Shown piece after piece: positions 1 through 64,000 of a DNA stretch of 64,000 nt. The DNA is taken from NCBI RefSeq assembly GCF_002727185.1, contig NZ_NIZW01000008.1:186001-250000 (forward strand), read 5' to 3'. A program made the translations under genes and the position numbers. The number at the start of each line of letters is the position of its first letter. Within the stretch, counting starts at the first letter, position 1. This DNA comes from Rhodopirellula bahusiensis (GTDB lineage Bacteria > Planctomycetota > Planctomycetia > Pirellulales > Pirellulaceae). The notes beneath the pieces were generated by a model. That model saw only the letters and a list, made by a program, of their open reading frames with translations, had not been told where the DNA came from and did not search any database.

Positions 1-2076
1 GGCGTTTGCCACTGGCGAATTCAAGATTCCCCACAGCGACTCAAGAGAAAATTGGTTTGAACGCACCGTAATGAATCGGCTGGTGACCGGATGCCCTATT
101 GAGTCGATCAATGCCTTTAACCGCCATGGTCCTCGGCTTACGGGAGCGTAGTTCAATAAAATTTGCGGCACTCCGGTTGTTGTACCAGTTAGAGCTCGTC
201 GGATTAGAGAGTCGTCCAAACTCATCCAAAACGACTTTGGAAGGCTCGTTGTGTCGATGTCGTCCGGCTCGAATCGGATGAAGCCTTGCTCCGACGCGGG
301 GAATTCCGACGACGAATAGGTTATTGCATTCTCTGGAAGTGTCACACCTTTATATTGGAGTCCTTGACCAAGACTCGCCCGCTCATCAAGAAGTGAGTGT
401 TTCGAGAAGTAGTCCCAAACCTCCTCTAAATCAGGAACTCGCATTTCCCAATCATCAGCTTCGACGAAGCGTGACTGGGATACCACTCTCGCGTTTGCGA
501 CTTGATACGACGAGCGAAAGTCATCCATCTGCCATTCACGTACCTTTTGGTAGCGAACCGAATTGCTTGCCTTCGTCGACGCGCCGACGCAACGACCAAT
601 CAAGACGGTCGATTCAACATCGGCGAAGCTGAACACATTGTCTGCAAACAGAGAAATCTCTCGAAGCTCGAACCGTTCCAGCAAAACCCTTCGGGCCTCG
701 CTCGCAAACTTGGCGTGCAATACAGACTGCGGCATGACAAACCCAAAAACGCTGCCGGGCTGCATCGCTTCCAAGGCTCTTTTCAGCATCTCAGCAGCTT
801 TATTGCTGATAGTAGGCGACGCATCCTTCGCCTGATAATGCTGCGATTCGCTTTCCGAGAAATTTTCAAAAGGTGGGTTTGCCAGAAGAATCGTATTCGT
901 CTTGGATTGTGTCTCCAACGCGTCCGTCAGAAACATGTCCTCTGCCTTCAAGTCCCATCCGTCAGGATTGGGAAGATCGGTTAGCGTCAACGCAAGACGA
1001 GCAAGTTCGAGAGCGAAGTGGTCCTTGTCGATGCCATGGATTCGCTTGCGGAGGTATTGGCGACGCCGTCCCGGTGTTGCTTTGGACGCTGGAAGTAGTT
1101 CGGTCAACAATCGCATTGCTGACACGAGGAATGCCGCGTGTCCGCACGCCGGCTCAAACACGCTTCGCTGTGCTTCTGGGATTTCCTCGATCCAGTCGGA
1201 CAGATTGCCAACGATGTAGTCCACTAGATAGGAAGGCGTACTGTGCGTCCCCAATTCGGAACGCGTTGCTTTCGATATCAGCGTGTTCTCATAAACGTGC
1301 GCGAGCGATTCCGTTGTGGTTAAGGACAAATTACTAAAACGCACCAGCTCTTCGGCGACCTGCGAAAGGGCTTCGCGTTGAAGATTCGACCCGATTGTGA
1401 TGGAAGGCGTCCCATAGTGCCTGGCCAACGTCGAGAAGGTATTGTCAACATCAGGCAAATCGAGATCAGTAAATGTTGAGACGCTCTTGTCTCGCAGGAT
1501 TCTCGCTGAAAGAAGCCAGAAGACCGACTTCAAGAGCCAATGTCCCTGCTCGGCTGAGATGACGTTCCAGCCCAGGCGAGATTTGGTTGATGTAACACTA
1601 CGTTCGATGAATTGTTCTAAAGCATTGCCAACTTCCTCTTCGACCAATGGCATCAAACCGATGTCGACGAAGCTCAACTGAAATTCTTTGCGGAATCGCC
1701 CCCAGGTCTTTGCACGATAAATCGCATCCGGAGAAAAATCGTCTCGTCGGTCATCGAAAAACTGTTCGACGGTATCTTCGTGGACAGAATCTACCCAAGT
1801 CGGCGATTCCGCTCCTTGTCGCCACCATTGAAGCGAGTCGCCAGCACATACGAACACGAGCGGAGCGCCAGTCGGACGACACTGCTGGACTTCGGATTTA
1901 GGATCGCCTTTCGTTTGCAGGACAGCGACGCAGGAGCTACGCGCATCGAGCGGAAGTTGAGAGAAGCCAACAAGAGGATTGACCGTTTGTCCTTCGCTGA
2001 ATTGGTAATCAGAACGCAACAAGTCACTACGATAGCCACAGTCAAGCAAGTGCGATTTGATCTTGCTGATTTTCAT
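1..2076 (-). CDS. N6-adenine DNA methyltransferase (C-terminus beyond window)
   Basis: A class I SAM-dependent DNA methyltransferase modifying adenine in DNA. The reading frame is open from ATG at 2076 to the window edge (692 codons), with an in-frame stop just upstream of the ATG. A motif-I-like FEPACGHAAF (canonical DPACGSG) and the catalytic motif IV NPPF are visible, followed by a 'FVMPQSVL' segment typical of N6_Mtase (PF02384-like) enzymes. The roughly 290 residues before motif I are a long helical region, as in type I HsdM or type IIG/BREX-like enzymes. The downstream part looks like the start of a target-recognition region. It lies 43 bp after a small minus-strand gene and probably shares its transcript. 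A partner nuclease, if any, would be left of the window. Solitary, R-M or BREX/DISARM membership is undecided. Confidence 0.85.
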   Translation of the reverse strand, partial: MKISKIKSHLLDCGYRSDLLRSDYQFSEGQTVNPLVGFSQLPLDARSSCVAVLQTKGDPKSEVQQCRPTGAPLVFVCAGDSLQWWRQGAESPTWVDSVHEDTVEQFFDDRRDDFSPDAIYRAKTWGRFRKEFQLSFVDIGLMPLVEEEVGNALEQFIERSVTSTKSRLGWNVISAEQGHWLLKSVFWLLSARILRDKSVSTFTDLDLPDVDNTFSTLARHYGTPSITIGSNLQREALSQVAEELVRFSNLSLTTTESLAHVYENTLISKATRSELGTHSTPSYLVDYIVGNLSDWIEEIPEAQRSVFEPACGHAAFLVSAMRLLTELLPASKATPGRRRQYLRKRIHGIDKDHFALELARLALTLTDLPNPDGWDLKAEDMFLTDALETQSKTNTILLANPPFENFSESESQHYQAKDASPTISNKAAEMLKRALEAMQPGSVFGFVMPQSVLHAKFASEARRVLLERFELREISLFADNVFSFADVESTVLIGRCVGASTKASNSVRYQKVREWQMDDFRSSYQVANARVVSQSRFVEADDWEMRVPDLEEVWDYFSKHSLLDERASLGQGLQYKGVTLPENAITYSSSEFPASEQGFIRFEPDDIDTTSLPKSFWMSLDDSLIRRALTGTTTGVPQILLNYAPVSRGPWRLKALIDSIGHPVTSRFITVRSNQFSLESLWGILNSPVANA

Positions 2077-2119
2077 CGGTTACCAATGCCCGTTCGTTTT
2101 GCGCCTGGACGATCCATAT

Positions 2120-2443
2120 CTATGCGCACTTGCTCTCGGCATCGCCTTCTCCATTCGCCGTATCGGCATACCGTTTCAACTGGACCTCAAGTAGATGGGC
2201 TGCGACTTGCATCGGGCTGATCTTACGCTGCGCGGTACTCAGCTCGATCGCCAAATCCTGAAGCAGTTCAGCAGTCTCTTCGCTCATCGGCAATTTTCCG
2301 TGCTGATTCCATGTTGGATCGGAAGGGCGACCGGGCCTTGCTCCCTTACTCGGTTTCAAGCGACTGCTTAATGACTTCGCAAGCAGTGCGTGCTGTCGAC
2401 GACGCAGACCACTAGAGGCCCCCAATTTGACACGTTTGGTCAC
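2120..2443 (-). CDS. Small basic hypothetical protein upstream of the methyltransferase
   Basis: A 107-residue protein with a basic, disordered N-terminal half (RLKPSKGARPGRPSDP) and a helical C-terminal half (SEETAELLQDLAIELS...). I do not recognise a family. Position argues that it is real: same strand, 43 bp before the methyltransferase start, and a protein-like composition. The N-terminal half could contact DNA, for example as a regulator of the methyltransferase, but that is inference only. Confidence 0.55.
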   Translation of the reverse strand: MTKRVKLGASSGLRRRQHALLAKSLSSRLKPSKGARPGRPSDPTWNQHGKLPMSEETAELLQDLAIELSTAQRKISPMQVAAHLLEVQLKRYADTANGEGDAESKCA

Positions 2444-2566
2444 GCTTGAATCCTCAATCGCGTTGATTTACTCAGTTTACGAGCATTCTAGCAATCGACT
2501 TTCTGCTCCGAAAGTAGACGGGGGTTGCAGATGCGGTCGGCGGCTTGCGAGTGGTTAGCTTGCTTC

Positions 2567-2597
2567 GTTCAGAACCGGAAGCGGTGCGGTTCTGAAC
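2567..2597. repeat. Perfect 11-bp inverted repeat in intergenic DNA
   Basis: GTTCAGAACCG at 2567-2577 pairs exactly with CGGTTCTGAAC at 2587-2597 across a 9-nt loop. It lies upstream of the 2120-2443 gene on the minus strand and downstream of the 3009-5237 operon. It has no adjacent T-run on either strand, so it is either a weak or Rho-assisted terminator or a protein-binding operator. The flanking 2444-3008 stretch has no convincing gene. Confidence 0.6.
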
Positions 2598-3008
2598 TAC
2601 CTTTGGCTGATGATGCCGGATTCAGGGGTACAGCGCGACCGGACAGCGAGTTTCAACTCGTTCGTTAGTTTTAGTGGGTGAATCGGTTCACACTGCCAAG
2701 AATTTCTGTAGGCCCACTATTCCCGCCGATCGCACGGGCCGTCTTGTCTTCGCGATTCGCAAAGGCCGTCGGGTTCGTGTGAGTGATCGAGGACGCTTGG
2801 AAAAACCGTGTCGTTGCCGTACCGCTTCCAAGTGACGCAGCGCGTCAGTTGGGGCGTCGGCAAGAGTTCGTTCGTGCCTGATGATTAGAAAGAACACGTC
2901 GGTGTTCTGGTGGTGGCCAGCGGTCGTCAAACCTGGGTTCAAAATCTGCAAACCGGAGCCACCTGAGAGGAAGGAAACGACAGGTTCACACAAATGGACC
3001 AGCGGAGG

Positions 3009-3341
3009 CTAGAACGGGACGTTTCCGTCGTCGTGATCCTCGTCATGGTTGGAACGGCCTTTGCCATTACCGTTGGATTCACCGTTTCCGTTTCCGTTCC
3101 GGGCTTCGGTGTAAATCCAGGTGTGGCATCGGTCCATCACTTTGCCAACGAGCAGCAAGTCTTCCCGACCGAATGACGTTGAGTCTTTCCACTCGCCGTC
3201 GTCGGTTCGGTAAAGCCGACTGATCGTCACATTGTGACGGACACCGTTGTCCGTTTCGTTCTCCCAGATCGCCGCACGGATTCGACCAAGTCGAAATTCT
3301 TGCGTCGGGCGGGTCGTCTTGTTGGCTTGTTTGGTAGCCAT
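3009..3341 (-). CDS. Small OB-like protein with SSB-type acidic C-terminal tip
   Basis: A 110-residue protein from ATG 3341 (MATKQANK); upstream in-frame starts would add poorly conserved residues. The core reads IRAAIW-N-T--GVRHNV-ISRLY---GEWK-STSFGREDL, ending in HTWIY. Two paralogues in this window share this pattern (21267-21560 minus and 34721-34960 plus). After a G/N-rich linker the protein ends DEDHDDGNVPF, very like the acidic D-D-I-P-F tip that single-stranded DNA-binding proteins use to recruit repair and replication proteins. The alternating strand pattern is compatible with a small OB fold, but the fold is inferred. It heads a minus-strand stretch but lies 81 bp downstream of the zinc-ribbon gene at 3423-3821. 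Confidence 0.8.
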   Translation of the reverse strand: MATKQANKTTRPTQEFRLGRIRAAIWENETDNGVRHNVTISRLYRTDDGEWKDSTSFGREDLLLVGKVMDRCHTWIYTEARNGNGNGESNGNGKGRSNHDEDHDDGNVPF

Positions 3342-3422
3342 GTTGGTTGTCTCCGAATAGAGAATGGATGAAAGGAAAGAATCGGCTTGTCGAGAATTCG
3401 ACTGGCCGGATACCAAACGTCG

Positions 3423-3821
3423 CTACTGACGTTGGCTGCATGGGAAGCAAATGCCGAGAAAGTTCTCGGATGTGGACGCAGGCATGTACTGAATTCGCGT
3501 CCAGCCTTTGTGCTTTGCCTCGTAGAACGTGTTTGGCCCTTCGACGTTGCATTGGGCACACGTCAGCGTGAATGCGACGCGTGCCGGAATGCCGTCGGGA
3601 TCGTCCAATACCGCTTCAGCACGTTTCATGGCATAGATCGCCGCTGCTTTCGCAACTGCCGCATGCCACTCGCTGCCGAGTTCCGGTGTGTCAGACGTCT
3701 TCGGTGGGAATCCGCCACGATCCAGCCAATCGAGCAATGCTTCAGCCAGCTCTGTCACGTCGCGCCAGCTTCGCCTTGCCCACTCTTCGAGCAACGAATT
3801 CCAAGTCACTTGCGGGTCCAT
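3423..3821 (-). CDS. Hypothetical protein with C-terminal zinc ribbon
   Basis: A 132-residue protein from ATG 3821 (MDPQVTWNSLLEEW). The first half is acidic and helical (ELAEALLDWLDRGGFPP); the second carries CAQC then CFPC, a four-cysteine zinc ribbon framing a short beta region. I know no function. The ATG at 3878 would add a poor 19-residue leader. The gene follows a YkgJ-like gene (3879-4214), and DUF932 (4218-5237) lies upstream of both. The spacing of a few bases to tens of bases indicates one minus-strand operon of mobile-element accessory genes. Confidence 0.7.
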   Translation of the reverse strand: MDPQVTWNSLLEEWARRSWRDVTELAEALLDWLDRGGFPPKTSDTPELGSEWHAAVAKAAAIYAMKRAEAVLDDPDGIPARVAFTLTCAQCNVEGPNTFYEAKHKGWTRIQYMPASTSENFLGICFPCSQRQ

Positions 3822-3878
3822 GGTTGAGCCATAGCTCCCTCCTTTCAGTAAGAGTAAAGAGCGAACCAATTCCAACAC

Positions 3879-4214
3879 TCACGCTTTCGTGAGGGACATC
3901 GGCTCGAGACGTGAAATGCCAGCGTCAAGCCGACACTGTTGACAATCGTCGCTGCCCGCTTCGTAGAGCACGCAAACCGACGGGCGCGTCGTGTAGATTC
4001 CACACCGATTGTCGTCGCGAAGAAAGACGCACCCGCCATTGCTGACGCAATTCAGGTAGCCAATCTCGCCATCGAAACCCGGTTCGCGAAGCGGAATCAT
4101 CTGCTCCGCAATCCGCGGGTTCCTGAGTATGTCGATTTCGTAGATATCGACCAACTTGCTGCGGCAACACGCACCGCATCCGTCACACTCATACTGCGTG
4201 TTCAATGTCGACAT
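3879..4214 (-). CDS. YkgJ-type cysteine cluster protein (short)
   Basis: A 111-residue protein of the YkgJ/CxxCxxCC family (PF03692). It has a CDGCGACC motif at the N-terminus, a middle CVFL segment, and a GIYTTRPSVC signature near the C-terminus, the usual set of metal-binding cysteines (zinc or Fe-S) in this family. Biochemical role unknown. It ends CQQC plus a short tail, so it is at the compact end of the family range. It starts 3 bp after the DUF932 stop, in the same operon. Confidence 0.85.
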   Translation of the reverse strand: MSTLNTQYECDGCGACCRSKLVDIYEIDILRNPRIAEQMIPLREPGFDGEIGYLNCVSNGGCVFLRDDNRCGIYTTRPSVCVLYEAGSDDCQQCRLDAGISRLEPMSLTKA

Positions 4215-4217
4215 TGT

Positions 4218-5237
4218 TCATGCCGCCATCGACAGCAGACCGCCGATCTTGGCATCGAGCGCCGTTCGATCTCCGGCAAAATCCACCTTCTGGGACAGCT
4301 TGGTGAGCGCATCGACCATCGCGAAAATGGTAAAGGCACCCTGCGTCCGAGCGATCCCCATCGCATCCTTGATTAGATGTCGCGGAATCTTTTCGGCCGT
4401 CAACACCTTCGTGACCTCGTCGGCGTCATCACCAAGCCTCTCTGTCATTGCCTTCTTGATCATCGCGGCGAACGAGTCTTTGCGTTGATCGCGAACGGTG
4501 ACCAGATTGTCCAGCATGATACGAATCTCTTGCAAAGCATCACGAACGTTGGCGGTGTGCTTGCGAGTGAATTCGATCACTTCGGTTGCATCCCAAACGA
4601 TGTGGTTCTGGCAGACACGCTGAAACCAGAATGTCTGGATGCCAATGCTTCGGCGTCCGACCTCGCTGTTCCAGATGAAAAAGCCCGGCGCGAACGCCTG
4701 TCCTTCGATCTCGGCCCATCCGGTCGGGTCAATCAGGAATGCGAACATGTCCTGTTCTCCGCAATACAGTCCGGTGCTGACATCATCCATCGCCTTTTGC
4801 GGCGGGGTAAAGAACGACGCATACTCGTTGACCACGTCCAGCAATTCGACGTTCCAGAGCCGCGTGTAGGCAACACCGTGAACGCTACGAATCTGCTTTT
4901 CAGTCGTCAGGAGCTGCATCGGCTTTTCCGCCTGCGGCAGGGTTTCCTCAAACACCTTGCTGGCCGTCTTCCGGGACAGCCGGTTGACCGTGTCTTTCCC
5001 AACGCCCGCCGTGCGGCATAGCTGCGAGAACGACCAATCGTTCAACCGGTATTCGGAACCCTCGCCGTTGCAGATCGTTAGATCATGCGTCAGCGAGATG
5101 TCTTGCGGGAGTTCCCAGAGGTCCGTTGATTGTTCACGCGAACGCGAACACTCGGCGTACAGGCTGTCGAACGAGTCGAAGCATTCGTCGGGCGTCCGTC
5201 GAAACAGTTCCTCATTTGCTTTTGTCAGAGTAGCCAT
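4218..5237 (-). CDS. DUF932 phage/plasmid-type protein
   Basis: About 339 residues from ATG 5237 (MATLTKANEEL); an upstream ATG at 5264 adds nine poor residues. The sequence matches my memory of DUF932 (TIGR03299) proteins of phages and plasmids: a WSFSQLCRTAGV helical segment, a 'LTTEKQIRSVHG..YTRLWN' core and a FWFQRVCQNHIVW segment followed by a long helical C-terminus. Function is unknown; members accompany replication and recombination genes of mobile elements. First gene of the 3423-5237 minus-strand cluster. Confidence 0.85.
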   Translation of the reverse strand: MATLTKANEELFRRTPDECFDSFDSLYAECSRSREQSTDLWELPQDISLTHDLTICNGEGSEYRLNDWSFSQLCRTAGVGKDTVNRLSRKTASKVFEETLPQAEKPMQLLTTEKQIRSVHGVAYTRLWNVELLDVVNEYASFFTPPQKAMDDVSTGLYCGEQDMFAFLIDPTGWAEIEGQAFAPGFFIWNSEVGRRSIGIQTFWFQRVCQNHIVWDATEVIEFTRKHTANVRDALQEIRIMLDNLVTVRDQRKDSFAAMIKKAMTERLGDDADEVTKVLTAEKIPRHLIKDAMGIARTQGAFTIFAMVDALTKLSQKVDFAGDRTALDAKIGGLLSMAA

Positions 5238-5558
5238 CGCTACAAGTCTCCGAGTGGGAGTCAAGAATCATTGCTCAACCAACGCGGTCGAACCGCCGAT
5301 TACCACGCGCAGCGGCAATCGACGGAACGACCGAGACAGCTCGGAAGCTCGTAACGAATGGGGCTCACTAAGAAAACCTTCAAGACCGCCGGCCTCTCTT
5401 GGCGACCTGGCGTGAAGCCCGATCGACGCAAGAGGCGGCATTGATGTCTACAGATATTTGGCTTCGATAAGGAACAATTCTGCTGCTGACACTGGTTCCC
5501 TATCACGCTCGTCAAGAAATGTCACGCATCGAAAGCGATCTTTTTTGATGGCTGGCGT
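5238..5558. other. Intergenic region, probable promoter of the 3423-5237 operon
   Basis: About 320 bp with no convincing gene on either strand. It separates the DUF932 operon start (minus) from the end of the exported-protein gene at 5559. It must hold the operon's promoter, but I cannot pick a convincing -35/-10 pair by eye. Confidence 0.4.
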
Positions 5559-6887
5559 CTAATTCCGGTCCATTCGATCAGCCCCACGCAACTGCAGGGT
5601 GGGTGTGGCACGTTTCTTGGCCAACGGGTCGACGTACCACCGATAGTGGCCAAAGTCGGTCGCAAAGAGATAGGGCTTGTTTTCTTTGTGCCATTCCTGC
5701 CAGTCGTCTGCGGTACCGCTACTTGGACCGTCTGGCACGTAGCGTGCAAGCAACCGTGCTGCTCGATCGACGGTATCCTTGTCGTCTGCCGACAAGCCTT
5801 CGATCGTGGACTCTAGGAATCGGGGGTCGTCAAAGCCCATCTGAATTTCAAGCAAATCCTCGTCGATGGTCAACTTGCTTTCTGGATCAGTCGTCAAGTA
5901 AGGCGTTTGCGATTCGGCCCACGCTGCCATGGCGTCGGCATTGCCCTGTGACTCAATGGTTTGCCACAGTTCCGGCGTCACCATTCTTTCCACCCAACTC
6001 GCTCGATCGGGATTCTTGAGCCAAGACGCAACAGTCGAGCGTGGTCGGGCACGTGGTCCGACGAAGACTGACGGCGTGATCGCGATGGGGCGATCTTCGC
6101 TGAAATTACTGATGTAGGCGATCGCGTTGAGAAGCATTCGGTTGCCGGTATCATTCATCTCGGCCGGTGATTGCTCGAAACCGAAATGCATCAAGTTGCC
6201 CTGTCGCCAGATCGCCGCGGCGGTTGGCGTTTTATGATTGACTCCGCCGCAGAAAAATTCGACGTCGGGATAAACGTCGAATGCAGTCGAATACGTACAC
6301 CATCCGGCTTTCCAGTTCTTCTCGTGCTCATCGACGACGGGGATCACCTCGATCGACTTTTCGTCCATGTCATCTTGGAATGACGACGGCGTGTCGATTT
6401 CGATGGTCGCAGTGCGGTCAATTGGAAAGGGTGACTCAAAGATGGGATGTGATTTCAGGTCGTACGCCACCGGATCGAGACAGGTGCAGCCTGAGCCGCC
6501 GCGAAGTTGCCAGGCGCACGCCAAATTGAGCCCTGCACTCCCCAGCAAGACGGTCGGTCGTCCCCAGTCCTTGCGCATCCCAAGCGGTGACGTATCCGTG
6601 CGTTCCATTCGGGCACTGCCACTTTGGGGCCAGTCCAGCAACACCACGTCAAACTTTTCGGCATCCGCTGGTTTGAACGCATCACGATCCACTGACTCGA
6701 TCACCGCGACGTGTGGCTTCAAAAACTCGACGAACTCGTCGGCTCGCTCTGAACCGACGTAGATGACGCGCAGGCCTTTGAGCTCCTTGGCGATTGACGA
6801 TGGTGGAGCGAGGATCGCGGCAATAACAACGAGCAAAAACGCTACCGCGAAAGACCGAGGAAACGAACTGATGGACGGGCGATTCAT
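5559..6887 (-). CDS. Exported hypothetical protein of planctomycete type
   Basis: 442 residues from ATG 6887. An N-terminal signal peptide is clear: a charged start, then FAVAFLLVVIAAILAPPSS, with likely cleavage after SIA. The next region (LRVIYVGSERADEFVEFLKP, ...FDVVLLDWPQSG) has alternating strands and helices like a class I glutamine-amidotransferase/ThuA-like Rossmann domain, which in planctomycetes often sits in periplasmic proteins. That assignment is tentative. The C-terminal third is helical. It follows the DsbD-like lipoprotein gene by 6 bp, so the pair is co-transcribed. Its chromosomal style is unlike the plasmid genes around it; it may be cargo. Confidence 0.75.
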   Translation of the reverse strand: MNRPSISSFPRSFAVAFLLVVIAAILAPPSSIAKELKGLRVIYVGSERADEFVEFLKPHVAVIESVDRDAFKPADAEKFDVVLLDWPQSGSARMERTDTSPLGMRKDWGRPTVLLGSAGLNLACAWQLRGGSGCTCLDPVAYDLKSHPIFESPFPIDRTATIEIDTPSSFQDDMDEKSIEVIPVVDEHEKNWKAGWCTYSTAFDVYPDVEFFCGGVNHKTPTAAAIWRQGNLMHFGFEQSPAEMNDTGNRMLLNAIAYISNFSEDRPIAITPSVFVGPRARPRSTVASWLKNPDRASWVERMVTPELWQTIESQGNADAMAAWAESQTPYLTTDPESKLTIDEDLLEIQMGFDDPRFLESTIEGLSADDKDTVDRAARLLARYVPDGPSSGTADDWQEWHKENKPYLFATDFGHYRWYVDPLAKKRATPTLQLRGADRMDRN

Positions 6888-6893
6888 CGTAGA

Positions 6894-7520
6894 TCATCTC
6901 TCTAACAAAGGAGTTGACTGACTGACCACAATTGGAAGTTCGATGGTGCAGGATTCGGGCGGAAGGCAAACGAGGTCGTTGCACGCCTGAAATTGGACTT
7001 TGATTGTCACGCGATAATTCGCTGCTTGCAATTCTGAAAATCGGATCGGAAGCGAGGCGGAAAGCGAATCGCGATGAATTGGTTTTCCGTCAGCCGTGTC
7101 GCTGGTCTCTGGGATTGATGCTGGACCGATGGTCAGAGACTGATCGTCAGTTGAACCCTCGATCGAAAATGGCGTGAACGGCCCTGGCGAAGGCAAGTCG
7201 CCATAGATATGGAATCCGGGAGCAATCTTCGTCTCGACAAGAACGGAGACAACCTCATTCGAGACAACGTCCTGTCTGGGAAACGAAGCCGAAACGGTGA
7301 CCTCGCCCGATTCACTTTGCACACTTACCGGCTGTCCATGCGAGATCGTCCAACTTGTGACGACGATATTCGGATGGTCCCCGACCGGTACGTCCTCGGC
7401 ATTGCGGTCACAACCCGACAAGGCCATACCGAGAACCGGAGACAGCAAACAGCAGACAACGGCCCCGCGACGCCTCGTCGCGATTCCATTCCTACGCGTG
7501 GTGAGAATTCGCCGATCCAT
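6894..7520 (-). CDS. Lipoprotein with DsbD N-terminal-like (thiol-redox) domain
   Basis: 208 residues. The N-terminus is basic and hydrophobic and ends in a lipobox-like LSGC, so the mature protein should be lipid-anchored at Cys37. The mature part resembles the periplasmic alpha domain of DsbD/ScsB (PF11412): GFHIYGD...PFS in the middle and FQACNDLVCLPP near the end, whose two cysteines correspond to the redox pair that receives electrons from the membrane domain. No DsbD membrane or thioredoxin part is present, so it is a stand-alone domain. It starts the two-gene unit with the exported protein at 5559-6887. Confidence 0.8.
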   Translation of the reverse strand: MDRRILTTRRNGIATRRRGAVVCCLLSPVLGMALSGCDRNAEDVPVGDHPNIVVTSWTISHGQPVSVQSESGEVTVSASFPRQDVVSNEVVSVLVETKIAPGFHIYGDLPSPGPFTPFSIEGSTDDQSLTIGPASIPETSDTADGKPIHRDSLSASLPIRFSELQAANYRVTIKVQFQACNDLVCLPPESCTIELPIVVSQSTPLLER

Positions 7521-7736
7521 GAGTCGCCTCTACGAGTGTGTTCAGTCGAGATTCTACCCTTGTGAGCGCCAGGTCGCTTGGCATCGCCTGCTTGCTGGGC
7601 CATGAAATATCGACCGGTGCGAACTCACGATCTGCGCACGGTTGCCCCTGCTTTGTTTTACTTCTGGCGTTTGCGCATGGATTTCGTCGGGAGTCCGTGA
7701 TTCGCGTGGTTTTCTGATGATTTGGGTGGCAATTGC

Positions 7737-7770
7737 GATGGCAATCGGTGGGACGCGTCCGATTGCCATC
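7737..7770. terminator. Perfect 12-bp stem, probable terminator or attenuator
   Basis: GATGGCAATCGG (7737-7748) pairs exactly with CCGATTGCCATC (7759-7770). It lies about 60 bp beyond the stop of the minus-strand gene at 7829 and second in tandem to the hairpin at 7793-7819. A TTTCTT follows on the plus side only. Tandem hairpins after a stop suggest transcription ending or RNA 3'-end protection. Confidence 0.55.
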
Positions 7771-7792
7771 TTTCTTGATGATATCGGTGAGG

Positions 7793-7819
7793 ATGCGACC
7801 GGCATGTGGCCGGTCGCAT
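7793..7819 (-). terminator. GCGACCGG-type hairpin after DUF6573 gene
   Basis: ATGCGACCGGC (7793-7803) pairs with GCCGGTCGCAT (7809-7819) over a 5-nt loop, about 10 bp beyond the stop of the 7829-8197 gene. It shares its GCGACCGG arm with hairpins at 8984-9010 and 16649-16675, so it belongs to a small repeated hairpin set in this element. Confidence 0.6.
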
Positions 7820-7828
7820 GATGGGGGT

Positions 7829-8197
7829 TTAGTCTTCGTTAGGTAGCAGAATCGTAAGAACGGGACGTTCATCGTCGCCTGGTCCGACAATGGCCTTGAG
7901 TTTGACGAGTTCGGCTGGCTTGCCTTCTTCGTTGGCAACGTACAGTTCAAACATCATCTGCGGTTCTGCGTTCTTGCTTTGCAGTATGGCGTAGCGAAGC
8001 ATCCAAAGGATGTCCCAGAGTCGTCCGCTTTCGTCTTGGCACGTGATTCCATCTGGAACGCGAACATACTCAGCCCAAACGGCGTCCGTCACGACCGTGT
8101 GTAATGACAACCCTGCTTCCTTGGCCGTCTTCGTGACGTCGATCAGGACTCCGTCCGCGATTGCTTGTTCTCTTGTGTAAACGAATATGTAGTTCAT
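7829..8197 (-). CDS. DUF6573-type protein
   Basis: 122 residues. The start IFVYTREQAIADGVLIDVT, followed by AKEAGL..HTVVTDAVWAEYV, matches the pattern I know for DUF6573 proteins of plasmids and phages ('Y(S/T)REQA..DG.L.DVT...A.E.G......T.AVW'). No catalytic residues are evident and the function is unknown. The gene follows the 8210-8572 gene by 12 bp, and both are small mobile-element accessory genes likely expressed together and ended by the tandem hairpins at 7737-7819. Confidence 0.8.
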   Translation of the reverse strand: MNYIFVYTREQAIADGVLIDVTKTAKEAGLSLHTVVTDAVWAEYVRVPDGITCQDESGRLWDILWMLRYAILQSKNAEPQMMFELYVANEEGKPAELVKLKAIVGPGDDERPVLTILLPNED

Positions 8198-8209
8198 GGT
8201 GCTAATCTC

Positions 8210-8572
8210 CTAGTCGCAAAAGTTCTCAATGAAGGACGCCGCAATCTGCGACCAATTCACGTCATCCAGTGCCGAGCCGAGTAGGTCGGTATAGACCGAC
8301 GCTTCCTGAAGCGGTGATTCGTCGTGTGTGGCTTCCTTCAGTTGTTCTGCAAGGCTGATGCGCGCTGCCTCCGATTCTGTCCACAGCCCACTGATCACAT
8401 TGTCCATTGACCATGCGCCGCGAACGGTCGAACGTGTTCGGTCTCTCCAGTAGTGATACGAGCCCGAATCGTTTGTTAACCAAACTTCAACGCACCAAGT
8501 CGCATAGTTCTCCCAGCCTTGGTATGTCGTCGACGAATCGGCGTTGTCTTCTCGTTTTGTGTCCTTTTGCAT
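8210..8572 (-). CDS. DUF7249-like plasmid/phage protein
   Basis: 120 residues. YATWCVEVWLTNDSGSYHYW near residue 23 resembles the 'N.ATWNV.LW..ND.GLY' signature of small accessory proteins (DUF7249-like) common on plasmids and phages, often beside DUF6573. The rest is helical and acidic. Function unknown. First gene of the 7829-8572 pair; its promoter must lie in the 8573-9024 divergent region. Confidence 0.7.
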   Translation of the reverse strand: MQKDTKREDNADSSTTYQGWENYATWCVEVWLTNDSGSYHYWRDRTRSTVRGAWSMDNVISGLWTESEAARISLAEQLKEATHDESPLQEASVYTDLLGSALDDVNWSQIAASFIENFCD

Positions 8573-8632
8573 TTCGAGTTACCTAGCAAGTGTCGGGATT
8601 TCCGACGATTTTTCCGTACAACCCACCTCGCA

Positions 8633-8691
8633 TTTTTTGTCCTTGGGGTGGGTCTCTCGCCCATCGACAGACCCACCCCAGGGACAAAAAA
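8633..8691. repeat. Very long T/A-flanked hairpin between divergent genes
   Basis: A 23-nt left arm (8633-8655, starting TTTTTTGTCC) pairs with a right arm (8669-8691, ending GGGACAAAAAA) with one mismatch, around a 13-nt loop. It has the GC stem plus T-run of an intrinsic terminator in both directions, yet it sits between two divergent genes (8572 minus, 9025 plus). It could end an unannotated small RNA, insulate the two promoters, or be a mobile hairpin. The rest of 8573-8980 is G-rich and has no convincing gene. Confidence 0.6.
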
Positions 8692-8983
8692 AGAAACTCG
8701 GCCTGCGGAGCGATCGGCGGGAGGCGAAGCGCGGCAAGGTCCGTGACAGGTTGAGGAGGGGCGGCGGCGCGGTGGCGGGCCTGGCACGGACATTGCAAGT
8801 GGAGCCGACCAGAGATTGCGGAGCAGGCCGTCGATAGCCGGGGAGGAGTGGGGCAGGCGGGTGTTGGGTTGTGTGGGGCAAGTGGTTGGAGCAGCCCAGT
8901 CTAAGCGTTCAATTCTTCGTTGGACCCCAAGAACGGACTTGTGCTAATGTCGAACTTGATTCGACCTAGCAATGTTACGAATC

Positions 8984-9010
8984 GGACCGGTCGCATCGTG
9001 CGATCGGTCC
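8984..9010. repeat. GGACCGGTCGCA hairpin just before the AAA gene
   Basis: GGACCGGTCGCA (8984-8995) pairs with TGCGATCGGTCC (8999-9010) with one mismatch and a 3-nt loop, 14 bp before ATG 9025. The first arm shares GACCGGTCGC with the hairpin at 16649-16675. If the AAA gene begins at 9025, this is a leader hairpin; if at 8947 it is coding. Confidence 0.55.
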
Positions 9011-9024
9011 ACTTTTCCCCGCCC

Positions 9025-9864
9025 ATGAAAAGAGAAATCACGACGTCGAAGGAACCCGGGTTTGTTGTCAGCACCTATGGCGAGATGACTCGCTTTGTTG
9101 AAGCGTTCGCCGAGGGACACTTGAATCTGTTAATTGTTCTTGGTGAACCGGGGCTCGCCAAGAGTCAGACGGTTCGAAGCGTGATGGCGAACGCTTGCTG
9201 GATCGAAGGCAACGCAACGGCGTTCGGTGTCTACTCGCAAGCCTGGAATCATCGTGACCAAGTGATTGTGCTCGACGACGTCGATAGCCTCTATTCGGAT
9301 CGCAACGCGGTTCGATTGCTCAAGACACTTTGCCAGACGGACCCGGTCAAGCGAGTCTCTTGGCAAACTGCATCCGCTGCCCTCGATAAACAGGGCATTC
9401 CACGGGCGTTCGAGACCACGAGCCGGGTCGTGATCATTGCCAACGAATGGAAGACTCTAGATAAGAATGTCGCCGCCGTGCAGGATCGCGGTCACGTGAT
9501 TCGGTTCCAACCCTCGGCCAGCGAAGTGCATCAACAGGTCCGTAGCTGGTTCAACGACGATGAAATCTACGACTGGTTCGGCAGGCACCTCTCGCTTGTT
9601 ATCAATCCGTCCATGCGTCAATACGTTCGCGCATCTGAACTGAAAGCAGCAGGACTCGATTGGCGATCCATGTTGTTGCAGGAAACACTGCCAGCGACTA
9701 CGAGTTTGGTTGCCAAGCTAAAGTCGGACGTTCGTTGGTCGACGGAGTCCGAACGGGTCCAGGAGTTTGTCCGACTCGGTGGTGGATGTCGAGCAACGTA
9801 CTTCAATCATGCCAAGCGGCTTCGCGGTCGCATGAACGCCGACGTGAGTCGAGAAAGCGCTTAG
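9025..9864 (+). CDS. AAA-like P-loop ATPase of mobile-element type
   Basis: 279 residues from ATG 9025 (MKREITTSKEPGF); ATG 8947 would add 26 residues encoded across a hairpin. Walker A is GEPGLAKSQ and Walker B VIVLDDVDSLY; a sensor-1-like VVIIANEW follows, then an arginine-containing RGHVIRFQPS segment. This is the layout of small AAA/DnaC/IstB-like or 'ATPase' proteins found on plasmids. It may load a helicase or act on DNA; the exact family is not certain. Convergent with the ParA-partner gene (15 bp apart). Confidence 0.75.
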   Translation: MKREITTSKEPGFVVSTYGEMTRFVEAFAEGHLNLLIVLGEPGLAKSQTVRSVMANACWIEGNATAFGVYSQAWNHRDQVIVLDDVDSLYSDRNAVRLLKTLCQTDPVKRVSWQTASAALDKQGIPRAFETTSRVVIIANEWKTLDKNVAAVQDRGHVIRFQPSASEVHQQVRSWFNDDEIYDWFGRHLSLVINPSMRQYVRASELKAAGLDWRSMLLQETLPATTSLVAKLKSDVRWSTESERVQEFVRLGGGCRATYFNHAKRLRGRMNADVSRESA

Positions 9865-9878
9865 ACTCTTAGACCGAA

Positions 9879-10208
9879 CTAACGGTTGCGTTTGCGATAA
9901 TCGACGAGTGCCCGCTCGACCAATTCGCCCAGTTGGCACCGCGCGTCCCAGGACCAATCTCGGTATTCCGCCATCAGTTCGGTGTCGATTCGGAGCGTTG
10001 CTTTTTCTTTTGGTGCTCGGTTTGTGGAATTTACCCCCGGCGGGCGTCCCAGCCGGGCACGTTGGCGACGGGACTTCTTCGCCCGACCAGCCGATTCCTG
10101 TTTCGGTTTCTCTGGCGGCTCCTGGGCTGGGGCGACCGACGGTGTGCTGATGTACCCGCCCAGGACGTTGGCGATTCCAGGAAGTGGCTTGCTCACACGG
10201 CCAGCCAT
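9879..10208 (-). CDS. Small partition partner (ribbon-helix-helix-like)
   Basis: 109 residues. A proline/basic disordered N-terminal half is followed by a C-terminal KATLRIDTELMAEYRDWSW..CQLGELVERALVDY, which has the strand-helix-helix pattern of RHH DNA-binding proteins. It overlaps the 3' end of parA by 16 bp, the classic position of the centromere-binding ParG/ParB-like partner in type Ib partition systems. It would bind the repeats upstream of parA (10971-11069), stimulate ParA and repress the operon. Confidence 0.75.
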   Translation of the reverse strand: MAGRVSKPLPGIANVLGGYISTPSVAPAQEPPEKPKQESAGRAKKSRRQRARLGRPPGVNSTNRAPKEKATLRIDTELMAEYRDWSWDARCQLGELVERALVDYRKRNR

Positions 10209-10930
10209 TCAGCGATTCTGTCAGCAACTGCGTCATAATCTTCCATCGCGGACGATGATCGAAGCCGATGGATGCTGCCGGCGGTCGTTGCGTACACGAT
10301 CCTTGCATCGGAACGAATGGTACCTAACACGCTGTATTGACTCGCTAATTCATCCACAACTTGCGACGTAATGCTGCGGCGGCGATGACTGTTCGTCACG
10401 ATCGCACCGATCGTTTGCAGCTCAGGATTCACGTACTGACGCAAAAGGTCGACGGTCTGACCAAGATGGACCAGGGTCTGTAGCTCGAAGCCACCCGGTT
10501 GTACGACGACACAGATTCCCTGAGCAGCGCTCAACGCAGCAACCGAGAGAACCCCAAGCGAGGGCGGGCAGTCGATCAAGACAACGCCTTCGTCAGATAG
10601 TTCGGTGTTTCGCAGGGCGGTCCGCAATACGAACTCTCGGGATGTCGAAGTGAGAAGTTCCGATTCGGCCCGCAAGAGTTGCAGGTTGCTTGGTGAAATG
10701 GTCAATGATTCCGCGACCTTGATGACTTCCAGTCGAGACTGATCTCGCAGGCAATCGAAGAGCCGGCTATTACTGCCGTCGATTCCGAATGCCGCTGTCA
10801 GATCAGCCTGCGGGTCCATGTCGATCAGGTGAACCGGGATTCCGCGACGACTGAGTAGCACACCGAGCGCCGCGGTGGACGTTGTCTTGGCGGTCCCGCC
10901 TTTCTGGTTGGTGATTGCGATGATCTTCAT
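10193..10930 (-). CDS. parA: ParA-family partition ATPase
   Basis: 245 residues from ATG 10930 (MKIIAITNQKGG), chosen because the deviant Walker A begins at once; an upstream ATG at 10960 would add ten residues. QKGGTAKTT is the ParA/Soj deviant Walker A, LIDMDPQAD is motif A', and VLIDCPPSLG is Walker B. The absence of an N-terminal HTH makes it a small (type Ib-like) ParA. It moves plasmid copies by binding nucleoid DNA with ATP. Overlaps its partner gene by 16 bp; the likely operator and centromere lie directly upstream. Confidence 0.93.
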   Translation of the reverse strand: MKIIAITNQKGGTAKTTSTAALGVLLSRRGIPVHLIDMDPQADLTAAFGIDGSNSRLFDCLRDQSRLEVIKVAESLTISPSNLQLLRAESELLTSTSREFVLRTALRNTELSDEGVVLIDCPPSLGVLSVAALSAAQGICVVVQPGGFELQTLVHLGQTVDLLRQYVNPELQTIGAIVTNSHRRRSITSQVVDELASQYSVLGTIRSDARIVYATTAGSIHRLRSSSAMEDYDAVADRIAEWLAV

Positions 10931-10970
10931 GTGAATAGCCGTACCACGACAGTCAATCATCCGTCACGGA

Positions 10971-11069
10971 CTTTCTGGCATTCGGGTGATTCAAGCATTC
11001 AGGCAATGCCGCTTTTCGGTAATGCCAGCCTTTCCAGAATTCCAGCAATGACGGCATTCTGGCATCCAT
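10971..11069. promoter_or_regulatory. Putative par operator/centromere with GGCAT-type repeats
   Basis: The region upstream of parA is crowded with related words: CTGGCATTC, AGGCAATGCC, GTAATGCCAG, CCAGCAATG and TTCTGGCATCC, in both orientations. ATGCCAG and CTGGCAT form inverted pairs. Such clustered degenerate repeats between parA and a divergent rep gene are typical of the partition site and operator bound by the small RHH partner. Confidence 0.5.
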
Positions 11070-11150
11070 GTCATCGGGATTCCCACACGAAAATGCTCGC
11101 GCCACGACAGCTTGCGTGGTACGGTCGACTGGTAAGAATCACCGAGGGTT

Positions 11151-12422
11151 ATGGCCACAGCAAAATCACCAAAACAAACCACCAAGTGCTCGACATTGCG
11201 AGCAGCCGTCGGACAGTTGACGCTGATTGAGCACTGCTTGTGTCCGCTTGATGCACGGGCATCGCTGCGAGAGAACTTCGTTCACAAGACAAGTTACGGC
11301 TACTCGAAAGACAAAAAGCGCAAGCAAGCATCGGTCCGCGTGACTTGCCCCGGCGGATTGTCGACGGAAGATGAGTTCTTTCTGTGGGGCCTTCTCTCAC
11401 TGACGCTGTCACAACCCAAGCCAACGCCGAACTTTTTCGCGACACGACACTACTGCTTGAAGCAGCTTGGCAAGATCGACACGCGGCGTCGTGGCGGCCG
11501 GCAATACCAACAACTCGCGGAATCACTGGAACGGCTGTCGCTGGTTTCCTACCGAAACGATGCGTTTTATGACCCGCTTCGGGGAGAGCATCGTCGGGTC
11601 AGTTTCGGTTTTCTGAGCTACAGTTTGCCGATAGACGGCGATTCATCACGAGTGTGGCAAATTTCCTGGGACCCGATCTTTTTCGAGTATTGCCTGGCGG
11701 CATGCAGCGTGCTGGCATTCGATTTCGAGGTGTATACAGAGCTAGACCCAGCGAGTCGGCGCCTGTTCCTATTGCTCCACAAGTTGTTTTGGAGGTATCG
11801 CACGACGCCGGCGATCGACATCCGGGAATTGGGCACCAACGTACTTGGTTTTTCCGACTCGCTGCGAACATCCGAAATCAAGGTGCGAATCGCAAAGCTC
11901 GCCGAGCGGCTGCGTATTCATAACATCATCGCCGGTGAAGCGGATTTCCAAAAGCGCGCGAAGGGTGAGTTCACCGTTCGATTTTCAAAAGGCAAGTTCT
12001 TCGGAAGGAAGGTTGCCCGGCCCGCGTCCAATCGAATCGAATCTCCACTCGCTGAACCGCTCCGCTCAATCGGATTCGGCGATCATGAGTGCCAGCGAAT
12101 CTTGCACAAGTTTGATGAGCATTTGATTCAGCAATGGTCCGACGTGACGCTGGCCGCCGTCGAACACAAGGGCCGCTCATTTTTCAAGCGTAGCCCGCAA
12201 GCCTTCTTCATGCACAACGTCCAACATGCCTCCCAGGGAACGAGAACCCCACCGGACTGGTGGCTCGACCTGCGAAAACGAGAATCGCTCGCTAACGCCA
12301 ATCTAGGCAGCCCTGAATCGGAGCGACCTCCCAACGCAAAGCCATCGAGTGTCTCCAACGTGCTGGCCGAAGTCATTGAATCCGGCTTGGTGCCGGCATT
12401 GGACAAAACCGCTGTGAAGTGA
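11151..12422 (+). CDS. Plasmid replication initiator (Rep)-like protein
   Basis: 423 residues from ATG 11151. It resembles the winged-helix replication initiator RepA/RPA family: a region with SFGFLSYSLPIDGDSSRVWQ, then ...FDFEVYTELDPASRRLFLLL and a helix-rich IDIRELGTNVLGF..SEIKVRIAKLAERL. It would bind the origin iterons and open the DNA. Context supports this: divergent from parA with the par-like site between, and three iterons right after its stop (12579-12662). Family assignment is by pattern, not search. Confidence 0.78.
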   Translation: MATAKSPKQTTKCSTLRAAVGQLTLIEHCLCPLDARASLRENFVHKTSYGYSKDKKRKQASVRVTCPGGLSTEDEFFLWGLLSLTLSQPKPTPNFFATRHYCLKQLGKIDTRRRGGRQYQQLAESLERLSLVSYRNDAFYDPLRGEHRRVSFGFLSYSLPIDGDSSRVWQISWDPIFFEYCLAACSVLAFDFEVYTELDPASRRLFLLLHKLFWRYRTTPAIDIRELGTNVLGFSDSLRTSEIKVRIAKLAERLRIHNIIAGEADFQKRAKGEFTVRFSKGKFFGRKVARPASNRIESPLAEPLRSIGFGDHECQRILHKFDEHLIQQWSDVTLAAVEHKGRSFFKRSPQAFFMHNVQHASQGTRTPPDWWLDLRKRESLANANLGSPESERPPNAKPSSVSNVLAEVIESGLVPALDKTAVK

Positions 12423-12578
12423 GTGGAATTCAACTCAATTCCAGAATCGACTCCTTTGTTTTCGAGGTACTTTGTAAACAGGTACTTTGGCCCTTGCAGG
12501 CGGCAGGCACCTCGCGACGGAAATCCCAATCTTTTTGGCAACTTGCGATGGTTCATTAGACATGCGATCCGCAAAAGA

Positions 12579-12662
12579 GTGACGCAAGCGACACGTGGCG
12601 AGCGCGGAAACGTGACGCAGCCGACACGTCCGATTTCCCGAAACGTGACGCAAGCGACACGC
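12579..12662. repeat. Three 18-bp iterons at 33-bp spacing (putative oriV)
   Basis: GTGACGCAAGCGACACGT at 12579-12596, GTGACGCAGCCGACACGT at 12612-12629 and GTGACGCAAGCGACACGC at 12645-12662. The start-to-start distance is exactly 33 bp twice, about three helical turns, so the three copies face the same side of the DNA. This is the classic geometry of Rep-binding iterons, here 157 bp after the rep stop. Confidence 0.75.
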
Positions 12663-13109
12663 ACTTAGTTCGATGCACGATAGGCAGCCCCAACTAGATG
12701 ATCGGGGACTAGAAGTACGCTAGCGTCCGGCTTGCGGGACTAACAACCTCGTGATCGTCAGAATACGAACAACGTTTCTGTTCGATGGCATGGGTCGGGA
12801 ACAACCCGGAACGTTGGCTTCATCAGCCGACTGAAGGGGACGGGAGTCGCTATCCGTCACGTTCTTCCGCGTAGAGCGCAGTGCCTGGAGATCGGGCTTG
12901 CTGTGATCGACGAGGGCTTCATGGATTAAATCCTTGGCATGATGCCGAGACACAACCCCATGATTCGACTCGATTTCTTTTCAAACTTAATAGTGAAAGA
13001 GGGCGACCGTGGAAAACCTGTCGGCTCGGACGTTCCGAACTGATAGGCCGTGGTCAATCAAAGGCTGCGTGTTTGCAGCGAGGTTGCGGGTTGGTGATCC
13101 AGTCCGTTG
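12663..13109. other. Non-coding spacer between iterons and structured-RNA candidate
   Basis: About 450 bp with no credible gene on either strand. It contains GC-rich and AT-rich patches but no clear repeat. It may hold the rest of the origin and the promoter of the downstream RNA candidate. Confidence 0.4.
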
Positions 13110-14150
13110 CCTCCGGGTGAGTTGCGATCTCTCGTGAGAGAACGCAACAAATCCCGCCGAAGGGGTTCGTGAGCTAGCTGACTGAGAGTTCAATCTCAGC
13201 AGTGCGGTCGACAACAACTGTTGTCGATCAGCTTCGTTCAACTTCGCTGGCGTGGGGAGTCATGAACGGGTAACGCCCGTCATGCCGAGGGTCTAGCGGC
13301 CTTCGGGTATCCAGTCAAAACCTGGAACGCGAAAAGCTCAACCATGAAAGGCGTGAGAACGCTTGCCAGTTAGTCTCGAAGAAGACGGTGCCGAACTGTG
13401 AAAAGGCACAGCGGATGGGTAAGGAAAGGCTTCTTGTTTCGCTTTCCTGAAATCAACTTCCGAGCAATCGGATGTTGGAAACTATGCTCGGGCGGGAGTC
13501 TGAGACATACCACTGTGTCCGGTCGGTAACACGACGTAGCGACGTGAGCTTCGAGATGATGATGGCTACGAAACGGGGAAGGGGCTGCGTGTGCGGGGTT
13601 AGCTCTCGCTGGCAATTTGCCAACACGTGGTTCTGGGAGTGTGTCCTGAGTAGAAATCCGGCGGGAGCCGGAGCGGTTTTCTGGGCGAAGGCTCAGACGC
13701 GTCGGGATGAGGTCCGAACGCGCACGGCAAGGCAGTCGTAAATTGCTGTCCAATCAATACCGAACGAAAGTTGCGGTAAATCACCTCGGACAGTTGAACC
13801 GTTTGCCGTATCAAGGGTGATGCTTTGATGCACATGGCAATGACGAAAGGGACGACGCGGTTTTTCGTACGAAAGACCCATGCTGTCGATGCCGGCTTTG
13901 CAATCGGGCAAAGTCGGTTTCTTGGAAGAGGACCTGAATGTGGCTTCACGCGAGAATCTCGGGAGAGATCACCGCCTGTGGCGACGTACTGACGACCAAC
14001 GCTACCCGTGCGAGTAGCGTTGGTCGAAGGTTCTTGAAATGCAACGAAGAGGTATTAACCAACTGTAACGAAGAAACAGGGCTTCGCAGACGCGGGAGCT
14101 ACTTCGCCAGTTGAGTGTGCCCGGCAAAGCAGGATGCGGAGCCGGCTGCA
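13110..14150 (+). ncRNA. Candidate large structured RNA (unknown class)
   Basis: About 1 kb without a credible gene but dense in strong hairpins: 13121-13148 (GTTGCG..CGCAAC enclosing CTCTC/GAGAG), 13182-13199, 13208-13227 (TCGACAAC/GTTGTCGA), 13261-13284 (ACGGG-TAACG-CCCGT closed by CATG/CATG), 13460-13491 (CCGAGCA/TGCTCGG), 13804-13839 (two helices with an internal loop) and 13994-14025 (a 12-bp stem GACCAACGCTAC). Many loops and junctions are purine-rich (GAAA, GGGA, GTAA), as in ornate RNAs. The strand is inferred from the plus-strand gene that follows. The class is unknown: no group II domain V or reverse transcriptase was recognised. Ends are approximate. Confidence 0.55.
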
Positions 14151-14278
14151 CACGCCTCGGGATTTGCACCACGTTCTAGAGGAGGATTTCGATCGAGCGA
14201 CGATTGGCTTTTCGAGGAGATTTGTGCCACAAACAAACTCCTCATCTTCTTGTCAAGAATCAAAGCGTCGGAGCAGTA

Positions 14279-15043
14279 ATGACGTCTTGGAAGTATCGCT
14301 ACGTCGCGGCCAGCATCGACGGTTTCATTGAACAACTTGTTCGATACGTAAACACAGGTCACTACTTTTACGTCACTGGAATAATCCCGGACGGAAAGAA
14401 TCCTGAGTCGATTGATGCGAAACTGATTGAGCGCTACGGAATCGATTGCAAGCGTTGGGAGAGGTCACGCCGCAAACAAGCCGGCTTCGCGTCGGTTCAC
14501 TATCTTCGCTACGAGCGGCAGTTCATTCTCGTCGCAACTCATGGTCAACACGCGTTCTTCGAGTCTCATTCTGCCGATCAGTTGCGTGATTGTCGTCGCG
14601 TGGGAATTCAGTTCGGCGGGTACTCGGTTCGCCGCTCGGCCTGCGGTCGGACTGGCAAATGGCATACCCTGGTCAGGATCGACAAATGCACCGCAACAGC
14701 GCTACGTGCCCATCTGCTTGAACTGGCGTTGAGGCGGAGAAAAGATCAGCTCGAAGACGAGTTCCGCAGCGTTTGCTTCCAGCCTTACCGCCCGGTCCGA
14801 GAGCAATTGTTAACCATCCTGAGAGCAGTGAATCGAAAGCGCAAGGCGGCGGGTTTCGCGGCACTCGATTACAAGTGCATCCCGGTTCGTCGCAGGATTA
14901 CCAAGCCGTTTGGTCAAGAATTGGTGGTCGACGATGCGAACAACAGTCTCTATTCGGCAAGCACTTCGGAGAGCGGATCGACCACTTCCGGCAAGATACG
15001 ACCGACGTCGTCCGCGAGTGCCTGCAAGAGCGTGAAAGCCTGA
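14279..15043 (+). CDS. Unrecognised basic protein following the structured-RNA candidate
   Basis: 254 residues from ATG 14279 (MTSWKYRYVAAS), preceded by GGAG at good spacing. I recognise no family. The first 210 residues are rich in Arg/Lys and aromatics: YVNTGHYFYVTGIIPDGKNP, YLRYERQFILVATHGQHAFF, then a helical RRRKDQLEDEF..PYRPVREQLLTILRAVNRKRKAAGF. This suits a nucleic-acid-binding protein. The last 40 residues are Ser/Thr-rich low complexity and overlap an opposite-strand gene, suggesting the original C-terminus was lost and the frame now reads through foreign DNA. Its position right after the hairpin-rich stretch suggests RNA and protein work together. Confidence 0.65.
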   Translation: MTSWKYRYVAASIDGFIEQLVRYVNTGHYFYVTGIIPDGKNPESIDAKLIERYGIDCKRWERSRRKQAGFASVHYLRYERQFILVATHGQHAFFESHSADQLRDCRRVGIQFGGYSVRRSACGRTGKWHTLVRIDKCTATALRAHLLELALRRRKDQLEDEFRSVCFQPYRPVREQLLTILRAVNRKRKAAGFAALDYKCIPVRRRITKPFGQELVVDDANNSLYSASTSESGSTTSGKIRPTSSASACKSVKA

Positions 15044-15237
15044 GCATGGTTTCCGCTCGAAAGTTCCATCGAGATCACCGACGCGAACCGAACATCGAGC
15101 ACGGCCCAAAAGCAGACATCACCGGCTCGGTTCCGACGCTCGATGCGTCGGCGCAGGAACTTGATCGTGTGAGTGTCCTCGGCATGAAGGCACTCAAGAT
15201 TCCCAGAGTTGGCGATTCCTACGTAAGCGTTGCGCAT
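14950..15237 (-). CDS. Small hypothetical protein, antisense-overlapping
   Basis: 95 residues. Composition is protein-like: RRRIERRNRAGDVCFWAVLDVRF, then HAQAFTLLQALADDVGRILP. It overlaps the 3' end of the 14279-15043 gene by 94 bp in the opposite direction, and its frame looks better there than the plus-strand one. No ribosome-binding site stands out, and an in-frame stop lies right before the ATG, so it could also be a fragment of a larger decayed gene. Function unknown. Confidence 0.45.
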   Translation of the reverse strand: MRNAYVGIANSGNLECLHAEDTHTIKFLRRRIERRNRAGDVCFWAVLDVRFASVISMELSSGNHAQAFTLLQALADDVGRILPEVVDPLSEVLAE

Positions 15238-15591
15238 TCAATCCGTGTACCACGAATTGATTCCCAATGAAAAGCATCGTTTTCAATCGCTCACAATTAG
15301 CTCGGTGGTGACCGAGACGGAGTGAACCGGTGTTCCGTGTGTTCGCGATGGTTGCGTTCAAGGCGAAACTGTGGCAACGATAGCGACATGAATCAGTCAA
15401 GAAAAGGAATACCGATTGTCCAGACCACTCGTGCCTGGCGAGATAACTTGAGTGGATACGTGATGAAACCTGAATCAAGCAGGATGCGAATGTGCTTCAT
15501 GGTCACCGTCGGCGCGGTCATTGCCGCAGTGATCGACTATCGGCTGTTCGATCAATCAATTTTCAGCGCAGTCGCTGAGATGATCCGGTAG
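15238..15591. other. Intergenic region without convincing gene
   Basis: About 350 bp between the small minus gene and the recombinase stop at 15592. Plus-strand frames here have odd composition. It lies directly downstream of the recombinase and could contain its recombination site, but no clear inverted repeat was seen. Confidence 0.35.
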
Positions 15592-16563
15592 TCAGTAGCT
15601 CGCGAAGAAAGACGCACTCTTCTCTGGATTGTGGCCGCGACGGTCATACAGCTTAGTTGTCGATGGGTCCGCGTGTCCGACGTCCCGCTGGACATCTTCC
15701 AGATTCGCGCCATTGTCGAGCGCTGTCGTGATAAACGTCGCGCGCATCGAGTGGGCGGAGAATCCAGCCGGCAGTTTCAAGCCACGGCTGTACTTCTTCA
15801 GGATACGGTTGACGGCGTCCGGGTGTAACGCACGATTTAGAGGCCCACCCTTTCCGTTGCCACGAAACGGCCTAAACATCGCCGTCTCGGTCTGATTCTC
15901 GTGGCCTGTGGCCCGTAGGTAGTCTCGGATTCGGTTGGCCACCTGCGGATGGATGGCCACCGATTCACAAGCCCCACCTTTACGATTGACCCAAATCGAA
16001 TCCAGCCCGCGATTCTGATGAAGATCGCGGACTAGCAAACGGGCGATCTCAGCCCGCCGAAGACCGACCTGCAATCCGATGGCCAGAATCGCTCGGTCTC
16101 GCATTCCTTGGATTGTGTGCGGTGACGGAGCATCTAGCAATTGCCGAGCTTGACGCTGGGAAAATGCAAGCGTCTTTCCCTGGTTGCGGCTTACTCGCGG
16201 GCGCTCGACATCACGCACGGGATTGATCGGAACCACGCTATGTTGAACGAGGTGCTTGTAGAGACTTGATAGAGCGGCAAGCCGACGTCGAATCGTCGAA
16301 GCCTTCAATTGTTGGTACTCGCGCATGTGCGATTCCCAAGCGATGACGGGTCGGTGATCGACTCGGTGTAGCTGTTCGGATGCAGTGATGCCCGCGAATT
16401 TCATGAAATCTTCCACGTCTCGCCGGTAGGCAGTTCGGGTTCGCCGGCTCTTGAGTTTGGCGAGCCACACGCTTTCCTCCGGGATCGCCGCAAGCGAATC
16501 GAGCACGGACGCCGATACTTCGGCCTCGATAGTGGTAGGAAAACAATCAGGTTTCGTGGTCAC
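15592..16563 (-). CDS. Tyrosine recombinase (XerC/D-like)
   Basis: 323 residues. The N-terminal SAM-like DNA-binding domain (RTRTAYRRDVEDFMKF..STIRRRLAALSSLY) is followed by a complete catalytic domain: GLRRAEIARL supplies the first Arg, the beta-hairpin Lys sits in VNRKGG, HSMRAT gives H-x-x-R, and GHADPSTTKLYDRR gives the final His and the Tyr nucleophile. Length and layout are of Xer or phage-type resolvase-integrases. On a plasmid-like element it would resolve multimers or integrate cassettes. It is distinct from the tRNA-side integrase at 35996-37270. Confidence 0.92.
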   Translation of the reverse strand: MTTKPDCFPTTIEAEVSASVLDSLAAIPEESVWLAKLKSRRTRTAYRRDVEDFMKFAGITASEQLHRVDHRPVIAWESHMREYQQLKASTIRRRLAALSSLYKHLVQHSVVPINPVRDVERPRVSRNQGKTLAFSQRQARQLLDAPSPHTIQGMRDRAILAIGLQVGLRRAEIARLLVRDLHQNRGLDSIWVNRKGGACESVAIHPQVANRIRDYLRATGHENQTETAMFRPFRGNGKGGPLNRALHPDAVNRILKKYSRGLKLPAGFSAHSMRATFITTALDNGANLEDVQRDVGHADPSTTKLYDRRGHNPEKSASFFASY

Positions 16564-16648
16564 GGGCGATCTCGATCAATGCACGATAATCCGGTTTATC
16601 GCGTGCTTCACGTTCTCACAACTTAGACTTATTCGCAACGCATAAACT

Positions 16649-16675
16649 GGACCGGTCGCACGAGGCGACCGGTCC
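16649..16675 (-). terminator. Perfect 11-bp GGACCGGTCGC hairpin
   Basis: GGACCGGTCGC (16649-16659) pairs exactly with GCGACCGGTCC (16665-16675), 7 bp past the stop of the coiled-coil gene at 16683-17243. It is likely its terminator, but it lacks a strong T-run. Same core sequence as the hairpins at 7793 and 8984. Confidence 0.6.
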
Positions 16676-16682
16676 GTTTGGG

Positions 16683-17243
16683 CTACTTCTCGTTCAGTTC
16701 ATCCAACGGCTCGATTCCCATCGCTTCACGCTGCAAATCGGTGGGCTCTTGTTTCAACACTTCGGAAACCGTTTGCCAAAGTTGCTTGACTTGTTTCGGC
16801 GATGTTGCGAGCCAAACGGTGTCGAGCAATTCTTCCTTCTCTTCACGCAACTTCAGAATCCGCTTGCCAATTTCGTTTCCGGCTAGCAGCTCCGTTTCCA
16901 TCAAGGCAGCGCGTCGATTGACTGCCGCTTGAATTTCGTAGTCTCCAAACGAATGGACGTTCTTGGTAAGCGACTCAACGTCTACGCCTTGAATCTTCGC
17001 AAGCACCTGCTTGAGAATGTTACGACGTTCAATATCAAGAGTTTCCCGTTGCGTTCCGAGTGACTTGATTTCTTTCACCAAATGTGCAATGCCCAGCGAC
17101 TCCAACGCCTGGTCGTTCGCTTCTTTGCGAATCTTCTCCAGAAAGTTCGGGTTCTCTGCTGCGCAGATCGCCTCAATCGCTTGGTCAATCTTGCGAATGA
17201 TTCGTTCTTTCCAATGTTCCTTTTCTCTTACGGTAATGGCCAT
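16683..17243 (-). CDS. Coiled-coil hypothetical protein
   Basis: 186 residues, almost wholly helical and charged: WKERIIRKIDQAIEAI, IKSLGTQRETLDIERRNILKQVL, LKLREEKEELLDTVW. It should form a cytoplasmic coiled coil. No catalytic motif or membrane segment. I recognise no family; similar small coiled-coil proteins occur on plasmids. Single gene ending in the 16649 hairpin; its promoter lies in the long divergent region 17244-17930. Confidence 0.75.
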   Translation of the reverse strand: MAITVREKEHWKERIIRKIDQAIEAICAAENPNFLEKIRKEANDQALESLGIAHLVKEIKSLGTQRETLDIERRNILKQVLAKIQGVDVESLTKNVHSFGDYEIQAAVNRRAALMETELLAGNEIGKRILKLREEKEELLDTVWLATSPKQVKQLWQTVSEVLKQEPTDLQREAMGIEPLDELNEK

Positions 17244-17329
17244 GGTCTTGGCTCCTGTTCTTTCTACGTTTCAACATTACATCAGCCGTTCAAACTGGCT
17301 GAATCGAATCGGAAACCCAAATCAACAAC

Positions 17330-17392
17330 ATGCTTCCTGTTGAGTGGGCCTCCTACAGCCGTCCCTGGCGAGGCCCACGCAATAGGAAGCAT
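17330..17392. repeat. Near-perfect 23-bp hairpin in divergent intergenic region
   Basis: The arm 17330-17352 (starts ATGCTTCCTG, ends GTGGGCCTC) pairs with 17370-17392 (starts GAGGCCCAC, ends GGAAGCAT) with one mismatch and one wobble, around a 17-nt loop. Like the hairpin at 8633-8691 it lies between divergent genes and is followed by a G-rich non-coding stretch (17400-17560). The remainder of 17244-17930 shows no credible gene; it must contain the TerY-like promoter. Confidence 0.6.
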
Positions 17393-17930
17393 AGAAAAAG
17401 GACAGCAACACTTCGGAGCCGCAGCCGGCCGGTGGGTGTTAGGTGGACGCAGTGAGCGAGTGTCCAGGTGGAGAGCGAAGCGGACCTGGACTCTCGTGGA
17501 GCGGAGCGAACAGGTGGAGCCGGATGCGGCGGAGAAGGGTTGCTTCCTCAGCCGGGGATGACGCGAGCCTTTCGGCGAGCTTCAGTGGTGGGGTCGTGGG
17601 ATAAAGGTGGCCACCTCCGGCAACGACGTTTGAGTTGATCGGCTTACCGCCCCGGTTTTGGGTGGATACTCCATTTTTTTGGGCAAGATTCGTCGAACAA
17701 CAACCCCAGTGAGTGGTCTCGCCAATCTCAAGTTCCTCACAGCGTTCTACTGGCGAGTACAATCTGGTCATTTGGCCTAGTCGATTTGCAAACCGCAATG
17801 CGACTCCGACCAACGTTGCCAATCACATCGACACGAGCATCACAGCACTTGGTCCGGAGCAGCATCGTCTGCGAATCCGTTCCGCTCATGGACGCCACCG
17901 CATCCCTCGACAACTTCAAGAGGTATAGAG

Positions 17931-18782
17931 ATGTCACGAAATCGTTCTGACAAATACGATGAATCCGTCGATTCCTCGACCGTCGTACGGCCCGAAGACT
18001 TAGTCGAAATTGATTACGACTCGATCTTCCACGCGCCGATTCCGCTTCCAAAGTATGCAGGCCGTGTTGACCCGAACAAGCGGCAAGCCAGGGGCTTCAG
18101 TCCGCAGCTAGTGATACTCGCTGTCGACGATAGCCGTTCAATGTCGCATGACGGAAAGGCCGAGGCCGCAACGAACGCCGTCAAAGACATGCTTGCTGAA
18201 ATGGTGGTGCAATGCGACGGAAGTTCTGATTTTGATGTGGTGGTGTTTTCGTTCGGCACGTACGTCAACTACGACAAAGAAACTTTCGGTGTGCCCATCC
18301 TTGATTTCCCTGCCGACTCGATTGACTTTGCCGGGACGTCAGATCGCACGAAGTACTACCGAGCACTTTGGACGATTGAGGCCGTGCTACAGCACTACGA
18401 GAAGAACTATCTCCGCTTCCATGAGATGCCGAAGGCACACCCGGTTCCGCTTGTGATTTTTATGTCGGATGGATTCGACAAAGCGAAGAATCATGACCCT
18501 ATTCCTATCGCCGATCGCATCAAAACGATGAAACTGTCCATCGGCGCGCCGCCACTTATTCTAACGGTCGGAATAGAATTTGGCGGCGATCAGCCTGACG
18601 TCAACTTGTTGAAGCGTTTGGCGAGCATTGACGACGAATCAAACCGACCTGCGTACTTCGATGTATCGAATGCATCCATGTTGGCACAGTTCCTGTCGAA
18701 GGCAGCGAGTTCTGGATCATCTACTGCCGCTGAAATCTTCCGGGCCGTCGGCGATCTCGAGCGAAAACGACGGCCGCGTTAG
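17931..18782 (+). CDS. VWA-domain protein, TerY-like
   Basis: 283 residues. A von Willebrand factor A domain begins near residue 58: LVILAVDDSRSMS carries the MIDAS D66-x-S68-x-S70, and VIFMSDGFD later supplies the second MIDAS Asp. Such TerY-type VWA proteins bind a divalent metal and scaffold partners. It is the first gene of a VWA-PP2C-kinase cluster: PP2C starts 19 bp later and the kinase overlaps PP2C by 4 bp. The start ATG has AGAGG about 8 bp upstream. This triad is the TerY-P module of the Ter stress/defence literature; a TerY-P system has been reported as antiviral. Confidence 0.88.
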   Translation: MSRNRSDKYDESVDSSTVVRPEDLVEIDYDSIFHAPIPLPKYAGRVDPNKRQARGFSPQLVILAVDDSRSMSHDGKAEAATNAVKDMLAEMVVQCDGSSDFDVVVFSFGTYVNYDKETFGVPILDFPADSIDFAGTSDRTKYYRALWTIEAVLQHYEKNYLRFHEMPKAHPVPLVIFMSDGFDKAKNHDPIPIADRIKTMKLSIGAPPLILTVGIEFGGDQPDVNLLKRLASIDDESNRPAYFDVSNASMLAQFLSKAASSGSSTAAEIFRAVGDLERKRRPR

Positions 18783-18801
18783 GAAGGGCCTGCGAACTAA
18801 G

Positions 18802-19638
18802 ATGGAAAGTCCTCTACTTGAAAGTTTGTCTGACACGATTTCCGCCAACAGCGATGCTTTGGCCGAGCGTGGAACCGTTCTGGAATCACCCGGCTTTCTT
18901 GAAACGGGCAAGTCGGTGCTCTCAGTCGCGTCCGATCACGGAAACAAGGAAACCAATCGCGACTCTTTCCTCGCGTTCGTTCCCCTTGGCGACGGCGATA
19001 TCAAGTGGGCGGTCGCTATCGCGGATGGCGTCAGCGCATCGTTCGAGTCAAAGCTGGGCAGCCGACTAGCTTGCTACGCGTCCGTTGCTGCGCTCGTCCG
19101 GACCGAGGACCAGAAGCAACGCAGCCCAATCTCGGAGTGTGCTGAAACATTTCTCGCAATTGGCGAACGCATATTGGGTGACGCTCGCCTTTGTCGCCCA
19201 GATCAAGTGCCGGAAAGCCATTGGACTCGATTCGTTCAAGCAGGCCGACTCTTTCAGACGACGGTGATGATCGCTTGGCAGGCTGGCGATCAGATTTTCT
19301 TGGACGGTATCGGTGATGGTGGATTTGTTCGCGACTTTGATCGCGGATGCGTTCCGATGATGTATCTTCCATCAAGTTCGGGCCCAGTGACCTGCTTGGG
19401 AGCAATGACAAATGTTGTCGAGCCCCAATATCGCCACCAGTTCGCTTCAGCGAATCAGCTCTACTTATTCACCGATGGTGTGACCGGTTCGATTGAGCGC
19501 GATTGTTCGCAGGCGATCGACGTCATGCGTCGCTGTGTCGATCGCGACCGATGCACAGTGGCGACTGACTTACTCCAGTTTTCGATTCGATCTGGTGCTA
19601 GTGACGACAATCAGACGCTGGCAGTGATCTCGCCATGA
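18802..19638 (+). CDS. PP2C-type protein phosphatase
   Basis: 278 residues from ATG 18802. The metal-binding motifs of PPM/PP2C phosphatases are in order: SDHGNKETNRDSF near the start, AIADGVSAS (the DG motif), GDGGFV, LFTDGV, and the closing SDDNQTL. It would remove phosphate from Ser/Thr on targets of the neighbouring kinase or on the VWA protein. Middle gene of the TerY-P-like triad, its last bases overlap the kinase start (ATGA), implying coupled translation and balanced amounts. Confidence 0.9.
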   Translation: MESPLLESLSDTISANSDALAERGTVLESPGFLETGKSVLSVASDHGNKETNRDSFLAFVPLGDGDIKWAVAIADGVSASFESKLGSRLACYASVAALVRTEDQKQRSPISECAETFLAIGERILGDARLCRPDQVPESHWTRFVQAGRLFQTTVMIAWQAGDQIFLDGIGDGGFVRDFDRGCVPMMYLPSSSGPVTCLGAMTNVVEPQYRHQFASANQLYLFTDGVTGSIERDCSQAIDVMRRCVDRDRCTVATDLLQFSIRSGASDDNQTLAVISP

Positions 19639-21278
19639 CGGACTGGGTTGATGTAAGTAAACGGCAGCTCCAAGAGCTGTATGGCACAGTTTGGGAACTC
19701 GATGGTTGGCCTTTGTCTTTTGGCGAAGTCGCAGGCGGTGGGGAAGCGTCGGTTTGTGAAATGTCTGGCGAATCTGGCGAGACGGTTGCCTACCTTCGTT
19801 TCATTCAGCCTCACCGCACGTCACCAGCTCGCATTCATCGAACCGAATGGTTAATTGGTCAACATGTTCTTCAAGAGTCTGAACTATTCCGCGGGCTTCC
19901 TCATGCTTGGGTAACGACTCAGCAATACGGTCGTCCGAGCGGTTGCGATTTCGATTTCATCGCTACGTTTCATGACGCGGTGCCAGGCCAGACTTGGAGA
20001 AGTGTAAAGTGGGCTTTTCACGGGAGAGTAGATGCCGTTCACGGACTACCGACACCAATAAATAGAGTTCGAGCAGCCAAGAATCTAGTCGCGACGTTGG
20101 CGGCTTTTGAGGAGATTGGCACGAAAGGTTTCGTCCATGGCGATTTGACCGACCGCAATTTGATTTTGGATGCAAGGACCGGAAAGGTCAACTTGATCGA
20201 CTTCGACGCATTCGTTTACCAAACATCACCAACGCTAGATGACCCTCGCATCTCGATCGGTGATGGAGGCGTCACAGGAATGTCAGGTTATTGCCCTAAA
20301 GACCTGGAAGAATGTCTCGATGAGCATGCTTTTGCCTATTCCGATCGGCGCGCCCGCGACATGCTCCTTCTCGAACTACTTGCGTTTTCGGAAAACGATC
20401 CCCCCGCGGATGCCCCGGGAAGTTGGCAACAACGCAATACAACGTTGACCTCCGTGAAACCGTTGGCCGAACAACTTGGACTACCGCACCTGCTAGATAC
20501 AAGTGTTTTCGATTGTCCCGAATCAGATCGCCCAACGAGTTGCCAACTCGCGCGGGCTTTGGGCCTCGCCATCCCCAAAATCGCGGAGCCCCACGCTAAC
20601 GTCGCTGATCCTTTGCAAGATCGCCCAGTAGCGATGCCGAATTTTGAAACGAATCAGTATCCAGACGGCAGCGTCTCCGAACCGATCCTTCCGCGAGAAA
20701 AGAGGAAAAAGCGGAGCCGGAGCAACGCGTCGCCTCGACAGCCGCAGCCCGACCCCTGGGAGTACATTTCATCATTTGCCCGCGAAAACGGCCCGGCGGT
20801 TGTACAACACCTACCAGCTTTTGCTGGAAGGTTCGCTTTGTGCTTCATGCCACTCTTGTTCGCGTACCATTTCCTGTTCGTCGGATTTCTTCTAGCGTTC
20901 CAGCCAATGGAGCCGGTCTATGAATCACTGCACCACGGTCCACTCAACGCGATGTTGTACGCGACCACAATCATCGCAAGCCTTGTCGCATCCGCTCGGC
21001 TGATGACGAGTGATTCGCAGTTCCAACGACTCACTAGCGACCCAATCTTGTCGAGCGTCTTGCTTGGCGCGAAGGGCGGTGCGATTGTGATGCACCTCTT
21101 TCTTTTCGCAGCGACGTTGTTCGCCTTCGTCTTGGTGGCAGCCGTGAGATTGTTTCATGATGGAGACGCGGTGCCATCGACCGTACCCGAGGCCATTGGC
21201 TGGCCGCTGTCGCTGGTCCTACTGATCAGCACGTTTCTCGGCACCGCGCGTTTCGTGAAATGGTGGCTATGGCGATGA
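19635..21278 (+). CDS. Membrane-anchored Ser/Thr kinase-like protein
   Basis: 547 residues. The kinase domain covers about 25-320: a glycine-rich loop FGEVAGGGEAS, catalytic HGDLTDRN (Asp170, Asn175), and a metal-binding LIDFD (DFD rather than DFG). The beta-3 Lys appears replaced (VAYLRF), as in divergent TerY-P kinases. A basic linker (KRKKRSRS) leads to four likely transmembrane helices between about 395 and 545. So the catalytic part is cytoplasmic and the protein sits in the inner membrane. Its 4-bp overlap with PP2C marks the functional triad. Convergent with, and overlapping by 12 bp, the OB-like gene at 21267. Confidence 0.85.
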   Translation: MTDWVDVSKRQLQELYGTVWELDGWPLSFGEVAGGGEASVCEMSGESGETVAYLRFIQPHRTSPARIHRTEWLIGQHVLQESELFRGLPHAWVTTQQYGRPSGCDFDFIATFHDAVPGQTWRSVKWAFHGRVDAVHGLPTPINRVRAAKNLVATLAAFEEIGTKGFVHGDLTDRNLILDARTGKVNLIDFDAFVYQTSPTLDDPRISIGDGGVTGMSGYCPKDLEECLDEHAFAYSDRRARDMLLLELLAFSENDPPADAPGSWQQRNTTLTSVKPLAEQLGLPHLLDTSVFDCPESDRPTSCQLARALGLAIPKIAEPHANVADPLQDRPVAMPNFETNQYPDGSVSEPILPREKRKKRSRSNASPRQPQPDPWEYISSFARENGPAVVQHLPAFAGRFALCFMPLLFAYHFLFVGFLLAFQPMEPVYESLHHGPLNAMLYATTIIASLVASARLMTSDSQFQRLTSDPILSSVLLGAKGGAIVMHLFLFAATLFAFVLVAAVRLFHDGDAVPSTVPEAIGWPLSLVLLISTFLGTARFVKWWLWR

Positions 21279-21560
21279 GCCATTTTGCCTGGCGTGTTCC
21301 CAGTCGGCTTGCCGTGCCGCGTTGACCCAGTCGTCGGCCATGATTGCCAGCCGGGCCGCGACCAGCAGGTCTCGCTCGTCCAGCCGACTGGTGGTGCGAT
21401 AGTTTTCACCATCCTTCCAAGTTCGCGTGATCTCTGTGGAATATCGCGTTCCCTTTTCCGTTTGATTTGGCCAGATGGTCAATGTCAAGCGACCATGACG
21501 TTGCGTCATTGCCGGGCGGTTGGTTTCGTCTTGTACTTGGTGTGCCTCTTGCGTTTGCAT
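21267..21560 (-). CDS. Small OB-like protein, divergent paralogue without SSB tip
   Basis: 97 residues. TLTIWPNQTEKGTRYSTEITRTWKDGENYRTTSRLDERDLL aligns with the core of the 3009-3341 and 34721-34960 proteins, but the end is a different helical tail (ADWEHARQNG), with no acidic tip. A GAGG lies 8 bp before the ATG. Probably a single-stranded nucleic-acid binding or replication-associated protein, by inference from its paralogue. Its last 12 bp overlap the end of the membrane-kinase gene in opposite orientation. The next 250 bp (21561-21809) have no gene. Confidence 0.7.
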   Translation of the reverse strand: MQTQEAHQVQDETNRPAMTQRHGRLTLTIWPNQTEKGTRYSTEITRTWKDGENYRTTSRLDERDLLVAARLAIMADDWVNAARQADWEHARQNGSSP

Positions 21561-21809
21561 TACTGTTACCTCGCTGATGGCGATGCAGTTGACAATGCTG
21601 ACTCAATAGCACGGTTTTGGATCGATTGTCCACTGATTGCGTCAGCAATCCAACTTTGATTTGTTCAGCGTTTTCGTGGTAAATCTGACAGCCAAGTCAT
21701 GAGGGGACCGAGCAGAAGGGACAAACATGCCGGAGTCTCGCGAATCGACGTTTGCGACACGCCGGTGATGGTCAACGGTTTTCAAAGAGGTTTTCAATAT
21801 GAGGCGACT

Positions 21810-22733
21810 ATGTCTAACACTTCTCGTCTGAACGATGCAGCTCTCCTTTGTTCCATGCTGTTTCGAGCCGGGGAAATAATCGAGGTCCGACCGATCGAAA
21901 TTTGGACCGATGGCGATTCAGGTAAACGGAAGTCGCGAGTGTTGCGAAGCGAGCGTAGGTGGCTTGCAAAAGACGGATTCGTTGAACAGCTTCGCTATCT
22001 GGATAGGCTGAACACGATGCACAACGCCAACATCTTTTTTGGCGTGAACCCAAGGGTTGCCCACGGTCGTGGTCGCAAAACGGATGTCGTAAAGACTCGG
22101 TGCCTTTGGGCAGACATGGACAACGTAACGTCGGAAGTAGCAAAATGGCGTTGCGAAGAGACTGGGGTTCCTCACCCGAGCATTATCGTCGATAGCGGAA
22201 ACGGCAATCACCTCTACTGGCTACTGGATCAGACGCTCGATATTTCGTTGCCGTTCGATCGGGACTTGCTTGAAGCGAGACTTAGACGGCTTTACAAGCA
22301 ACTCGGTTGTGACGCGACGTGTGACGCAAACCGACTACTGCGGCTTCCAGGGTTCTTGAATGTAAAGAACGCTCGCAATGGCGCTCAGCCCACTCGATGC
22401 TCGTTGCGAGTCTGCAATCCGGATTGTCGCTTTGCTATCGAATCGTTTCCCCCACATGTTAAACGACAGTCGCCCCAATCGTTGCAGGACGGGAGAGTAC
22501 GGAGGACGTTCGCAAATCAACCGCGAACAACTGATCCGCTGACTCAGCGTCTAGCAGTAACCACGGACGATCGAAGCAAGCGGGACTTCGCGATAGTATG
22601 CTCGCTCTTGCGCGCTGGGTACGGCAAGGAAGAGATTCGGCAAGCGGTCGCATCTCAGAGCAAATTTGCGGATCGCGGCGATTCCTACTTTGAGACGACG
22701 TTTCGCAATGCATTGATTGCTATTCAGTCGTAG
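21810..22733 (+). CDS. RepB-like DNA primase domain protein
   Basis: 307 residues from ATG 21810 (MSNTSRLND), which has GAGG at ideal distance; a frame extends upstream but is poor. The sequence follows the RepB/archaeo-eukaryotic-type plasmid primase family (PF16793): a NIFFGVNPR strand, CLWADMDN (the catalytic acidic pair), PSIIVDSGNGNHLYWLL (the conserved His), and CDANRLLRLPGFLN. The C-terminal 90 residues are helical (DFAIVCSLLRAGYGKEEIRQAV), as in primase-associated domains. It would make primers for element replication. Confidence 0.88.
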   Translation: MSNTSRLNDAALLCSMLFRAGEIIEVRPIEIWTDGDSGKRKSRVLRSERRWLAKDGFVEQLRYLDRLNTMHNANIFFGVNPRVAHGRGRKTDVVKTRCLWADMDNVTSEVAKWRCEETGVPHPSIIVDSGNGNHLYWLLDQTLDISLPFDRDLLEARLRRLYKQLGCDATCDANRLLRLPGFLNVKNARNGAQPTRCSLRVCNPDCRFAIESFPPHVKRQSPQSLQDGRVRRTFANQPRTTDPLTQRLAVTTDDRSKRDFAIVCSLLRAGYGKEEIRQAVASQSKFADRGDSYFETTFRNALIAIQS

Positions 22734-22786
22734 ATGCCAGTGTCGCGGTGCGGGCTGGTTTTTCAACCATCATCGGCTCGCCATTC

Positions 22787-24148
22787 CTACGGTGCCAGCA
22801 TGTTCTTGTCTACCATCAATTCGCCGTACTTTTGCAGCAAATCTTGGGCTCGCTCGATCGTGGGATGTTTCCGCTGCCAATCCCCAGCACCCCCGACGTA
22901 ACGTGGGAACGCACCATGTTCCCGATCGTTGTAGCGGTTTCCGGTAGTCAAATAGTAGAGATTCTGCCTCGATTCAACTGTATCCTCCAGTAGTCCGGCG
23001 GACCTCAACTTCGAGAGCGATACCGGACCATATGTTGCATCCGATCGCCAACCCCGCGATCCGGGCTGAGTGCGACCATGGCTGATGAACGGTTTTAGCA
23101 GTGAGGTGATCTGTCCAAGGTCGCGATTAAATTCCGACTCCAGTACGGCCAAGCGTGCCCTTCGCTGTCGCTCTGCTCCCTCAGCTTCCGCCATTCGCTT
23201 CAGCTTGGCTTGCGTCTCCGCCAACTCAGCAGTTTGGCTGTCGAGCACTGCCAAATCAATCTCTCGCCTGATGCGAGCTTGTTCCATCTCCTTCGCTGTA
23301 ATTCGATCTACCATCTCCGCGTCGGCCGCTCGTTTGGCATCTGCGACTGTTTCAATTCGTGCAGCGATTCGCCGTTGCCTGAATTGTTCGATAGCGTCGG
23401 CGAGTGTTTGATCTGCAGGTGCAAGACTTAAAGCCAGTCGACCAATGGCATTGGCATCTTCCCGCCTCGAAGCGACAAGTGCTAGTGCTGTTTCCACCTC
23501 CTCCGTCAAAGCTCCGATCGCTTCATCAAAATCACGCGACGGCTCGTAGGAGGCATCGCTCGCAAGGGAATCCACAACTTTGGAAAGCGCGATGTATCGA
23601 TCGCGAAAGCTGTTCAGTTCGGATTCCGTCGGCATGTCGCGATCGAGCACTGCGGCGAACCGTTCGACAAGTGCTTCATCCGACGCAATTTGGTGCCCCA
23701 TTTCGCTACCAATCATTTCGGGCGAATACTTGACCCAATTGTTGTGTTCAAGTAGCAGTAGGTCGAGCGATTCAAATAGTTTGTCGCGTCGAAGGACAAT
23801 CCGCATGTTTGACGAACTGCGAATCGCCAAGTGTTCCTCTTGCCGCACCTTCGTCGTATCCGAAACAGGTTGCTTCCTCGCTGCGACAACTCCGTCAGGC
23901 GTTGCTCGTTCCACATAAGTTTCATCGGATGGATCGTGGGACGCAGATGCCGCGCTTGCATCACGACTGGGCGGCGATGTCGTTTCCAGCATCAAGCGGA
24001 TGGCAAAGGCCCCGATCCCCATAACGGTCAATGCAGCCACACCCGCAAACACAGCTCGCGGACCGTCGACTGGAGGGGATTCTTTTTCCGCGTCGAGACT
24101 CTTGATGTCGTGCTGATCGTCGTCAGCCGGAGGAAAATGCTCAGCCAC
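22787..24148 (-). CDS. Membrane-anchored long coiled-coil protein
   Basis: 453 residues. A charged N-terminus of about 30 residues precedes one transmembrane helix (AVFAGVAALTVMGIGAFAIRL), then a long extracytoplasmic part. Residues about 215-350 form an Ala/Glu/Arg-rich coiled coil (DAEMVDRITAKEMEQARIRREI). The C-terminal 90 residues are a separate domain rich in aromatics (SRQNLYYLTTGNRYNDREHG). I know no family; the shape recalls sensors or scaffolds. It is divergent from a Ser/Thr kinase gene with only 87 bp between, so the two are probably co-regulated and may form a signalling pair in the TerY-P-like island. Confidence 0.75.
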   Translation of the reverse strand: MAEHFPPADDDQHDIKSLDAEKESPPVDGPRAVFAGVAALTVMGIGAFAIRLMLETTSPPSRDASAASASHDPSDETYVERATPDGVVAARKQPVSDTTKVRQEEHLAIRSSSNMRIVLRRDKLFESLDLLLLEHNNWVKYSPEMIGSEMGHQIASDEALVERFAAVLDRDMPTESELNSFRDRYIALSKVVDSLASDASYEPSRDFDEAIGALTEEVETALALVASRREDANAIGRLALSLAPADQTLADAIEQFRQRRIAARIETVADAKRAADAEMVDRITAKEMEQARIRREIDLAVLDSQTAELAETQAKLKRMAEAEGAERQRRARLAVLESEFNRDLGQITSLLKPFISHGRTQPGSRGWRSDATYGPVSLSKLRSAGLLEDTVESRQNLYYLTTGNRYNDREHGAFPRYVGGAGDWQRKHPTIERAQDLLQKYGELMVDKNMLAP

Positions 24149-24235
24149 GGGGCGCGGACACTCGCAAAGAAGGGAAAATGGAATCGGGATTAAGATAGGG
24201 ATATTCTAGACGAACCCGATTCCTGTTCCAAATCC

Positions 24236-25249
24236 TTGATTCCCCCGATAAGAGTCTTGCGTCGTCCGCCCGAAACCATTCGTTGTCGAAACCGCAGCTA
24301 TGACGTTCAAGACACGGTTCGCTTGCGTGGTCGCCACTACTGGGTGACCGCCTCTTTGGGCAATCGAGGGCGACGCAAGATGCAGGTTTTCGACCCTGCG
24401 TCACACGACTTACGTGTCATTCACGTTCTGCCAGATTCGGCACACACCAAGCAGCAGCTTCGAGTATTGCGCCGCGCGAACCGATTCCAGGGTTTTACGC
24501 AAATCATCGACGTCGATAAACGCGACGACTCCACATGGGTTCTCACCGACTGGATTCACGGAGAATCACTGGCCCAGCATTTGGGGCACGCCCGCACTCA
24601 ACGCAACCACTGGCCCACGGCTCACATGAGCTGGACGCTTTTCGCCGGCTTTGCACACAGCTTGTGTCAGTTCCATGATTTCGCGAATTGCGTCCACGGC
24701 GACATCAAGCCAGCGAACTTAGTCTTGCAATCTCAGCCCAAGCGACTGCGAGCAATTGACTTTGGAAGCGCATGGGACGAAACGATCGCGAAACGTCGTG
24801 CAACTGGCGACGGGAACACGGTCGGATATGCCGCCCCAGAATTACAATCGAATCAGCAGGTCACCGTTCGATCGGATCAGTTTTCGTTGTCGATCGTTCT
24901 CTTCGAAATGCTGACGGGTGAACTGCCGTTTCAAGGAATGGGCGGTAGAGCGGGATGGGCCGAATACAAAAAAGGATTCGAGCGTGCTTACGAAGCACCG
25001 AGCGCGAAGTCGAATCAACGCCGACAACTTCCCAGGCGAGCGTGGCGAGTCATTGACGATGTGGTGCGAGAAGGCCTATCGCTCGATCCGGATGGTCGGT
25101 TCGCAACATCAAACGCATGGCGCGACGCCATCGACCATGTCACGCAGGTACTGCGACAAGCCGAATCCGCTTCGCGTTTTGAGTCGACGATTGCAGACGT
25201 TGCTGATAGGTGCGTCGTTTTTTTCGAACGCAAAGAACGCCCATCATGA
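24236..25249 (+). CDS. Ser/Thr protein kinase
   Basis: 337 residues, with a TTG start at 24236 (TTG 24257 is an alternative; no ATG precedes the N-lobe). The kinase is well conserved in the C-lobe: HGDIKPAN (Asp156), AIDFGSA (DFG at about 175-177) and YAAPEL, followed by a DQFSLSIVLFEMLTGELPF helix. In the N-lobe the beta-3 Lys is not obvious (VIHVLP), so ATP anchoring may be altered. No membrane segment. Second kinase of the island, divergent from the membrane coiled-coil gene and convergent with the Cas4-like gene (6-bp overlap). Confidence 0.88.
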   Translation: MIPPIRVLRRPPETIRCRNRSYDVQDTVRLRGRHYWVTASLGNRGRRKMQVFDPASHDLRVIHVLPDSAHTKQQLRVLRRANRFQGFTQIIDVDKRDDSTWVLTDWIHGESLAQHLGHARTQRNHWPTAHMSWTLFAGFAHSLCQFHDFANCVHGDIKPANLVLQSQPKRLRAIDFGSAWDETIAKRRATGDGNTVGYAAPELQSNQQVTVRSDQFSLSIVLFEMLTGELPFQGMGGRAGWAEYKKGFERAYEAPSAKSNQRRQLPRRAWRVIDDVVREGLSLDPDGRFATSNAWRDAIDHVTQVLRQAESASRFESTIADVADRCVVFFERKERPS

Positions 25250-26251
25250 CGGCTCAGCAAGGTCTGCAAACTTACGCGTCGGTGGTGTGTGCCAGCGAAA
25301 TCGATCACCACACTTCGAGTGCCAATACTTACCGGCGACCTTTACGGTTAACGGCGGCAGCGGCTGTCCTTCCGAATAGGTTTCCGACCGATTCATGACG
25401 TAGCGGTGCGGCAATCCAAAGAAGCACTTATCACAGAGCGATTGCCGAGTCGGAGGCTCTGGTGCCCGGCGACTATCAATGAGCTGCCTAAAGTCCGCGA
25501 TCACGGTTTTCAACTCTGCTTGACCCAAAGCACTGGCCGGAACGGCTTTCGCCTTAAGACTATTTGGCAAGAGTACCAAGCCATATGGCGTTTCGTAGTG
25601 TGTATTGACTTCAATCAGATAGCGATACGCAGCAAGCCTCAAGATGTGATTGGTGTGAATGGTCTCGGAGTCACCTCGCATCCGCAGAACTGGAATCCAG
25701 TGGTCGCCACGCACTAGCACAACCCATGGCTTGCCGTGGAGGTTCAACAGTTCTTCATCGTCGAACTTAGGCGGGCTTCGCGGCTGATATCCCGCTGCCC
25801 GCAGTTCCCACCAATGAATCGACACCGGCTCTTCGCTCGTGAATTCCGGCTCGCGTGGCTTGGTTCCCAACGCCTCACGCCGGCGGCGTACAAGCATCAC
25901 GATCAGGTATAGAACACCAAGACTTGCCAGAAAGGCTGAGCCGAAAACCCACCAACCGAAGCCTACCGCACCAGGCTTTGCGAGCAGCGTCGCCAACAAC
26001 ACCCAGCCAAGAGCGACCCCCGTCGCGACGATAACACCGACGAGCACGATGGTCACGACCGAAATCCAGCGTTCAATCTCCGCCAAGTTGTACTTAGGCA
26101 GATAGCTCAACCGAATTTTCGGCCAGTCTTCGCCAGCTTCATCAAAAAGAGCTTCATGCGCCAACAGACCGGCACGGGGACAGTATTGATACTGTGACAA
26201 CTCGTGGACGCTCAGTGACGGACTCGATGCGGCATATTGTGTCTGGTTCAA
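25244..26251 (-). CDS. Cas4-like PD-(D/E)XK protein with two inserted membrane helices
   Basis: 335 residues. SVHELSQYQYCPRAGLL at 14-30 is the N-terminal Cas4 signature with the first iron-sulfur cysteine (Cys24). Two transmembrane helices (about 62-90 and 98-121) are inserted right after it. The core resumes with WVVLVRGDHWIPVLRM (Asp183), and AAYRYLIE..YGLVLLPN resembles the Q-AY helix. Cys273, Cys276 (CDKC) and Cys314 could complete an Fe-S cluster. The catalytic E-x-K appears eroded (PVLRMRG), so activity is uncertain. It overlaps the HTH-pseudokinase gene by 4 bp (ATGA), so they form an operon. Confidence 0.7.
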   Translation of the reverse strand: MNQTQYAASSPSLSVHELSQYQYCPRAGLLAHEALFDEAGEDWPKIRLSYLPKYNLAEIERWISVVTIVLVGVIVATGVALGWVLLATLLAKPGAVGFGWWVFGSAFLASLGVLYLIVMLVRRRREALGTKPREPEFTSEEPVSIHWWELRAAGYQPRSPPKFDDEELLNLHGKPWVVLVRGDHWIPVLRMRGDSETIHTNHILRLAAYRYLIEVNTHYETPYGLVLLPNSLKAKAVPASALGQAELKTVIADFRQLIDSRRAPEPPTRQSLCDKCFFGLPHRYVMNRSETYSEGQPLPPLTVKVAGKYWHSKCGDRFRWHTPPTRKFADLAEPS

Positions 26252-27345
26252 CGGTCCATTGTCTCCCGTAGCGAAACAACCGTTTCAAGGATGGCCGTCA
26301 TTTGCTGTGGGCGTTTCGTTCGCTGAAGTTGCGTGCAAGAGGCAAGTAGTTCAACCCAATCTTTCGATCCTGTCCAAAACTTGAGTTTGCTCAATTCCAC
26401 ACCGCGTTCGGGTAGGCTTCCAAGCGTTGATTGGGTCATGATTCGTCCCCAGGAATACACATCAACAGTACCATCGATCTCGCCTGCGCCAACTTCTGGG
26501 GCGCGATACGCACTCTCGGGCCACTCGTCCGCAGAAACAGTCGGATAGTCTTCGGTCAGCTTTGCCAACTCAAAATCGGTGAGGACAAGACCATTGTCGT
26601 CGTCCTTGAGCACGATCGAATTTGGGCTGAGCTCTCGCAAAATGACGTCCGCTTTGTGCGCGGCTACGATCGCTTCAGCAAGCTGCTTGCCGAAGTCATT
26701 CAGGTTGGCTGAGTCCAGAGGACCGTGGCCCAGCCGATCGTCCAAGTCCAGGCCATCGATCCATTGGTCAATCACCCACCAAGTGTCGCGGTCTTGATCT
26801 GGAAACGTCGAATAGCATGTCGGGAAATGTGAATTTGGTGCGAGCCGTTCGCAAACTGAGAGGTGTCGCGACATAGCGTGCCTCGTTCGTTCCTTGTCCT
26901 CATCGCTTCGCTCATGAAATTCGTAACGCTTCCCGCGACCACGGCGGTTCGGCTCAAATGCATGATTCATCGCAAAGACGCGATACTGCAAACCGTTGGC
27001 GATTGTGACTACCGGAGATAGTGCCTTTCCGACAATCCATTCCCCCGTGCCTAGCTCAGCTTTCGAGCCAGAGGCGATTGCTTTCGGCGTGTATTCGTCA
27101 ACATCGACGATGTCTAGCATCGCCACATCAAACACATCGGCAACGAATCGCGCCGTCGATATTTGCACCGATTCGTTCCGAAAGACCTTTTTTGCTGTTC
27201 GCATCTGCGTTTCGGTGTGCTTGCAGTAGTCGCGAAGGGTCCATCCGCGACCGAGCAATAGCCGTTTCATGACGTGCGGGTTGAGTCGCACAGTGCCGTC
27301 GAGTGTCGGCATCGAATCGTCAGAATTCTGATCTCGTATCACCAT
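26248..27345 (-). CDS. HTH domain fused to pseudokinase
   Basis: 365 residues from ATG 27345, chosen for a strong GGAGGG site 8 bp upstream; an upstream ATG at 27432 is less likely. Residues about 20-75 (RLLLGRGWTLRDYCKHTETQMRTAKKVF) form an XRE-type helix-turn-helix. The rest is a kinase-like domain with degraded catalytic residues: LRELSPNSI in place of HRD-x-KP-x-N (Glu238 for Asp), DFE for DFG, but a retained YRAPEV. It should bind rather than transfer phosphate, perhaps as a regulator sensing the other kinases and acting on a promoter. Transcribed with the Cas4-like gene. Confidence 0.78.
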   Translation of the reverse strand: MVIRDQNSDDSMPTLDGTVRLNPHVMKRLLLGRGWTLRDYCKHTETQMRTAKKVFRNESVQISTARFVADVFDVAMLDIVDVDEYTPKAIASGSKAELGTGEWIVGKALSPVVTIANGLQYRVFAMNHAFEPNRRGRGKRYEFHERSDEDKERTRHAMSRHLSVCERLAPNSHFPTCYSTFPDQDRDTWWVIDQWIDGLDLDDRLGHGPLDSANLNDFGKQLAEAIVAAHKADVILRELSPNSIVLKDDDNGLVLTDFELAKLTEDYPTVSADEWPESAYRAPEVGAGEIDGTVDVYSWGRIMTQSTLGSLPERGVELSKLKFWTGSKDWVELLASCTQLQRTKRPQQMTAILETVVSLRETMDR

Positions 27346-27420
27346 CGATGGTCCCTCCGGCTGCGTGTCGAGAATGCACCCATCTAACACTCCTGAGCGC
27401 AAACGAGTTTTGGCAAGATT

Positions 27421-27849
27421 ATGGCCACTCATTCCACCCAGTGTACCCCGGAGCGACCCGTGACTGTGCTAGAAACCTTCCGCGACGTGTTGAAACAACG
27501 GATGCAAGCCTTCCTTTGGCGGAGCGTGGCGTCTGATGTTGAAGCCGACACGATTCTTCAAGACGTGGCAAATCTTGAGCGACTCGAGCAGCAAGCAAAA
27601 CGTTACGAGGCGGAGGGCAACCCTAATCTTGCGGCGCTCCTTCGCCAACGGGCCGCGATGATGAGTATGGATGCACCAGGTGGCTCGATCACGCAAGCAC
27701 TGGAATCAGTCGGCGGTGCGGCCTCATCGACCGGCTTGCTGGCGGATGGGCGCGACGACAAGGAAAAGCCCGAAGAAACGGCGGTCAAGCCGGCGACGCG
27801 TCGACGCAGCCGAAAGCGTCCGTCTGATCAAGCATCCTGCGGTGAGTAA
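27421..27849 (+). CDS. Small helical protein before the replication-relaxation genes
   Basis: 142 residues (ATG 27421), or 129 from GTG 27460, which has a better GGAG site. The N-terminal half is helical (TVLETFRDVLKQRMQAFLW..ILQDVANLERLEQQAKRYEAEG) and the C-terminus is basic and disordered (TRRRSRKRPS), suited to DNA contact. No family recognised. It begins a plus-strand run with the two replication-relaxation-like genes and the coupling protein, so it may belong to the transfer/replication machinery. Divergent from the HTH-pseudokinase gene. Confidence 0.65.
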   Translation: MATHSTQCTPERPVTVLETFRDVLKQRMQAFLWRSVASDVEADTILQDVANLERLEQQAKRYEAEGNPNLAALLRQRAAMMSMDAPGGSITQALESVGGAASSTGLLADGRDDKEKPEETAVKPATRRRSRKRPSDQASCGE

Positions 27850-27873
27850 GTGGCAGTGTGCCGGAAACCCGAA

Positions 27874-28476
27874 ATGGACTTGCTCTCAGTACTGACAAGC
27901 AAGCTTCGCGTTGCATCACAACAGCAATTGTCGATGGCTGATGCAGGTTGGAATGAGCGAATGGTCCGAATGTTGGTGAGCCGAAGGCTGCTTGCCTCAG
28001 CAAGATTCACCATCGCCGTCATCGATGCCGGCGACGAACCATTCGTGCAATGGCAGCCAGGTCAATCAGCACCCGACAGCGGCTCCATCGCGTACTTGGG
28101 CAGACGCCGTTTGAGCCAATCACAACGAAAGAGTCAGACAGTTGTGTGGGCGACCGAACGAGCGGCGGCCTTGGTCGGAGGCATCGGAGGGAAGCTGCGC
28201 CAACCTTGGCAAGTATCTCACGACTTGGGCGTCGCGTCGATCTATTTCCACCTTCGACGCACTGCTGAGCACGCGGCGAGTCAGTGGATTAGCGAAGATA
28301 TTTACCGCCGCGATATCGCAAGAACGACGACTGAAAAAATCGCCGACGCGTTCTTGATGTCTGAGTCTGAGAAACCTCAGTTGGCAATCGAACTGGTCGG
28401 AGACTATTCGGCCGCTCGTCTACGTGACTTTCATCAGTTTTGGTCGAATCGGGGAGTCGCTTACGAGTGGCGGTAG
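27874..28476 (+). CDS. Replication-relaxation-like protein A
   Basis: About 200 residues from ATG 27874 (GTG 27850 is an alternative). It resembles Replic_Relax (PF13814) plasmid proteins: an N-terminal winged-helix-like part (LRVASQQQLSMADAGWNERMVRMLVSRRLL), then W-Q-P-G-Q, and a HDLGVASIYFHLR segment typical of the family before a nuclease-like fold core (AIELVGDYSAARLRDFHQFW). Members are found near plasmid origins and transfer genes and are thought to act in relaxation or mobilization. The next gene follows after 2 bp. Confidence 0.72.
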   Translation: MDLLSVLTSKLRVASQQQLSMADAGWNERMVRMLVSRRLLASARFTIAVIDAGDEPFVQWQPGQSAPDSGSIAYLGRRRLSQSQRKSQTVVWATERAAALVGGIGGKLRQPWQVSHDLGVASIYFHLRRTAEHAASQWISEDIYRRDIARTTTEKIADAFLMSESEKPQLAIELVGDYSAARLRDFHQFWSNRGVAYEWR

Positions 28477-28478
28477 AC

Positions 28479-29243
28479 ATGACCAAGAACAAATCCTCGA
28501 TCCGACTGACGCGACGTGACTACGGAATACTCCGGGATGCAGCGAAGTATGGCATGGTTGTACCCGAGCTGTTGCAGGCTCAGCGTTTCGCCGGGCAGAA
28601 GCCCGCAGCGGTCCAGTCAACATTGCGAAGGCTTTACGGACACCCTCCCGAGTATCGGTTTCTCCGTCCCGAGAAGCTCGACGCGAAACGAGTGTACTAC
28701 CGACTCACTTCCCGAGGTTGTCGGCAGATCGGAGTGTCGCGTGATGCGTCGCGGAAGCTCGGAATGCAAGCGGTCGCCGAACGGTATGCGACGACTTGGT
28801 TCATCTCGGCTGATTTGGCCGGTGGACGATCTTTGCTTGACCCCAAGGAATTTCCCGAGCAGTTTCCGAACATTCGTGAGCGACTGCCCAAGAAGCGGTT
28901 TCATACAGAGCAGGTCGGACAGACCGTTCGACTTGGCTACTTCGTCACCGACCTCAGAACTGACGTTCGTCGACTCGTGCGTCAGAGCTCCACCGTCATG
29001 CGGAGGTTTATAGAACGTCGATGGTTCGATGACTACCTGCGCCACGATCGGTTCGTCTTCACCGTCTTGACGTTCAACGAATCTAAAGCCGTCGAAATCG
29101 ACACGAAGTTGCGGCTGACGTTTCAACAGCAATTGTCGCGGCCGCTCCAGTCGATCGGGCTACAACCGGCTGGTACGGAAAGCATCGCCGTGCGAGTCCT
29201 CGTCGTCCCCGGTCTCGACACATTGATTCCCGAACCAAGATAG
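28479..29243 (+). CDS. Replication-relaxation-like protein B
   Basis: 254 residues from ATG 28479 (an in-frame alternative start lies at 28440). It opens with a winged-helix-like LTRRDYGILRDAAKYGMVVPELLQAQRF..QSTLRRLY, as in MarR-like/replication-relaxation N-termini, and has a second part with YATTWFISADL and a basic RRLVRQSSTVMRRFIERRWF stretch. No relaxase His-triad or Tyr motif was recognised. It sits 2 bp after protein A and 4 bp before the coupling protein, so the three are one transcript. Confidence 0.68.
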   Translation: MTKNKSSIRLTRRDYGILRDAAKYGMVVPELLQAQRFAGQKPAAVQSTLRRLYGHPPEYRFLRPEKLDAKRVYYRLTSRGCRQIGVSRDASRKLGMQAVAERYATTWFISADLAGGRSLLDPKEFPEQFPNIRERLPKKRFHTEQVGQTVRLGYFVTDLRTDVRRLVRQSSTVMRRFIERRWFDDYLRHDRFVFTVLTFNESKAVEIDTKLRLTFQQQLSRPLQSIGLQPAGTESIAVRVLVVPGLDTLIPEPR

Positions 29244-29247
29244 GACC

Positions 29248-32013
29248 ATGCCTTACCGCGACATCGAGCCAACTTGGCACAACTCCAAGGACAAATACGA
29301 CGTATTGGATTGGGCGAATATTCCGCCGTTCACGTGCGATATGAACTATCGCCTTCCGCAACAGCATGGAGTTTCCGGCTTCTTTCAATGTGCCCGAATG
29401 ATGTTGATCGCTTCCGTAGCAACGGTCGCAGTTCAATTCACATTGAAACTCGGAATCGCGTCGGCGTTCTTGGGTACTGCGTCAACGACGTTTGTCGTGA
29501 TTGTCGCCGCAATTGTTTTCTGCTTTCCGGTTGATCCAGAATACCGGCGTTGGCAGGATCGTCTAGCCTCGGCCGCCGGAGCATTCTTGATTTGGGGCTT
29601 CCTGGCATTCGTCGCATTGGTTAATTCGGCAGGCGAGGCAACGGTTGCCACGTTTGTTGTTGGCACACTTTGCATCTCATTCTTTGCAGATCGCATCGCA
29701 ACCCACCACCTGCACTGGGCCAGCGCCAACCCGCTCGTCGATCGGAAAACGATGACAAGCTGGCGACGGGATTGGCGAGCGCGGTGGACCGGGTTCAGCG
29801 ACAAGTTGCCGTCAAACCAGTGCGAGACGGCAACGGCACGTGCCGCGTTCTCTCTGATTCTGAAACTGCGCAAGATGTATCCGCTCGGCTTCCTGACGGT
29901 CGTAGTCGTCTTGCTGTGTGCGGTATCCGTAGCTTCAAAGATGAATCACGCCGACTTCGGGAACCGGAATGGAATCCTCGTATTCCTTGCGTCGCTGGTG
30001 GGACTATCTGCCGTATCCGCTGCCTATTGTGTGCTGATGCCAGATTCCCCCAAGGCATTCCTTAGCGCGGTTGGCGGCGCTTACGAGTACGGAGGCTCAG
30101 GTCCTACGCCGGCTTGGGTATTTCACAGTCCACTGGGAAGTCGAGTTACACGCCGGCTGATGATTTCGGTCATCACTGCAACGATAGTGTCGGTGTATTC
30201 GGCACTCGCGTTTTCGGCGTTTTCCTCTCATTCGCCCGAGACCCTCAACGCGATCGTTGGACTTCTTGGTTTCACGTTGGTCCTACCCGCGATTGGCGGC
30301 CCCGCAATTCTGATCCTCGGCAGCTTCGTTGCAGCCGCACCCACGATCGTTGCTCATCATCGCGCGCTCAATCGTGTTGGTGCTGTCGAACACCACCGAG
30401 ACTGGAGCGAATTGGATGGCTACATCCAGCGCGTACAAAACAGTCGAAATTCGATCGAGCGACGGCACAACATTGTAGGAATTCACGCAACGGGAAAGTA
30501 TCCGATTCTCGCGGACACGGACTTGCAATTCGAGCACCAACACGTACTGGGCCCGACTGGTGTCGGTAAGACGGCCCTGTCGCTAACAACAGACGTGATT
30601 CAAGCGATTAGACGCGGTGATGGGCCATCCATCATCATCGATTGCAAAGGAGATCGCGCTCTGTTTGAAACTGCGAGACTGGAAGCAGAGCGAGCGGGAC
30701 GAACGTTCAAATGGTTTACCAACAAACCGGGACGCTCGACCTATCTGTTCAATCCGTTGGCGCACCTCAATGATCCCCAATTCACGCTTCCAGAGATTCT
30801 TGGAGTCATTCTACAATCGTTGAACCTGTACCACGGTGACGACTACGCCAGAGCCTACTTCGGAAAGGAAGTGCGAACGCTCCTGCGGGATGCCTATCTC
30901 GCCACCATGCCGGACGAGCAGAGCCGGCGTGGAATTGGTGGTGGCCGACGCTTTCGCCGCGAGGGAAAGATTGAATCATTCTGGGACTTGGACGACGTCC
31001 TCAAGGAGTTGGCGGCCAATAGCCGGCAGTACGAAGCAGCAAAGCATCTTTCCATGATCGTTCAATCGCTATGTGACTTCGAGCAACTCAGTCTCACTCC
31101 GTCGCGCGATCCGAACGAAACGGCCATCGAGCATGCGATTTCGATGCCGGAAGCCATCGAAGAAAAGCAGGTTCTGTACTTCTACTTGGTTGGCTCGCTT
31201 GACGTTGCGTCTGTTGGCGAGCTGGCGCGACTTGCACTGTTCGCTGCTAATGCCGCGGCGATCAAGTACCGTGACCGGACAAACGAGAAGCCACGCATCC
31301 AATTTATCGCGGACGAAGCTCAATGCCTCGTCGCGAAAAACATCGAGACTGTGCTTCAGCAAGCCCGTGACGCGGGAATCGCGTTCACTTTTGCGCACCA
31401 ATCGCTAAGCCAACTGAAGCTACCCGGCGGCGTGGATTTAACGCAGCAGGTGCTGAACTCGACTTGTATCAAACGCTACCACGCGGCGCGTGACCCCGCA
31501 TCGCAGAAGTATATTTCGGATATCTCTGGGACGACGACCTACTATTCGCGGAAATGGAAACAGTTCAAGAAACGAATTGATGCGGGAATTGTTAGTTCGA
31601 GGTACGCCTGCACCGATCCAGATGGGGTCATGCGAATCGACATTTCGGAACATGTGGGACCCAGACTGGAGCCGGAGGACATTCGCGACATCAATCGCGA
31701 CATTAACAAGAGCATTGCGATCTTTGAGCGAAACTCAGGCTATTCGCAGTACTGTGGAGCATTTCCGATGGTTACCGAGTGGCCAGTCTCGATGCGAGAG
31801 CACGTCAAGAGAAGTCGAGCCGCATGGCCTGAAAATCAAGGCGAGACTATTTCAATCGGTGGAGCGTGGCCCGGTGGGAACGAGAATACGATTGCACCCA
31901 CAACGCACCCAGAGATCGATCTGACCGTCGACCCCGCCAATTTGGACGAAGCGTTACGAAAAATCCATCAGAAGCTGACTGGAGATGATTCTCGCGACGA
32001 GAATGCAACCTAA
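29248..32013 (+). CDS. TraD/TraG/VirD4-like coupling ATPase with extended membrane domain
   Basis: 921 residues. Several hydrophobic segments between about 45 and 370 indicate about six or more transmembrane helices, more than the usual two of VirD4. The motor follows: Walker A GPTGVGKT at 435-442, SIIIDCKGD, then Walker B FIADEAQ at about 690, and HQSLSQLK (the conserved Q of sensor/motif III). The tail continues to HVGPRLEPEDI. It would recruit the element's relaxosome and pump DNA to a type IV channel. No VirB4, VirB6 or pilus gene is in the window, so the channel must come from elsewhere or from the missing left part. Confidence 0.85.
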   Translation: MPYRDIEPTWHNSKDKYDVLDWANIPPFTCDMNYRLPQQHGVSGFFQCARMMLIASVATVAVQFTLKLGIASAFLGTASTTFVVIVAAIVFCFPVDPEYRRWQDRLASAAGAFLIWGFLAFVALVNSAGEATVATFVVGTLCISFFADRIATHHLHWASANPLVDRKTMTSWRRDWRARWTGFSDKLPSNQCETATARAAFSLILKLRKMYPLGFLTVVVVLLCAVSVASKMNHADFGNRNGILVFLASLVGLSAVSAAYCVLMPDSPKAFLSAVGGAYEYGGSGPTPAWVFHSPLGSRVTRRLMISVITATIVSVYSALAFSAFSSHSPETLNAIVGLLGFTLVLPAIGGPAILILGSFVAAAPTIVAHHRALNRVGAVEHHRDWSELDGYIQRVQNSRNSIERRHNIVGIHATGKYPILADTDLQFEHQHVLGPTGVGKTALSLTTDVIQAIRRGDGPSIIIDCKGDRALFETARLEAERAGRTFKWFTNKPGRSTYLFNPLAHLNDPQFTLPEILGVILQSLNLYHGDDYARAYFGKEVRTLLRDAYLATMPDEQSRRGIGGGRRFRREGKIESFWDLDDVLKELAANSRQYEAAKHLSMIVQSLCDFEQLSLTPSRDPNETAIEHAISMPEAIEEKQVLYFYLVGSLDVASVGELARLALFAANAAAIKYRDRTNEKPRIQFIADEAQCLVAKNIETVLQQARDAGIAFTFAHQSLSQLKLPGGVDLTQQVLNSTCIKRYHAARDPASQKYISDISGTTTYYSRKWKQFKKRIDAGIVSSRYACTDPDGVMRIDISEHVGPRLEPEDIRDINRDINKSIAIFERNSGYSQYCGAFPMVTEWPVSMREHVKRSRAAWPENQGETISIGGAWPGGNENTIAPTTHPEIDLTVDPANLDEALRKIHQKLTGDDSRDENAT

Positions 32014-32081
32014 AGACACTCGCCGGTGCCGTCCGTTTCGAGTGAAATGAGAGAAACCAACAAGAGTTGCGAGCTTCAGAT

Positions 32082-32408
32082 ATGACGATCTATCACCTTC
32101 TGCTCGGCCTGTTCATTCTGTACCTAGTTGTACGGAAGATACAAAAGCGAGCGTATCATCATCCCGAAAATGAGGGTTTGCAGACTTGGAAACGCATCGC
32201 GACCGGTCTGCTCACCATCGCGTTCTACGCATACATGTGCGTCGTGCTACCGTCATTTTTCAATCGATTCACGCGCAGCGAATCGGAGTCTCTGCCGAAC
32301 GAAGACAGCACAACAGCCGTGGACGCTCCGTCCGGCGAAAATCCACCACCACGAACTATCAGCGATTTTCTTTTACCTCCGCTACCGTCCTGGAGTGATA
32401 AACACTGA
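32082..32408 (+). CDS. Small two-helix membrane protein
   Basis: 108 residues from ATG 32082. Two transmembrane helices (IYHLLLGLFILYLVV and IATGLLTIAFYAYMCVVLPSFF) are followed by a Pro/Ser-rich tail. No family recognised. It lies 68 bp after the coupling protein and may serve in the same transfer process. Confidence 0.55.
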   Translation: MTIYHLLLGLFILYLVVRKIQKRAYHHPENEGLQTWKRIATGLLTIAFYAYMCVVLPSFFNRFTRSESESLPNEDSTTAVDAPSGENPPPRTISDFLLPPLPSWSDKH

Positions 32409-32559
32409 CGGCTTGAAAGCCATTGATTTCGATCAATGCGGAAACGTGTTTCTGCAATTGGTTTTCATAGCGACGACGTGCTCGTTGCGAATTACTACCG
32501 ACGCTTCGCAGTCTAACGACTGGGCAATGAACCGTGGTTCATCGCTTGCGATCGGTGGG

Positions 32560-32590
32560 ACAAAAGACTCTTCGGAGTCTTTTGTTTTTT
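32560..32590 (+). terminator. Strong intrinsic terminator
   Basis: ACAAAAGACTC - TTCG - GAGTCTTTTGT followed by TTTTT: an 11-bp stem with a UUCG-type tetraloop and a T-run. It ends the 27421-32408 plus-strand transcript. Confidence 0.88.
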
Positions 32591-32686
32591 CGACACTGGT
32601 GCGTTCGCACCGGTTGTCGTCGGTGGCGTTGGCCCTCCCGAATCTTTGATTTGCCTCGTGTTAGGCGAATGACAGATTTGCAAACT

Positions 32687-32715
32687 GTCCAAGACTAGCC
32701 GTGGCTAGCTTGGAC
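32687..32715 (+). promoter_or_regulatory. Leader hairpin upstream of RBS
   Basis: GTCCAAG(a)CTAGCC pairs with GGCTAG CTTGGAC (a single bulged A and 2-nt loop), ending 10 bp before an AAGGAG site and 23 bp before ATG 32738. This position suits control of translation of the next gene, or RNA stability. Confidence 0.5.
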
Positions 32716-32737
32716 CATTGAAAAGGAGAGCCAGCGT

Positions 32738-33076
32738 ATGGCAACAAAAAGAGAAAATGAAACTTTCACCATGTGGACGCATATCGAGAATGGCAGACAC
32801 ATGCCTCGAAGGATTCATCGGATGGAAATCGTCGTCAATGGTCGAACTCACATGATTGAAGGTGACAACCTTCCTGATGTGATGGTCACTGACTGCGGAC
32901 AAGCGAGAAAGGGAACGCACCTTGCGACTCTATTGCTAAACCCGAAGAAAAAAGAAGTTTTCGTTCCAAGCCTGGCACAGCCCTGGCCGCTGGGGCGCGA
33001 CTTTTTGCACATCCTCATTGGGTTTGTCGGATTCGTGATGTTTCGATTCTTCATTTTATTGCTACTGGACGTCTAA
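32738..33076 (+). CDS. Small hypothetical protein with C-terminal membrane helix
   Basis: 112 residues with a strong AAGGAG site. An N-terminal soluble part with alternating strands (RIHRMEIVVNGRTHMIEG) is followed by a C-terminal transmembrane helix (ILIGFVGFVMFRFFILLLL). Tail-anchored topology is likely. I know no family. It stands alone between two terminators (32560 and 33088). Confidence 0.65.
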   Translation: MATKRENETFTMWTHIENGRHMPRRIHRMEIVVNGRTHMIEGDNLPDVMVTDCGQARKGTHLATLLLNPKKKEVFVPSLAQPWPLGRDFLHILIGFVGFVMFRFFILLLLDV

Positions 33077-33087
33077 CGTCCAACCTT

Positions 33088-33119
33088 CTGTCAGTGGTCC
33101 ACCGCCACTGACAGTTTTT
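33088..33119 (+). terminator. Intrinsic terminator
   Basis: CTGTCAGTGG pairs with CCACTGACAG over a 7-nt loop and is followed by TTTTT, 12 bp past the stop at 33076. Confidence 0.88.
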
Positions 33120-33161
33120 CCCAATTTGCAACTGCGACGGAAGGACTAACCGAAATTGGAG

Positions 33162-33512
33162 ATGATGACCAGAGAAACGAACCAGATCGCCGAACTCGCG
33201 GCACTGATCGACGCCATTCCACGAGGATTCAGGGAACCGATCCTACTTGCAGCAATCGTCACCGTACCCCACCGCATAGGAAACGAAGACTTTGTCGTCT
33301 CGTTGCGTTCGCGGTTCGTCGACTGCCTGAACTCGTACGCTGGCGTTTCAATTTCTCCGGAATTCCGCTGCTCAGTCGAATACATCGAGATTCGAGAGGT
33401 CGTCGCGATGTTTGCCACCAGCAATTCGCTCGATTGGACGGAGTCGCTAGTCCGTCAACTGGTCCATGCGGTGGCAACTCGTGCATTGCCTGCCGAAAAA
33501 GTGAAACGTTAA
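33162..33512 (+). CDS. Small helical protein heading the MT-A70-like operon
   Basis: 116 residues from ATG 33162 (ATG 33165 equally possible). Mostly helical: IAELAALIDAIPRGFREPILLAAIV; no motif recognised. Its stop overlaps the start of the next gene (TAATG), implying translational coupling. It is the first of four overlapping plus-strand genes (33162-34960). Confidence 0.65.
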   Translation: MMTRETNQIAELAALIDAIPRGFREPILLAAIVTVPHRIGNEDFVVSLRSRFVDCLNSYAGVSISPEFRCSVEYIEIREVVAMFATSNSLDWTESLVRQLVHAVATRALPAEKVKR

Positions 33513-34525
33513 TGAACGAGCCAAGGGAATTATCGTTGTTGTCCACTGCGTCACGCGCGCTGTGTGAAGCAAAAACCGTCGATGAAGTGAAGGACATTCG
33601 AGATAAGGCCGAAGCGGTGAAAGCATACGCTCGCAAGGCAAAACTCGGCCACAGTATTCTCGTCGAAGCAGCGCTCGTGAAAGTGCGAGCTGAACGTAAA
33701 CTAGGCTGCATTCTTTCGGAAACGGAACTTGCGAAAGCATCGCCAGGGAATCAATTTACCGTAGCCGATCACGCGACTGAAGACGGTGCTCCGACATTGG
33801 CGAGTCTCGGAATCACAAAGTCCGATTCGTCAAGGCTACAGCGGATCGCAAGGTTGCCCGAGGACGTGTTTCAGGGATATCTAAGCGAGTCAGTGGAAGC
33901 AGAAAGAGAGCCAACCACTGCCGGGCTGCTGAAGCTGGCGAAGCGACAAAGCAAGCCGTCGGAAGATGCGACTCAAACGTACGGCGAGAAACCGGCGGGT
34001 TCCGAAGGACTGTCCACAGTTTCCCTGCACGAGATCATCAACAGCGGCACGAAGTTTGGCACCATTCTGGCTGAACCACTTTTCTTGCAACGGCGATCGG
34101 TCACCGACGTCACTATACCGATTGCAGCGCCAGCCTTGGACGACCTCTGCTCGATGCCCGTATCAGCGATCGCGTCCGATAACGCTCATCTCCACCTTTG
34201 GTCCCACGCCGAGATGCTACTGGATGCTTTGGACGTGTTGGAAGCATGGGGATTTGAGTATCGGTCTTGCTTTGTTTGGGTGGAAACGACTGAGGCGGAA
34301 GAGTGCGATTTCTGGCAATCTCAATGCCGCTTTTTGCTGTTGGGCTACAAAGGAAACCCGTCGTTCGGTGAAACAACCTGCCGCAACTGGCTGAAGTTAA
34401 ACCCGCAACAACGAGACTCACGCCACGCGACAATTCGCAAGTTGGTCCAGAAAGTCAGTCCCGGCCCCTACATGCAACTGTTCGTTCCAGAGGCCGCCGA
34501 TGGCTGGACAACCGCCGCACATTGA
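33512..34525 (+). CDS. MT-A70-like methyltransferase with decayed catalytic motif
   Basis: 337 residues from ATG 33512 (coupled TAATG). The N-terminal 130 residues are the helical, Lys/Arg-rich region common to phage/plasmid MT-A70 proteins (KAYARKAKLGHSILVEAALVK). The C-terminal domain matches MT-A70 in several blocks: HLHLWSHAEMLLDALDVLEAWGFEYRS, FVWVE, a CRFLLLGYKG and SPGPYMQLF ending. But the catalytic D-P-P-W is replaced by AEPLFL (about residues 185-190). It is therefore probably inactive on adenine, or a repurposed binding protein. Followed by a zinc-ribbon gene overlapping by 26 bp. Confidence 0.78.
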   Translation: MNEPRELSLLSTASRALCEAKTVDEVKDIRDKAEAVKAYARKAKLGHSILVEAALVKVRAERKLGCILSETELAKASPGNQFTVADHATEDGAPTLASLGITKSDSSRLQRIARLPEDVFQGYLSESVEAEREPTTAGLLKLAKRQSKPSEDATQTYGEKPAGSEGLSTVSLHEIINSGTKFGTILAEPLFLQRRSVTDVTIPIAAPALDDLCSMPVSAIASDNAHLHLWSHAEMLLDALDVLEAWGFEYRSCFVWVETTEAEECDFWQSQCRFLLLGYKGNPSFGETTCRNWLKLNPQQRDSRHATIRKLVQKVSPGPYMQLFVPEAADGWTTAAH

Positions 34526-34724
34526 TGAGCATGAACTCCTCAATTGGCACAAGGCAAACTGCAACTCCTGCACGCACGAGAGGTATGCGCCGTTCCGCCC
34601 ACTTCGCTGTACGTCCTGTGGCGGCAGAAACGATGAATCGTCACCCCAGCTCCCACGTTGGATCGAGCTGGCTTCACCATCTAGCACGGACGCATCAAAA
34701 CCATGCGGAAAAACTACATCATGA
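34500..34724 (+). CDS. Small zinc-ribbon protein
   Basis: 74 residues. ELLNWHKANCNSCTHERYAP then CTSCGGRND supply two C-x-x-C pairs of a zinc ribbon; the tail is Ser/Pro-rich. Its overlaps support reality: it starts inside the end of the MT-A70-like gene, and its own TGA overlaps the next gene's ATG (ATGA at 34721-34724). Function unknown. Confidence 0.65.
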   Translation: MAGQPPHIDEHELLNWHKANCNSCTHERYAPFRPLRCTSCGGRNDESSPQLPRWIELASPSSTDASKPCGKTTS

Positions 34725-34960
34725 ACACACCCGCCCACACCATTCGATTCGGACTCATCAAAGCCAGTATCTGGCGGAACCAAACCAAATCAGGTGAAAG
34801 ACACTCCGTATCGATCGTTCGACTGTACAAGAACGGCGACGTTTGGAAAGAGTCAACACGATTCGGAAGAGACGACTTGCCGCTGATTGCGAAAGTCTCC
34901 GACAAGGCGCATACCTGGATTTACGAGAACAACGGCAGGAACGGGGAAGCCATCGAATAG
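34721..34960 (+). CDS. Small OB-like protein, third paralogue
   Basis: 79 residues from ATG 34721. IKASIWRNQTKSGERHSVS-IVRLY--GDVWKESTRFGRDDLPLIAKVSDKAHTWIY matches the 3009-3341 protein closely, the best conserved pair in the window. It stops at NGRNGEAIE without the acidic SSB-like tip. Its start overlaps the zinc-ribbon stop by 4 bp. Likely a single-stranded DNA-binding or replication-helper protein by analogy. It ends back to back with the lipoprotein gene (34961 minus). Confidence 0.75.
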   Translation: MNTPAHTIRFGLIKASIWRNQTKSGERHSVSIVRLYKNGDVWKESTRFGRDDLPLIAKVSDKAHTWIYENNGRNGEAIE

Positions 34961-35407
34961 CTACTCCTTCCACGGCTTCCGCTCATCCTCGAAGAGTTGA
35001 CTTGCGTTTTCCCGCAGCTGACTGGTCCAAAGTGTGACTTCCGAAGGCTCCCTTCCGTGCTTAAACGCAAGTTCTTCAACTGGTACGCCGGAAAGGGCTT
35101 CAATCGCGATCAACGCCTTAGCCTCCGCGCTGATAATTTCGATTCGCACACCGTTTTCATAAGTAATCCTAGTGGGTACCCCGGGATCCGGAATCCAGCT
35201 TTCTGGGTGACCGGTGTCAACCGATCCCGAATCACTGGTAACCGCTGCTAAATCAGGATAGTCCGGTTCGGATTCCCCCGGCATCGGGATGTTAGTCCCT
35301 TGTGCGACGCCTTCCGTTTCATTGGATGCATCTTCGCAGCCAGCGAGGAGCAAGAAGCCGAGAAGATGTAGTCCGATAATCCAGGGAAATCTCGTAGGAG
35401 TATTCAT
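34961..35407 (-). CDS. Lipoprotein with IS3 OrfA-type HTH in its mature part
   Basis: 148 residues from ATG 35407 (MNTPTRFPWIIGL). A signal peptide with a clear lipobox LLLAGC predicts a lipid-anchored exported protein, followed by an acidic Pro/Ser-rich linker. The C-terminal 50 residues (AEAKALIAIEALSGV, EELAFKHGREPSEV, then W, QL, ASQLFED) line up with the helix-turn-helix of IS3-family OrfA transposases. A DNA-binding fold outside the cytoplasm is odd. It may be a repurposed domain, a chance fusion by an insertion, or the export signal may not be used. Confidence 0.7.
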   Translation of the reverse strand: MNTPTRFPWIIGLHLLGFLLLAGCEDASNETEGVAQGTNIPMPGESEPDYPDLAAVTSDSGSVDTGHPESWIPDPGVPTRITYENGVRIEIISAEAKALIAIEALSGVPVEELAFKHGREPSEVTLWTSQLRENASQLFEDERKPWKE

Positions 35408-35667
35408 GGCGACTTTGGATGTTTGAATGTGCAGGGAAAGGGCTTCCAAGTTTAACCAGTTTCGACTCGATTTTCAGCAAACCGATTCTCACACACCCTT
35501 CGGTACGTGTACGGGCTTTCTCTCGCACAGATGATGCTCATGCAGGACCGCTCGTATCCAGAATGCACCATTTCGACACTCAACCGTCCGTTCGAGGGCT
35601 GAGACACTTGAGGAAATGTCAATCCCTGCGTGATATGAGACGAAGTTATGATAACAGGAGGAAGGTA
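35408..35667. other. Divergent intergenic region (lipoprotein / DUF1580)
   Basis: About 260 bp between the lipoprotein start (minus) and DUF1580 (plus). It must hold both promoters; apart from the AGGAGG site before 35668 I see no repeat or hairpin of note. Confidence 0.4.
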
Positions 35668-35949
35668 ATGGCCATCGATGTTGAACGCGAGCGATCAATA
35701 CCGCTAGCGGATGTCGCTAGTTTCGTTCCCAAGCGGAATGGAAAAAAAGTCCACTACTCAACAATCTACCGCTGGGCAACAAAGGGCGTACGTGGACGTA
35801 TCCTCGAATCTGTCATGGCCGGCGGGATTCGGTACACGACGGTCGAGGCGGTACATCGTTTTCTCGCAGCGAAACCGCAAGCACGTCAATCGCAGCAGGA
35901 CGATGAAACCGACGCCATCGACGAAGCACTTCGAAGAGCCGGCGTCTGA
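35668..35949 (+). CDS. DUF1580 protein, probable excisionase/HTH regulator
   Basis: 93 residues from ATG 35668, which has an ideal AGGAGG site. SIPLADVASFVPKRNGKKVH, then TIYRWATKGVRG and an RFLAAK segment follow the DUF1580 pattern, a planctomycete family with a MerR/excisionase-like winged helix. It lies convergent to and 46 bp from the integrase stop, the usual place of an excisionase (directionality factor), so it may steer the integrase toward excision. Confidence 0.8.
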   Translation: MAIDVERERSIPLADVASFVPKRNGKKVHYSTIYRWATKGVRGRILESVMAGGIRYTTVEAVHRFLAAKPQARQSQQDDETDAIDEALRRAGV

Positions 35950-35995
35950 ACATTGGACCGAATTTCGCTGTGTGACAGTGCTGCTCCGGAAATTA

Positions 35996-37270
35996 CTATC
36001 CTACCTGCCGCATGACTTCAATTGCTTTGTTTAGATCTAGCTCAGCATAGATTTCAGTAGTACTGGTCGATCCGTGGCCGTCGACGGCTCGTGCAGCATC
36101 GATACCGAACAGCTTGCGAATCTCCGTCGATGCGGTGTGGCGGATTCGATTCGGCGACCACTGTTCAATGTCCTGCTTTTTGCAAACGCGATGGATCGCT
36201 CGGCGATAACTTGCTGTGACGTAGCGGTCACCAGCCTTTCGTTTTGGCGATGCGACCCGGTTCGTTCCCGGTCGATTGCCTGTGGATGCCCTGGTCCGAC
36301 GCCGCTTGGTGGCCGCCTCACGGCGTCGTCGTTCAGCTTCGGCTGGTGAGAAACAGAATTCACCGTCCTGGCGGTCCATGTAGGGCTTCAGAATCTTGAT
36401 TGCACGAGGCCCAATCGCGATGACGCGGTCTTTCTCAAAGTGCTCCGTTTTGTGCTCCGACGGCCGGTAGACCCAGACATCGCCGCTGCAATCTATTTCT
36501 GATGGAGACATCGAGCAGACTTCGCCCGGACGTGCGCTTGTGAAACGTTGAATGCGAACCATATCGGCGACGACATCTGGCAAAAACTTCAAGGTTTCAT
36601 CGAGGACTTCATCTGCAACAGGAACAACGGGAGCAGTCTCGCGCGCCCGTGTTCGTCCTTTTTTCAAGCCGGATAGCTCTCTCAACGCCTGAGAAACGGA
36701 GCCGTCGATCAGCTCTTTGGACGCTGCCCACTTGAACATCCCACGCAGGCGATTGACCTGTTTGTTGAGGTAAGTTCGTGCCCAATCCATCTCGTCAATC
36801 ATCTTCTCGCGAAGCTCATCAAGAGCGACCGGACCGAAGTCTTGCGCGAAACAGGTGCCGTGATGTCGTCGAACCACACGCAGAACATCATCGATCGCAC
36901 CAGCCTCACGTGTGATCACCCCATTCTTGCGGTAATACTGGCGAGTATGCCGACGGTAGACCAAGACTAACTCGTTGATGGTCACTGGGATTCCAGTGGT
37001 GACCTTCTCACGAAGCGTCGCCGTCGTGATCGACGCCACGATTTTCTCTGGGTCGGTCTTGCAGGCGTCATCGAAATCTTCGAGCTTCGCTACCGGTCGT
37101 TCCTGATGACGCCGCTTCTCCCATTCCTTCAGCAGTTCTTGATACCGCTGGTGGCTTCTGCGTGAACCGTAGGGACCGATGTAGAGCGTTTCACCAAAGA
37201 AAGAAACGACAGCCTGTTTGGTGGATTTGTGCAGCCGATACTTCGGCGGCTGATGAAAAAGACGCGGCAT
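35996..37270 (-). CDS. Tyrosine integrase at tRNA-Met
   Basis: 424 residues from ATG 37270 (MPRLFHQPPKYRLH); an upstream frame is poor. It has an N-terminal arm-binding part, a core-binding helical domain (NKQVNRLRGMFKWAASKELI), and a catalytic domain: TSARPGEVCSM gives the first Arg, PNRIRHTASTEI the second Arg, DGHGSTSTTEIYAE the late His and Tyr. The box-II His is Asn here, as in related planctomycete integrases I recall. An insert of basic residues (RRRREAATKRRRTR) lies in the catalytic half. It is 151 bp from tRNA-Met and reads into the element. Confidence 0.92.
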   Translation of the reverse strand: MPRLFHQPPKYRLHKSTKQAVVSFFGETLYIGPYGSRRSHQRYQELLKEWEKRRHQERPVAKLEDFDDACKTDPEKIVASITTATLREKVTTGIPVTINELVLVYRRHTRQYYRKNGVITREAGAIDDVLRVVRRHHGTCFAQDFGPVALDELREKMIDEMDWARTYLNKQVNRLRGMFKWAASKELIDGSVSQALRELSGLKKGRTRARETAPVVPVADEVLDETLKFLPDVVADMVRIQRFTSARPGEVCSMSPSEIDCSGDVWVYRPSEHKTEHFEKDRVIAIGPRAIKILKPYMDRQDGEFCFSPAEAERRRREAATKRRRTRASTGNRPGTNRVASPKRKAGDRYVTASYRRAIHRVCKKQDIEQWSPNRIRHTASTEIRKLFGIDAARAVDGHGSTSTTEIYAELDLNKAIEVMRQVG

Positions 37271-37420
37271 GGTGGGAAGAACTTTGCGGAAGCGAGAACC
37301 GCAAAGAGGGAAGTCTTTTGGACATCCCTCTTTGCGTTCCCTGTTTGGCTTCGGCAAAGAGCCGCACTGCCTCACCGAGGCAGGTAACCTAAGACCAGGA
37401 ATGGCTTGGGTTTAAGAAAG

Positions 37421-37494
<74 letters not shown>

Positions 37495-37722
37495 GTATGT
37501 GAGACGTTGAATCGTCCGCCAAGGTTCGATTTCTATAGCGAAAATTCGCGAAAAAATCACTTCGTGGCGGCGTCGCAACGATGGAAGGACTATCGGTCAC
37601 AAACTGAGATTCGTCAAGCGGCTGTTCGCATTGTTGTCGAGATTTTCGTTTTTTGGCGAGCGATTCGCTATGTTGGCCTAGACTAGTACGTTGTGCGCCG
37701 GCTCCGCCAAGTCTTTTCGAGT

Positions 37723-39612
37723 ATGAATCTTCCCCCCAACACGACCGCCTCCGATTCGTCGGGTGCCATGGAATCCTCGGGGACGTTCTCTTCTGGCTCA
37801 ACCAACTCGTCAGGGCCTCCGGTTCCGCCGCCTCCCGTCGCCGTCCCGCCACCTGCTGAGCCCGCGGTTCCGCCGAGCCCTCAGGCAAACGGAACTCCTG
37901 AAAGCAACGGTGTCCCGAAGCCGCCGCCGGCTCCTCCGCGAGCGACGTTGCCACCGGTCAATCCGCCCAGCGTTGAGGCTCCCGCCGCGCGAGCATCCAA
38001 TTCAGTCAACGGAGACGTCGCCGAAAACGGATCGGTGCCAAGTCGGCCTCGTCCTGCAAAGACAACGAAACCAAAGCAGCCTCGCGTGGCCAAGGTCGCT
38101 CCGGCGGCTCAGCCCGATTTGATGGAAGCCGTCGTCACGGAAGTGCCACCCACGACTCCACCCAACTCGCGTTGGCGGACGGAAGTGCAACCAGAGGAAC
38201 GGAAAGAAAAGGAATCGGAACAAGAGGATGAATTGGCTCCGGTCAAACGTTCGGTGCCAGCGTGGTTGGTCAGCATGGTGTTTCACCTGATCGTGTTGTT
38301 GGTGCTGGCGTTGTTGACCACTCCGGTTGGCGAAGGCATCGGAAGCATCGTGTTGGAGTTCGGAGAGGCGACCGAGTCAGAAAACTTTGAGCTGGAGAAC
38401 GTCAGCATTGAAAGTTCGGAATCGATGGTCGATTCCACCAGCGACATGGAGAGTGAAATGGTGGTTGATACCGACATCCAGTCTCTGATGGACACGATGG
38501 AGTTGCCATCGGAAACGCTTGAGATGGTGCAGGTCGAACGCGGAATCGGTTCCGCGAGCGAGTTGGTCAAGCCGATGTTTGGTGGTCGGTCCGGCGCGAC
38601 GAAGAGTGCTTTGTTGGCGGCGTACGGCGGCACCGCAGAAACGCAGAATGCGGTTGAGCGTGGATTGCTGTGGTTGGCCAAAAACCAGGAACGTTCGGGA
38701 TCGTGGAGCATGGCGGGGCCCTACTCCGACGCGGCTCCGTTTTCAGAAAACCGATGTGCTGCCACCGCGATGGCGATGCTGGCATTTCAAGGTGATGGCA
38801 ACACGCACCAAGTCGGCCCCTACGCAAAGAACGTCGAACTAGGTCTGAGGACTTTGTTGAAAGGCCAACGCCGCGACGGATTCTTAGCGACCAATGTTCG
38901 CGGCGATGATCAGCAAGCCTACGGGCATGCTCAAGCGACGATTGCACTGTGCGAACTGTTTGCGATGACAGAAGACTCGGCCCTTCGCGGTCCGGCACAG
39001 GCGGCGGTGGACTACTGCGTGAACGCTCAGTCAGCGGCCGGCGGTTGGCGCTATCGGCCTCGGTTGGATTCCGATTTGTCGGTCACCGGTTGGTACGTGA
39101 TGGCTCTGACCAGCGCCCATTCGGCGGGATTGGAAGTCCCGTCATCGACTTTGAAAATGGCCAACACGTACTTGGATTCAGTTCAGTCTAATGGTGGCTC
39201 CTGGTACAGTTACCAACCCAATCGACCGGGGAGTTATGCGATGACGGCGGAAGGGTTGCTGTGCCGGCAGTACCTGGGTTGGCCGCACGACGAAGAGGCA
39301 TTGAAGCTGGGAATCGATGACTTGGTCGCCGACGGGATGTTGGATCCGAACAACCCCAACGTTTACTACTGGTACTATGCGACGCAGGCGATCCACCACG
39401 TCGGTGGTCAGCCCTGGCGGAAATGGAACGGCGTGATGCGAGTCGAGTTGCCGCGACTGCAACTGAAACGCGGTGCCGAGGCGGGCAGTTGGTCACCTCA
39501 GGCCGATGAATGGGGCCGCCGGGCGGGACGTTTGTACGTGACGTGTTTGTCGATCTATTGCTTGGAAGTTTATTACCGGCACATGCCGCTGTACGACCAG
39601 CACGGGAAATGA
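37723..39612 (+). CDS. Membrane-anchored terpene-cyclase-like repeat protein
   Basis: 629 residues from ATG 37723 (GTG 37693 is an alternative). The first 170 residues are Pro/Ala-rich and basic (cytoplasmic, low complexity), then one membrane helix (AWLVSMVFHLIVLLVLALL), and an outside part with prenyltransferase/squalene-cyclase repeats: AVERGLLWLAKNQERSGSW, AAQSAAGGWRY-type motifs and SNGGSWYSYQPN. No D-x-D-D catalytic cyclase motif was seen, so it is likely a structural or binding relative. A second such protein is at 43873-44952. Chromosomal gene, first after the island. Confidence 0.82.
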   Translation: MNLPPNTTASDSSGAMESSGTFSSGSTNSSGPPVPPPPVAVPPPAEPAVPPSPQANGTPESNGVPKPPPAPPRATLPPVNPPSVEAPAARASNSVNGDVAENGSVPSRPRPAKTTKPKQPRVAKVAPAAQPDLMEAVVTEVPPTTPPNSRWRTEVQPEERKEKESEQEDELAPVKRSVPAWLVSMVFHLIVLLVLALLTTPVGEGIGSIVLEFGEATESENFELENVSIESSESMVDSTSDMESEMVVDTDIQSLMDTMELPSETLEMVQVERGIGSASELVKPMFGGRSGATKSALLAAYGGTAETQNAVERGLLWLAKNQERSGSWSMAGPYSDAAPFSENRCAATAMAMLAFQGDGNTHQVGPYAKNVELGLRTLLKGQRRDGFLATNVRGDDQQAYGHAQATIALCELFAMTEDSALRGPAQAAVDYCVNAQSAAGGWRYRPRLDSDLSVTGWYVMALTSAHSAGLEVPSSTLKMANTYLDSVQSNGGSWYSYQPNRPGSYAMTAEGLLCRQYLGWPHDEEALKLGIDDLVADGMLDPNNPNVYYWYYATQAIHHVGGQPWRKWNGVMRVELPRLQLKRGAEAGSWSPQADEWGRRAGRLYVTCLSIYCLEVYYRHMPLYDQHGK

Positions 39613-39673
39613 TTCGAAGTTCGCTTCCCATGCCCGGCCCTCACCCTCGCGTACGCCTGAATGGCGTCGCTCG

Positions 39674-39704
39674 ACCTCTCCCCAAACTTCGTTTCGGGAG
39701 AGGT
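39674..39704. repeat. Hairpin in dispersed-type intergenic repeat
   Basis: ACCTCTCCC (39674-39682) pairs with GGGAGAGGT (39696-39704) and AAAC with GTTT inside. The surrounding text (CCTCACCCTCGC..) looks like a repetitive planctomycete intergenic element. The rest of 39613-39890 has no gene. Confidence 0.55.
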
Positions 39705-39890
39705 ACGCCATGTGGAAATTTGCCGAAAAGCGGTATCAGAAAACTACACGACCTCTGCGTTCAGGAGACTGAATTCAACCTTGCGAGCACAGCACTTGTA
39801 GACTGCACCGCCTCCGCTGCGGGGTGAGTGGCCCGGGCATCCAGTTTGGCGTTTCGGGGCGTTGCTTGGTTTGGCTAGGATGAATCGGCG

Positions 39891-40934
39891 ATGTTGTTTT
39901 CGGCATCGCGACTGGTCATTCGCCCACGCAGGGAAACTGGAACTTTGTCCGCTCCCGCCCCGCCGCAATCCAAGGCAGCCGTCGAATCCGCGGCCATCTC
40001 GGTCGATCGATTGAAGAAATCGTATCGTCGTGGGGGCAAGGTTCACGCCGCGCTGAACGGGATTTCGTTCCAGCTTCGACGCGGCGAACGCCTGGCTTAT
40101 TTGGGGCCCAACGGTGCCGGCAAGACGACGATGATTCGTTGTTTGTCAGGTCGAGCCAAGCCGGATTCGGGCAACATCACGATGCTGGGCGAACCCATCG
40201 ACGATGCCTTTGTTCGTGACTCCTTGGGGTTGGTGCCGCAAGAGATCGCTTTGTACGAAGACCTGACGACGACGGAGAACTTGGCCGCGTTTGGTCGGTT
40301 TCACGGGCTGCGCGGTCGCGTGTTGCGGAACAAGATCCAGTGGGGATTGCAGTGGACGGGGCTGGCGGATCGAGCCAACGATTTGGTCGGCACGTTTTCG
40401 GGCGGGATGAAGCGTCGTGTGAATCTGGCCTGCGGCGTGTTGCACGAACCCGAAGTGTTGTTGCTGGACGAGCCCACCGTGGGCGTGGACCCGCAGAGCC
40501 GCCAGCGGATCTTTGCAATGTTGGCGGAACTGAACACCGAAGGCACATCGGTTTTGTTGACGACCCATCACTTGGACGAAGCCGAGAGCCAGTGCGACCG
40601 GATCGTGATTGTCGATCACGGCCAAGTCGTCGCGACGGGCACGTTTGAAGAATTGGTTCGACAAACGATCGGTGGTGATCGCGAGGTGACCGTTCGCCTG
40701 GATCAGCCACTGCGGGGACACGGAAACGAACCATTGGCGGTGACCGGGTTGCAAGTGACCGCCCGGCCCGGCGAGAACGTGGTGACGACCAAGATGGCGG
40801 AAGTCGCGATGGGATTGCCACGACTGATCGATGCACTCAGCCAAGCGGAGTATGGCGTGCGAGATGTCGAGGTTCAATCGCCGACGCTGCACCACGTGTT
40901 TCTGCATCTGACCGGCCATGCACTGCGGGACTGA
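39891..40934 (+). CDS. ABC transporter ATP-binding protein
   Basis: 347 residues. Walker A GPNGAGKTT, Q-loop LVPQEIALY, signature FSGGMKRRV, Walker B LLLDEPTVGVD and H-switch TTHH mark an ABC-2-type exporter ATPase of the NatA/DRA family. The first 40 residues are a basic leader and the last 80 an extra C-terminal domain. The permease gene follows after 2 bp. Confidence 0.93.
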   Translation: MLFSASRLVIRPRRETGTLSAPAPPQSKAAVESAAISVDRLKKSYRRGGKVHAALNGISFQLRRGERLAYLGPNGAGKTTMIRCLSGRAKPDSGNITMLGEPIDDAFVRDSLGLVPQEIALYEDLTTTENLAAFGRFHGLRGRVLRNKIQWGLQWTGLADRANDLVGTFSGGMKRRVNLACGVLHEPEVLLLDEPTVGVDPQSRQRIFAMLAELNTEGTSVLLTTHHLDEAESQCDRIVIVDHGQVVATGTFEELVRQTIGGDREVTVRLDQPLRGHGNEPLAVTGLQVTARPGENVVTTKMAEVAMGLPRLIDALSQAEYGVRDVEVQSPTLHHVFLHLTGHALRD

Positions 40935-40936
40935 AC

Positions 40937-42391
40937 ATGGTCTGGAAAGTCATTGAAATTCATCTGCGTCGCTTGCGTCACAACCGCATGGAATGGTTGC
41001 TGACGTTTGTCGTTCCGATCGCGTTTTTCAGTATCTTTGCGTTGATATTTTCTCGCGGTGTGGGAGGCACGCCTCGTGTGAAGGTGGCGTTGATTCGCGA
41101 TGCTGGTGCGAACTTGGATACTGATTCGGGGGCTACGTCGCTGGCGTCAATTCAGTGCGATCACGTGATTCAGACACTTCGTGAAAGCGAGGGGCTGCGG
41201 CTGGTTCAGGACAGCGGCGAAAATCCAGCGCTGGATCGAGCGGCGGGCGAAGACCTTGTGCGACGAGGTTCCGCAACGATCGCGATCGTGCTGAGTGAAG
41301 ACGGCGAGGAGTTGTCGGCGGAACTGCTCAACGATGCGTCGGATCAAGTCGCCAGCCAAGTGGTTTCGGCATTGGTGATGCGAGCGATGTTGATGGCCAA
41401 GTCAGGCCAGGGCCAAGGCAACTTCGGACCGGATGGATTGCAGCGAACCAGCCCGGCGACTGCCGCGGGAACAGCAGCAGATGCAAACGCGGCCGGTGAA
41501 ACAGTTGGTGTGAAACAAGCTGGGTTTGAACAGTTGGTGCAAACTGCCGCGAGCGAAAGTGCCGGCGACGATTCCAAGTTAGGAACTTTCCCGAGGCAAC
41601 CGGCTTCCTTAGCGGAGAGGCGCAAGCCGCCCGGTGCCGTGATACCGGAGGGCTCGCGCACTTCCGCTACCGAAGTTGGGACGCCGGCTAAGGACGGTGC
41701 CACTGCTGGACCGAATCGCTTGTCCGCGAAAGCTTTGATGGCACCACCGGTGGTGAAGGTGGTCAACGTGATGGGCGAGAACAAATCCAATCCCGTGATC
41801 AGCGTTTACGCGGCTGGCATCGCCGTGATGTTCTTGCTGTTCGGTGCAACCAGTGGCGGCGGTGTGTTGTTGGAAGAACGCGAAAACCAAACGCTGGAAC
41901 GATTGCTTTCGACGCAAATGACGATGGATCATTTGCTGCTCGGCAAGTGGTTCTATTTGACGATGCTGGGGTGCGTGCAAGTCACGGTGATGTTCGTGTG
42001 GGCTCAACTGGTGTTTGGGTTGGACTTGCTCGGCAACCTGGACGGGTTCGTGATGATGACCCTGGTCACTTCCGCTGCAGCCGCCTCGTTCGGATTGTTC
42101 CTGGCAACGTTGTGCAAGACTCGCGGGCAGCTCAACGGGTTGTCCGTGGTGGCCGTGCTGACGATGAGCGCCCTGGGCGGATCGATGGTGCCACGTTATG
42201 TGATGAGCGAAGGTTTGCGAGAAGCCGGCTTGTGGACTTTCAACGCTTGGGCACTGGATGGTTACGACAAAGTTTTCTGGCGTGAGCTGCCGCCCAGTGC
42301 GTTGCAGCCGCAGCTGACGGTGCTGATGGCGACCGCGTTTGGGCTGCTGGTGCTGGCTCGTTTGCTAGCAATTCGCTGGGAAACTTCTTGA
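40937..42391 (+). CDS. ABC-2 family transporter permease
   Basis: 484 residues. One N-terminal transmembrane helix (WLLTFVVPIAFFSIFALIF), a large extracytoplasmic loop including a low-complexity Ala/Gly-rich part, then about five C-terminal helices (IAVMFLLFGATSGGGVLLEERE; FGLFLATLCKT). EERENQTLERLLSTQM is the coupling-helix motif of ABC-2 permeases. Pairs with the ATPase upstream to form an exporter of unknown substrate. Confidence 0.9.
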   Translation: MVWKVIEIHLRRLRHNRMEWLLTFVVPIAFFSIFALIFSRGVGGTPRVKVALIRDAGANLDTDSGATSLASIQCDHVIQTLRESEGLRLVQDSGENPALDRAAGEDLVRRGSATIAIVLSEDGEELSAELLNDASDQVASQVVSALVMRAMLMAKSGQGQGNFGPDGLQRTSPATAAGTAADANAAGETVGVKQAGFEQLVQTAASESAGDDSKLGTFPRQPASLAERRKPPGAVIPEGSRTSATEVGTPAKDGATAGPNRLSAKALMAPPVVKVVNVMGENKSNPVISVYAAGIAVMFLLFGATSGGGVLLEERENQTLERLLSTQMTMDHLLLGKWFYLTMLGCVQVTVMFVWAQLVFGLDLLGNLDGFVMMTLVTSAAAASFGLFLATLCKTRGQLNGLSVVAVLTMSALGGSMVPRYVMSEGLREAGLWTFNAWALDGYDKVFWRELPPSALQPQLTVLMATAFGLLVLARLLAIRWETS

Positions 42392-42587
42392 GAACTTCGC
42401 CGTTTCCGTCGCAGGAAACGCGTGGCTTTTGCGTATCGTGATTAGTCTGTTGATTGCGGTTGGGGCTTGTTCGGCGCGTCGTTTGCTCCAAGCGAGACAC
42501 CGCCTCAGGCGATTTTCACGGTGGGGATTGGGGTTGGATCCCTGCACCGTTTGCTCACGAATGCTTTGCTGCGATGGGACTTCTATC

Positions 42588-43022
42588 ATGACCGAAAAGA
42601 TCTTGACCAGGCTTCGATTGCTGCGTCGTGCATCTGCGCAAACGTCCGCTGCGGCAAACTTGGATGGCTCCGAGCAGCCTGGTGTGTTTTCGATCAACCC
42701 CAACAGCGAGTGCACTTGGAAACGGGGCGACTGGGCGATTTATCGCAAGAGTAAACGCAGCAAGGTTCCAGGGCCGCGAGCGTCCAGCGTGAAACCCAAT
42801 CTGAAAGGCGAGACCTACAACTACGTCGTCCAAAAGTTTTGGATGGTCGACGAGGTCCATTCGGATGGCACGCTGACCATGCGGACGACTCGCGGGAAGA
42901 CACATCGCGTGTCCGCGGATGATCCCAATCTTTCTCGGCCGAGCTGGTTCGCTCGGCTGCGATGGCGCGAGCGATTCGTCGCGATTGAATCCCAGTTTGG
43001 GAAATCGACCTACGCTGCGTGA
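42588..43022 (+). CDS. Conserved small planctomycete protein
   Basis: 144 residues from ATG 42588. A basic start (KILTRLRLLRRAS) precedes a strand-rich region (WKRGDWAIYRKSKRSKVPGPRA; TYNYVVQKFWMVDE). No catalytic motif; family unknown to me. The 200 bp before it hold no gene. Confidence 0.65.
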   Translation: MTEKILTRLRLLRRASAQTSAAANLDGSEQPGVFSINPNSECTWKRGDWAIYRKSKRSKVPGPRASSVKPNLKGETYNYVVQKFWMVDEVHSDGTLTMRTTRGKTHRVSADDPNLSRPSWFARLRWRERFVAIESQFGKSTYAA

Positions 43023-43115
43023 GCGGCGAGTTGATTCAATACATCAATCGCTGAAACCTGCTGGCTTCGTTTCAGTCGCGATGACGGGCCGAAATGATGC
43101 GTCGCTAGAACGACG

Positions 43116-43373
43116 CTACTTGGCGATTTTCTCTAGAAGAGCGGCCACGGCGGCGGGATCGTCCGACTCACGCAGTTCTTCGATGCGAGTTTCGGGGACA
43201 CCGACCTTTTCCAGGTGGCTGCACAAACGCTTCCAGACAGTTGCCCGTTTCTTTCCCTCGCTCAAGTAAAGCTCCGTGACGGCTTCTTGAGCTTTCTGCA
43301 ATCCGATGGCATCCCGGTTCTGGTAGTAGTTCCGGATGATCTTTTCTTGATGCGACGTACGATTGGGAGCCAT
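43116..43373 (-). CDS. Small helical conserved protein
   Basis: 85 residues: HQEKIIRNYYQNRDAIGLQK, then a charged helical body ending AALLEKIAK. No known domain. Followed after 12 bp by the small lipoprotein gene in the opposite order (43386), which is on the same strand and upstream, so the two form a unit. Confidence 0.7.
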   Translation of the reverse strand: MAPNRTSHQEKIIRNYYQNRDAIGLQKAQEAVTELYLSEGKKRATVWKRLCSHLEKVGVPETRIEELRESDDPAAVAALLEKIAK

Positions 43374-43385
43374 GGGCGAGCCTGC

Positions 43386-43613
43386 TTAGCGTTGGTTTCG
43401 TTTTTCTTCCGCACGGGCCGCTTGCAAGGCGGCTGCTTCGCGGGACAGTTTGAACTCCGGACCAGCCGGGAAGTACTGCACATCATCCTGCAAATAGTGT
43501 GGGCTCGGAAGGGTTTGGCCGTTGAGCGAAACCTGGCATCCAGTGCTGGTCGCCAACAAAGCTGCGAAAGCCAATGTGCCGATCGTTCCGCGGGTGATCC
43601 ACTGCGTGTTCAT
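43386..43613 (-). CDS. Small lipoprotein
   Basis: 75 residues from ATG 43613 (ATG 43625 possible). A short basic start, a hydrophobic TIGTLAFAALLATS and lipobox STGC are followed by a soluble tail with SPHYLQDDVQYFPAGPEF. Planctomycete-type lipoprotein of unknown role. Same strand as 43116-43373. Confidence 0.7.
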   Translation of the reverse strand: MNTQWITRGTIGTLAFAALLATSTGCQVSLNGQTLPSPHYLQDDVQYFPAGPEFKLSREAAALQAARAEEKRNQR

Positions 43614-43872
43614 CTTGTTTTCCATCGTTGTACGCCCCAACGCGTAAGGTTTTCGGACCGAGCGGCTCACGCAACGAGAGCCTGTCTGCCTGAAATCGGT
43701 GACAGAATCGTTATCGGCGGAAGAACCGGAAAACCTTGACATGATTCGAGAAAAAGCTTCGGGAGAGTTTCCCGCCGGCGGGGTTCCAATTGTCCCCACG
43801 AGTGCCACGCGAGTTCCACGCGACGAAGCAATCCGGCGTGACTCCCAGGCGACGATGGGGCACAATGGAAAC

Positions 43873-44952
43873 ATGCACACGAAACCCGGGGGTGAGACTT
43901 TGTTGTCCAACATGATTGACCGACGCCGATTCCTGCGAGCCAGTTTGGCTGGAGGAGCCGCGATTGCCGCCGGAACCGCCTCCGCACGCCCCGCCCACGC
44001 CGCCAGCCGAGCGAAGTGGGAAGAGGCGATCCAGCGTGGCCTGGAGTGGCTCAGCAGCAAGCAATCGTCCCGTGGCCAGTGGAACACGACGGTTTACCCG
44101 ACGGCCATGGCGGCCTTGTCCGGGACAGCGTTGATTGGAAGCGGCAGCACGACGACCCAGGGCCCCTACGCTCGCCAAATCGCTCGGGCGTCGGATTTCC
44201 TGATCAGCAAGTCTCGAAGCAACGGCCTGATCGGCGACCCTCAGACCGATTCTCGCTACACGTACGGGCACGGTTTTTCGATGTTGTTCCTGTCCCAGGT
44301 CTTGGGCGAGGAGGGACTGCTCGATCGCCGCGAAGAGTTGGTCGATGTGTTGGCCAAAGCGGTCGAGTTCAGCGGAAATGCCCAAACCGAGGCCGGCGGC
44401 TGGGGCTACGTCTCGGCCAAAGAAGGCAACGACTTCGACGAGGGCAGCACGACAATCACCCAGGTCCAAGGTTTGCGAGGGTGTCGCAACGCGGGGATTC
44501 CGGTCAGCGGTGAAGTGATCGACAAAGCGAAGGAATACATCTATCGCTGCAAGAACCCCGATGGAGGAATCAGCTACAGCAGTCGGCAGACGGGCAGCAG
44601 TCGTCCAGCGATCACCGCCGCAGCTCTGGCGGCTCTTTACAACGCGGGTGATTACGACAGCGAACATGTGCCGGACATGTTGAAGTACAGCAAAGAAACG
44701 CTGCACGACATCAACAACGGAGCTCGTGCGTTCGGCCACTGGCACTACACGTACCTGTACTACAGCCAAGTCGTTTACCGGCAAGGCGACGAGTTGTGGT
44801 TGCCGTTTCGCGACCGGTTGTACGACCGGATCGCTGCCGAGCAAAAACCAGATGGATCGTGGGAGGGGCAAATTCACCCGGTTTATGTGACCGCTTGCAA
44901 CCTGATCATGCTGCAAATCGATCGTGGGTTCTTGCCGATCTATCAACGCTGA
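43873..44952 (+). CDS. Tat-exported terpene-cyclase-like repeat protein
   Basis: 359 residues from ATG 43873 (other in-frame ATGs at 43855 and 43912). The twin-arginine signal IDRRRFLRASLAGGAAIAAG directs folded export. The mature part contains prenyltransferase-like repeats: EEAIQRGLEWLSSKQSSRGQW, AGGWGYVS, PDGGISY and QKPDGSWEG, forming an alpha-alpha toroid. No cyclase catalytic Asp cluster was seen. Related to 37723-39612. The next gene starts 8 bp later. Confidence 0.85.
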   Translation: MHTKPGGETLLSNMIDRRRFLRASLAGGAAIAAGTASARPAHAASRAKWEEAIQRGLEWLSSKQSSRGQWNTTVYPTAMAALSGTALIGSGSTTTQGPYARQIARASDFLISKSRSNGLIGDPQTDSRYTYGHGFSMLFLSQVLGEEGLLDRREELVDVLAKAVEFSGNAQTEAGGWGYVSAKEGNDFDEGSTTITQVQGLRGCRNAGIPVSGEVIDKAKEYIYRCKNPDGGISYSSRQTGSSRPAITAAALAALYNAGDYDSEHVPDMLKYSKETLHDINNGARAFGHWHYTYLYYSQVVYRQGDELWLPFRDRLYDRIAAEQKPDGSWEGQIHPVYVTACNLIMLQIDRGFLPIYQR

Positions 44953-44960
44953 GGCCGACG

Positions 44961-45767
44961 ATGGATTTGGAATCGTTCAGTCATCGCGTGCTCGAAATTT
45001 TGAAGCATCACTTCCCCACCGAAGGGTTTCGGGCGGGAGAAGAACTTGGCGTGCTGAACTGCGGTGAATTGCAGTTCGGGCTTTCAAACTTGCTGGCGCA
45101 ACATCAACAAGCGGGTTTCACCGACGAGGAATTGGATGAAACCGTTCGCGTCACGTTCGAGCGAATGTTGGAAATGGTTCGGGCCGCTGACAAGGTGTTG
45201 CCCGAAACATGGGAAGAGGCCAAACCTCGGTTGCGGGTGCAGTTGTGTCGAAGCGACATCGATGCCCTTCGCAGGGCCATCACGTTTCCGTTTGCCAACG
45301 ACATCACCAGCAGCGTCGTCGTCGATTCGCCTCACGGGTACGCCTACATCCGGCCGGAGGATGCGGAGCGTTGGGGGCAATCGGTCGTGGATTTGATCGA
45401 GGTAGCCAAAGCGAACTTGTTGGTTGATTCGCTGGAGTGCCCCATGGGTGTCGTCGAAGGACCTACGAAGTTCATCGCGATCCAGTCCGGCGACGGCTAC
45501 GACGCGGCGAGAGTCTTGCTGCCGCAAATTCGCGAACGTTTGATCCAGGAATTGAGCGACGAGTCCGACGACCCCGAGATGGAACCTGCTGCGATTGTGG
45601 GTGTGCCCAATCGAGATTTCTTGATCGCGTGGTCAGCTCAGGTTCCAACGGAACTGCAGGAGCAATTGGCTCGGACGGTCGCGGAAGATTCCCACCGCCA
45701 ATCGCATCCGTTGTCGGAGCAAACGTTCCGCATCACCGCCGAATCAATCTGGCCGATTCACGGTTAG
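44961..45767 (+). CDS. Conserved hypothetical protein
   Basis: 268 residues from ATG 44961. Alternating strand and helix with an acidic middle; it resembles in layout DUF1444-like proteins (HRVLEILKHHFPTEGF, SGDGYDAARVLLPQIRERL), but I am not sure. Cytoplasmic. Shares a transcript with the Tat-exported protein, and the transcript is followed at once by the dispersed-repeat hairpin at 45775. Confidence 0.65.
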   Translation: MDLESFSHRVLEILKHHFPTEGFRAGEELGVLNCGELQFGLSNLLAQHQQAGFTDEELDETVRVTFERMLEMVRAADKVLPETWEEAKPRLRVQLCRSDIDALRRAITFPFANDITSSVVVDSPHGYAYIRPEDAERWGQSVVDLIEVAKANLLVDSLECPMGVVEGPTKFIAIQSGDGYDAARVLLPQIRERLIQELSDESDDPEMEPAAIVGVPNRDFLIAWSAQVPTELQEQLARTVAEDSHRQSHPLSEQTFRITAESIWPIHG

Positions 45768-45774
45768 GCTTCGG

Positions 45775-45838
45775 GTACGATGGACTTTCAAGTCCGTCGA
45801 AAGCTGTTTGTACCGACGGACTTGGAAGTCCATCGTAC
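45775..45838. repeat. Long hairpin of a Rhodopirellula-type dispersed repeat
   Basis: A 25-nt arm (45775-45799, GTACGATGGACTTT...) pairs with 45814-45838 (CGACGGACTTGGAAGTCC...) with only one wobble. Each arm itself contains the inner palindrome GGACTT-AAGTCC. It lies 7 bp past the stop and may end transcription in both directions between convergent genes. Confidence 0.75.
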
Positions 45839-45865
45839 GGTCATCCAGGCGAGTCCGGCAGCTAA

Positions 45866-47092
45866 TCAGTTGGAAAGCTTTTCCATGATCTGATCGGCGG
45901 AGCGTCGCAGCAATACATCGTCGTCGAGCGATCCGTCGATTTTGCGAATCGCGTGCAAGACGGTCGAGTGATCTCGGCCGCCGAATGCGTCGCCGATTTG
46001 GGTCAGGCTGTCTTCCGTCAATCTGCGAGCCAGCCACATCGCCAACGAACGGGCTCGGACGATGTTCTGTCGGCGGGAACCGCTTCGCATGTCCGCTGAC
46101 TTCACTCCCAATTGCCGAGCCACGGCGGTCGTGATCGCTTTGATGGAAATCGACTGGGTCCCGCCTGCGGCTTCGATCGCCGACTGAACCGCTTCGCCGC
46201 AGATCGGTTGATCGTGCATTCGGCACCACAACGCGACTTGTTTGATCGCAGACTCGAAGGCCCGTACGGTCGATTCAGCTGGCAAACCCGCATCGAGAAG
46301 CGACAAGGCCTCTGGTTCAACGTCCGGCAAATGAGCCAACATCAGCTCGCGAAGGATTGTGCGTCGGGTTTCGCCAGCGGGCGGATGCAGCGTCACCGTC
46401 AAACCAGGAAGCGTGCGGCTGACCAAGGCAGGACGCAGTCCGCGAACTTCGGAAGGCAGACGGCGGCAGGTGACGATTGTCAGTCGTCCTTCCGCGTCGC
46501 GAGCTTCCAGACGCTGAGCCAGTTCTTCTTGAGCGGGTGCCTTGTCCGCGATCAGATGCAAATCATCCAAAACCAAAATCGGCACCGTGTCCAGTTTTTC
46601 GCGAAAACGTGGCATGTCCTTCGAGTCGATCGAAGAGGCAAATTCGCGAGCGAAGTCGATGGCGGGTTGGTACAGAACTCGGCTGGAAAGGACCCGCGAT
46701 GTGACGCCGGTCGGACCGCCCTGCGCGGTGTCCTTGTCCATTTCCATCGCTTCCCAAACGTTGCTGATGCTCATCCGTTTGGACAGGTGCAGTGCCAGGG
46801 CCGTCTTGCCTGTGCCGGGTTGGCCGACCAGCAACATCGGACGCGAAATTTCGAGCAGCGTCTCAATTGGGTTTTCGCACACGTAACCCGCCAACCGATT
46901 TTCATCGCCGCAGTAGAACAGCGGGATGATCGGCCGAACGACTTCACTATCGCGACGGCGTCGACGAAGCGACGGACGTTCCAGCGCGAAGGAATTGACG
47001 TTGGGAGGCGAAGCGACCACGGCAAATGGCAGTGAACGAGTGGAACACGAAAAGTCGTGCCGAGTGGCTGGAAAGCCGCAGCGGCAAAACAT
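45866..47092 (-). CDS. dnaA: DnaA-like replication initiator
   Basis: 408 residues if ATG 47092 is used (the start is uncertain). AAA+ core: Walker A GQPGTGKT, Walker B LVLDDLHL, sensor-1 TIVTCRRLP. The C-terminal domain IV has RARSLAMWLARRLT and the DnaA signature GGRDHSTVLHAI for binding DnaA boxes. The N-terminal oligomerization domain I seems absent or replaced by a short basic leader. A perfect DnaA box (47206-47214) lies 114 bp upstream, allowing autoregulation. The gene follows the cysteine desulfurase on the same strand. Confidence 0.9.
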   Translation of the reverse strand: MFCRCGFPATRHDFSCSTRSLPFAVVASPPNVNSFALERPSLRRRRRDSEVVRPIIPLFYCGDENRLAGYVCENPIETLLEISRPMLLVGQPGTGKTALALHLSKRMSISNVWEAMEMDKDTAQGGPTGVTSRVLSSRVLYQPAIDFAREFASSIDSKDMPRFREKLDTVPILVLDDLHLIADKAPAQEELAQRLEARDAEGRLTIVTCRRLPSEVRGLRPALVSRTLPGLTVTLHPPAGETRRTILRELMLAHLPDVEPEALSLLDAGLPAESTVRAFESAIKQVALWCRMHDQPICGEAVQSAIEAAGGTQSISIKAITTAVARQLGVKSADMRSGSRRQNIVRARSLAMWLARRLTEDSLTQIGDAFGGRDHSTVLHAIRKIDGSLDDDVLLRRSADQIMEKLSN

Positions 47093-47180
47093 GCGTGGGG
47101 AGGGTCAATCGGAGTCCATTCAAACGTGGTGCGTCCTGCCGAAACTTTCGACCCAGCTCCACTCTAAATGGAACTTTCGT

Positions 47181-48398
47181 TCACCGCCATCCATTTTCCA
47201 CCGAGTTATCCACAGTTGAAAAGCCTTCTGCCTTCGAAAATTGACGAGAAATCAGCTCGATGGCTCGTTCAATTTCGGCTTGCGTGGAAAACCTCGAAAC
47301 GCCGAACCTCAACGCCGAATCGACCAGCGACTTGGAGGCGCCCATAGCAAGCAAAACGTGGCTGGGCGGGCTGCTTCCGCTGCTGCACGCGGATCCGCTG
47401 CTGCAGGCCACCCCGGCCATATCCAGCGACATCAGCAGACTTTGTCGATCCGCACCCGGCAGCGACAGACACGTCGTGGATGGCAAACGTGGTGCCTGGC
47501 GACCGTGGATCAGGCAGGTCGGATGCCGGCGGACCAATTCGGATTCCAGTTGATCTCTCAGAGCCGCCATGTGCTCGGCGGCGGTGGGTTGCTGCTCGCA
47601 GGCGATGCGGATGGCTTCGGCGGCCGCGATAACAAGCGCAACGGGCTCGGTGCCCGGACGCGTGCCGAGTTGTTGTTCGCCGCCACGCAGAGCCGCGCGG
47701 ATATCGACTCCGGAATCGAGCCACAAAAAGCCGACTCCCGTGGGACCGTGCAATTTGTGAGGCGTGATCGTGGCGGCCGAGACTCCCCAAGCGGTCAGAT
47801 CGACCGGGACCTTGCCAATCGATTGGGTCGCATCAACGTGCAGCGGCACGCGAAATTCGCGGCAGACTTCCGCGGCGGCCTGGATTGGTTGAACAACGCC
47901 GGTTTCGTTGTTGGCGGACATGATCGAAACGACCGAAACCGCCTCGGGAGAATCGCCGGACCGAGTCAGTCGATCCAGTGTGCTCCGTAGCGAAACCAAC
48001 GAAATGACGCCGTTGGCATCGACATCGACCCATCCCAATTCGCGGCCGGACTGCCCCCGTTCTCCCACTTCGGCCGCTGCTGCCGCGGCCAGAACGCTGG
48101 GGTGTTCAATTCGGCTGACCACGATCGCACCCTCGGGTTCGCCCATTCCAGCGATTGCCAGGTTGTTCGATTCGGTGCCGCCGCTGGTAACCAGCAACCG
48201 AGGCGCGTCGACCCGAGACAAGTCGCTGCCGAGGCAACGTCCGATTTGGTCGGTCGCGGCTTCGAGACGAGACCGAGTCTGCTGGCCGAGTCGGTGTTGG
48301 CTGGATGCGTTCGCGGGCGTTTGCGAGAAAGCCTCTGTCAAAACGCGTGCGACCTCGGGATCAATGGCGGTGGTCGCGTTGTTGTCGAGATAGATCAT
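47181..48398 (-). CDS. nifS: Cysteine desulfurase (NifS/IscS family)
   Basis: 405 residues from ATG 48398 (MIYLDNNATT); frames upstream are poor. The class V aminotransferase motifs are present: SGGTESNN, the pyridoxal phosphate Lys in TPHKLHGPTGVGF, HVDATQSIGKVP, and the catalytic Cys loop ACSSGS near residue 330. It takes sulfur from L-cysteine for Fe-S clusters or tRNA thiolation. Its start overlaps the upstream membrane-protein gene (48395-49168) by 4 bp, and its end carries the DnaA box. Confidence 0.92.
   Translation of the reverse strand: MIYLDNNATTAIDPEVARVLTEAFSQTPANASSQHRLGQQTRSRLEAATDQIGRCLGSDLSRVDAPRLLVTSGGTESNNLAIAGMGEPEGAIVVSRIEHPSVLAAAAAAEVGERGQSGRELGWVDVDANGVISLVSLRSTLDRLTRSGDSPEAVSVVSIMSANNETGVVQPIQAAAEVCREFRVPLHVDATQSIGKVPVDLTAWGVSAATITPHKLHGPTGVGFLWLDSGVDIRAALRGGEQQLGTRPGTEPVALVIAAAEAIRIACEQQPTAAEHMAALRDQLESELVRRHPTCLIHGRQAPRLPSTTCLSLPGADRQSLLMSLDMAGVACSSGSACSSGSSPPSHVLLAMGASKSLVDSALRFGVSRFSTQAEIERAIELISRQFSKAEGFSTVDNSVENGWR
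47206..47214 (+). promoter_or_regulatory. DnaA box TTATCCACA
   Basis: Exact consensus 9-mer TTATCCACA, located upstream of dnaA and inside the last codons of the nifS-like gene. One box only within about 150 bp, so it suggests dnaA autoregulation rather than an origin. Confidence 0.75.
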
Positions 48399-49168
48399 GT
48401 TTGACCAGCGGGATCGACCGTTGGGCGATCTTTCTTCAGTGATTGCAGTTCGGGATTGTCGGGTGATTCTTCGAGGGCCTCCGCCAATAAGTCGTCGGCC
48501 AATTCGTGCCGCTCGGCGTCTCGCATGTCTCGGATCAGGCTGACGTATTCTTCCGCCAAGTAGTCCGCGACGGTGGTTTTGAGAGTCGCGACATCCTCGA
48601 CGTCGCGAGTCAATTCCATCAATCGTGGGATCAGGATGTAAAGCTCTCGATCGGCCAATTTGTCGATTGTGGGCCAAAACTGTTTGGCAAGCTTAGGATT
48701 TTTCTTGCTCCATTGCTTCCAGGTTGGTTTTCCATCCACCATCAGACGCAGGTGATCGACGAGCAGCGCGGGATCGCGCGGCTCGATTTCCTGAATCCCA
48801 TGCCTGATTTCGACCAAATCCCACCGACCTGGAATGCTATTGGGCATGATCAGAATTTTGGACTGGGTGAGGTAGCGAGCGGTTTCGGGAGTCGTGCTGA
48901 CTCGGTGGATCGGCGTGATTTGCCAATGGACCAGCGGGATTTCGTAAAACGAAAATCGGCGGGTTTGGAAGTGTTTGGGGGCGAACTCGGTTCCTTCCAC
49001 GTAGCCAAACGTGCGAATCATGACGAACAACAATCCGGCCATGATCAACGATGAGATCACAATCAGCAGGATTTGATATCCCGACGCGAGGCGTTTTCGC
49101 TTGCGCGTTGCCCCGGCTGATTTGGTGGCGGAGGAATCTGAGGCGGGCGAGGCGGAGGTCGCTGACAT
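48395..49168 (-). CDS. Membrane-anchored conserved protein
   Basis: 257 residues from ATG 49168. A basic Ser/Ala-rich start, one transmembrane helix (YQILLIVISSLIMAGLLFVMI), then an outside part with helices (LADRELYILIPRLMELTRDVEDV...). No family recognised. 4-bp overlap with nifS (ATGA) implies coupling. Confidence 0.72.
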   Translation of the reverse strand: MSATSASPASDSSATKSAGATRKRKRLASGYQILLIVISSLIMAGLLFVMIRTFGYVEGTEFAPKHFQTRRFSFYEIPLVHWQITPIHRVSTTPETARYLTQSKILIMPNSIPGRWDLVEIRHGIQEIEPRDPALLVDHLRLMVDGKPTWKQWSKKNPKLAKQFWPTIDKLADRELYILIPRLMELTRDVEDVATLKTTVADYLAEEYVSLIRDMRDAERHELADDLLAEALEESPDNPELQSLKKDRPTVDPAGQT

Positions 49169-49264
49169 CGTTGAAATATCCCGGCAGACGTCAAACAAAC
49201 GGTTTGGTAGGTTCGCGACTCGTCGTTGAGTGTCCCGAATTCCCTTTTTCCAAGCGTAACAAAG

Positions 49265-50668
49265 ATGAATGGGTACGCCACACCTTGGGCCGGCCGTCGG
49301 GCTTGGGCCAACGCGATGCGGCAATCCCCCGCGGCGACCTCTTGGCCGTCCCAGTCGCAGGGACAGCAGGCACTCAGCGGACCAACGCCAGCACAACTTT
49401 CGGTGCCGGGCGGAAATCGATCGACGGCGGCTGATTCGCACCCAGCAGGCTCGCAATCCAGCCATGACAACCCGAACGCCGACGTCGTGGATGATGGATC
49501 CACCGACGCGGCTGCCGGAGAAGCTTTTGATCCCGAAGACCGCTTGGCTGCTCGGGCCAGGATCGAAGCGGTGCTGCTGATTGCCAAATCGCCGCTGAAT
49601 TACCGGCGTTTGGCGGCCTTGGCCGGTGTCGAGGACGCTACTTCGGCTCGAACCTTGGTCGGGGAATTGAACGAACTTTACGAGCGATTGGGGCGTGGAA
49701 TCCGAATTGAACAGGTCGCCGGTGGTCAGCGGATGATGACTCGGTCGGTTGTTGCACCTTGGCTGCGCCGACTTGGGTTTTTGGCTCCAGCGATCCGGTT
49801 GAGTTGGCCGATGATGGAAACGCTCGCCGTGGTGGCCTACCGCCAAGACGTCACGCGAGCGGATGTCGAAGCCGTGCGTGGTGTCGCGTGCGGTGAAATT
49901 CTGCGACAGTTGATGCAACTGGATTTGGTCCGGATCAGCGGTCGCAGTGAAGAGCTCGGGCGTCCCTACCTTTACGGGACCACCAAACGTTTTTTAAAAA
50001 TCTGCGGATTGGCATCGATAAAGTCGCTGCCGCCGATTGACTGGCACGCATCCTGCGATGATGTTTCTCAATCTGCCGAAGGCGAGGTTGAAAACATCGC
50101 CGACGAAGTGACTGCCGACGAACTGAACTCGAGAGATCCCTCTCAAACTGAATCCCATCCTCGCCGTGAATCTTCGGACGCTGAGTCTTCGGAAACGAAT
50201 CCTTCAGAAACCGAGCATTCGCACCCCACCAAGGAGTCTGACGTGAGTGTCGCTGCGATCGAAACTCTCGCCACTGAATTCACCGCTTCCTTCGACGCCG
50301 ACCAGTCCGGTGCCGTGGCCGTTTTGGATGCACCCGCATCCGATGCGGATGCTGCATCGTCGATTGATCCTTCGGCTGTGATCGAAGACGAAGAAGACGA
50401 TTTGTATGAGAACGGCTACGAGCTCGACGACGAAGAAGATGACGACTTCGACGACGACTGGGATGATGAAGACGACGACAGCGATGATGAAGAAGATGAC
50501 GACGACGAGGATGATGAAGACTCGGACGACGTCGATGATGATGACGACGATGACCTCGACGGCACCGACGACTGGGAAGAAGTCGACGACGATGAAGCCG
50601 ACGAAGATTGGGACGATGAAGATGAGGAAGACGACGCGGACGACGAAGAAGAAGAGTGGGAAGACTGA
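49265..50668 (+). CDS. scpB: ScpB chromosome segregation protein with very acidic tail
   Basis: 467 residues from ATG 49265 (a non-ATG start at 49226 is possible). The two winged-helix domains of ScpB lie at about 95-270: RIEAVLLIAKSPLNYRRLAAL, GGQRMMTR, and the PMMETLAVVAYRQDVTRADVE..RG signature, ending LYGTTKRFL. It partners with ScpA and SMC for condensation. About 200 residues follow, ending in nearly pure Asp/Glu. That tail is about as long as the folded part and much longer than in typical ScpB. Its 50-bp region downstream has a terminator. Confidence 0.9.
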   Translation: MNGYATPWAGRRAWANAMRQSPAATSWPSQSQGQQALSGPTPAQLSVPGGNRSTAADSHPAGSQSSHDNPNADVVDDGSTDAAAGEAFDPEDRLAARARIEAVLLIAKSPLNYRRLAALAGVEDATSARTLVGELNELYERLGRGIRIEQVAGGQRMMTRSVVAPWLRRLGFLAPAIRLSWPMMETLAVVAYRQDVTRADVEAVRGVACGEILRQLMQLDLVRISGRSEELGRPYLYGTTKRFLKICGLASIKSLPPIDWHASCDDVSQSAEGEVENIADEVTADELNSRDPSQTESHPRRESSDAESSETNPSETEHSHPTKESDVSVAAIETLATEFTASFDADQSGAVAVLDAPASDADAASSIDPSAVIEDEEDDLYENGYELDDEEDDDFDDDWDDEDDDSDDEEDDDDEDDEDSDDVDDDDDDDLDGTDDWEEVDDDEADEDWDDEDEEDDADDEEEEWED

Positions 50669-50743
50669 TCGTCTTCGAGACCTCATCTCATTGACATAGC
50701 CAGACGACGGAAGATGTCGTTGGCTTGCCTTGCTCGAATCATC

Positions 50744-50779
50744 GCATTCGCCGTTTCGTTCGGTGAATGCGTTTCTTAT
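50744..50779 (+). terminator. Probable terminator after scpB
   Basis: GCATTCGCCG - TTTCGTT - CGGTGAATGC forms a 10-bp stem with one wobble, followed by GTTTCTTATTT. It is 75 bp past the scpB stop. The remaining 50780-51060 carries no convincing gene. Confidence 0.65.
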
Positions 50780-51060
50780 TTGGTAGCCGCTTCTCGCGGC
50801 TCTCTTTCAATTCTGCTTGGACCTTCCACGCGAATGACCGCGGCGGCAATCGCTTCGTGGTGATCTTCCGACTGTGCTTGTTGCCAGCCGATCGCGGGAT
50901 TGATGACGATTGTGCGGGTCATGACGGTGGCTGCGACGGCCGCATGATGCTTGGACACGCCATTCATCGCTCGATGTGGTGATTTTTCAACATGGTGCAT
51001 TTGGCGACCTACCTTTGAAACGGTAGCTGTCCTTTTGTATCGCAATCCTTGCGTGGATCC

Positions 51061-51456
51061 ATGTTTGAAACCTCCCAAGCCCAACTGTTGATGGTCGAGC
51101 CCGAGCAGGTCTTGGCTGAACTCGCGACCTTCCGTTTGGAGTTGCTGGGTTATCGCTTGGAAGTGGTCAGCAGCGGTGGCGAAGCGATCGATCGATTGCG
51201 ACATGAACCAATCGACTTGTTGATCCTGGACACCAAGCTGCCCGAAGGCGACGGACTGGAATGGCTGACGGAATTGCGTCTGGAATTTAAAGCTGACCAA
51301 GTCCCCGCGTTGGTGTTCTCGCTTGACCCCAGTCTGGAAATGGTTCGTCGCGCTTACTTGGCCGGCGCTCAGGACTACTTGATCACACCGTTCGATCCGA
51401 CCGTGCTCGAGGAGAAGGTTCAGCGTTTGTTGCCTTCTCATGCCGAGACCGTTTGA
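51061..51456 (+). CDS. Stand-alone response-regulator receiver domain (divergent)
   Basis: 131 residues from ATG 51061. The CheY-like fold is visible: LLMVEPEQ, ILDTKLPEGDG (phospho-acceptor Asp), then a DYLITPFDP end. The conserved Lys of K-P-F is Thr and one N-terminal acidic residue is altered, so phosphorylation behaviour may differ. It precedes the secretion/pilus ATPase by 72 bp and may regulate it. Confidence 0.8.
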   Translation: MFETSQAQLLMVEPEQVLAELATFRLELLGYRLEVVSSGGEAIDRLRHEPIDLLILDTKLPEGDGLEWLTELRLEFKADQVPALVFSLDPSLEMVRRAYLAGAQDYLITPFDPTVLEEKVQRLLPSHAETV

Positions 51457-51528
51457 TCAACCGACGCTGCTGATGGCAAACCGAATCACTTCCAACCCAC
51501 CTCCTAGTCTTCACGACGGACTCGCACG

Positions 51529-53292
51529 ATGAAACGCATTGGCGACATCTTGGTCGAATTGAACATTCTGACCAACGAACAAATGGACGCTGCCTTCGCG
51601 AAGAAACCACGCGGCGTGATGATCGGCGATTGGTTGGTGCAGCAATCCTTGGTCAGCAACGCGCAGCTGGGTGCGGCGTTGTCGGAACAGTTTTCGGTGC
51701 CCTTCGTCGACATCGATTTTTCCAGCGTCAATCCACAGGTCGCACGCCTGTTGCCGGAAGACTTTGCTCGTTCACAAGCCTCCGTCGCGATCGATGTCAG
51801 CGACCGAATGCTGACGCTCGCGATGGTCGCACCCGACGACATCGAAACGATTGCCGAAGCCGAGTTGATGACCGGCTACAAAATCCAACCTGTCGTGGCA
51901 TTGGACGACGACGTTCGCGATTTGCTGAACCGCATCTACGACGACCGTGCCTTTGCACGTCAAACGATCGTGGACATGAAGTTCGCCGAGATGGCAGAAT
52001 CAGGCGAGGTCACCGAAGAAGATGAACTGGCGATCTCCGCCGTCAGTCAAGAGGACGCGCCGGTGGTCAAACTGGTTCAAGCGATCTTGTCCGGTGCCGT
52101 TTCGGCGGGAGCAAGCGACATTCACTTGGAACCGCACAAACCCGAGATGCGAGTTCGCTACCGCGTTGACGGTGAGCTACAGGTCGTGATGACGATCCCC
52201 AATCACATCGAGGATTCGGTCATCAGTCGCATCAAGGTCATGGGCGACATGGATACAACCGAGAACCGTCGCCCGCAGGATGGTCACCTGACGGTTTACG
52301 AAAACGGCAAACGCGTGGGCTTTCGTATCAGCGGCATTCCAACCGTGGACGGTCAAAAGTTGGTGCTGCGACTGCTCGACGAAGGCGGACAAACGTTCGA
52401 CCTGGCGGGTATCGGAATGCCTCAACGCGACTACGAAACCATCCGCCGCGTGATCGACAAACCTCACGGGATGTTTGTGGTGACGGGGCCAACGGGGAGC
52501 GGCAAAAGCACGACGTTGTACGCCGCTCTGCAGCACCTCAATGACGACGATCGCAACATCGTGACGGTCGAAGATCCGGTGGAATATCGATTGCCGGGAA
52601 TCAACCAAGTCCAAAGCGACAACGAATTCGGGATGGGGTTCGCCAACGCGTTGAAGTACATCATGCGGCAAGACCCCGACGTGATCATGTTGGGCGAAAT
52701 TCGCGATTGCGAAACGGCGACCACGGCCGTTCAGGCTGCTCTGACCGGTCACTTGGTGATCAGCACGTTGCACACCAACGATGCCGTCGGTGCGGTCCAA
52801 CGATTGGCCGACCTCGGCGTCGACAATTTCAAGATCGCGGGTTCGTTGCTTGGAAGCGTCGCTCAACGATTGCTTCGCTGTGTTTGTGAAAACTGCAAGG
52901 TCGACGCACCTGCCAACTTGAACCTGCTGGAAGCACTCGACCCCGAGCAAATCGTTCCGCGAGACACAACCTTCGTTCGCGGTGCTGGTTGCAAACGTTG
53001 CCTCGGAACTGGGTTCGCCGGCCGGGTGCCGATCTTTGAGATCATGCCGCTCAATTCCGATATCACCGCCGCGATCGAAGCCGGAGTTCCAAACTCGCAG
53101 TTGGAAGAGATGGCTCATGCGGCCGGAATGGTGCCGCTTCGCCAAGCCGGTTTGGAAGCCGCTGTTGCCGGCAAGACATCGCTCGAAGAAGTGTATTTCA
53201 AAACCAGTGGCGATCGCCGCAGCAACAATTCAGCGTCGATTGCCGGCGGACGCCGATCGGTCGATCAACCCATTCCCAACGCGATCGCTTAA
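51529..53292 (+). CDS. Type II secretion / type IV pilus assembly ATPase (GspE/PilB)
   Basis: 587 residues. An N-terminal GspE-N (MshEN) domain is followed by the ATPase: Walker A GPTGSGKST, Asp box, Walker B VIMLGEIRD, His box, and a zinc motif CENC...CKRC. The C-terminus is the usual helical region. It powers pilin addition or secretion. The order ATPase, GspF, pseudopilin follows on the same strand. Confidence 0.95.
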   Translation: MKRIGDILVELNILTNEQMDAAFAKKPRGVMIGDWLVQQSLVSNAQLGAALSEQFSVPFVDIDFSSVNPQVARLLPEDFARSQASVAIDVSDRMLTLAMVAPDDIETIAEAELMTGYKIQPVVALDDDVRDLLNRIYDDRAFARQTIVDMKFAEMAESGEVTEEDELAISAVSQEDAPVVKLVQAILSGAVSAGASDIHLEPHKPEMRVRYRVDGELQVVMTIPNHIEDSVISRIKVMGDMDTTENRRPQDGHLTVYENGKRVGFRISGIPTVDGQKLVLRLLDEGGQTFDLAGIGMPQRDYETIRRVIDKPHGMFVVTGPTGSGKSTTLYAALQHLNDDDRNIVTVEDPVEYRLPGINQVQSDNEFGMGFANALKYIMRQDPDVIMLGEIRDCETATTAVQAALTGHLVISTLHTNDAVGAVQRLADLGVDNFKIAGSLLGSVAQRLLRCVCENCKVDAPANLNLLEALDPEQIVPRDTTFVRGAGCKRCLGTGFAGRVPIFEIMPLNSDITAAIEAGVPNSQLEEMAHAAGMVPLRQAGLEAAVAGKTSLEEVYFKTSGDRRSNNSASIAGGRRSVDQPIPNAIA

Positions 53293-53364
53293 CGCCCTAT
53301 CATCCGACCGGATTGGGTTGGCTCTCTCGAACATTGCTTCTGTCATCTGCCTTGGTGCAATCAC

Positions 53365-54528
53365 ATGTCATTTCCCGCTAGCACAGCCAACGCGACTTCC
53401 TCCGGCGGTGTGATGGGCTTTCTCAGAAAGCTCAACTCGATCGAGGTGGGAGGCCCCAAACGCGGCGTCCCCAAAGGATGCGAGTCCACTCGCATTCCAC
53501 CGGTTGCGCTAGCGCAGTTGATGCGTTTGCTGTTGATGCTGCTTCAGAATGGACTGACGTTGCCCAAAGCACTCGGTTCGCTCGCGATGGACAACTCCAA
53601 TCGCAAGTACAGCAGCGTGCTGATGAAGATGCGAAGCACGATCATGGCTGGCGGATCGATCAGCGACGCGATGGCTCGCTATCCGCGAACGTTCAACAAG
53701 ATGCAGGTTCAGCAGGTCCGATTGGGCGAACGCAGTGGTTCGCTGGAGATGGCTCTGATGCGTGTTTGCGAGCAAGTTGAACGCAAAGTTGCCCTTCGCA
53801 AACGAATCTTCAAGAAGATCAGCTACCCGGTTTTGATCAGCGTCGCGGGTCTGGGATTGATGGTGTTCATGTGCGTCGTCGTCGTTCCCGAATTTGAAAC
53901 CGTTTACACCGCCAGCGGAGTTGATCTGCCACCTGTGACCCAGTTCGTCACTGGTTTGAGTCGTTTCATGCTGACGAAGGGATTGCTGGTATTTCCTCTC
54001 GGATTTGTCGCAATTGTCCTGTGGATCTGCGGTCGCCGGAATCCAAGAATTGCCGCCAAGATGGACGCGGTGTTCCTGCGGATCCCCGTTGTCGGACCAT
54101 GGCTTCGGGACGCTGCCGTTTTGCAGTTCATTGAAGCCACCTCCGCGATGGTTCAGTGTGGGTACAAACCCATCGAAGCAATCGAAGTCGCTTCGACCTG
54201 CGTCAGAAATCGCTGCGTACGAAGTGCGATCGAAGACATTAACCATGGTGTGCGCCGCGGCGAAAAGCTGAGCGTCGAACTTGGTCGGTACGAACGGTTC
54301 TTTCCACCGACCTTGTGCCAGTTGATCGGCGTTGGTGAACAATCGGGCGAGTTCGCTCGTTCGCTGCAAGGCACCTGCGATCACCTGCGTGAACGTCTGG
54401 AGTCTCGGATCGAAGCTTCCGTTGGAATGCTCGAACCAATTCTTACGATCTCATTGGCGGTGATGATCGGCGGCATGGTGCTGTCGATCTACACGCCGAT
54501 GTTCCACATGTTTGAAGTGCTTGAATGA
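53365..54528 (+). CDS. GspF/PilC inner-membrane platform protein
   Basis: 387 residues. Two GspF domains (QLMRLLLMLLQNGLTLPKAL; FIEATSAMVQCGYKPIEAIEV) separated by membrane helices (VLISVAGLGLMVFMCVVVVP; VFPLGFVAIVLWIC) and a C-terminal helix pair (LTISLAVMIGGMVLSIY). It links the ATPase to the pseudopilus. A 4-bp overlap (ATGA) joins the pseudopilin gene. Confidence 0.93.
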   Translation: MSFPASTANATSSGGVMGFLRKLNSIEVGGPKRGVPKGCESTRIPPVALAQLMRLLLMLLQNGLTLPKALGSLAMDNSNRKYSSVLMKMRSTIMAGGSISDAMARYPRTFNKMQVQQVRLGERSGSLEMALMRVCEQVERKVALRKRIFKKISYPVLISVAGLGLMVFMCVVVVPEFETVYTASGVDLPPVTQFVTGLSRFMLTKGLLVFPLGFVAIVLWICGRRNPRIAAKMDAVFLRIPVVGPWLRDAAVLQFIEATSAMVQCGYKPIEAIEVASTCVRNRCVRSAIEDINHGVRRGEKLSVELGRYERFFPPTLCQLIGVGEQSGEFARSLQGTCDHLRERLESRIEASVGMLEPILTISLAVMIGGMVLSIYTPMFHMFEVLE

Positions 54529-54884
54529 TGCTTGACCGATCCTTCATCCAATCATCGCATCGGAGCGGTGCTCGCCGCGCCGCGTTCAGCATTTTGGAGA
54601 TCATCGTGGCGCTCACGATTGCAACCTTGTTCGCGATGACAGGGTTGGCGTTCATCCAAACGCACGGCGAGACCGCGAAATCACGTGCCTGCGAAGGCCA
54701 TCGGTCGATGTTGCAACGCGATGTCGAGTTGTACGAGCACGAGACCGGACGCTCGCCCGGTCGAACCCTGCGGGAATTGGCCGATGAAGATTACACCGGC
54801 CCGAACATGCCAACGTGCCCCACGTCGGGGAATGCGTACGCATTGGATGGCGGCGATGTGACCTGCCCCACCCACGGCAAATGA
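54525..54884 (+). CDS. Pseudopilin (GspG-like)
   Basis: 119 residues. A leader RSGARRA and FSILEIIVALTIATLFAMTG correspond to the prepilin cleavage site and hydrophobic helix; the residue before the Phe is Ala rather than Gly and the +5 Glu is kept. A short soluble part with CPTSGNAYALDGGDVTCP contains a likely disulfide. It is shorter than typical GspG. The next gene on the minus strand begins its stop directly at 54885. Confidence 0.82.
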   Translation: MMLDRSFIQSSHRSGARRAAFSILEIIVALTIATLFAMTGLAFIQTHGETAKSRACEGHRSMLQRDVELYEHETGRSPGRTLRELADEDYTGPNMPTCPTSGNAYALDGGDVTCPTHGK

Positions 54885-55634
54885 TCAGCGAATGGAGATC
54901 GCTGTTTGCAACGGACGCAGCACACTGTCGATCAAATACTCATCGACCAAGTCGCGGCAAAGTTGAGATAATCGTGTGAACTCATCCGCGTAATTTTCCT
55001 TGGCACCCAAGGAATCATAACGCCGGACCATCATGTAGACGCTCAGTTGTTCTTCCGAGAACTCACCAGTTCGAATTTGGAACGCACCGGTTCGTGATTC
55101 AAAGCTGATTCGGCACTGAGTCTTGCAGTCTTCATCGAGCGCAAACTGAACCACAGGTTCGTTGGACAGCAGTTTGCCATAAGGCAACTGGGTGAACTTT
55201 TCTAAACCCGGTGCGATGCCAATCGCTTCGGTCACGATCTCGTTGTGGTTGCCTTTGCAAACGAAGTCAAACCCGAGCATCACGGTCAACGCTTCGCAGT
55301 CCAACGGGCTGACTGACAACTCGTAGGGCACTAATTCCAAGACCGCTCGGTGCTGCTCGCAAGCGTCCTCGTACGTCGTCGGACTGACCATGCCACTGTT
55401 GATTCGCTTGGGTTCCACGGAGACCCAGCGATACGAACCGCTGTCTTTTTCCTTCTCTTCTTCCAGCACGTATTCGTCTTTTTCACGAGCGTAGAAGTTC
55501 GCCATCTTTGGGTAACGACGCTGGACCTGTTCAAAGTAATGCAGGACTGATTCGCGACCTTGCGGCAACTCCATTTCGGTGGACAGGTTCATGTTCACGT
55601 AATATTCGTCGCCGAATGTGCCGTAATCACTCAT
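54885..55634 (-). CDS. Conserved hypothetical protein
   Basis: 249 residues from ATG 55634. Alternating strands and helices, no signal peptide or membrane helix; contains ESVLHYFEQVQRRYPKMANF, then VMLGFDFVCKGNHNEIV. Looks like a planctomycete-restricted cytoplasmic protein. Convergent with the pseudopilin without a gap. Confidence 0.72.
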   Translation of the reverse strand: MSDYGTFGDEYYVNMNLSTEMELPQGRESVLHYFEQVQRRYPKMANFYAREKDEYVLEEEKEKDSGSYRWVSVEPKRINSGMVSPTTYEDACEQHRAVLELVPYELSVSPLDCEALTVMLGFDFVCKGNHNEIVTEAIGIAPGLEKFTQLPYGKLLSNEPVVQFALDEDCKTQCRISFESRTGAFQIRTGEFSEEQLSVYMMVRRYDSLGAKENYADEFTRLSQLCRDLVDEYLIDSVLRPLQTAISIR

Positions 55635-55893
55635 GTCGTTTTCACTCAATGAAAAAGATGGTTGACGGATGAACGCCAGGGAAGAGAACGTCCCGTTGTA
55701 GCCTTTGCCGATGACCTCGGCCAGACGCAACGGATCCTTCCCGGCGATCAGTGGGACAACTGCATTTTATCACCGCGAGCCAGTCCGTGAGGTGTCTCGT
55801 CGTGCGGTTTGCGCAAATGCGTTGTGTCCGGTTTGATGGCATTGCCTAAATCACGACGCGAAGAGGCGACCGTGAGTTCGCGGGGCGCCGCAT

Positions 55894-57699
55894 TCAGGCC
55901 GAGTGCGGGACGCCAGCCAAGTTGCCAATCGCGACATCGTTTTCTTCCATCTCATGGTCGCTGAGGCGGTACGGCAGGATCACCCAAAAGGTGCTCCCAC
56001 GCCCGAGTTCGCTTTGGAAGTCGATTTCGCCGCCCAAGAGCACGGCAAGTTCCTTGACGATCGAAAGTCCCAACCCCGTACCTGCGAATTCGCGAGTCAG
56101 GCCATCGCCATCGAGCACCTTTTTACTCTGACGAAATTTCTGAAAGATGATCGGTTGGTCTTCGTCCGCCACGCCCACTCCCGTGTCGGTCACCGAAAGT
56201 CGGAAGCGATCGTTGTGCAGATCGACCACGCGAACCGTGATCATGCCTCCCTCCGGAGTGAACTTGATCGCGTTGCTGAGCAAGTTGTTGATGATCTGGC
56301 CGAGCTTGTTGGGGTCCTGAAACGCCACCGGCAGATCATCGGGAACTTCCACCGACAACGAGATGTTCTTGTCTTCGGACAGCGACTGAATCATGTCGCA
56401 CTGAGCCCCAACCAATCGTGACAATTGGAACTCACTGCGGCGGACTTCCATCTTGCCAGCTTCCACTTTGGCCAAATCCAAGATGTCGTTGATCATCTCC
56501 AAAAGCAGACGACCGCTCTTTTGAATGTTGGACGCATAGCGACGTTGCTTTTCCGACAGCGAATCGATGCCCTGCAGGACCTCGGAGAATCCGATGATGC
56601 TATTCAGCGGCGTGCGAAGTTCGTGACTCATGTTGGCCAAGAAATCCGTCTTCAATCGGTTGGCTTCGTAGAGTTGCAAGTTCAACTGCGCAAACTGGTC
56701 GACCCGCGCGTCGAGTTCTCGGTTGACGCTTTGCAATTGAGTCTGTGTTTCGGTCAGGTGACGAAGCATCCGGTTGAAGGCATCCGCCAATTCACGGAAC
56801 TCATCGTCAGTTGAAATGTTGGCTCGTTGGTTGGTGTCGCCGTGCGTGATCGCGTCACTGACGTCACGCAGGTGCAGCAGCGGTTGCAAAACCAAGTAAC
56901 GAACAATCGCGTGCAGCACAAACAAAGTCACCGCGACAATGAACATTGCGATGGAAACCACGATGGCTCGAATGCCCGTCATGTCCTTGACGATCTTGTC
57001 GTCGGGCATGCTGATGCGTTTGACTCGGTACGGCAGTTGGGCAGCTAACTTTGCGGGGTCTTCGTCTTTGGAGAGCGAAATGATTTCGCCGCTGGGGCCA
57101 TGGCACGGAACACAGTCGGTGGTCATGAAGACAGGTTCGTAGTAGACGTAGCGACCGTTAGTGGGGCCAAGTTCGTCGAAGACGGGACGGTTGGCGGGAC
57201 CGATTCGGCTCATCGCTGCGTCGTCGGCCAAGTCCACCGCTTTGCTTAGGTCAATCGGATCTCCAGACAGCAACCTTTCCAGGCGAGAGCGAAACTGTGG
57301 TTCCAGTGTTCGAAGCAGTTGCAGTTCGCTCGGATCGGTGGGCTGAGTCGGAGCGGAGAGGTTTTCAAAGGGTTGCGGGTCCTCGAGTCCCAGGATGTCG
57401 AACTCGATGTCTTGACTAAGCAATTGCGAACGGAGGTCAGCGATCGTTTGCTGAGTCATCTCGAGTTTGTTCTCAGGCAGATGTTCGGTGTACGTGGCCG
57501 CCGCGTGAATCAGCATCATCTCCGTCGCCGCCGCGTCGCGAGCTTGTTGCTGGGTCGTGCTGCTGACCCAGCGATCTGCCAGCAGGAACACCATGCAGAA
57601 TGCTCCGCACATCAACACGACCAGCGCCGAGCCAAAGAACAGCAAGCATTTGCGTTCCAGACTCATCGATGAGAACAGGCTTTGGATGAACCTCAGCAT
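55894..57699 (-). CDS. Haem-binding sensor histidine kinase
   Basis: 601 residues. A transmembrane helix (LLFFGSALVVLMCGAFCMVFLL), a periplasmic Tll0287/DUF3365-like sensor with the c-type haem motif CVPCH, a second helix (AIVVSIAMFIVAVTLFVLH), HAMP, a coiled linker, HisKA with SHELRTPLN, and HATPase with NLLSNAIKF, DTGVGV and GTGLGL. It senses redox or gas through haem and phosphorylates an unknown partner; none is adjacent. Confidence 0.92.
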   Translation of the reverse strand: MLRFIQSLFSSMSLERKCLLFFGSALVVLMCGAFCMVFLLADRWVSSTTQQQARDAAATEMMLIHAAATYTEHLPENKLEMTQQTIADLRSQLLSQDIEFDILGLEDPQPFENLSAPTQPTDPSELQLLRTLEPQFRSRLERLLSGDPIDLSKAVDLADDAAMSRIGPANRPVFDELGPTNGRYVYYEPVFMTTDCVPCHGPSGEIISLSKDEDPAKLAAQLPYRVKRISMPDDKIVKDMTGIRAIVVSIAMFIVAVTLFVLHAIVRYLVLQPLLHLRDVSDAITHGDTNQRANISTDDEFRELADAFNRMLRHLTETQTQLQSVNRELDARVDQFAQLNLQLYEANRLKTDFLANMSHELRTPLNSIIGFSEVLQGIDSLSEKQRRYASNIQKSGRLLLEMINDILDLAKVEAGKMEVRRSEFQLSRLVGAQCDMIQSLSEDKNISLSVEVPDDLPVAFQDPNKLGQIINNLLSNAIKFTPEGGMITVRVVDLHNDRFRLSVTDTGVGVADEDQPIIFQKFRQSKKVLDGDGLTREFAGTGLGLSIVKELAVLLGGEIDFQSELGRGSTFWVILPYRLSDHEMEENDVAIGNLAGVPHSA

Positions 57700-58021
57700 G
57701 AGTTTCCAGGGCAGTACCCCGATTCAATAAGAAAGGTCAAAACCTGTTCCGCGAGACGGAGAAGAGTGGAATGTGAAAGCCCCATTTTGCCTAAAATGGC
57801 AGGCTGCGACGAGACGAATCGGGCGATTCGTGCTCGGGACCAGCCGTTTTAACCGGTTTTTTTGGAAATGCTTGCCTCCGATGGCACGGAGATTGGTCCG
57901 TAAATCGCTGCAGAAATGCTTGTTTGGCCCCCTGGCCACAACTAGGATGCGAGACTAATTCACGATCCCGTACGATCACATTTCGCCTCCTGTTTTCCCG
58001 CCTTCTGACTCTGAGAATACG
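57700..58021. other. Divergent intergenic region
   Basis: About 320 bp between the sensor kinase start and the SHD1 protein start. It must contain both promoters. The palindrome AACCGGTT followed by T-run is present near 57850; otherwise nothing stands out. Confidence 0.4.
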
Positions 58022-59545
58022 ATGAATCGTTCCCTTCGCCTCGCACTGCAGTGGACGTTGGTGGTCTGCATGATCGCCATTTTGAGCGTGAGTCCCGCTT
58101 CGGCCGGATGGCTGCTGAAGCGAATTCACAGCAAAAATGCTGACTGCTGCGAAATCGCGACGGACACCTGCTGCACCGCTCCAGAGCCTGTTTGCTGTGT
58201 CCCCGCACCCGAACCAACTTGTTGTGAACCCGCACCGATCAGCTGCGAACCAGCTCCGACCTGCTGCGGCAGTGTTGAAATCGTTCCCGCACCCGTCGTT
58301 TCCGACGCTTGCTGTGGTTCGGTCGTGGCACCGATCAGCGAAGGCATCGTCATCGAACAACCGATCTACGGCGATTCAACCGTCGTTCCTATGATCGAAG
58401 GGGAAGTGATCGAGGGCGGCATCATCGAAGCTCCCGCCATGCCAGCCGAAGATTCGACAGACGTCGCTCCACCCACACCTGCTGAACCAGCGACGGAAGA
58501 GCCGTTCGTTGAGCCTCAAGCGGATCCGGCTGCCAACGCCGAAGCGGAAGACGCGATGCCGATCGAAGAGCCAGCTGAAGAAGCACCGGTTGTCGAGCCA
58601 CCAGCTGAAGAGCCACCAGCCGAAGAACCAGTGATGGAAGAACCTGCTGTTGAGGAACCTGTCGCAGAAGAGCCAGCAGTCGAAGAACCAACCGAGGATC
58701 TGTTCCCCGCTGACGACAACCCGTTCCCGCAAGACGCACCCGCGGAAGAAACTCCTGGCTTCGACATGCCAGTCGAAGAAGCACCGGCTGAGGAAGCTCC
58801 CGCCGACGACGCGTTTGGCGATCTGTTTGGTGGCGAAGCGGAGATGCCCGCCGAGCCTGCGACCCCAGACGTCGAAGCTCCGGAAACTCAATCGGTCGAT
58901 GACCTATTTGGTGGCGACGCTGCTCCTGCGGATCCCGTGATGCCGGAAGCTCCGATCGAAGAAGCTCCCGCCGCCGATGCCTTTGGCGATCTGTTCGGTG
59001 GCGAAGCGGAAGCACCTGCCGACATGCCCGCCGACCAACCAGCCGACGATGGCTTTGGTGATTTGTTTGGCGGTGAAGCGGAAGCTCCCGTTGAAGAAGC
59101 GATGCCAGAAGAAAGTGGCTTGGACGGATTGTTCGACGACGCTGCTCCTGCCGAAGAGGCTCCCGCGGACGGCGGCTTGGACGACCTGTTCGGTGATCCA
59201 CCAGCCGAAGACACCTCGGAGTCTGCGATCGACGATCTGTTCGGCCAAAGCAAGCAGCAACTGGCCGACTCGGAAGTCACGCAAGTCGTGACTGAAAAGA
59301 AGGTCGCCAAGACCGTCGACGTTTTGGACAGCACCAAGACTCGTACCTGGATCGACAACACTGGCAACTGGGGCACCGACGGTCGATTGGTCGAAGTTCG
59401 TGAAAACGAAATTCAGATCCTGAAATCGAATGGCCGCACCTGCACCGTTCCGATGGAACGACTCAGTGAAGCCGATCGATCGTACGTCGATTCCATTCGT
59501 GCCCAAGTCAGCGAACTATTGTTCGCGATGGCTTCGGTCGACTGA
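58022..59545 (+). CDS. Exported Cys-rich/acid-repeat protein with SHD1 domain
   Basis: 507 residues. Signal peptide (LQWTLVVCMIAILSVSPASA), then a Cys-rich stretch of CC pairs with Pro (TCCEPAPISCEPAP), a long Pro/Glu repeat region, and about five DDLFGGEAEAP-type repeats. The C-terminus (RTWIDNTGNWGTDGRLVEV, then TVPMERLSEADR) is an SHD1 (SLA1 homology 1) domain, found in planctomycete surface proteins. It is probably a cell-envelope protein. Ends in a strong terminator. Confidence 0.85.
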   Translation: MNRSLRLALQWTLVVCMIAILSVSPASAGWLLKRIHSKNADCCEIATDTCCTAPEPVCCVPAPEPTCCEPAPISCEPAPTCCGSVEIVPAPVVSDACCGSVVAPISEGIVIEQPIYGDSTVVPMIEGEVIEGGIIEAPAMPAEDSTDVAPPTPAEPATEEPFVEPQADPAANAEAEDAMPIEEPAEEAPVVEPPAEEPPAEEPVMEEPAVEEPVAEEPAVEEPTEDLFPADDNPFPQDAPAEETPGFDMPVEEAPAEEAPADDAFGDLFGGEAEMPAEPATPDVEAPETQSVDDLFGGDAAPADPVMPEAPIEEAPAADAFGDLFGGEAEAPADMPADQPADDGFGDLFGGEAEAPVEEAMPEESGLDGLFDDAAPAEEAPADGGLDDLFGDPPAEDTSESAIDDLFGQSKQQLADSEVTQVVTEKKVAKTVDVLDSTKTRTWIDNTGNWGTDGRLVEVRENEIQILKSNGRTCTVPMERLSEADRSYVDSIRAQVSELLFAMASVD

Positions 59546-59603
59546 GGTGGAGTTGGCCCTGATCGAGCTTGCTCGACGTCGAAAACTTCGCACCTGAAAC
59601 ACC

Positions 59604-59641
59604 AAACGCCTGGCAGCCTCTGAGCTGCCGGGCGTTTTTTT
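59604..59641 (+). terminator. Intrinsic terminator
   Basis: AACGCC-t-GGCAGC pairs with GCTGCC-g-GGCGTT around a short loop, then TTTTTT. It follows the SHD1 gene by about 60 bp. Confidence 0.88.
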
Positions 59642-59815
59642 GATTGGTGCTCAAGCTTGGACCGGACTCAGCCGAATAGAACGGTATCAGCGATTGAATT
59701 CGCTTTGAGCAAGAAAGAGTCTTCGAGGATGGTCGGGCTTGACGAAAAAGCACGGGTTTCCTAACTTGCTCAGCTTGTGCAACAGTCAGTCTTTGACCGG
59801 CTCGAAGCACGTGAA

Positions 59816-59888
59816 GGCGACGTGGCCAAGTGGCTAAGGCGAAGGATTGCAAATCCTTTATTCGTGGGTTCGAATCCCACCGTCGCCT
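59816..59888 (+). tRNA. tRNA-Cys (GCA)
   Basis: GGCGACG acceptor pairs with CGTCGCC; anticodon loop TTGCAAA gives GCA; TTCGAAT T-loop; discriminator T. No encoded CCA. Confidence 0.95.
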
Positions 59889-59996
59889 CTGATGATCGCG
59901 AGTGGCTTTTGAAGCGCGGCCCTTCTCAAGGGACCGAAACAGGGCTACGATCATCGTTCCAAATGGGAGAGATTGAGCGTTAGCCAACTCACCCAC

Positions 59997-60069
59997 GCCC
60001 TTGTAGCTCAGTTGGTAGAGCAACGGACTCTTAATCCGTGGGTCCTAGGTTCGAGCCCTAGCGGGGGCA
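59997..60069 (+). tRNA. tRNA-Lys (CTT); probable att site of second island
   Basis: GCCCTTG pairs with CGGGGGC, anticodon loop CTCTTAA gives CTT, T-loop TTCGAGC, discriminator A. The integrase gene begins 77 bp after its 3' end and points away. Confidence 0.95.
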
Positions 60070-60145
60070 CTAAGTTCAAAGAAGACGACACCCGAGGCGA
60101 CACCTCTGGGTAAAATCTGGCTTCTCTTTCTACGGAGCCAGAACA

Positions 60146-61321
60146 ATGACAAAGTCGTCGCAAGCTGCTGTTTTCCCGCTGTTCCGCCATCGGAACGGCC
60201 AGTGGGCCAAGAAGGTAAACGGAAAGCACCGTTACTTCGGTGCCGACCGTGATGAAGCCCTGAAAAGGTGGCTGGAAACCAAAGATGATCTCTTGGCGGG
60301 TGTCGAGCCGACGCCCGTTGCAGATTCGCCAACTATCGCCGAGTTGGCGAACCTTTACATCGACCGATGCCGACTCCGCGTCGAATCCGACGAGATGGCA
60401 GGGTCTACCGCCATCGAATACGAAAACGTCCTTCATCGGATGATTGGTTTCGTTGGTCGTGAGGCTCAACCGGCAACCTGGAAGCCGATCGACTTCGCCA
60501 AACTCAAAGAGCGTTTGCACGAACCAATCAAACGCACTGCGGGCCCCCGAGGTGGATTGAAGGGCAAATCGGTCAAACGCCGATCGGCAACGACGGTCGC
60601 GATCGACATCAGAGCGATCAAAGCGTTTCTGAACTGGTGTTCCAAATCAGCGTTAATCCCGCCGCCCCACTTTGGTCCAGACTTCGTTCCGCCAAGCCAA
60701 AAGAAGCTTCGCAAGGTGAAGCGGGAAAGCGGACGTCGTGATCTCTCGCCGGCGGATATCCTCTCGATCATCGAATCTGCGTCAGTGAACCTGAAGCCAC
60801 TGATTTTCCTTGGAATCAATGCTGGCATCGGCAACAAGGATCTTTCGCTTTTTACTCTCGATCGACTGCCGGAGATGACCGGCGACGTATGGATCGACTA
60901 TCCGCGAAACAAAACGGAAGCCGACCGCCGTTTCTGCTTGTGGCCGGAAACCCGCGATGCGATTGCAACTTATCTCGCCAAGCGACCCGGGCCGGCTGGT
61001 TCATCGAACACCAACTTGGTTTTCCTGACGCGACAAGGCAGTGCGTGGGTCCGCGGTGATGGCAGCAGCCGTATGGATGCGATTGGCCAGGCATTCAAGA
61101 AGGCAAGGACCGATGCAGGCGTTGAACGTGGGACGTTTTATGACCTTCGCCGAACGTTTCAGACTGTCGCAAATGAGACCGGAGACTTTCAAGCCGCTCG
61201 TTTGGTGATGGGGCACAGTTCGCACGCCAACGACATGACCGACCGATACACGCAGGCGATCGGCGATGATCGAATCCGTCGCGTTATTAATCATGTTCGA
61301 GAATGGTTGTATGCATCATGA
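60146..61321 (+). CDS. Tyrosine integrase of second island
   Basis: 391 residues. An N-terminal arm domain (PLFRHRNGQWAKKVNGKHRYFG) and core-binding domain precede a catalytic domain with altered first box (NAGIGNKDLSLF, Asn in place of the usual Arg), then LRRTFQT for the second Arg, and MGHSSHANDMTDRYTQAI for His and Tyr. The variant first box is known to me from planctomycete integrases. Its stop overlaps the next start (ATGA). Confidence 0.9.
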   Translation: MTKSSQAAVFPLFRHRNGQWAKKVNGKHRYFGADRDEALKRWLETKDDLLAGVEPTPVADSPTIAELANLYIDRCRLRVESDEMAGSTAIEYENVLHRMIGFVGREAQPATWKPIDFAKLKERLHEPIKRTAGPRGGLKGKSVKRRSATTVAIDIRAIKAFLNWCSKSALIPPPHFGPDFVPPSQKKLRKVKRESGRRDLSPADILSIIESASVNLKPLIFLGINAGIGNKDLSLFTLDRLPEMTGDVWIDYPRNKTEADRRFCLWPETRDAIATYLAKRPGPAGSSNTNLVFLTRQGSAWVRGDGSSRMDAIGQAFKKARTDAGVERGTFYDLRRTFQTVANETGDFQAARLVMGHSSHANDMTDRYTQAIGDDRIRRVINHVREWLYAS

Positions 61322-62145
61322 AAGATGGTTGGGAATTCGAAGACCAGATCGAAATGAGCGAGCGAATTACTGAGACAGTTCGTCAAATCGTCTGGACGCT
61401 GCGTTCAGAACCTGACGCTGTTTCAGTGGAGCTTCTTGCGTCTCACTTTATTGAATTTCGGAACTTAGTGCTTTCGCCTTCGATGACCAAAATGATGAAA
61501 CGCCAGCACAAAATCTGGTCATCAAGTGAAGGTCGAATCGACTTGAACGAATCGTTCAAGGTCGGAGTTCAGGCGACAGTGGACACGTTCATATTGGTGC
61601 GACAATCGAGAGAAGGTGATCTTGACTGGTCAAAAGCCAGGATGGCCGCGAAAGACTTTCTATTCGCCATTGGCGAGCTCAGGAAGTTCACAATTCAATG
61701 TCGCTCGCTAGCGGATGGGATAACTGAAAAGGAAGCGTCTCGCCGGATCGAAGTCCAACGCGACATTCGGTTGGCGAAGGTGGATCCGAGCGGTGTTCAG
61801 TACGGCCAAGAATCAAAAGAAGTGGACGACTCAACGCAAAATTTGCTGGAAGAATGGCCAACGCGGAGGAAAGACAATTGGCCAAGACCGCTGGCCGAAA
61901 AAGTCCGAGAGCTACGATTGAGTGGCGAAACTTGGCAGGACGTCAAGCGACACCTTCGCCAAATAGACCTGGAACAACTCCCGAGAAAGTACCAGAACAA
62001 TCCGATACCCAAAACTTGGCCGAGCAGGCAGATTCAGGATCGCTGGATTGGGATGTTGAACAGCATTGAGCAATTCGAACGCCTACAGTCGAACAAAGCT
62101 GAGCACGAGATGAGCAAAGAAGTTTTTGGAGAGAAAACCGAATGA
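61318..62145 (+). CDS. Hypothetical protein coupled to the integrase
   Basis: 275 residues from ATG 61318, overlapping the integrase by 4 bp. Helical in the first half; a Trp/Arg-rich region (EEWPTRRKDNWPRPLAEKVRELRLSGETWQDV) in the second could be an HTH. No family recognised. The coupling suggests a role in integration. Confidence 0.65.
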   Translation: MKDGWEFEDQIEMSERITETVRQIVWTLRSEPDAVSVELLASHFIEFRNLVLSPSMTKMMKRQHKIWSSSEGRIDLNESFKVGVQATVDTFILVRQSREGDLDWSKARMAAKDFLFAIGELRKFTIQCRSLADGITEKEASRRIEVQRDIRLAKVDPSGVQYGQESKEVDDSTQNLLEEWPTRRKDNWPRPLAEKVRELRLSGETWQDVKRHLRQIDLEQLPRKYQNNPIPKTWPSRQIQDRWIGMLNSIEQFERLQSNKAEHEMSKEVFGEKTE

Positions 62146-62281
62146 TTTGCAATGCCTTCGATGCTCGACTTTAAAAGTTGAGCATGAGTCAAGCGAACTC
62201 AAGATTGACTAGTGAGCGGAGCCTCCCCAACAATCACAAACGTAGTTAATTAAAGCTTTCTTGTCTTTCGAGGCTATTGCC

Positions 62282-62587
62282 ATGCAGGCCACCGCGGACC
62301 ATCCGACACGCGATATCGAATCAAACATCACACTCATGAGTACCGGCGACGTCGCCAGGCAGACGGGTTGGTCAATCACGAAGGTGAGAAATCTTTGTGA
62401 GTCAGGGCGATTGCCAGCGATTAACACCGGCACTGGCAAGCGAAATGTATGGGAGGTCCGCCAACGTGACCTCAACGCGTTCTTAACGCCAGCCGCTCGC
62501 GGTAGTGCTGAAAGTTCAAAGCCGCTTCAGTCACTGCAGCGAAACGGAAGAAAGCGGATTGACCGATCGGTGCCGCAGATTTTCTGA
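62282..62587 (+). CDS. MerR/excisionase-type HTH protein
   Basis: 101 residues from ATG 62282 (ATG 62336 possible). TGDVARQTGWSITKVRNLCESGRLPA is a winged-helix excisionase/MerR motif. It probably is the directionality factor of the second island's integrase. Confidence 0.8.
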   Translation: MQATADHPTRDIESNITLMSTGDVARQTGWSITKVRNLCESGRLPAINTGTGKRNVWEVRQRDLNAFLTPAARGSAESSKPLQSLQRNGRKRIDRSVPQIF

Positions 62588-62627
62588 CCCGCGCGACCAA
62601 CAACCACCCAGGCCGACCGACCAACGG

Positions 62628-62669
62628 AAGCCGACATCACACCTCCACGGTGCCGGTGTCGGCTTTTTT
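62628..62669 (+). terminator. Intrinsic terminator
   Basis: AAGCCGACA pairs with TGTCGGCTT, ending in TTTTTT, 41 bp past the HTH stop. Confidence 0.75.
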
Positions 62670-62816
62670 CGTGGGCGGCTGGCAAGCGAAAAAACGCCGC
62701 CTACAGCAGACGCGGCAGACGACGTTCAGTTTCAGTTTCTCGTTGAATTTGGTTGGCCACCGACCAACAAGAGACTAACCCCTCCGGCAACTCGATATCA
62801 CACGAAGGACACTCCC

Positions 62817-63263
62817 ATGGTAGCACTACCGCAGAAACAAGCAACGCAGACCCGATCCCGAATCAACCTTCCGCGATTCACACGACATCGAACGCAAAAA
62901 TCAAAACCGCGATCGAAACGAATCCGCGGCACCGGACTGTTGGCGGTTCACGACTCGACATTGGCCGCAGGATTCGAGGTCACACCGGTGATCAAACTCA
63001 TTCGAGATCGAACTGGCAGGTTCATTCCGTTTGGGCTGATGCGTGGCAGGATCACTCGACTCGACCGGCATTCATCGCAAAATGGGTACTACTGTGGGCT
63101 GATCCATGTCGGCGATGACCCGCGTGAAATGGCGATGCGGCACCAACTGGACCTGCATCACATGACGACAGCTCTACTGTTCGCCCAACATGGATTTTGC
63201 GAAGAGACCCGAAACGATGAGCTTGATCTGCTCGACCTTTGTCCGGTTGCGGGAGGTCAATAG
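62817..63263 (+). CDS. Small hypothetical protein of second island
   Basis: 148 residues from ATG 62817. A basic N-terminus (RFTRHRTQKSKPRSKRIRG) precedes a strand-rich part (FEVTPVIKLIRDRTGRFIPFG) and a helical end. Function unknown. The next gene starts 38 bp later. Confidence 0.6.
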   Translation: MVALPQKQATQTRSRINLPRFTRHRTQKSKPRSKRIRGTGLLAVHDSTLAAGFEVTPVIKLIRDRTGRFIPFGLMRGRITRLDRHSSQNGYYCGLIHVGDDPREMAMRHQLDLHHMTTALLFAQHGFCEETRNDELDLLDLCPVAGGQ

Positions 63264-63301
63264 CAGTGAGAAAGCTCAACACCACGGGGATAGAGCTCAC
63301 T

Positions 63302-64000
63302 ATGTCCCGAAAGGCTACGGCAAGGACCAAACGACCAACTCCGAAACAGCGATTGCCCTCGACTAATTCGCTTCCAACGATCGAAGGCCTGCGGTCACAC
63401 CACGTGGATGATTTGGTTCGTTCGGGACTTACCGTGCAAACCATTACCGAAGCGGGTTTGTATTCGATTGATGATCCCGCCGAAATCAGCAGGAAACTCA
63501 ACTGGGCCGCTCCAGCCAATCGACTTGGCCCAGCTCTCGCGTTCCCGTTCATCGACCTCGCGACAAAAAAACTGAACGGCTTCACGCGATTGAAGCCCGA
63601 CACCCCGCGAAAGAACAAAAGGGGCAAAACAAACAAGTACGAACAGCCCGCTGGAGAATCACACCGGGCCTACTTTCCGTTTGGTTGCCTTTCGGCGATT
63701 GAGACGCCCGGGGAGATGATCGGGATCATTGAGGGCGAAAAAAAAGCTTTAGCTGCCACGCAGTCTGGCTTGCCTGCATTGTCAACGTCCGGGGTCTGGG
63801 GTTGGACCAAGAAGCGAAAGAAGGACTCGAGAGGGAAAGCGATTGGGAAACGACTTCTCATTGATGACCTGAGTTCGATCTTGTGGTTTGAGCGGGAAGT
63901 ATGGATCGGATTTGACTTCGATGAAGACCGGAACCCCGATGTCAATCACGCAGCAGCAGAACTTGCGAGAGTTCTTGAATCACATGGTGCTCGTGTCACA
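63302..64000 (+). CDS. DUF3854/TOPRIM-like primase-associated protein (C-terminus beyond window)
   Basis: Open from ATG 63302 to the edge (233 codons). IGIIEGEKKALAATQSGLPALSTSGVWGW and IGFDFDEDRNPDVNHAAAELARVL are the E and D-x-D parts of a TOPRIM-like DUF3854 domain of phage/plasmid primase-helicases. A zinc-binding part is not visible. It likely primes replication of the island. Confidence 0.82.
   Translation, partial: MSRKATARTKRPTPKQRLPSTNSLPTIEGLRSHHVDDLVRSGLTVQTITEAGLYSIDDPAEISRKLNWAAPANRLGPALAFPFIDLATKKLNGFTRLKPDTPRKNKRGKTNKYEQPAGESHRAYFPFGCLSAIETPGEMIGIIEGEKKALAATQSGLPALSTSGVWGWTKKRKKDSRGKAIGKRLLIDDLSSILWFEREVWIGFDFDEDRNPDVNHAAAELARVLESHGARVT

Follow-up and report, generated by a model that had tools for sequence, protein, structure and literature searches.

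A conserved module of kinase, pseudokinase and Cas4-like genes beside the transfer operon of a putative planctomycete mobile element

Introduction

The stretch of Rhodopirellula bahusiensis DNA analysed here (64,000 nucleotides of contig NZ_NIZW01000008.1, referred to as the window) contains a VWA-PP2C-kinase triad and, close by, genes for a second Ser/Thr kinase-like protein (K2), an XRE-type helix-turn-helix protein fused to a pseudokinase (HTHpk), a Cas4-like membrane protein (Cas4L) and a membrane coiled-coil protein (CC). Are these additional genes partners that enlarge a TerY-P-type system, as the preliminary description of the locus held, or do they constitute a unit of their own? To answer this question, the genomic context of the genes (Table 1), their linkage in other planctomycete loci and the functional residues of the encoded proteins were analysed.

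Table 1. Features of the window (strand is left empty where none was given)
Feature	Position	Strand	Basis or remarks
Mobile element, integrated plasmid/ICE-like	2574..37500 (approximate ends)		Homology to genome G843 and identity break
ParA	10193..10960	-	PF13614 4e-36
RepA-like replication protein	11151..12422	+	PF10134 0.011, weak; common to related elements
Second tyrosine recombinase	15592..16563	-	PF00589 5.3e-20
VWA protein, triad gene 1	17931..18782	+	VWA_2 0.0038, sub-threshold; MIDAS DxSxS kept
PP2C phosphatase, triad gene 2	18802..19638	+	PF13672 (PP2C_2) 6.7e-14; metal ligands kept
K1, kinase-like, C-terminal TM segments, triad gene 3	19635..21278	+	HGD..N and DFD
RepB-type DNA primase	21699..22733	+	PF16793 8.8e-7, PF22448 4.1e-6
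CC, membrane coiled-coil protein	22787..24148	-	C-terminal part conserved
K2, Ser/Thr kinase-like	24236..25249	+	Pkinase 1.2e-22; HGD, N, DFG kept, beta-3 Lys absent
Cas4L, predicted Cas4 fold with inserted TM hairpin	25244..26251	-	Four conserved Cys; no catalytic Asp/Glu
HTHpk, XRE-type HTH plus pseudokinase	26248..27432 (ORF)	-	Pkinase 2.2e-13; likely start 27345 or 27312
Intergenic region between divergent HTHpk and transfer operon	27346..27420		
o27421, small conserved protein, operon gene 1	27421..27849	+	
o27850, Replic_Relax-type, winged helix plus second domain	27850..28476	+	
o28440, partner of o27850	28440..29243	+	
T4CP (VirD4/TraD-like ATPase)	29248..32013	+	PF12696 1.1e-9, PF02534 1.6e-8
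MT-A70-type DNA methyltransferase	33434..34525	+	PF05063 3.4e-6
Tyrosine integrase adjoining tRNA-Met	35996..37375	-	PF00589 3.7e-13
tRNA-Met	37420-37494		

Genomic Context

With regard to the surroundings of the triad, the earlier assignment to an integrated plasmid was largely borne out by ParA, the RepB-type primase, the coupling protein T4CP, two integrases and the tRNA-Met gene; the RepA-like assignment is weak, with homologues near the module in other loci, and direct repeats of at least 14 bases that would mark attachment at tRNA-Met were detected neither within 80 kb leftward nor in the window. Homology to the genome of a sister species (G843) starts at about position 2574, amounts to roughly 99% identity across most of 17.0-37.5 kb and drops at the tRNA from 99.4% to 83.6% in the 500 bases past 37.5 kb. 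In this genome the whole gene set recurs at the same place as a third, nearly identical copy, and the element genes compared with it contain zero gaps and zero internal stops, while in CC the stretch at 23.0-23.5 kb is just 85% identical. Between the two copies, dN/dS is high for K2 at 0.63 and for HTHpk at 0.49, although 9 and 13 differences, respectively, are too few to show constraint.

An integrase at a tRNA gene, where the identity also breaks off, and a coupling protein are traits of ICEs. Conjugation is nevertheless unproven, because VirB4 (PF03135) had no match anywhere in the genome and no relaxase of family PF03432 is present on the element; within the genome the latter occurs only on contig C48. 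Weak PF13814 matches on contigs C25 and C14 were dismissed, as the families of the element are absent there. T4CP matches PF10412 above cut-off as well and features eight hydrophobic segments in a hydropathy scan. Among 36 members of the o27850 family, 19 match Replic_Relax at E<=0.1 (best 9.9e-8). The predicted structure of o27850 had no PDB match at E<=0.001, and on a second look the sole structural likeness of the model was to a MarR-like winged helix.

In 29 of the 52 loci, HTHpk and o27421 are transcribed divergently. A palindrome derived from two of the loci having it lies near HTHpk in 7 of these 29 divergent regions and is absent from the window; none is common to all of them, and scans for sigma-70 promoters and terminators performed no better than on shuffled sequences.

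Occurrence and Linkage of the Genes

Linkage was surveyed in 52 distinct loci with 53 HTHpk genes, one more than loci because L068 holds HTHpk in two frames; G843 was not counted, 11 duplicate loci were dropped and the near-duplicates L023/L056, L059/L060 and L043/L048 were kept. This is less than a full census, since about a dozen Cas4L places were not taken as wide stretches (G785, G771, G722, G726, G628, G828, G767, G707:C364, G824:C447 and three of G769). Cas4L is located within 3 kb of HTHpk in 51/53 cases, and where full 8-kb flanks were present K2 was found in 16/17, T4CP in 16/17 and o27850 in 17/17. CC is linked more loosely (22/53 within 12 kb; 6/17 with full 8-kb flanks). The element has a conserved backbone module comprising HTHpk, Cas4L and K2, with CC as a looser member. 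On the other hand, T4CP/Replic_Relax operons without the module exist in 12 stretches, one of them a 6.5-kb contig, so that the module is not needed for them. On a T4CP tree, the loci of which had largely been collected because they bear the module, the module label changes 4 times compared with a shuffled mean of 11.8.

Cas4L searches in 397 genomes yielded 37 matches in 27 genomes. Neither Cas4L nor K1 matched any PLSDB plasmid, and scanning IMG/VR with a single pattern revealed no Cas4L relatives. HTHpk matched 13 PLSDB plasmid records, annotated as kinases, with roughly one quarter of the protein aligned.

For the triad, an alignment of K1 proved unsuitable as a phylum-wide probe: it matched 273/392 genomes, mostly weakly and in the manner of ordinary kinases, and VWA was therefore used instead. 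Four of five of the best foreign K1 matches (L144-L148) have the kinase without VWA or PP2C; upstream of the kinase in L147 there is a weak VWA match (20 bits). VWA matched seven of 397 genomes, three of them weakly (G144, G635, G686, E 6e-9 to 3e-7) and left out of the triad count. Triads without the module are present in L032-L034, L139 and L140; contig ends truncate L033, L034 and L140. In L032, the same transfer operon closely follows the triad, from which two small ORFs separate it.

Properties of the Encoded Proteins

The order VWA, PP2C, kinase is the same in all seven triad loci (window, L032-L035, L139, L140), and the coordinates agree with the translational coupling noted previously: 19 bp separate VWA from the PP2C start codon (ATG 18802), and the K1 start overlaps the PP2C stop as ATGA. 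In alignments, VWA residues D66/S68/S70 and D180 are conserved in 6/6 and the PP2C motifs DG, GDGG, TDG and DN in 7/7 sequences. DFD instead of DFG, first noticed in the window's K1, recurs in 7/7 triads. The supposed lack of the beta-3 lysine held for K2 and not for the K1 family, in which the window has Arg and 5/7 members have Lys. The protein classes named in the preliminary description agree with Pfam for PP2C, K2, the HTH-pseudokinase and Cas4, with VWA (VWA_2) and K1 (APH 1.8e-4) staying below the curated cut-offs.

The triad was rightly placed near TerY-P, with which it shares the gene order, the translational coupling and, in the window, intact VWA MIDAS and PP2C metal ligands. According to PMC11090510, the C terminus of the TerY-P kinase is formed by a zinc ribbon or an OB fold; further articles also treat the system (PMC7699616, PMC10889362, PMC4978471). 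The kinase described here differs in its DFD motif and its C-terminal TM segments (predicted in 5/7 members), and the window's K1 gave no Pfam match to a zinc ribbon or OB fold. PADLOC matches of the triad were weak for PP2C (E 0.024) and STK_OB (E 0.0044), models which we take to be TerY-P parts, and VWA matched no PADLOC family.

Residues of the kinases and Cas4L were counted after exclusion of rows below the script's length and score limits. Of K2, the catalytic His, Asp and Asn together with the Asp and Gly of DFG are present in 40/40 rows. No Lys occupies the beta-3 column in any of the 39 members, the single Lys belonging to an unrelated generic kinase included in the alignment (L053:16557); relative to solved kinases this strand is ambiguous by 3 residues. 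HTHpk lacks the catalytic Asp in all 51 rows (E47, G2, N1, Q1) as well as the Gly of DFG (E50, D1), and its HTH is XRE-type by profile (best E 2.4e-5).

Cas4L is predicted to adopt the RecB-like Cas4 fold, judging from a Pfam match (Cas_Cas4, 7.1e-6) and a structural model (pLDDT 88.4) whose best matches are Cas4 and Dna2. Its PADLOC matches are to Cas4-type models, two of which are Cas1 models that presumably represent Cas4/Cas1 fusions. At the PD-(D/E)xK site, Asp was found in 0/48 and Glu in 0/47 rows with a letter at that position, while the motif Lys is still Lys in 14/48. Four true planctomycete Cas4 proteins (L213, L214, L219 and L220, from ten loci L211-L220) read GKAD...P(V/I)EYKR at the altered site of Cas4L; as the aligner introduced a gap here, the Asp was located by counting from the GK that both families share. 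By this inactive-site signature, Cas4L appears to be nuclease-dead. It further deviates from Cas4, MGE-Cas4 and Dna2 nucleases by the location of the fourth Cys (HCxCGDRF) and by a TM hairpin that follows the first Cys helices as an insertion. C24 is conserved in 48/48 and C273, C276 and C314 each in 46/48 rows; the four residues probably form an Fe-S or Zn site. TM segments are predicted for 43/48 Cas4L and 19/22 CC proteins. Another inactivated Cas4-like protein has been reported in the TTV1 nucleocapsid (PMC5704561).

Proposed Function and Alternative Explanations

XRE-type repressors of mobile elements are known. Tentatively, at somewhat less than even confidence, we favour the view that this region serves a planctomycete mobile element as its part for control and cargo. 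In this view, HTHpk would bind DNA and repress or gate the divergent o27421-Replic_Relax-o28440-T4CP operon; the membrane-held, nuclease-dead Cas4L would sense a signal (DNA ends, redox state or mating contact) at the membrane, and K2 may pass this signal on through phosphorylation of HTHpk or of a partner. The triad, as a separate unit, would be cargo: a reversible phospho-switch of TerY-P-like type, most likely directed against phages. An HTH regulator gene beside transfer or defence genes resembles XRE repressors and also the regulators of defence islands, the WYL family and RptR (PMC9122601, PMC12255303); HTHpk is unlike these in its fusion of HTH and pseudokinase and in the overlap of its gene with that of a dead membrane Cas4. 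A literature search revealed no publication describing the HTHpk-Cas4L-K2-CC module. Rather doubtful is the more far-reaching proposal that planctomycete elements move or protect themselves by an undescribed kinase-run control. Here the dead membrane Cas4 would signal the state of DNA or membrane to a kinase devoid of the Lys and to the DNA-binding pseudokinase, and these two would jointly switch a minimal Replic_Relax/T4CP translocation operon and immune cargo inside the module, in cells without a detectable VirB4. Should transfer or immune cargo be under the control of the module, a bacterial mobile element would be run by kinase and pseudokinase signalling of eukaryote type, and a Cas4 fold would have been reused as a non-nuclease membrane part.

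Alternatively, triad, K2, HTH-pseudokinase, Cas4L and CC might form a single phospho-signalling defence circuit of enlarged TerY-P type. Consistent with this, L035 carries all seven genes on one strand, G843 keeps the whole set in place, and Cas4L is present in three of the four genomes with a strong triad VWA compared with 27/397 overall (one-sided Fisher p 0.001; 0.012 without the window's own genome; G145 and G166, with triad VWA and no Cas4L, lie outside this count). Against it, just two of the 53 HTHpk genes, those of the window and of L035, have the triad at a distance of up to 12 kb, the flanks often being short, and the module thus stands without it in 51/53 (many on short stretches) and in 16 of the 17 with full 8-kb flanks (1/17 with triad); triads lacking the module, listed above, point the same way. 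Conservation of the flanking genes beside the triad, on which an enlarged system depends, was therefore mostly missing, though not wholly in view of L035 and G843. We regard the single circuit as quite improbable; the extra partners instead belong to a separate conserved module travelling with the Replic_Relax/T4CP operon.

Defence genes lie inside or beside the module in L040 (Lamassu LmuA/LmuB), L141 (AbiLi/AriA, AbiL/PARIS-like), L027 (E2-E1-JAB plus a weaker LmuA match) and L020 (CARF-STK-AAA, CARF and DruA), mostly oriented as the upstream module gene; as judged from sequence similarity, the element family carries several kinds of defence gene, and 7/10 module-neighbour proteins had no PADLOC match. 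These genes agree with the control-and-cargo reading. It is also conceivable, if unlikely, that HTHpk-Cas4L-K2-CC itself acts in defence, forming a sensor-kinase core at the membrane with exchangeable effectors such as the triad, Lamassu, E2-E1-JAB or CARF-STK. The kinases match the MAD6 and PD-T4-6 models, a general kinase similarity; the VirD4/HerA-type ATPase matches mad8 (4.9e-11) and the element encodes an MT-A70 methylase, both as in MADS, but these are superfamily-level matches (76 and 75 compared with the NCBI MAD6 cut-off of 460 bits), and our literature search found no MADS paper. Gaps exceeding 1 kb among HTHpk, Cas4L and K2 are confined to five loci (L027, L035, L040, L057, L153), Cas4L matches only Cas4-type PADLOC models, CC matches none, and the constant neighbour is the transfer operon, all of which speaks against a defence core. 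The last point, with T4CP within 8 kb in nearly all complete flanks, would fit a role in DNA transfer or entry exclusion, in which Cas4L and CC, as membrane proteins, would contact either T4CP or the mating envelope, with assembly tuned by the two kinases. CC is located directly downstream of T4CP in, e.g., L019, L020, L022, L024, L047 and L070, its middle part differs between copies that are otherwise nearly identical, which would suit a specificity region, and both proteins have predicted TM segments. Yet the loose linkage of CC, the operons without module and the HTH on the pseudokinase, which points to regulation, render this explanation as improbable as the single circuit.

The 52 loci offer natural variants, among them L035 with both units and L032 with the triad near the operon and no module.

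Module and triad as two units

We rated the whole region as putative mobile-element control combined with probable defence cargo. All genes named in the preliminary description lie where it had placed them. The triad of VWA, PP2C and the kinase-like protein K1 is tightly packed, with 19 bp separating VWA from PP2C and a stop/start overlap between PP2C and K1. A second unit, termed the module, is marked by overlaps of its own: the genes for HTHpk (XRE-type HTH plus pseudokinase) and Cas4L (Cas4-fold membrane protein) overlap at 26248-26251, and the Ser/Thr kinase-like K2 is convergent with Cas4L, with six bases in common. Pfam matches in the window support the assignments of PP2C, K2, HTHpk and Cas4L, and those of VWA and K1 only with scores under the curated cut-offs. 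No description of the module was found in the literature searched, and PADLOC returned no matching system built of its parts.

Among 196 genomes of the order, Cas4L is present in 10 and VWA in four. In the neighbourhoods read out, HTHpk, Cas4L and K2 travel together and the triad mostly lies at other places. A scan of named genomes yielded 37 HTHpk loci, part of them met before, with titles mostly from Planctomycetota; a few labelled just "bacterium" or otherwise (Nealsonbacteria, Alphaproteobacteria MAGs) are perhaps mis-binned. With 11 duplicates taken out, the count is 53 HTHpk genes in 52 loci. Cas4L occurs within 3 kb of HTHpk in 51 of the 53, the exceptions being L055, at a contig end, and L040, where Cas4L is 4.2 kb off with Lamassu genes intervening. 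In the 17 loci with full 8-kb flanks, K2 and the transfer gene T4CP were each found 16 times, o27850 17 times, o27421 15 times and the membrane coiled-coil protein CC six times.

The triad as a TerY-P variant

The triad is a TerY-P variant. The order VWA-PP2C-K1 is shared by all seven triads compared (window, L032-L035, L139, L140), as are the PP2C metal ligands and, in K1, HGD..N plus DFD; the MIDAS residues of VWA are retained in six of six (L034, which is cut, was left out). The beta-3 position of K1 holds Lys in five triads and Arg in two. Transmembrane segments stand at the K1 C-terminus in five of seven, in place of the zinc ribbon or OB fold described for TerY-P kinases (PMC11090510). 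In L032 the triad lies just upstream of o27850-o28440-T4CP, with two small ORFs intervening and the module absent, and in L139 and L140 it adjoins a protein of 588 or 585 residues in surroundings that look chromosomal. Since TerY-P systems are reported to protect other hosts from T7-like or Autographiviridae phages (PMC7699616, PMC10889362), defence is, by analogy only, the likeliest role of the triad. At L147:1899-4895, in a genome of another class, a K1-like kinase (47 bits) is preceded by a weak match to VWA (20 bits), perhaps a distant triad.

Linkage to a transfer operon

The transfer operon comprises o27421, o27850, o28440 and T4CP, a VirD4/TraD-type ATPase with eight hydrophobic segments. 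Pfam Replic_Relax matches 19 of 36 members of the o27850 family (E<=0.1, best 9.9e-8) and gives no score for the window's own copy; the predicted model of o27850 shows a MarR-like winged helix. The gene occurs in 19 of the 196 genomes. HTHpk and o27421 are divergent in 29 of 52 loci, and seven of these 29 divergent regions contain the palindrome CTGACT-N6-AGTCAG (at most two mismatches, spacer 4-6), whereas random windows drawn 50 times from the same loci gave a mean of 1.2 and never more than 4; the palindrome was defined from two loci counted among the seven and is absent from the window. When the presence of the module is mapped on the T4CP tree, it needs four changes vs. 11.8 after shuffling, in rows mostly collected for holding the module and with some "no module" rows from short contigs. 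Some Replic_Relax/T4CP operons lack the module (12 stretches with T4CP). Because VirB4 (PF03135) was not found in the genome and its sole PF03432 relaxase lies on a contig other than the element's, conjugation by the element is putative.

Defence cargo in related elements

Matches to known defence models were seen in four loci, for genes that lie within the module or next to it (see table). The cargo proteins were picked by eye, so no rate of defence cargo can be given; of 10 neighbouring proteins compared with defence models, three matched (two in L040, one in L141) and seven did not (L023, L154 twice, L025, L059, L028, L036). L027 is a further element copy in the window's own genome (contig C8:55001-75000), and an IS66 transposase adjoins its cargo genes. 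No HTHpk was found in L141, and the DruA of L020 by itself does not make a Druantia system. The triads of the window and of L035 are consistent with this cargo picture.

Features beside the triad or module in related loci
Feature	Position	Placement
Conserved protein, 585-588 residues	L139:1143-2909	directly beside triad
Conserved protein, 585-588 residues	L140:4199-5956	directly beside triad
LmuA (182.8 bits) and LmuB (364 bits), Lamassu	L040:11237-15008	between HTHpk and Cas4L, in line, same strand
AbiLi (333 bits)/AriA (134 bits)-like ATPase gene and 209-aa gene	L141:3267-5240	directly after shortened Cas4L, before T4CP
E2-E1-JAB fusion and LmuA-like protein (weaker, 50 bits)	L027:3233-8925	between K2 and Cas4L
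CARF-STK-AAA, CARF, DruA	L020	between CC and Cas4L

WD40-repeat proteins occur in the cargo zone at L023:13953-16238 and L059:15376-16857 (Pfam) and, called from position and length only, at L056:15479-17764. A 1235-aa protein encoded near the module at L053:16557-20264 contains an ordinary kinase domain.

Proposed mechanism and alternatives

Composition, conservation, lost active sites, folds and linkage to the transfer operon form the established part of our model. HTHpk would bind the divergent region and thereby gate the transfer operon; phosphorylation by K2, and by the triad where present, would alter the state of HTHpk, and Cas4L may sense DNA ends, redox or envelope state.

The most serious of the alternatives, a module acting as a defence core with swapped effectors, is unlikely. 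That triad and module form one enlarged TerY-P system, as initially proposed, is quite improbable: VWA lies within 12 kb of HTHpk in two of 53 cases. L035, in which CC and K2 flank the triad, HTHpk and Cas4L lie upstream and the whole set is on one strand, speaks for a single system. A module that is itself a transfer or exclusion part we consider equally doubtful.

The element in a sister species

The element also occurs in the sister species G843, where it sits at the same tRNA-Met. Across most of 17.0-37.5 kb the two genomes are about 99% identical; the value is 90-99% for most of 2.6-17 kb and 76-90% to the right of the tRNA. This profile puts the right end of the element at the tRNA and its left end close to 2574, and suggests recent exchange. 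The middle of CC (23001-23500) is just 85% identical, with most of its surroundings at about 99%, and is a local replacement or fast-changing region. The triad is nearly unchanged, with one nucleotide difference in the 547 codons of K1, and six nucleotide differences and one amino-acid change each in VWA and PP2C. Three related small proteins are encoded in the window at 21267-21560 (-), 34703-34960 (+) and 3009-3416 (-), with relatives on many such elements.
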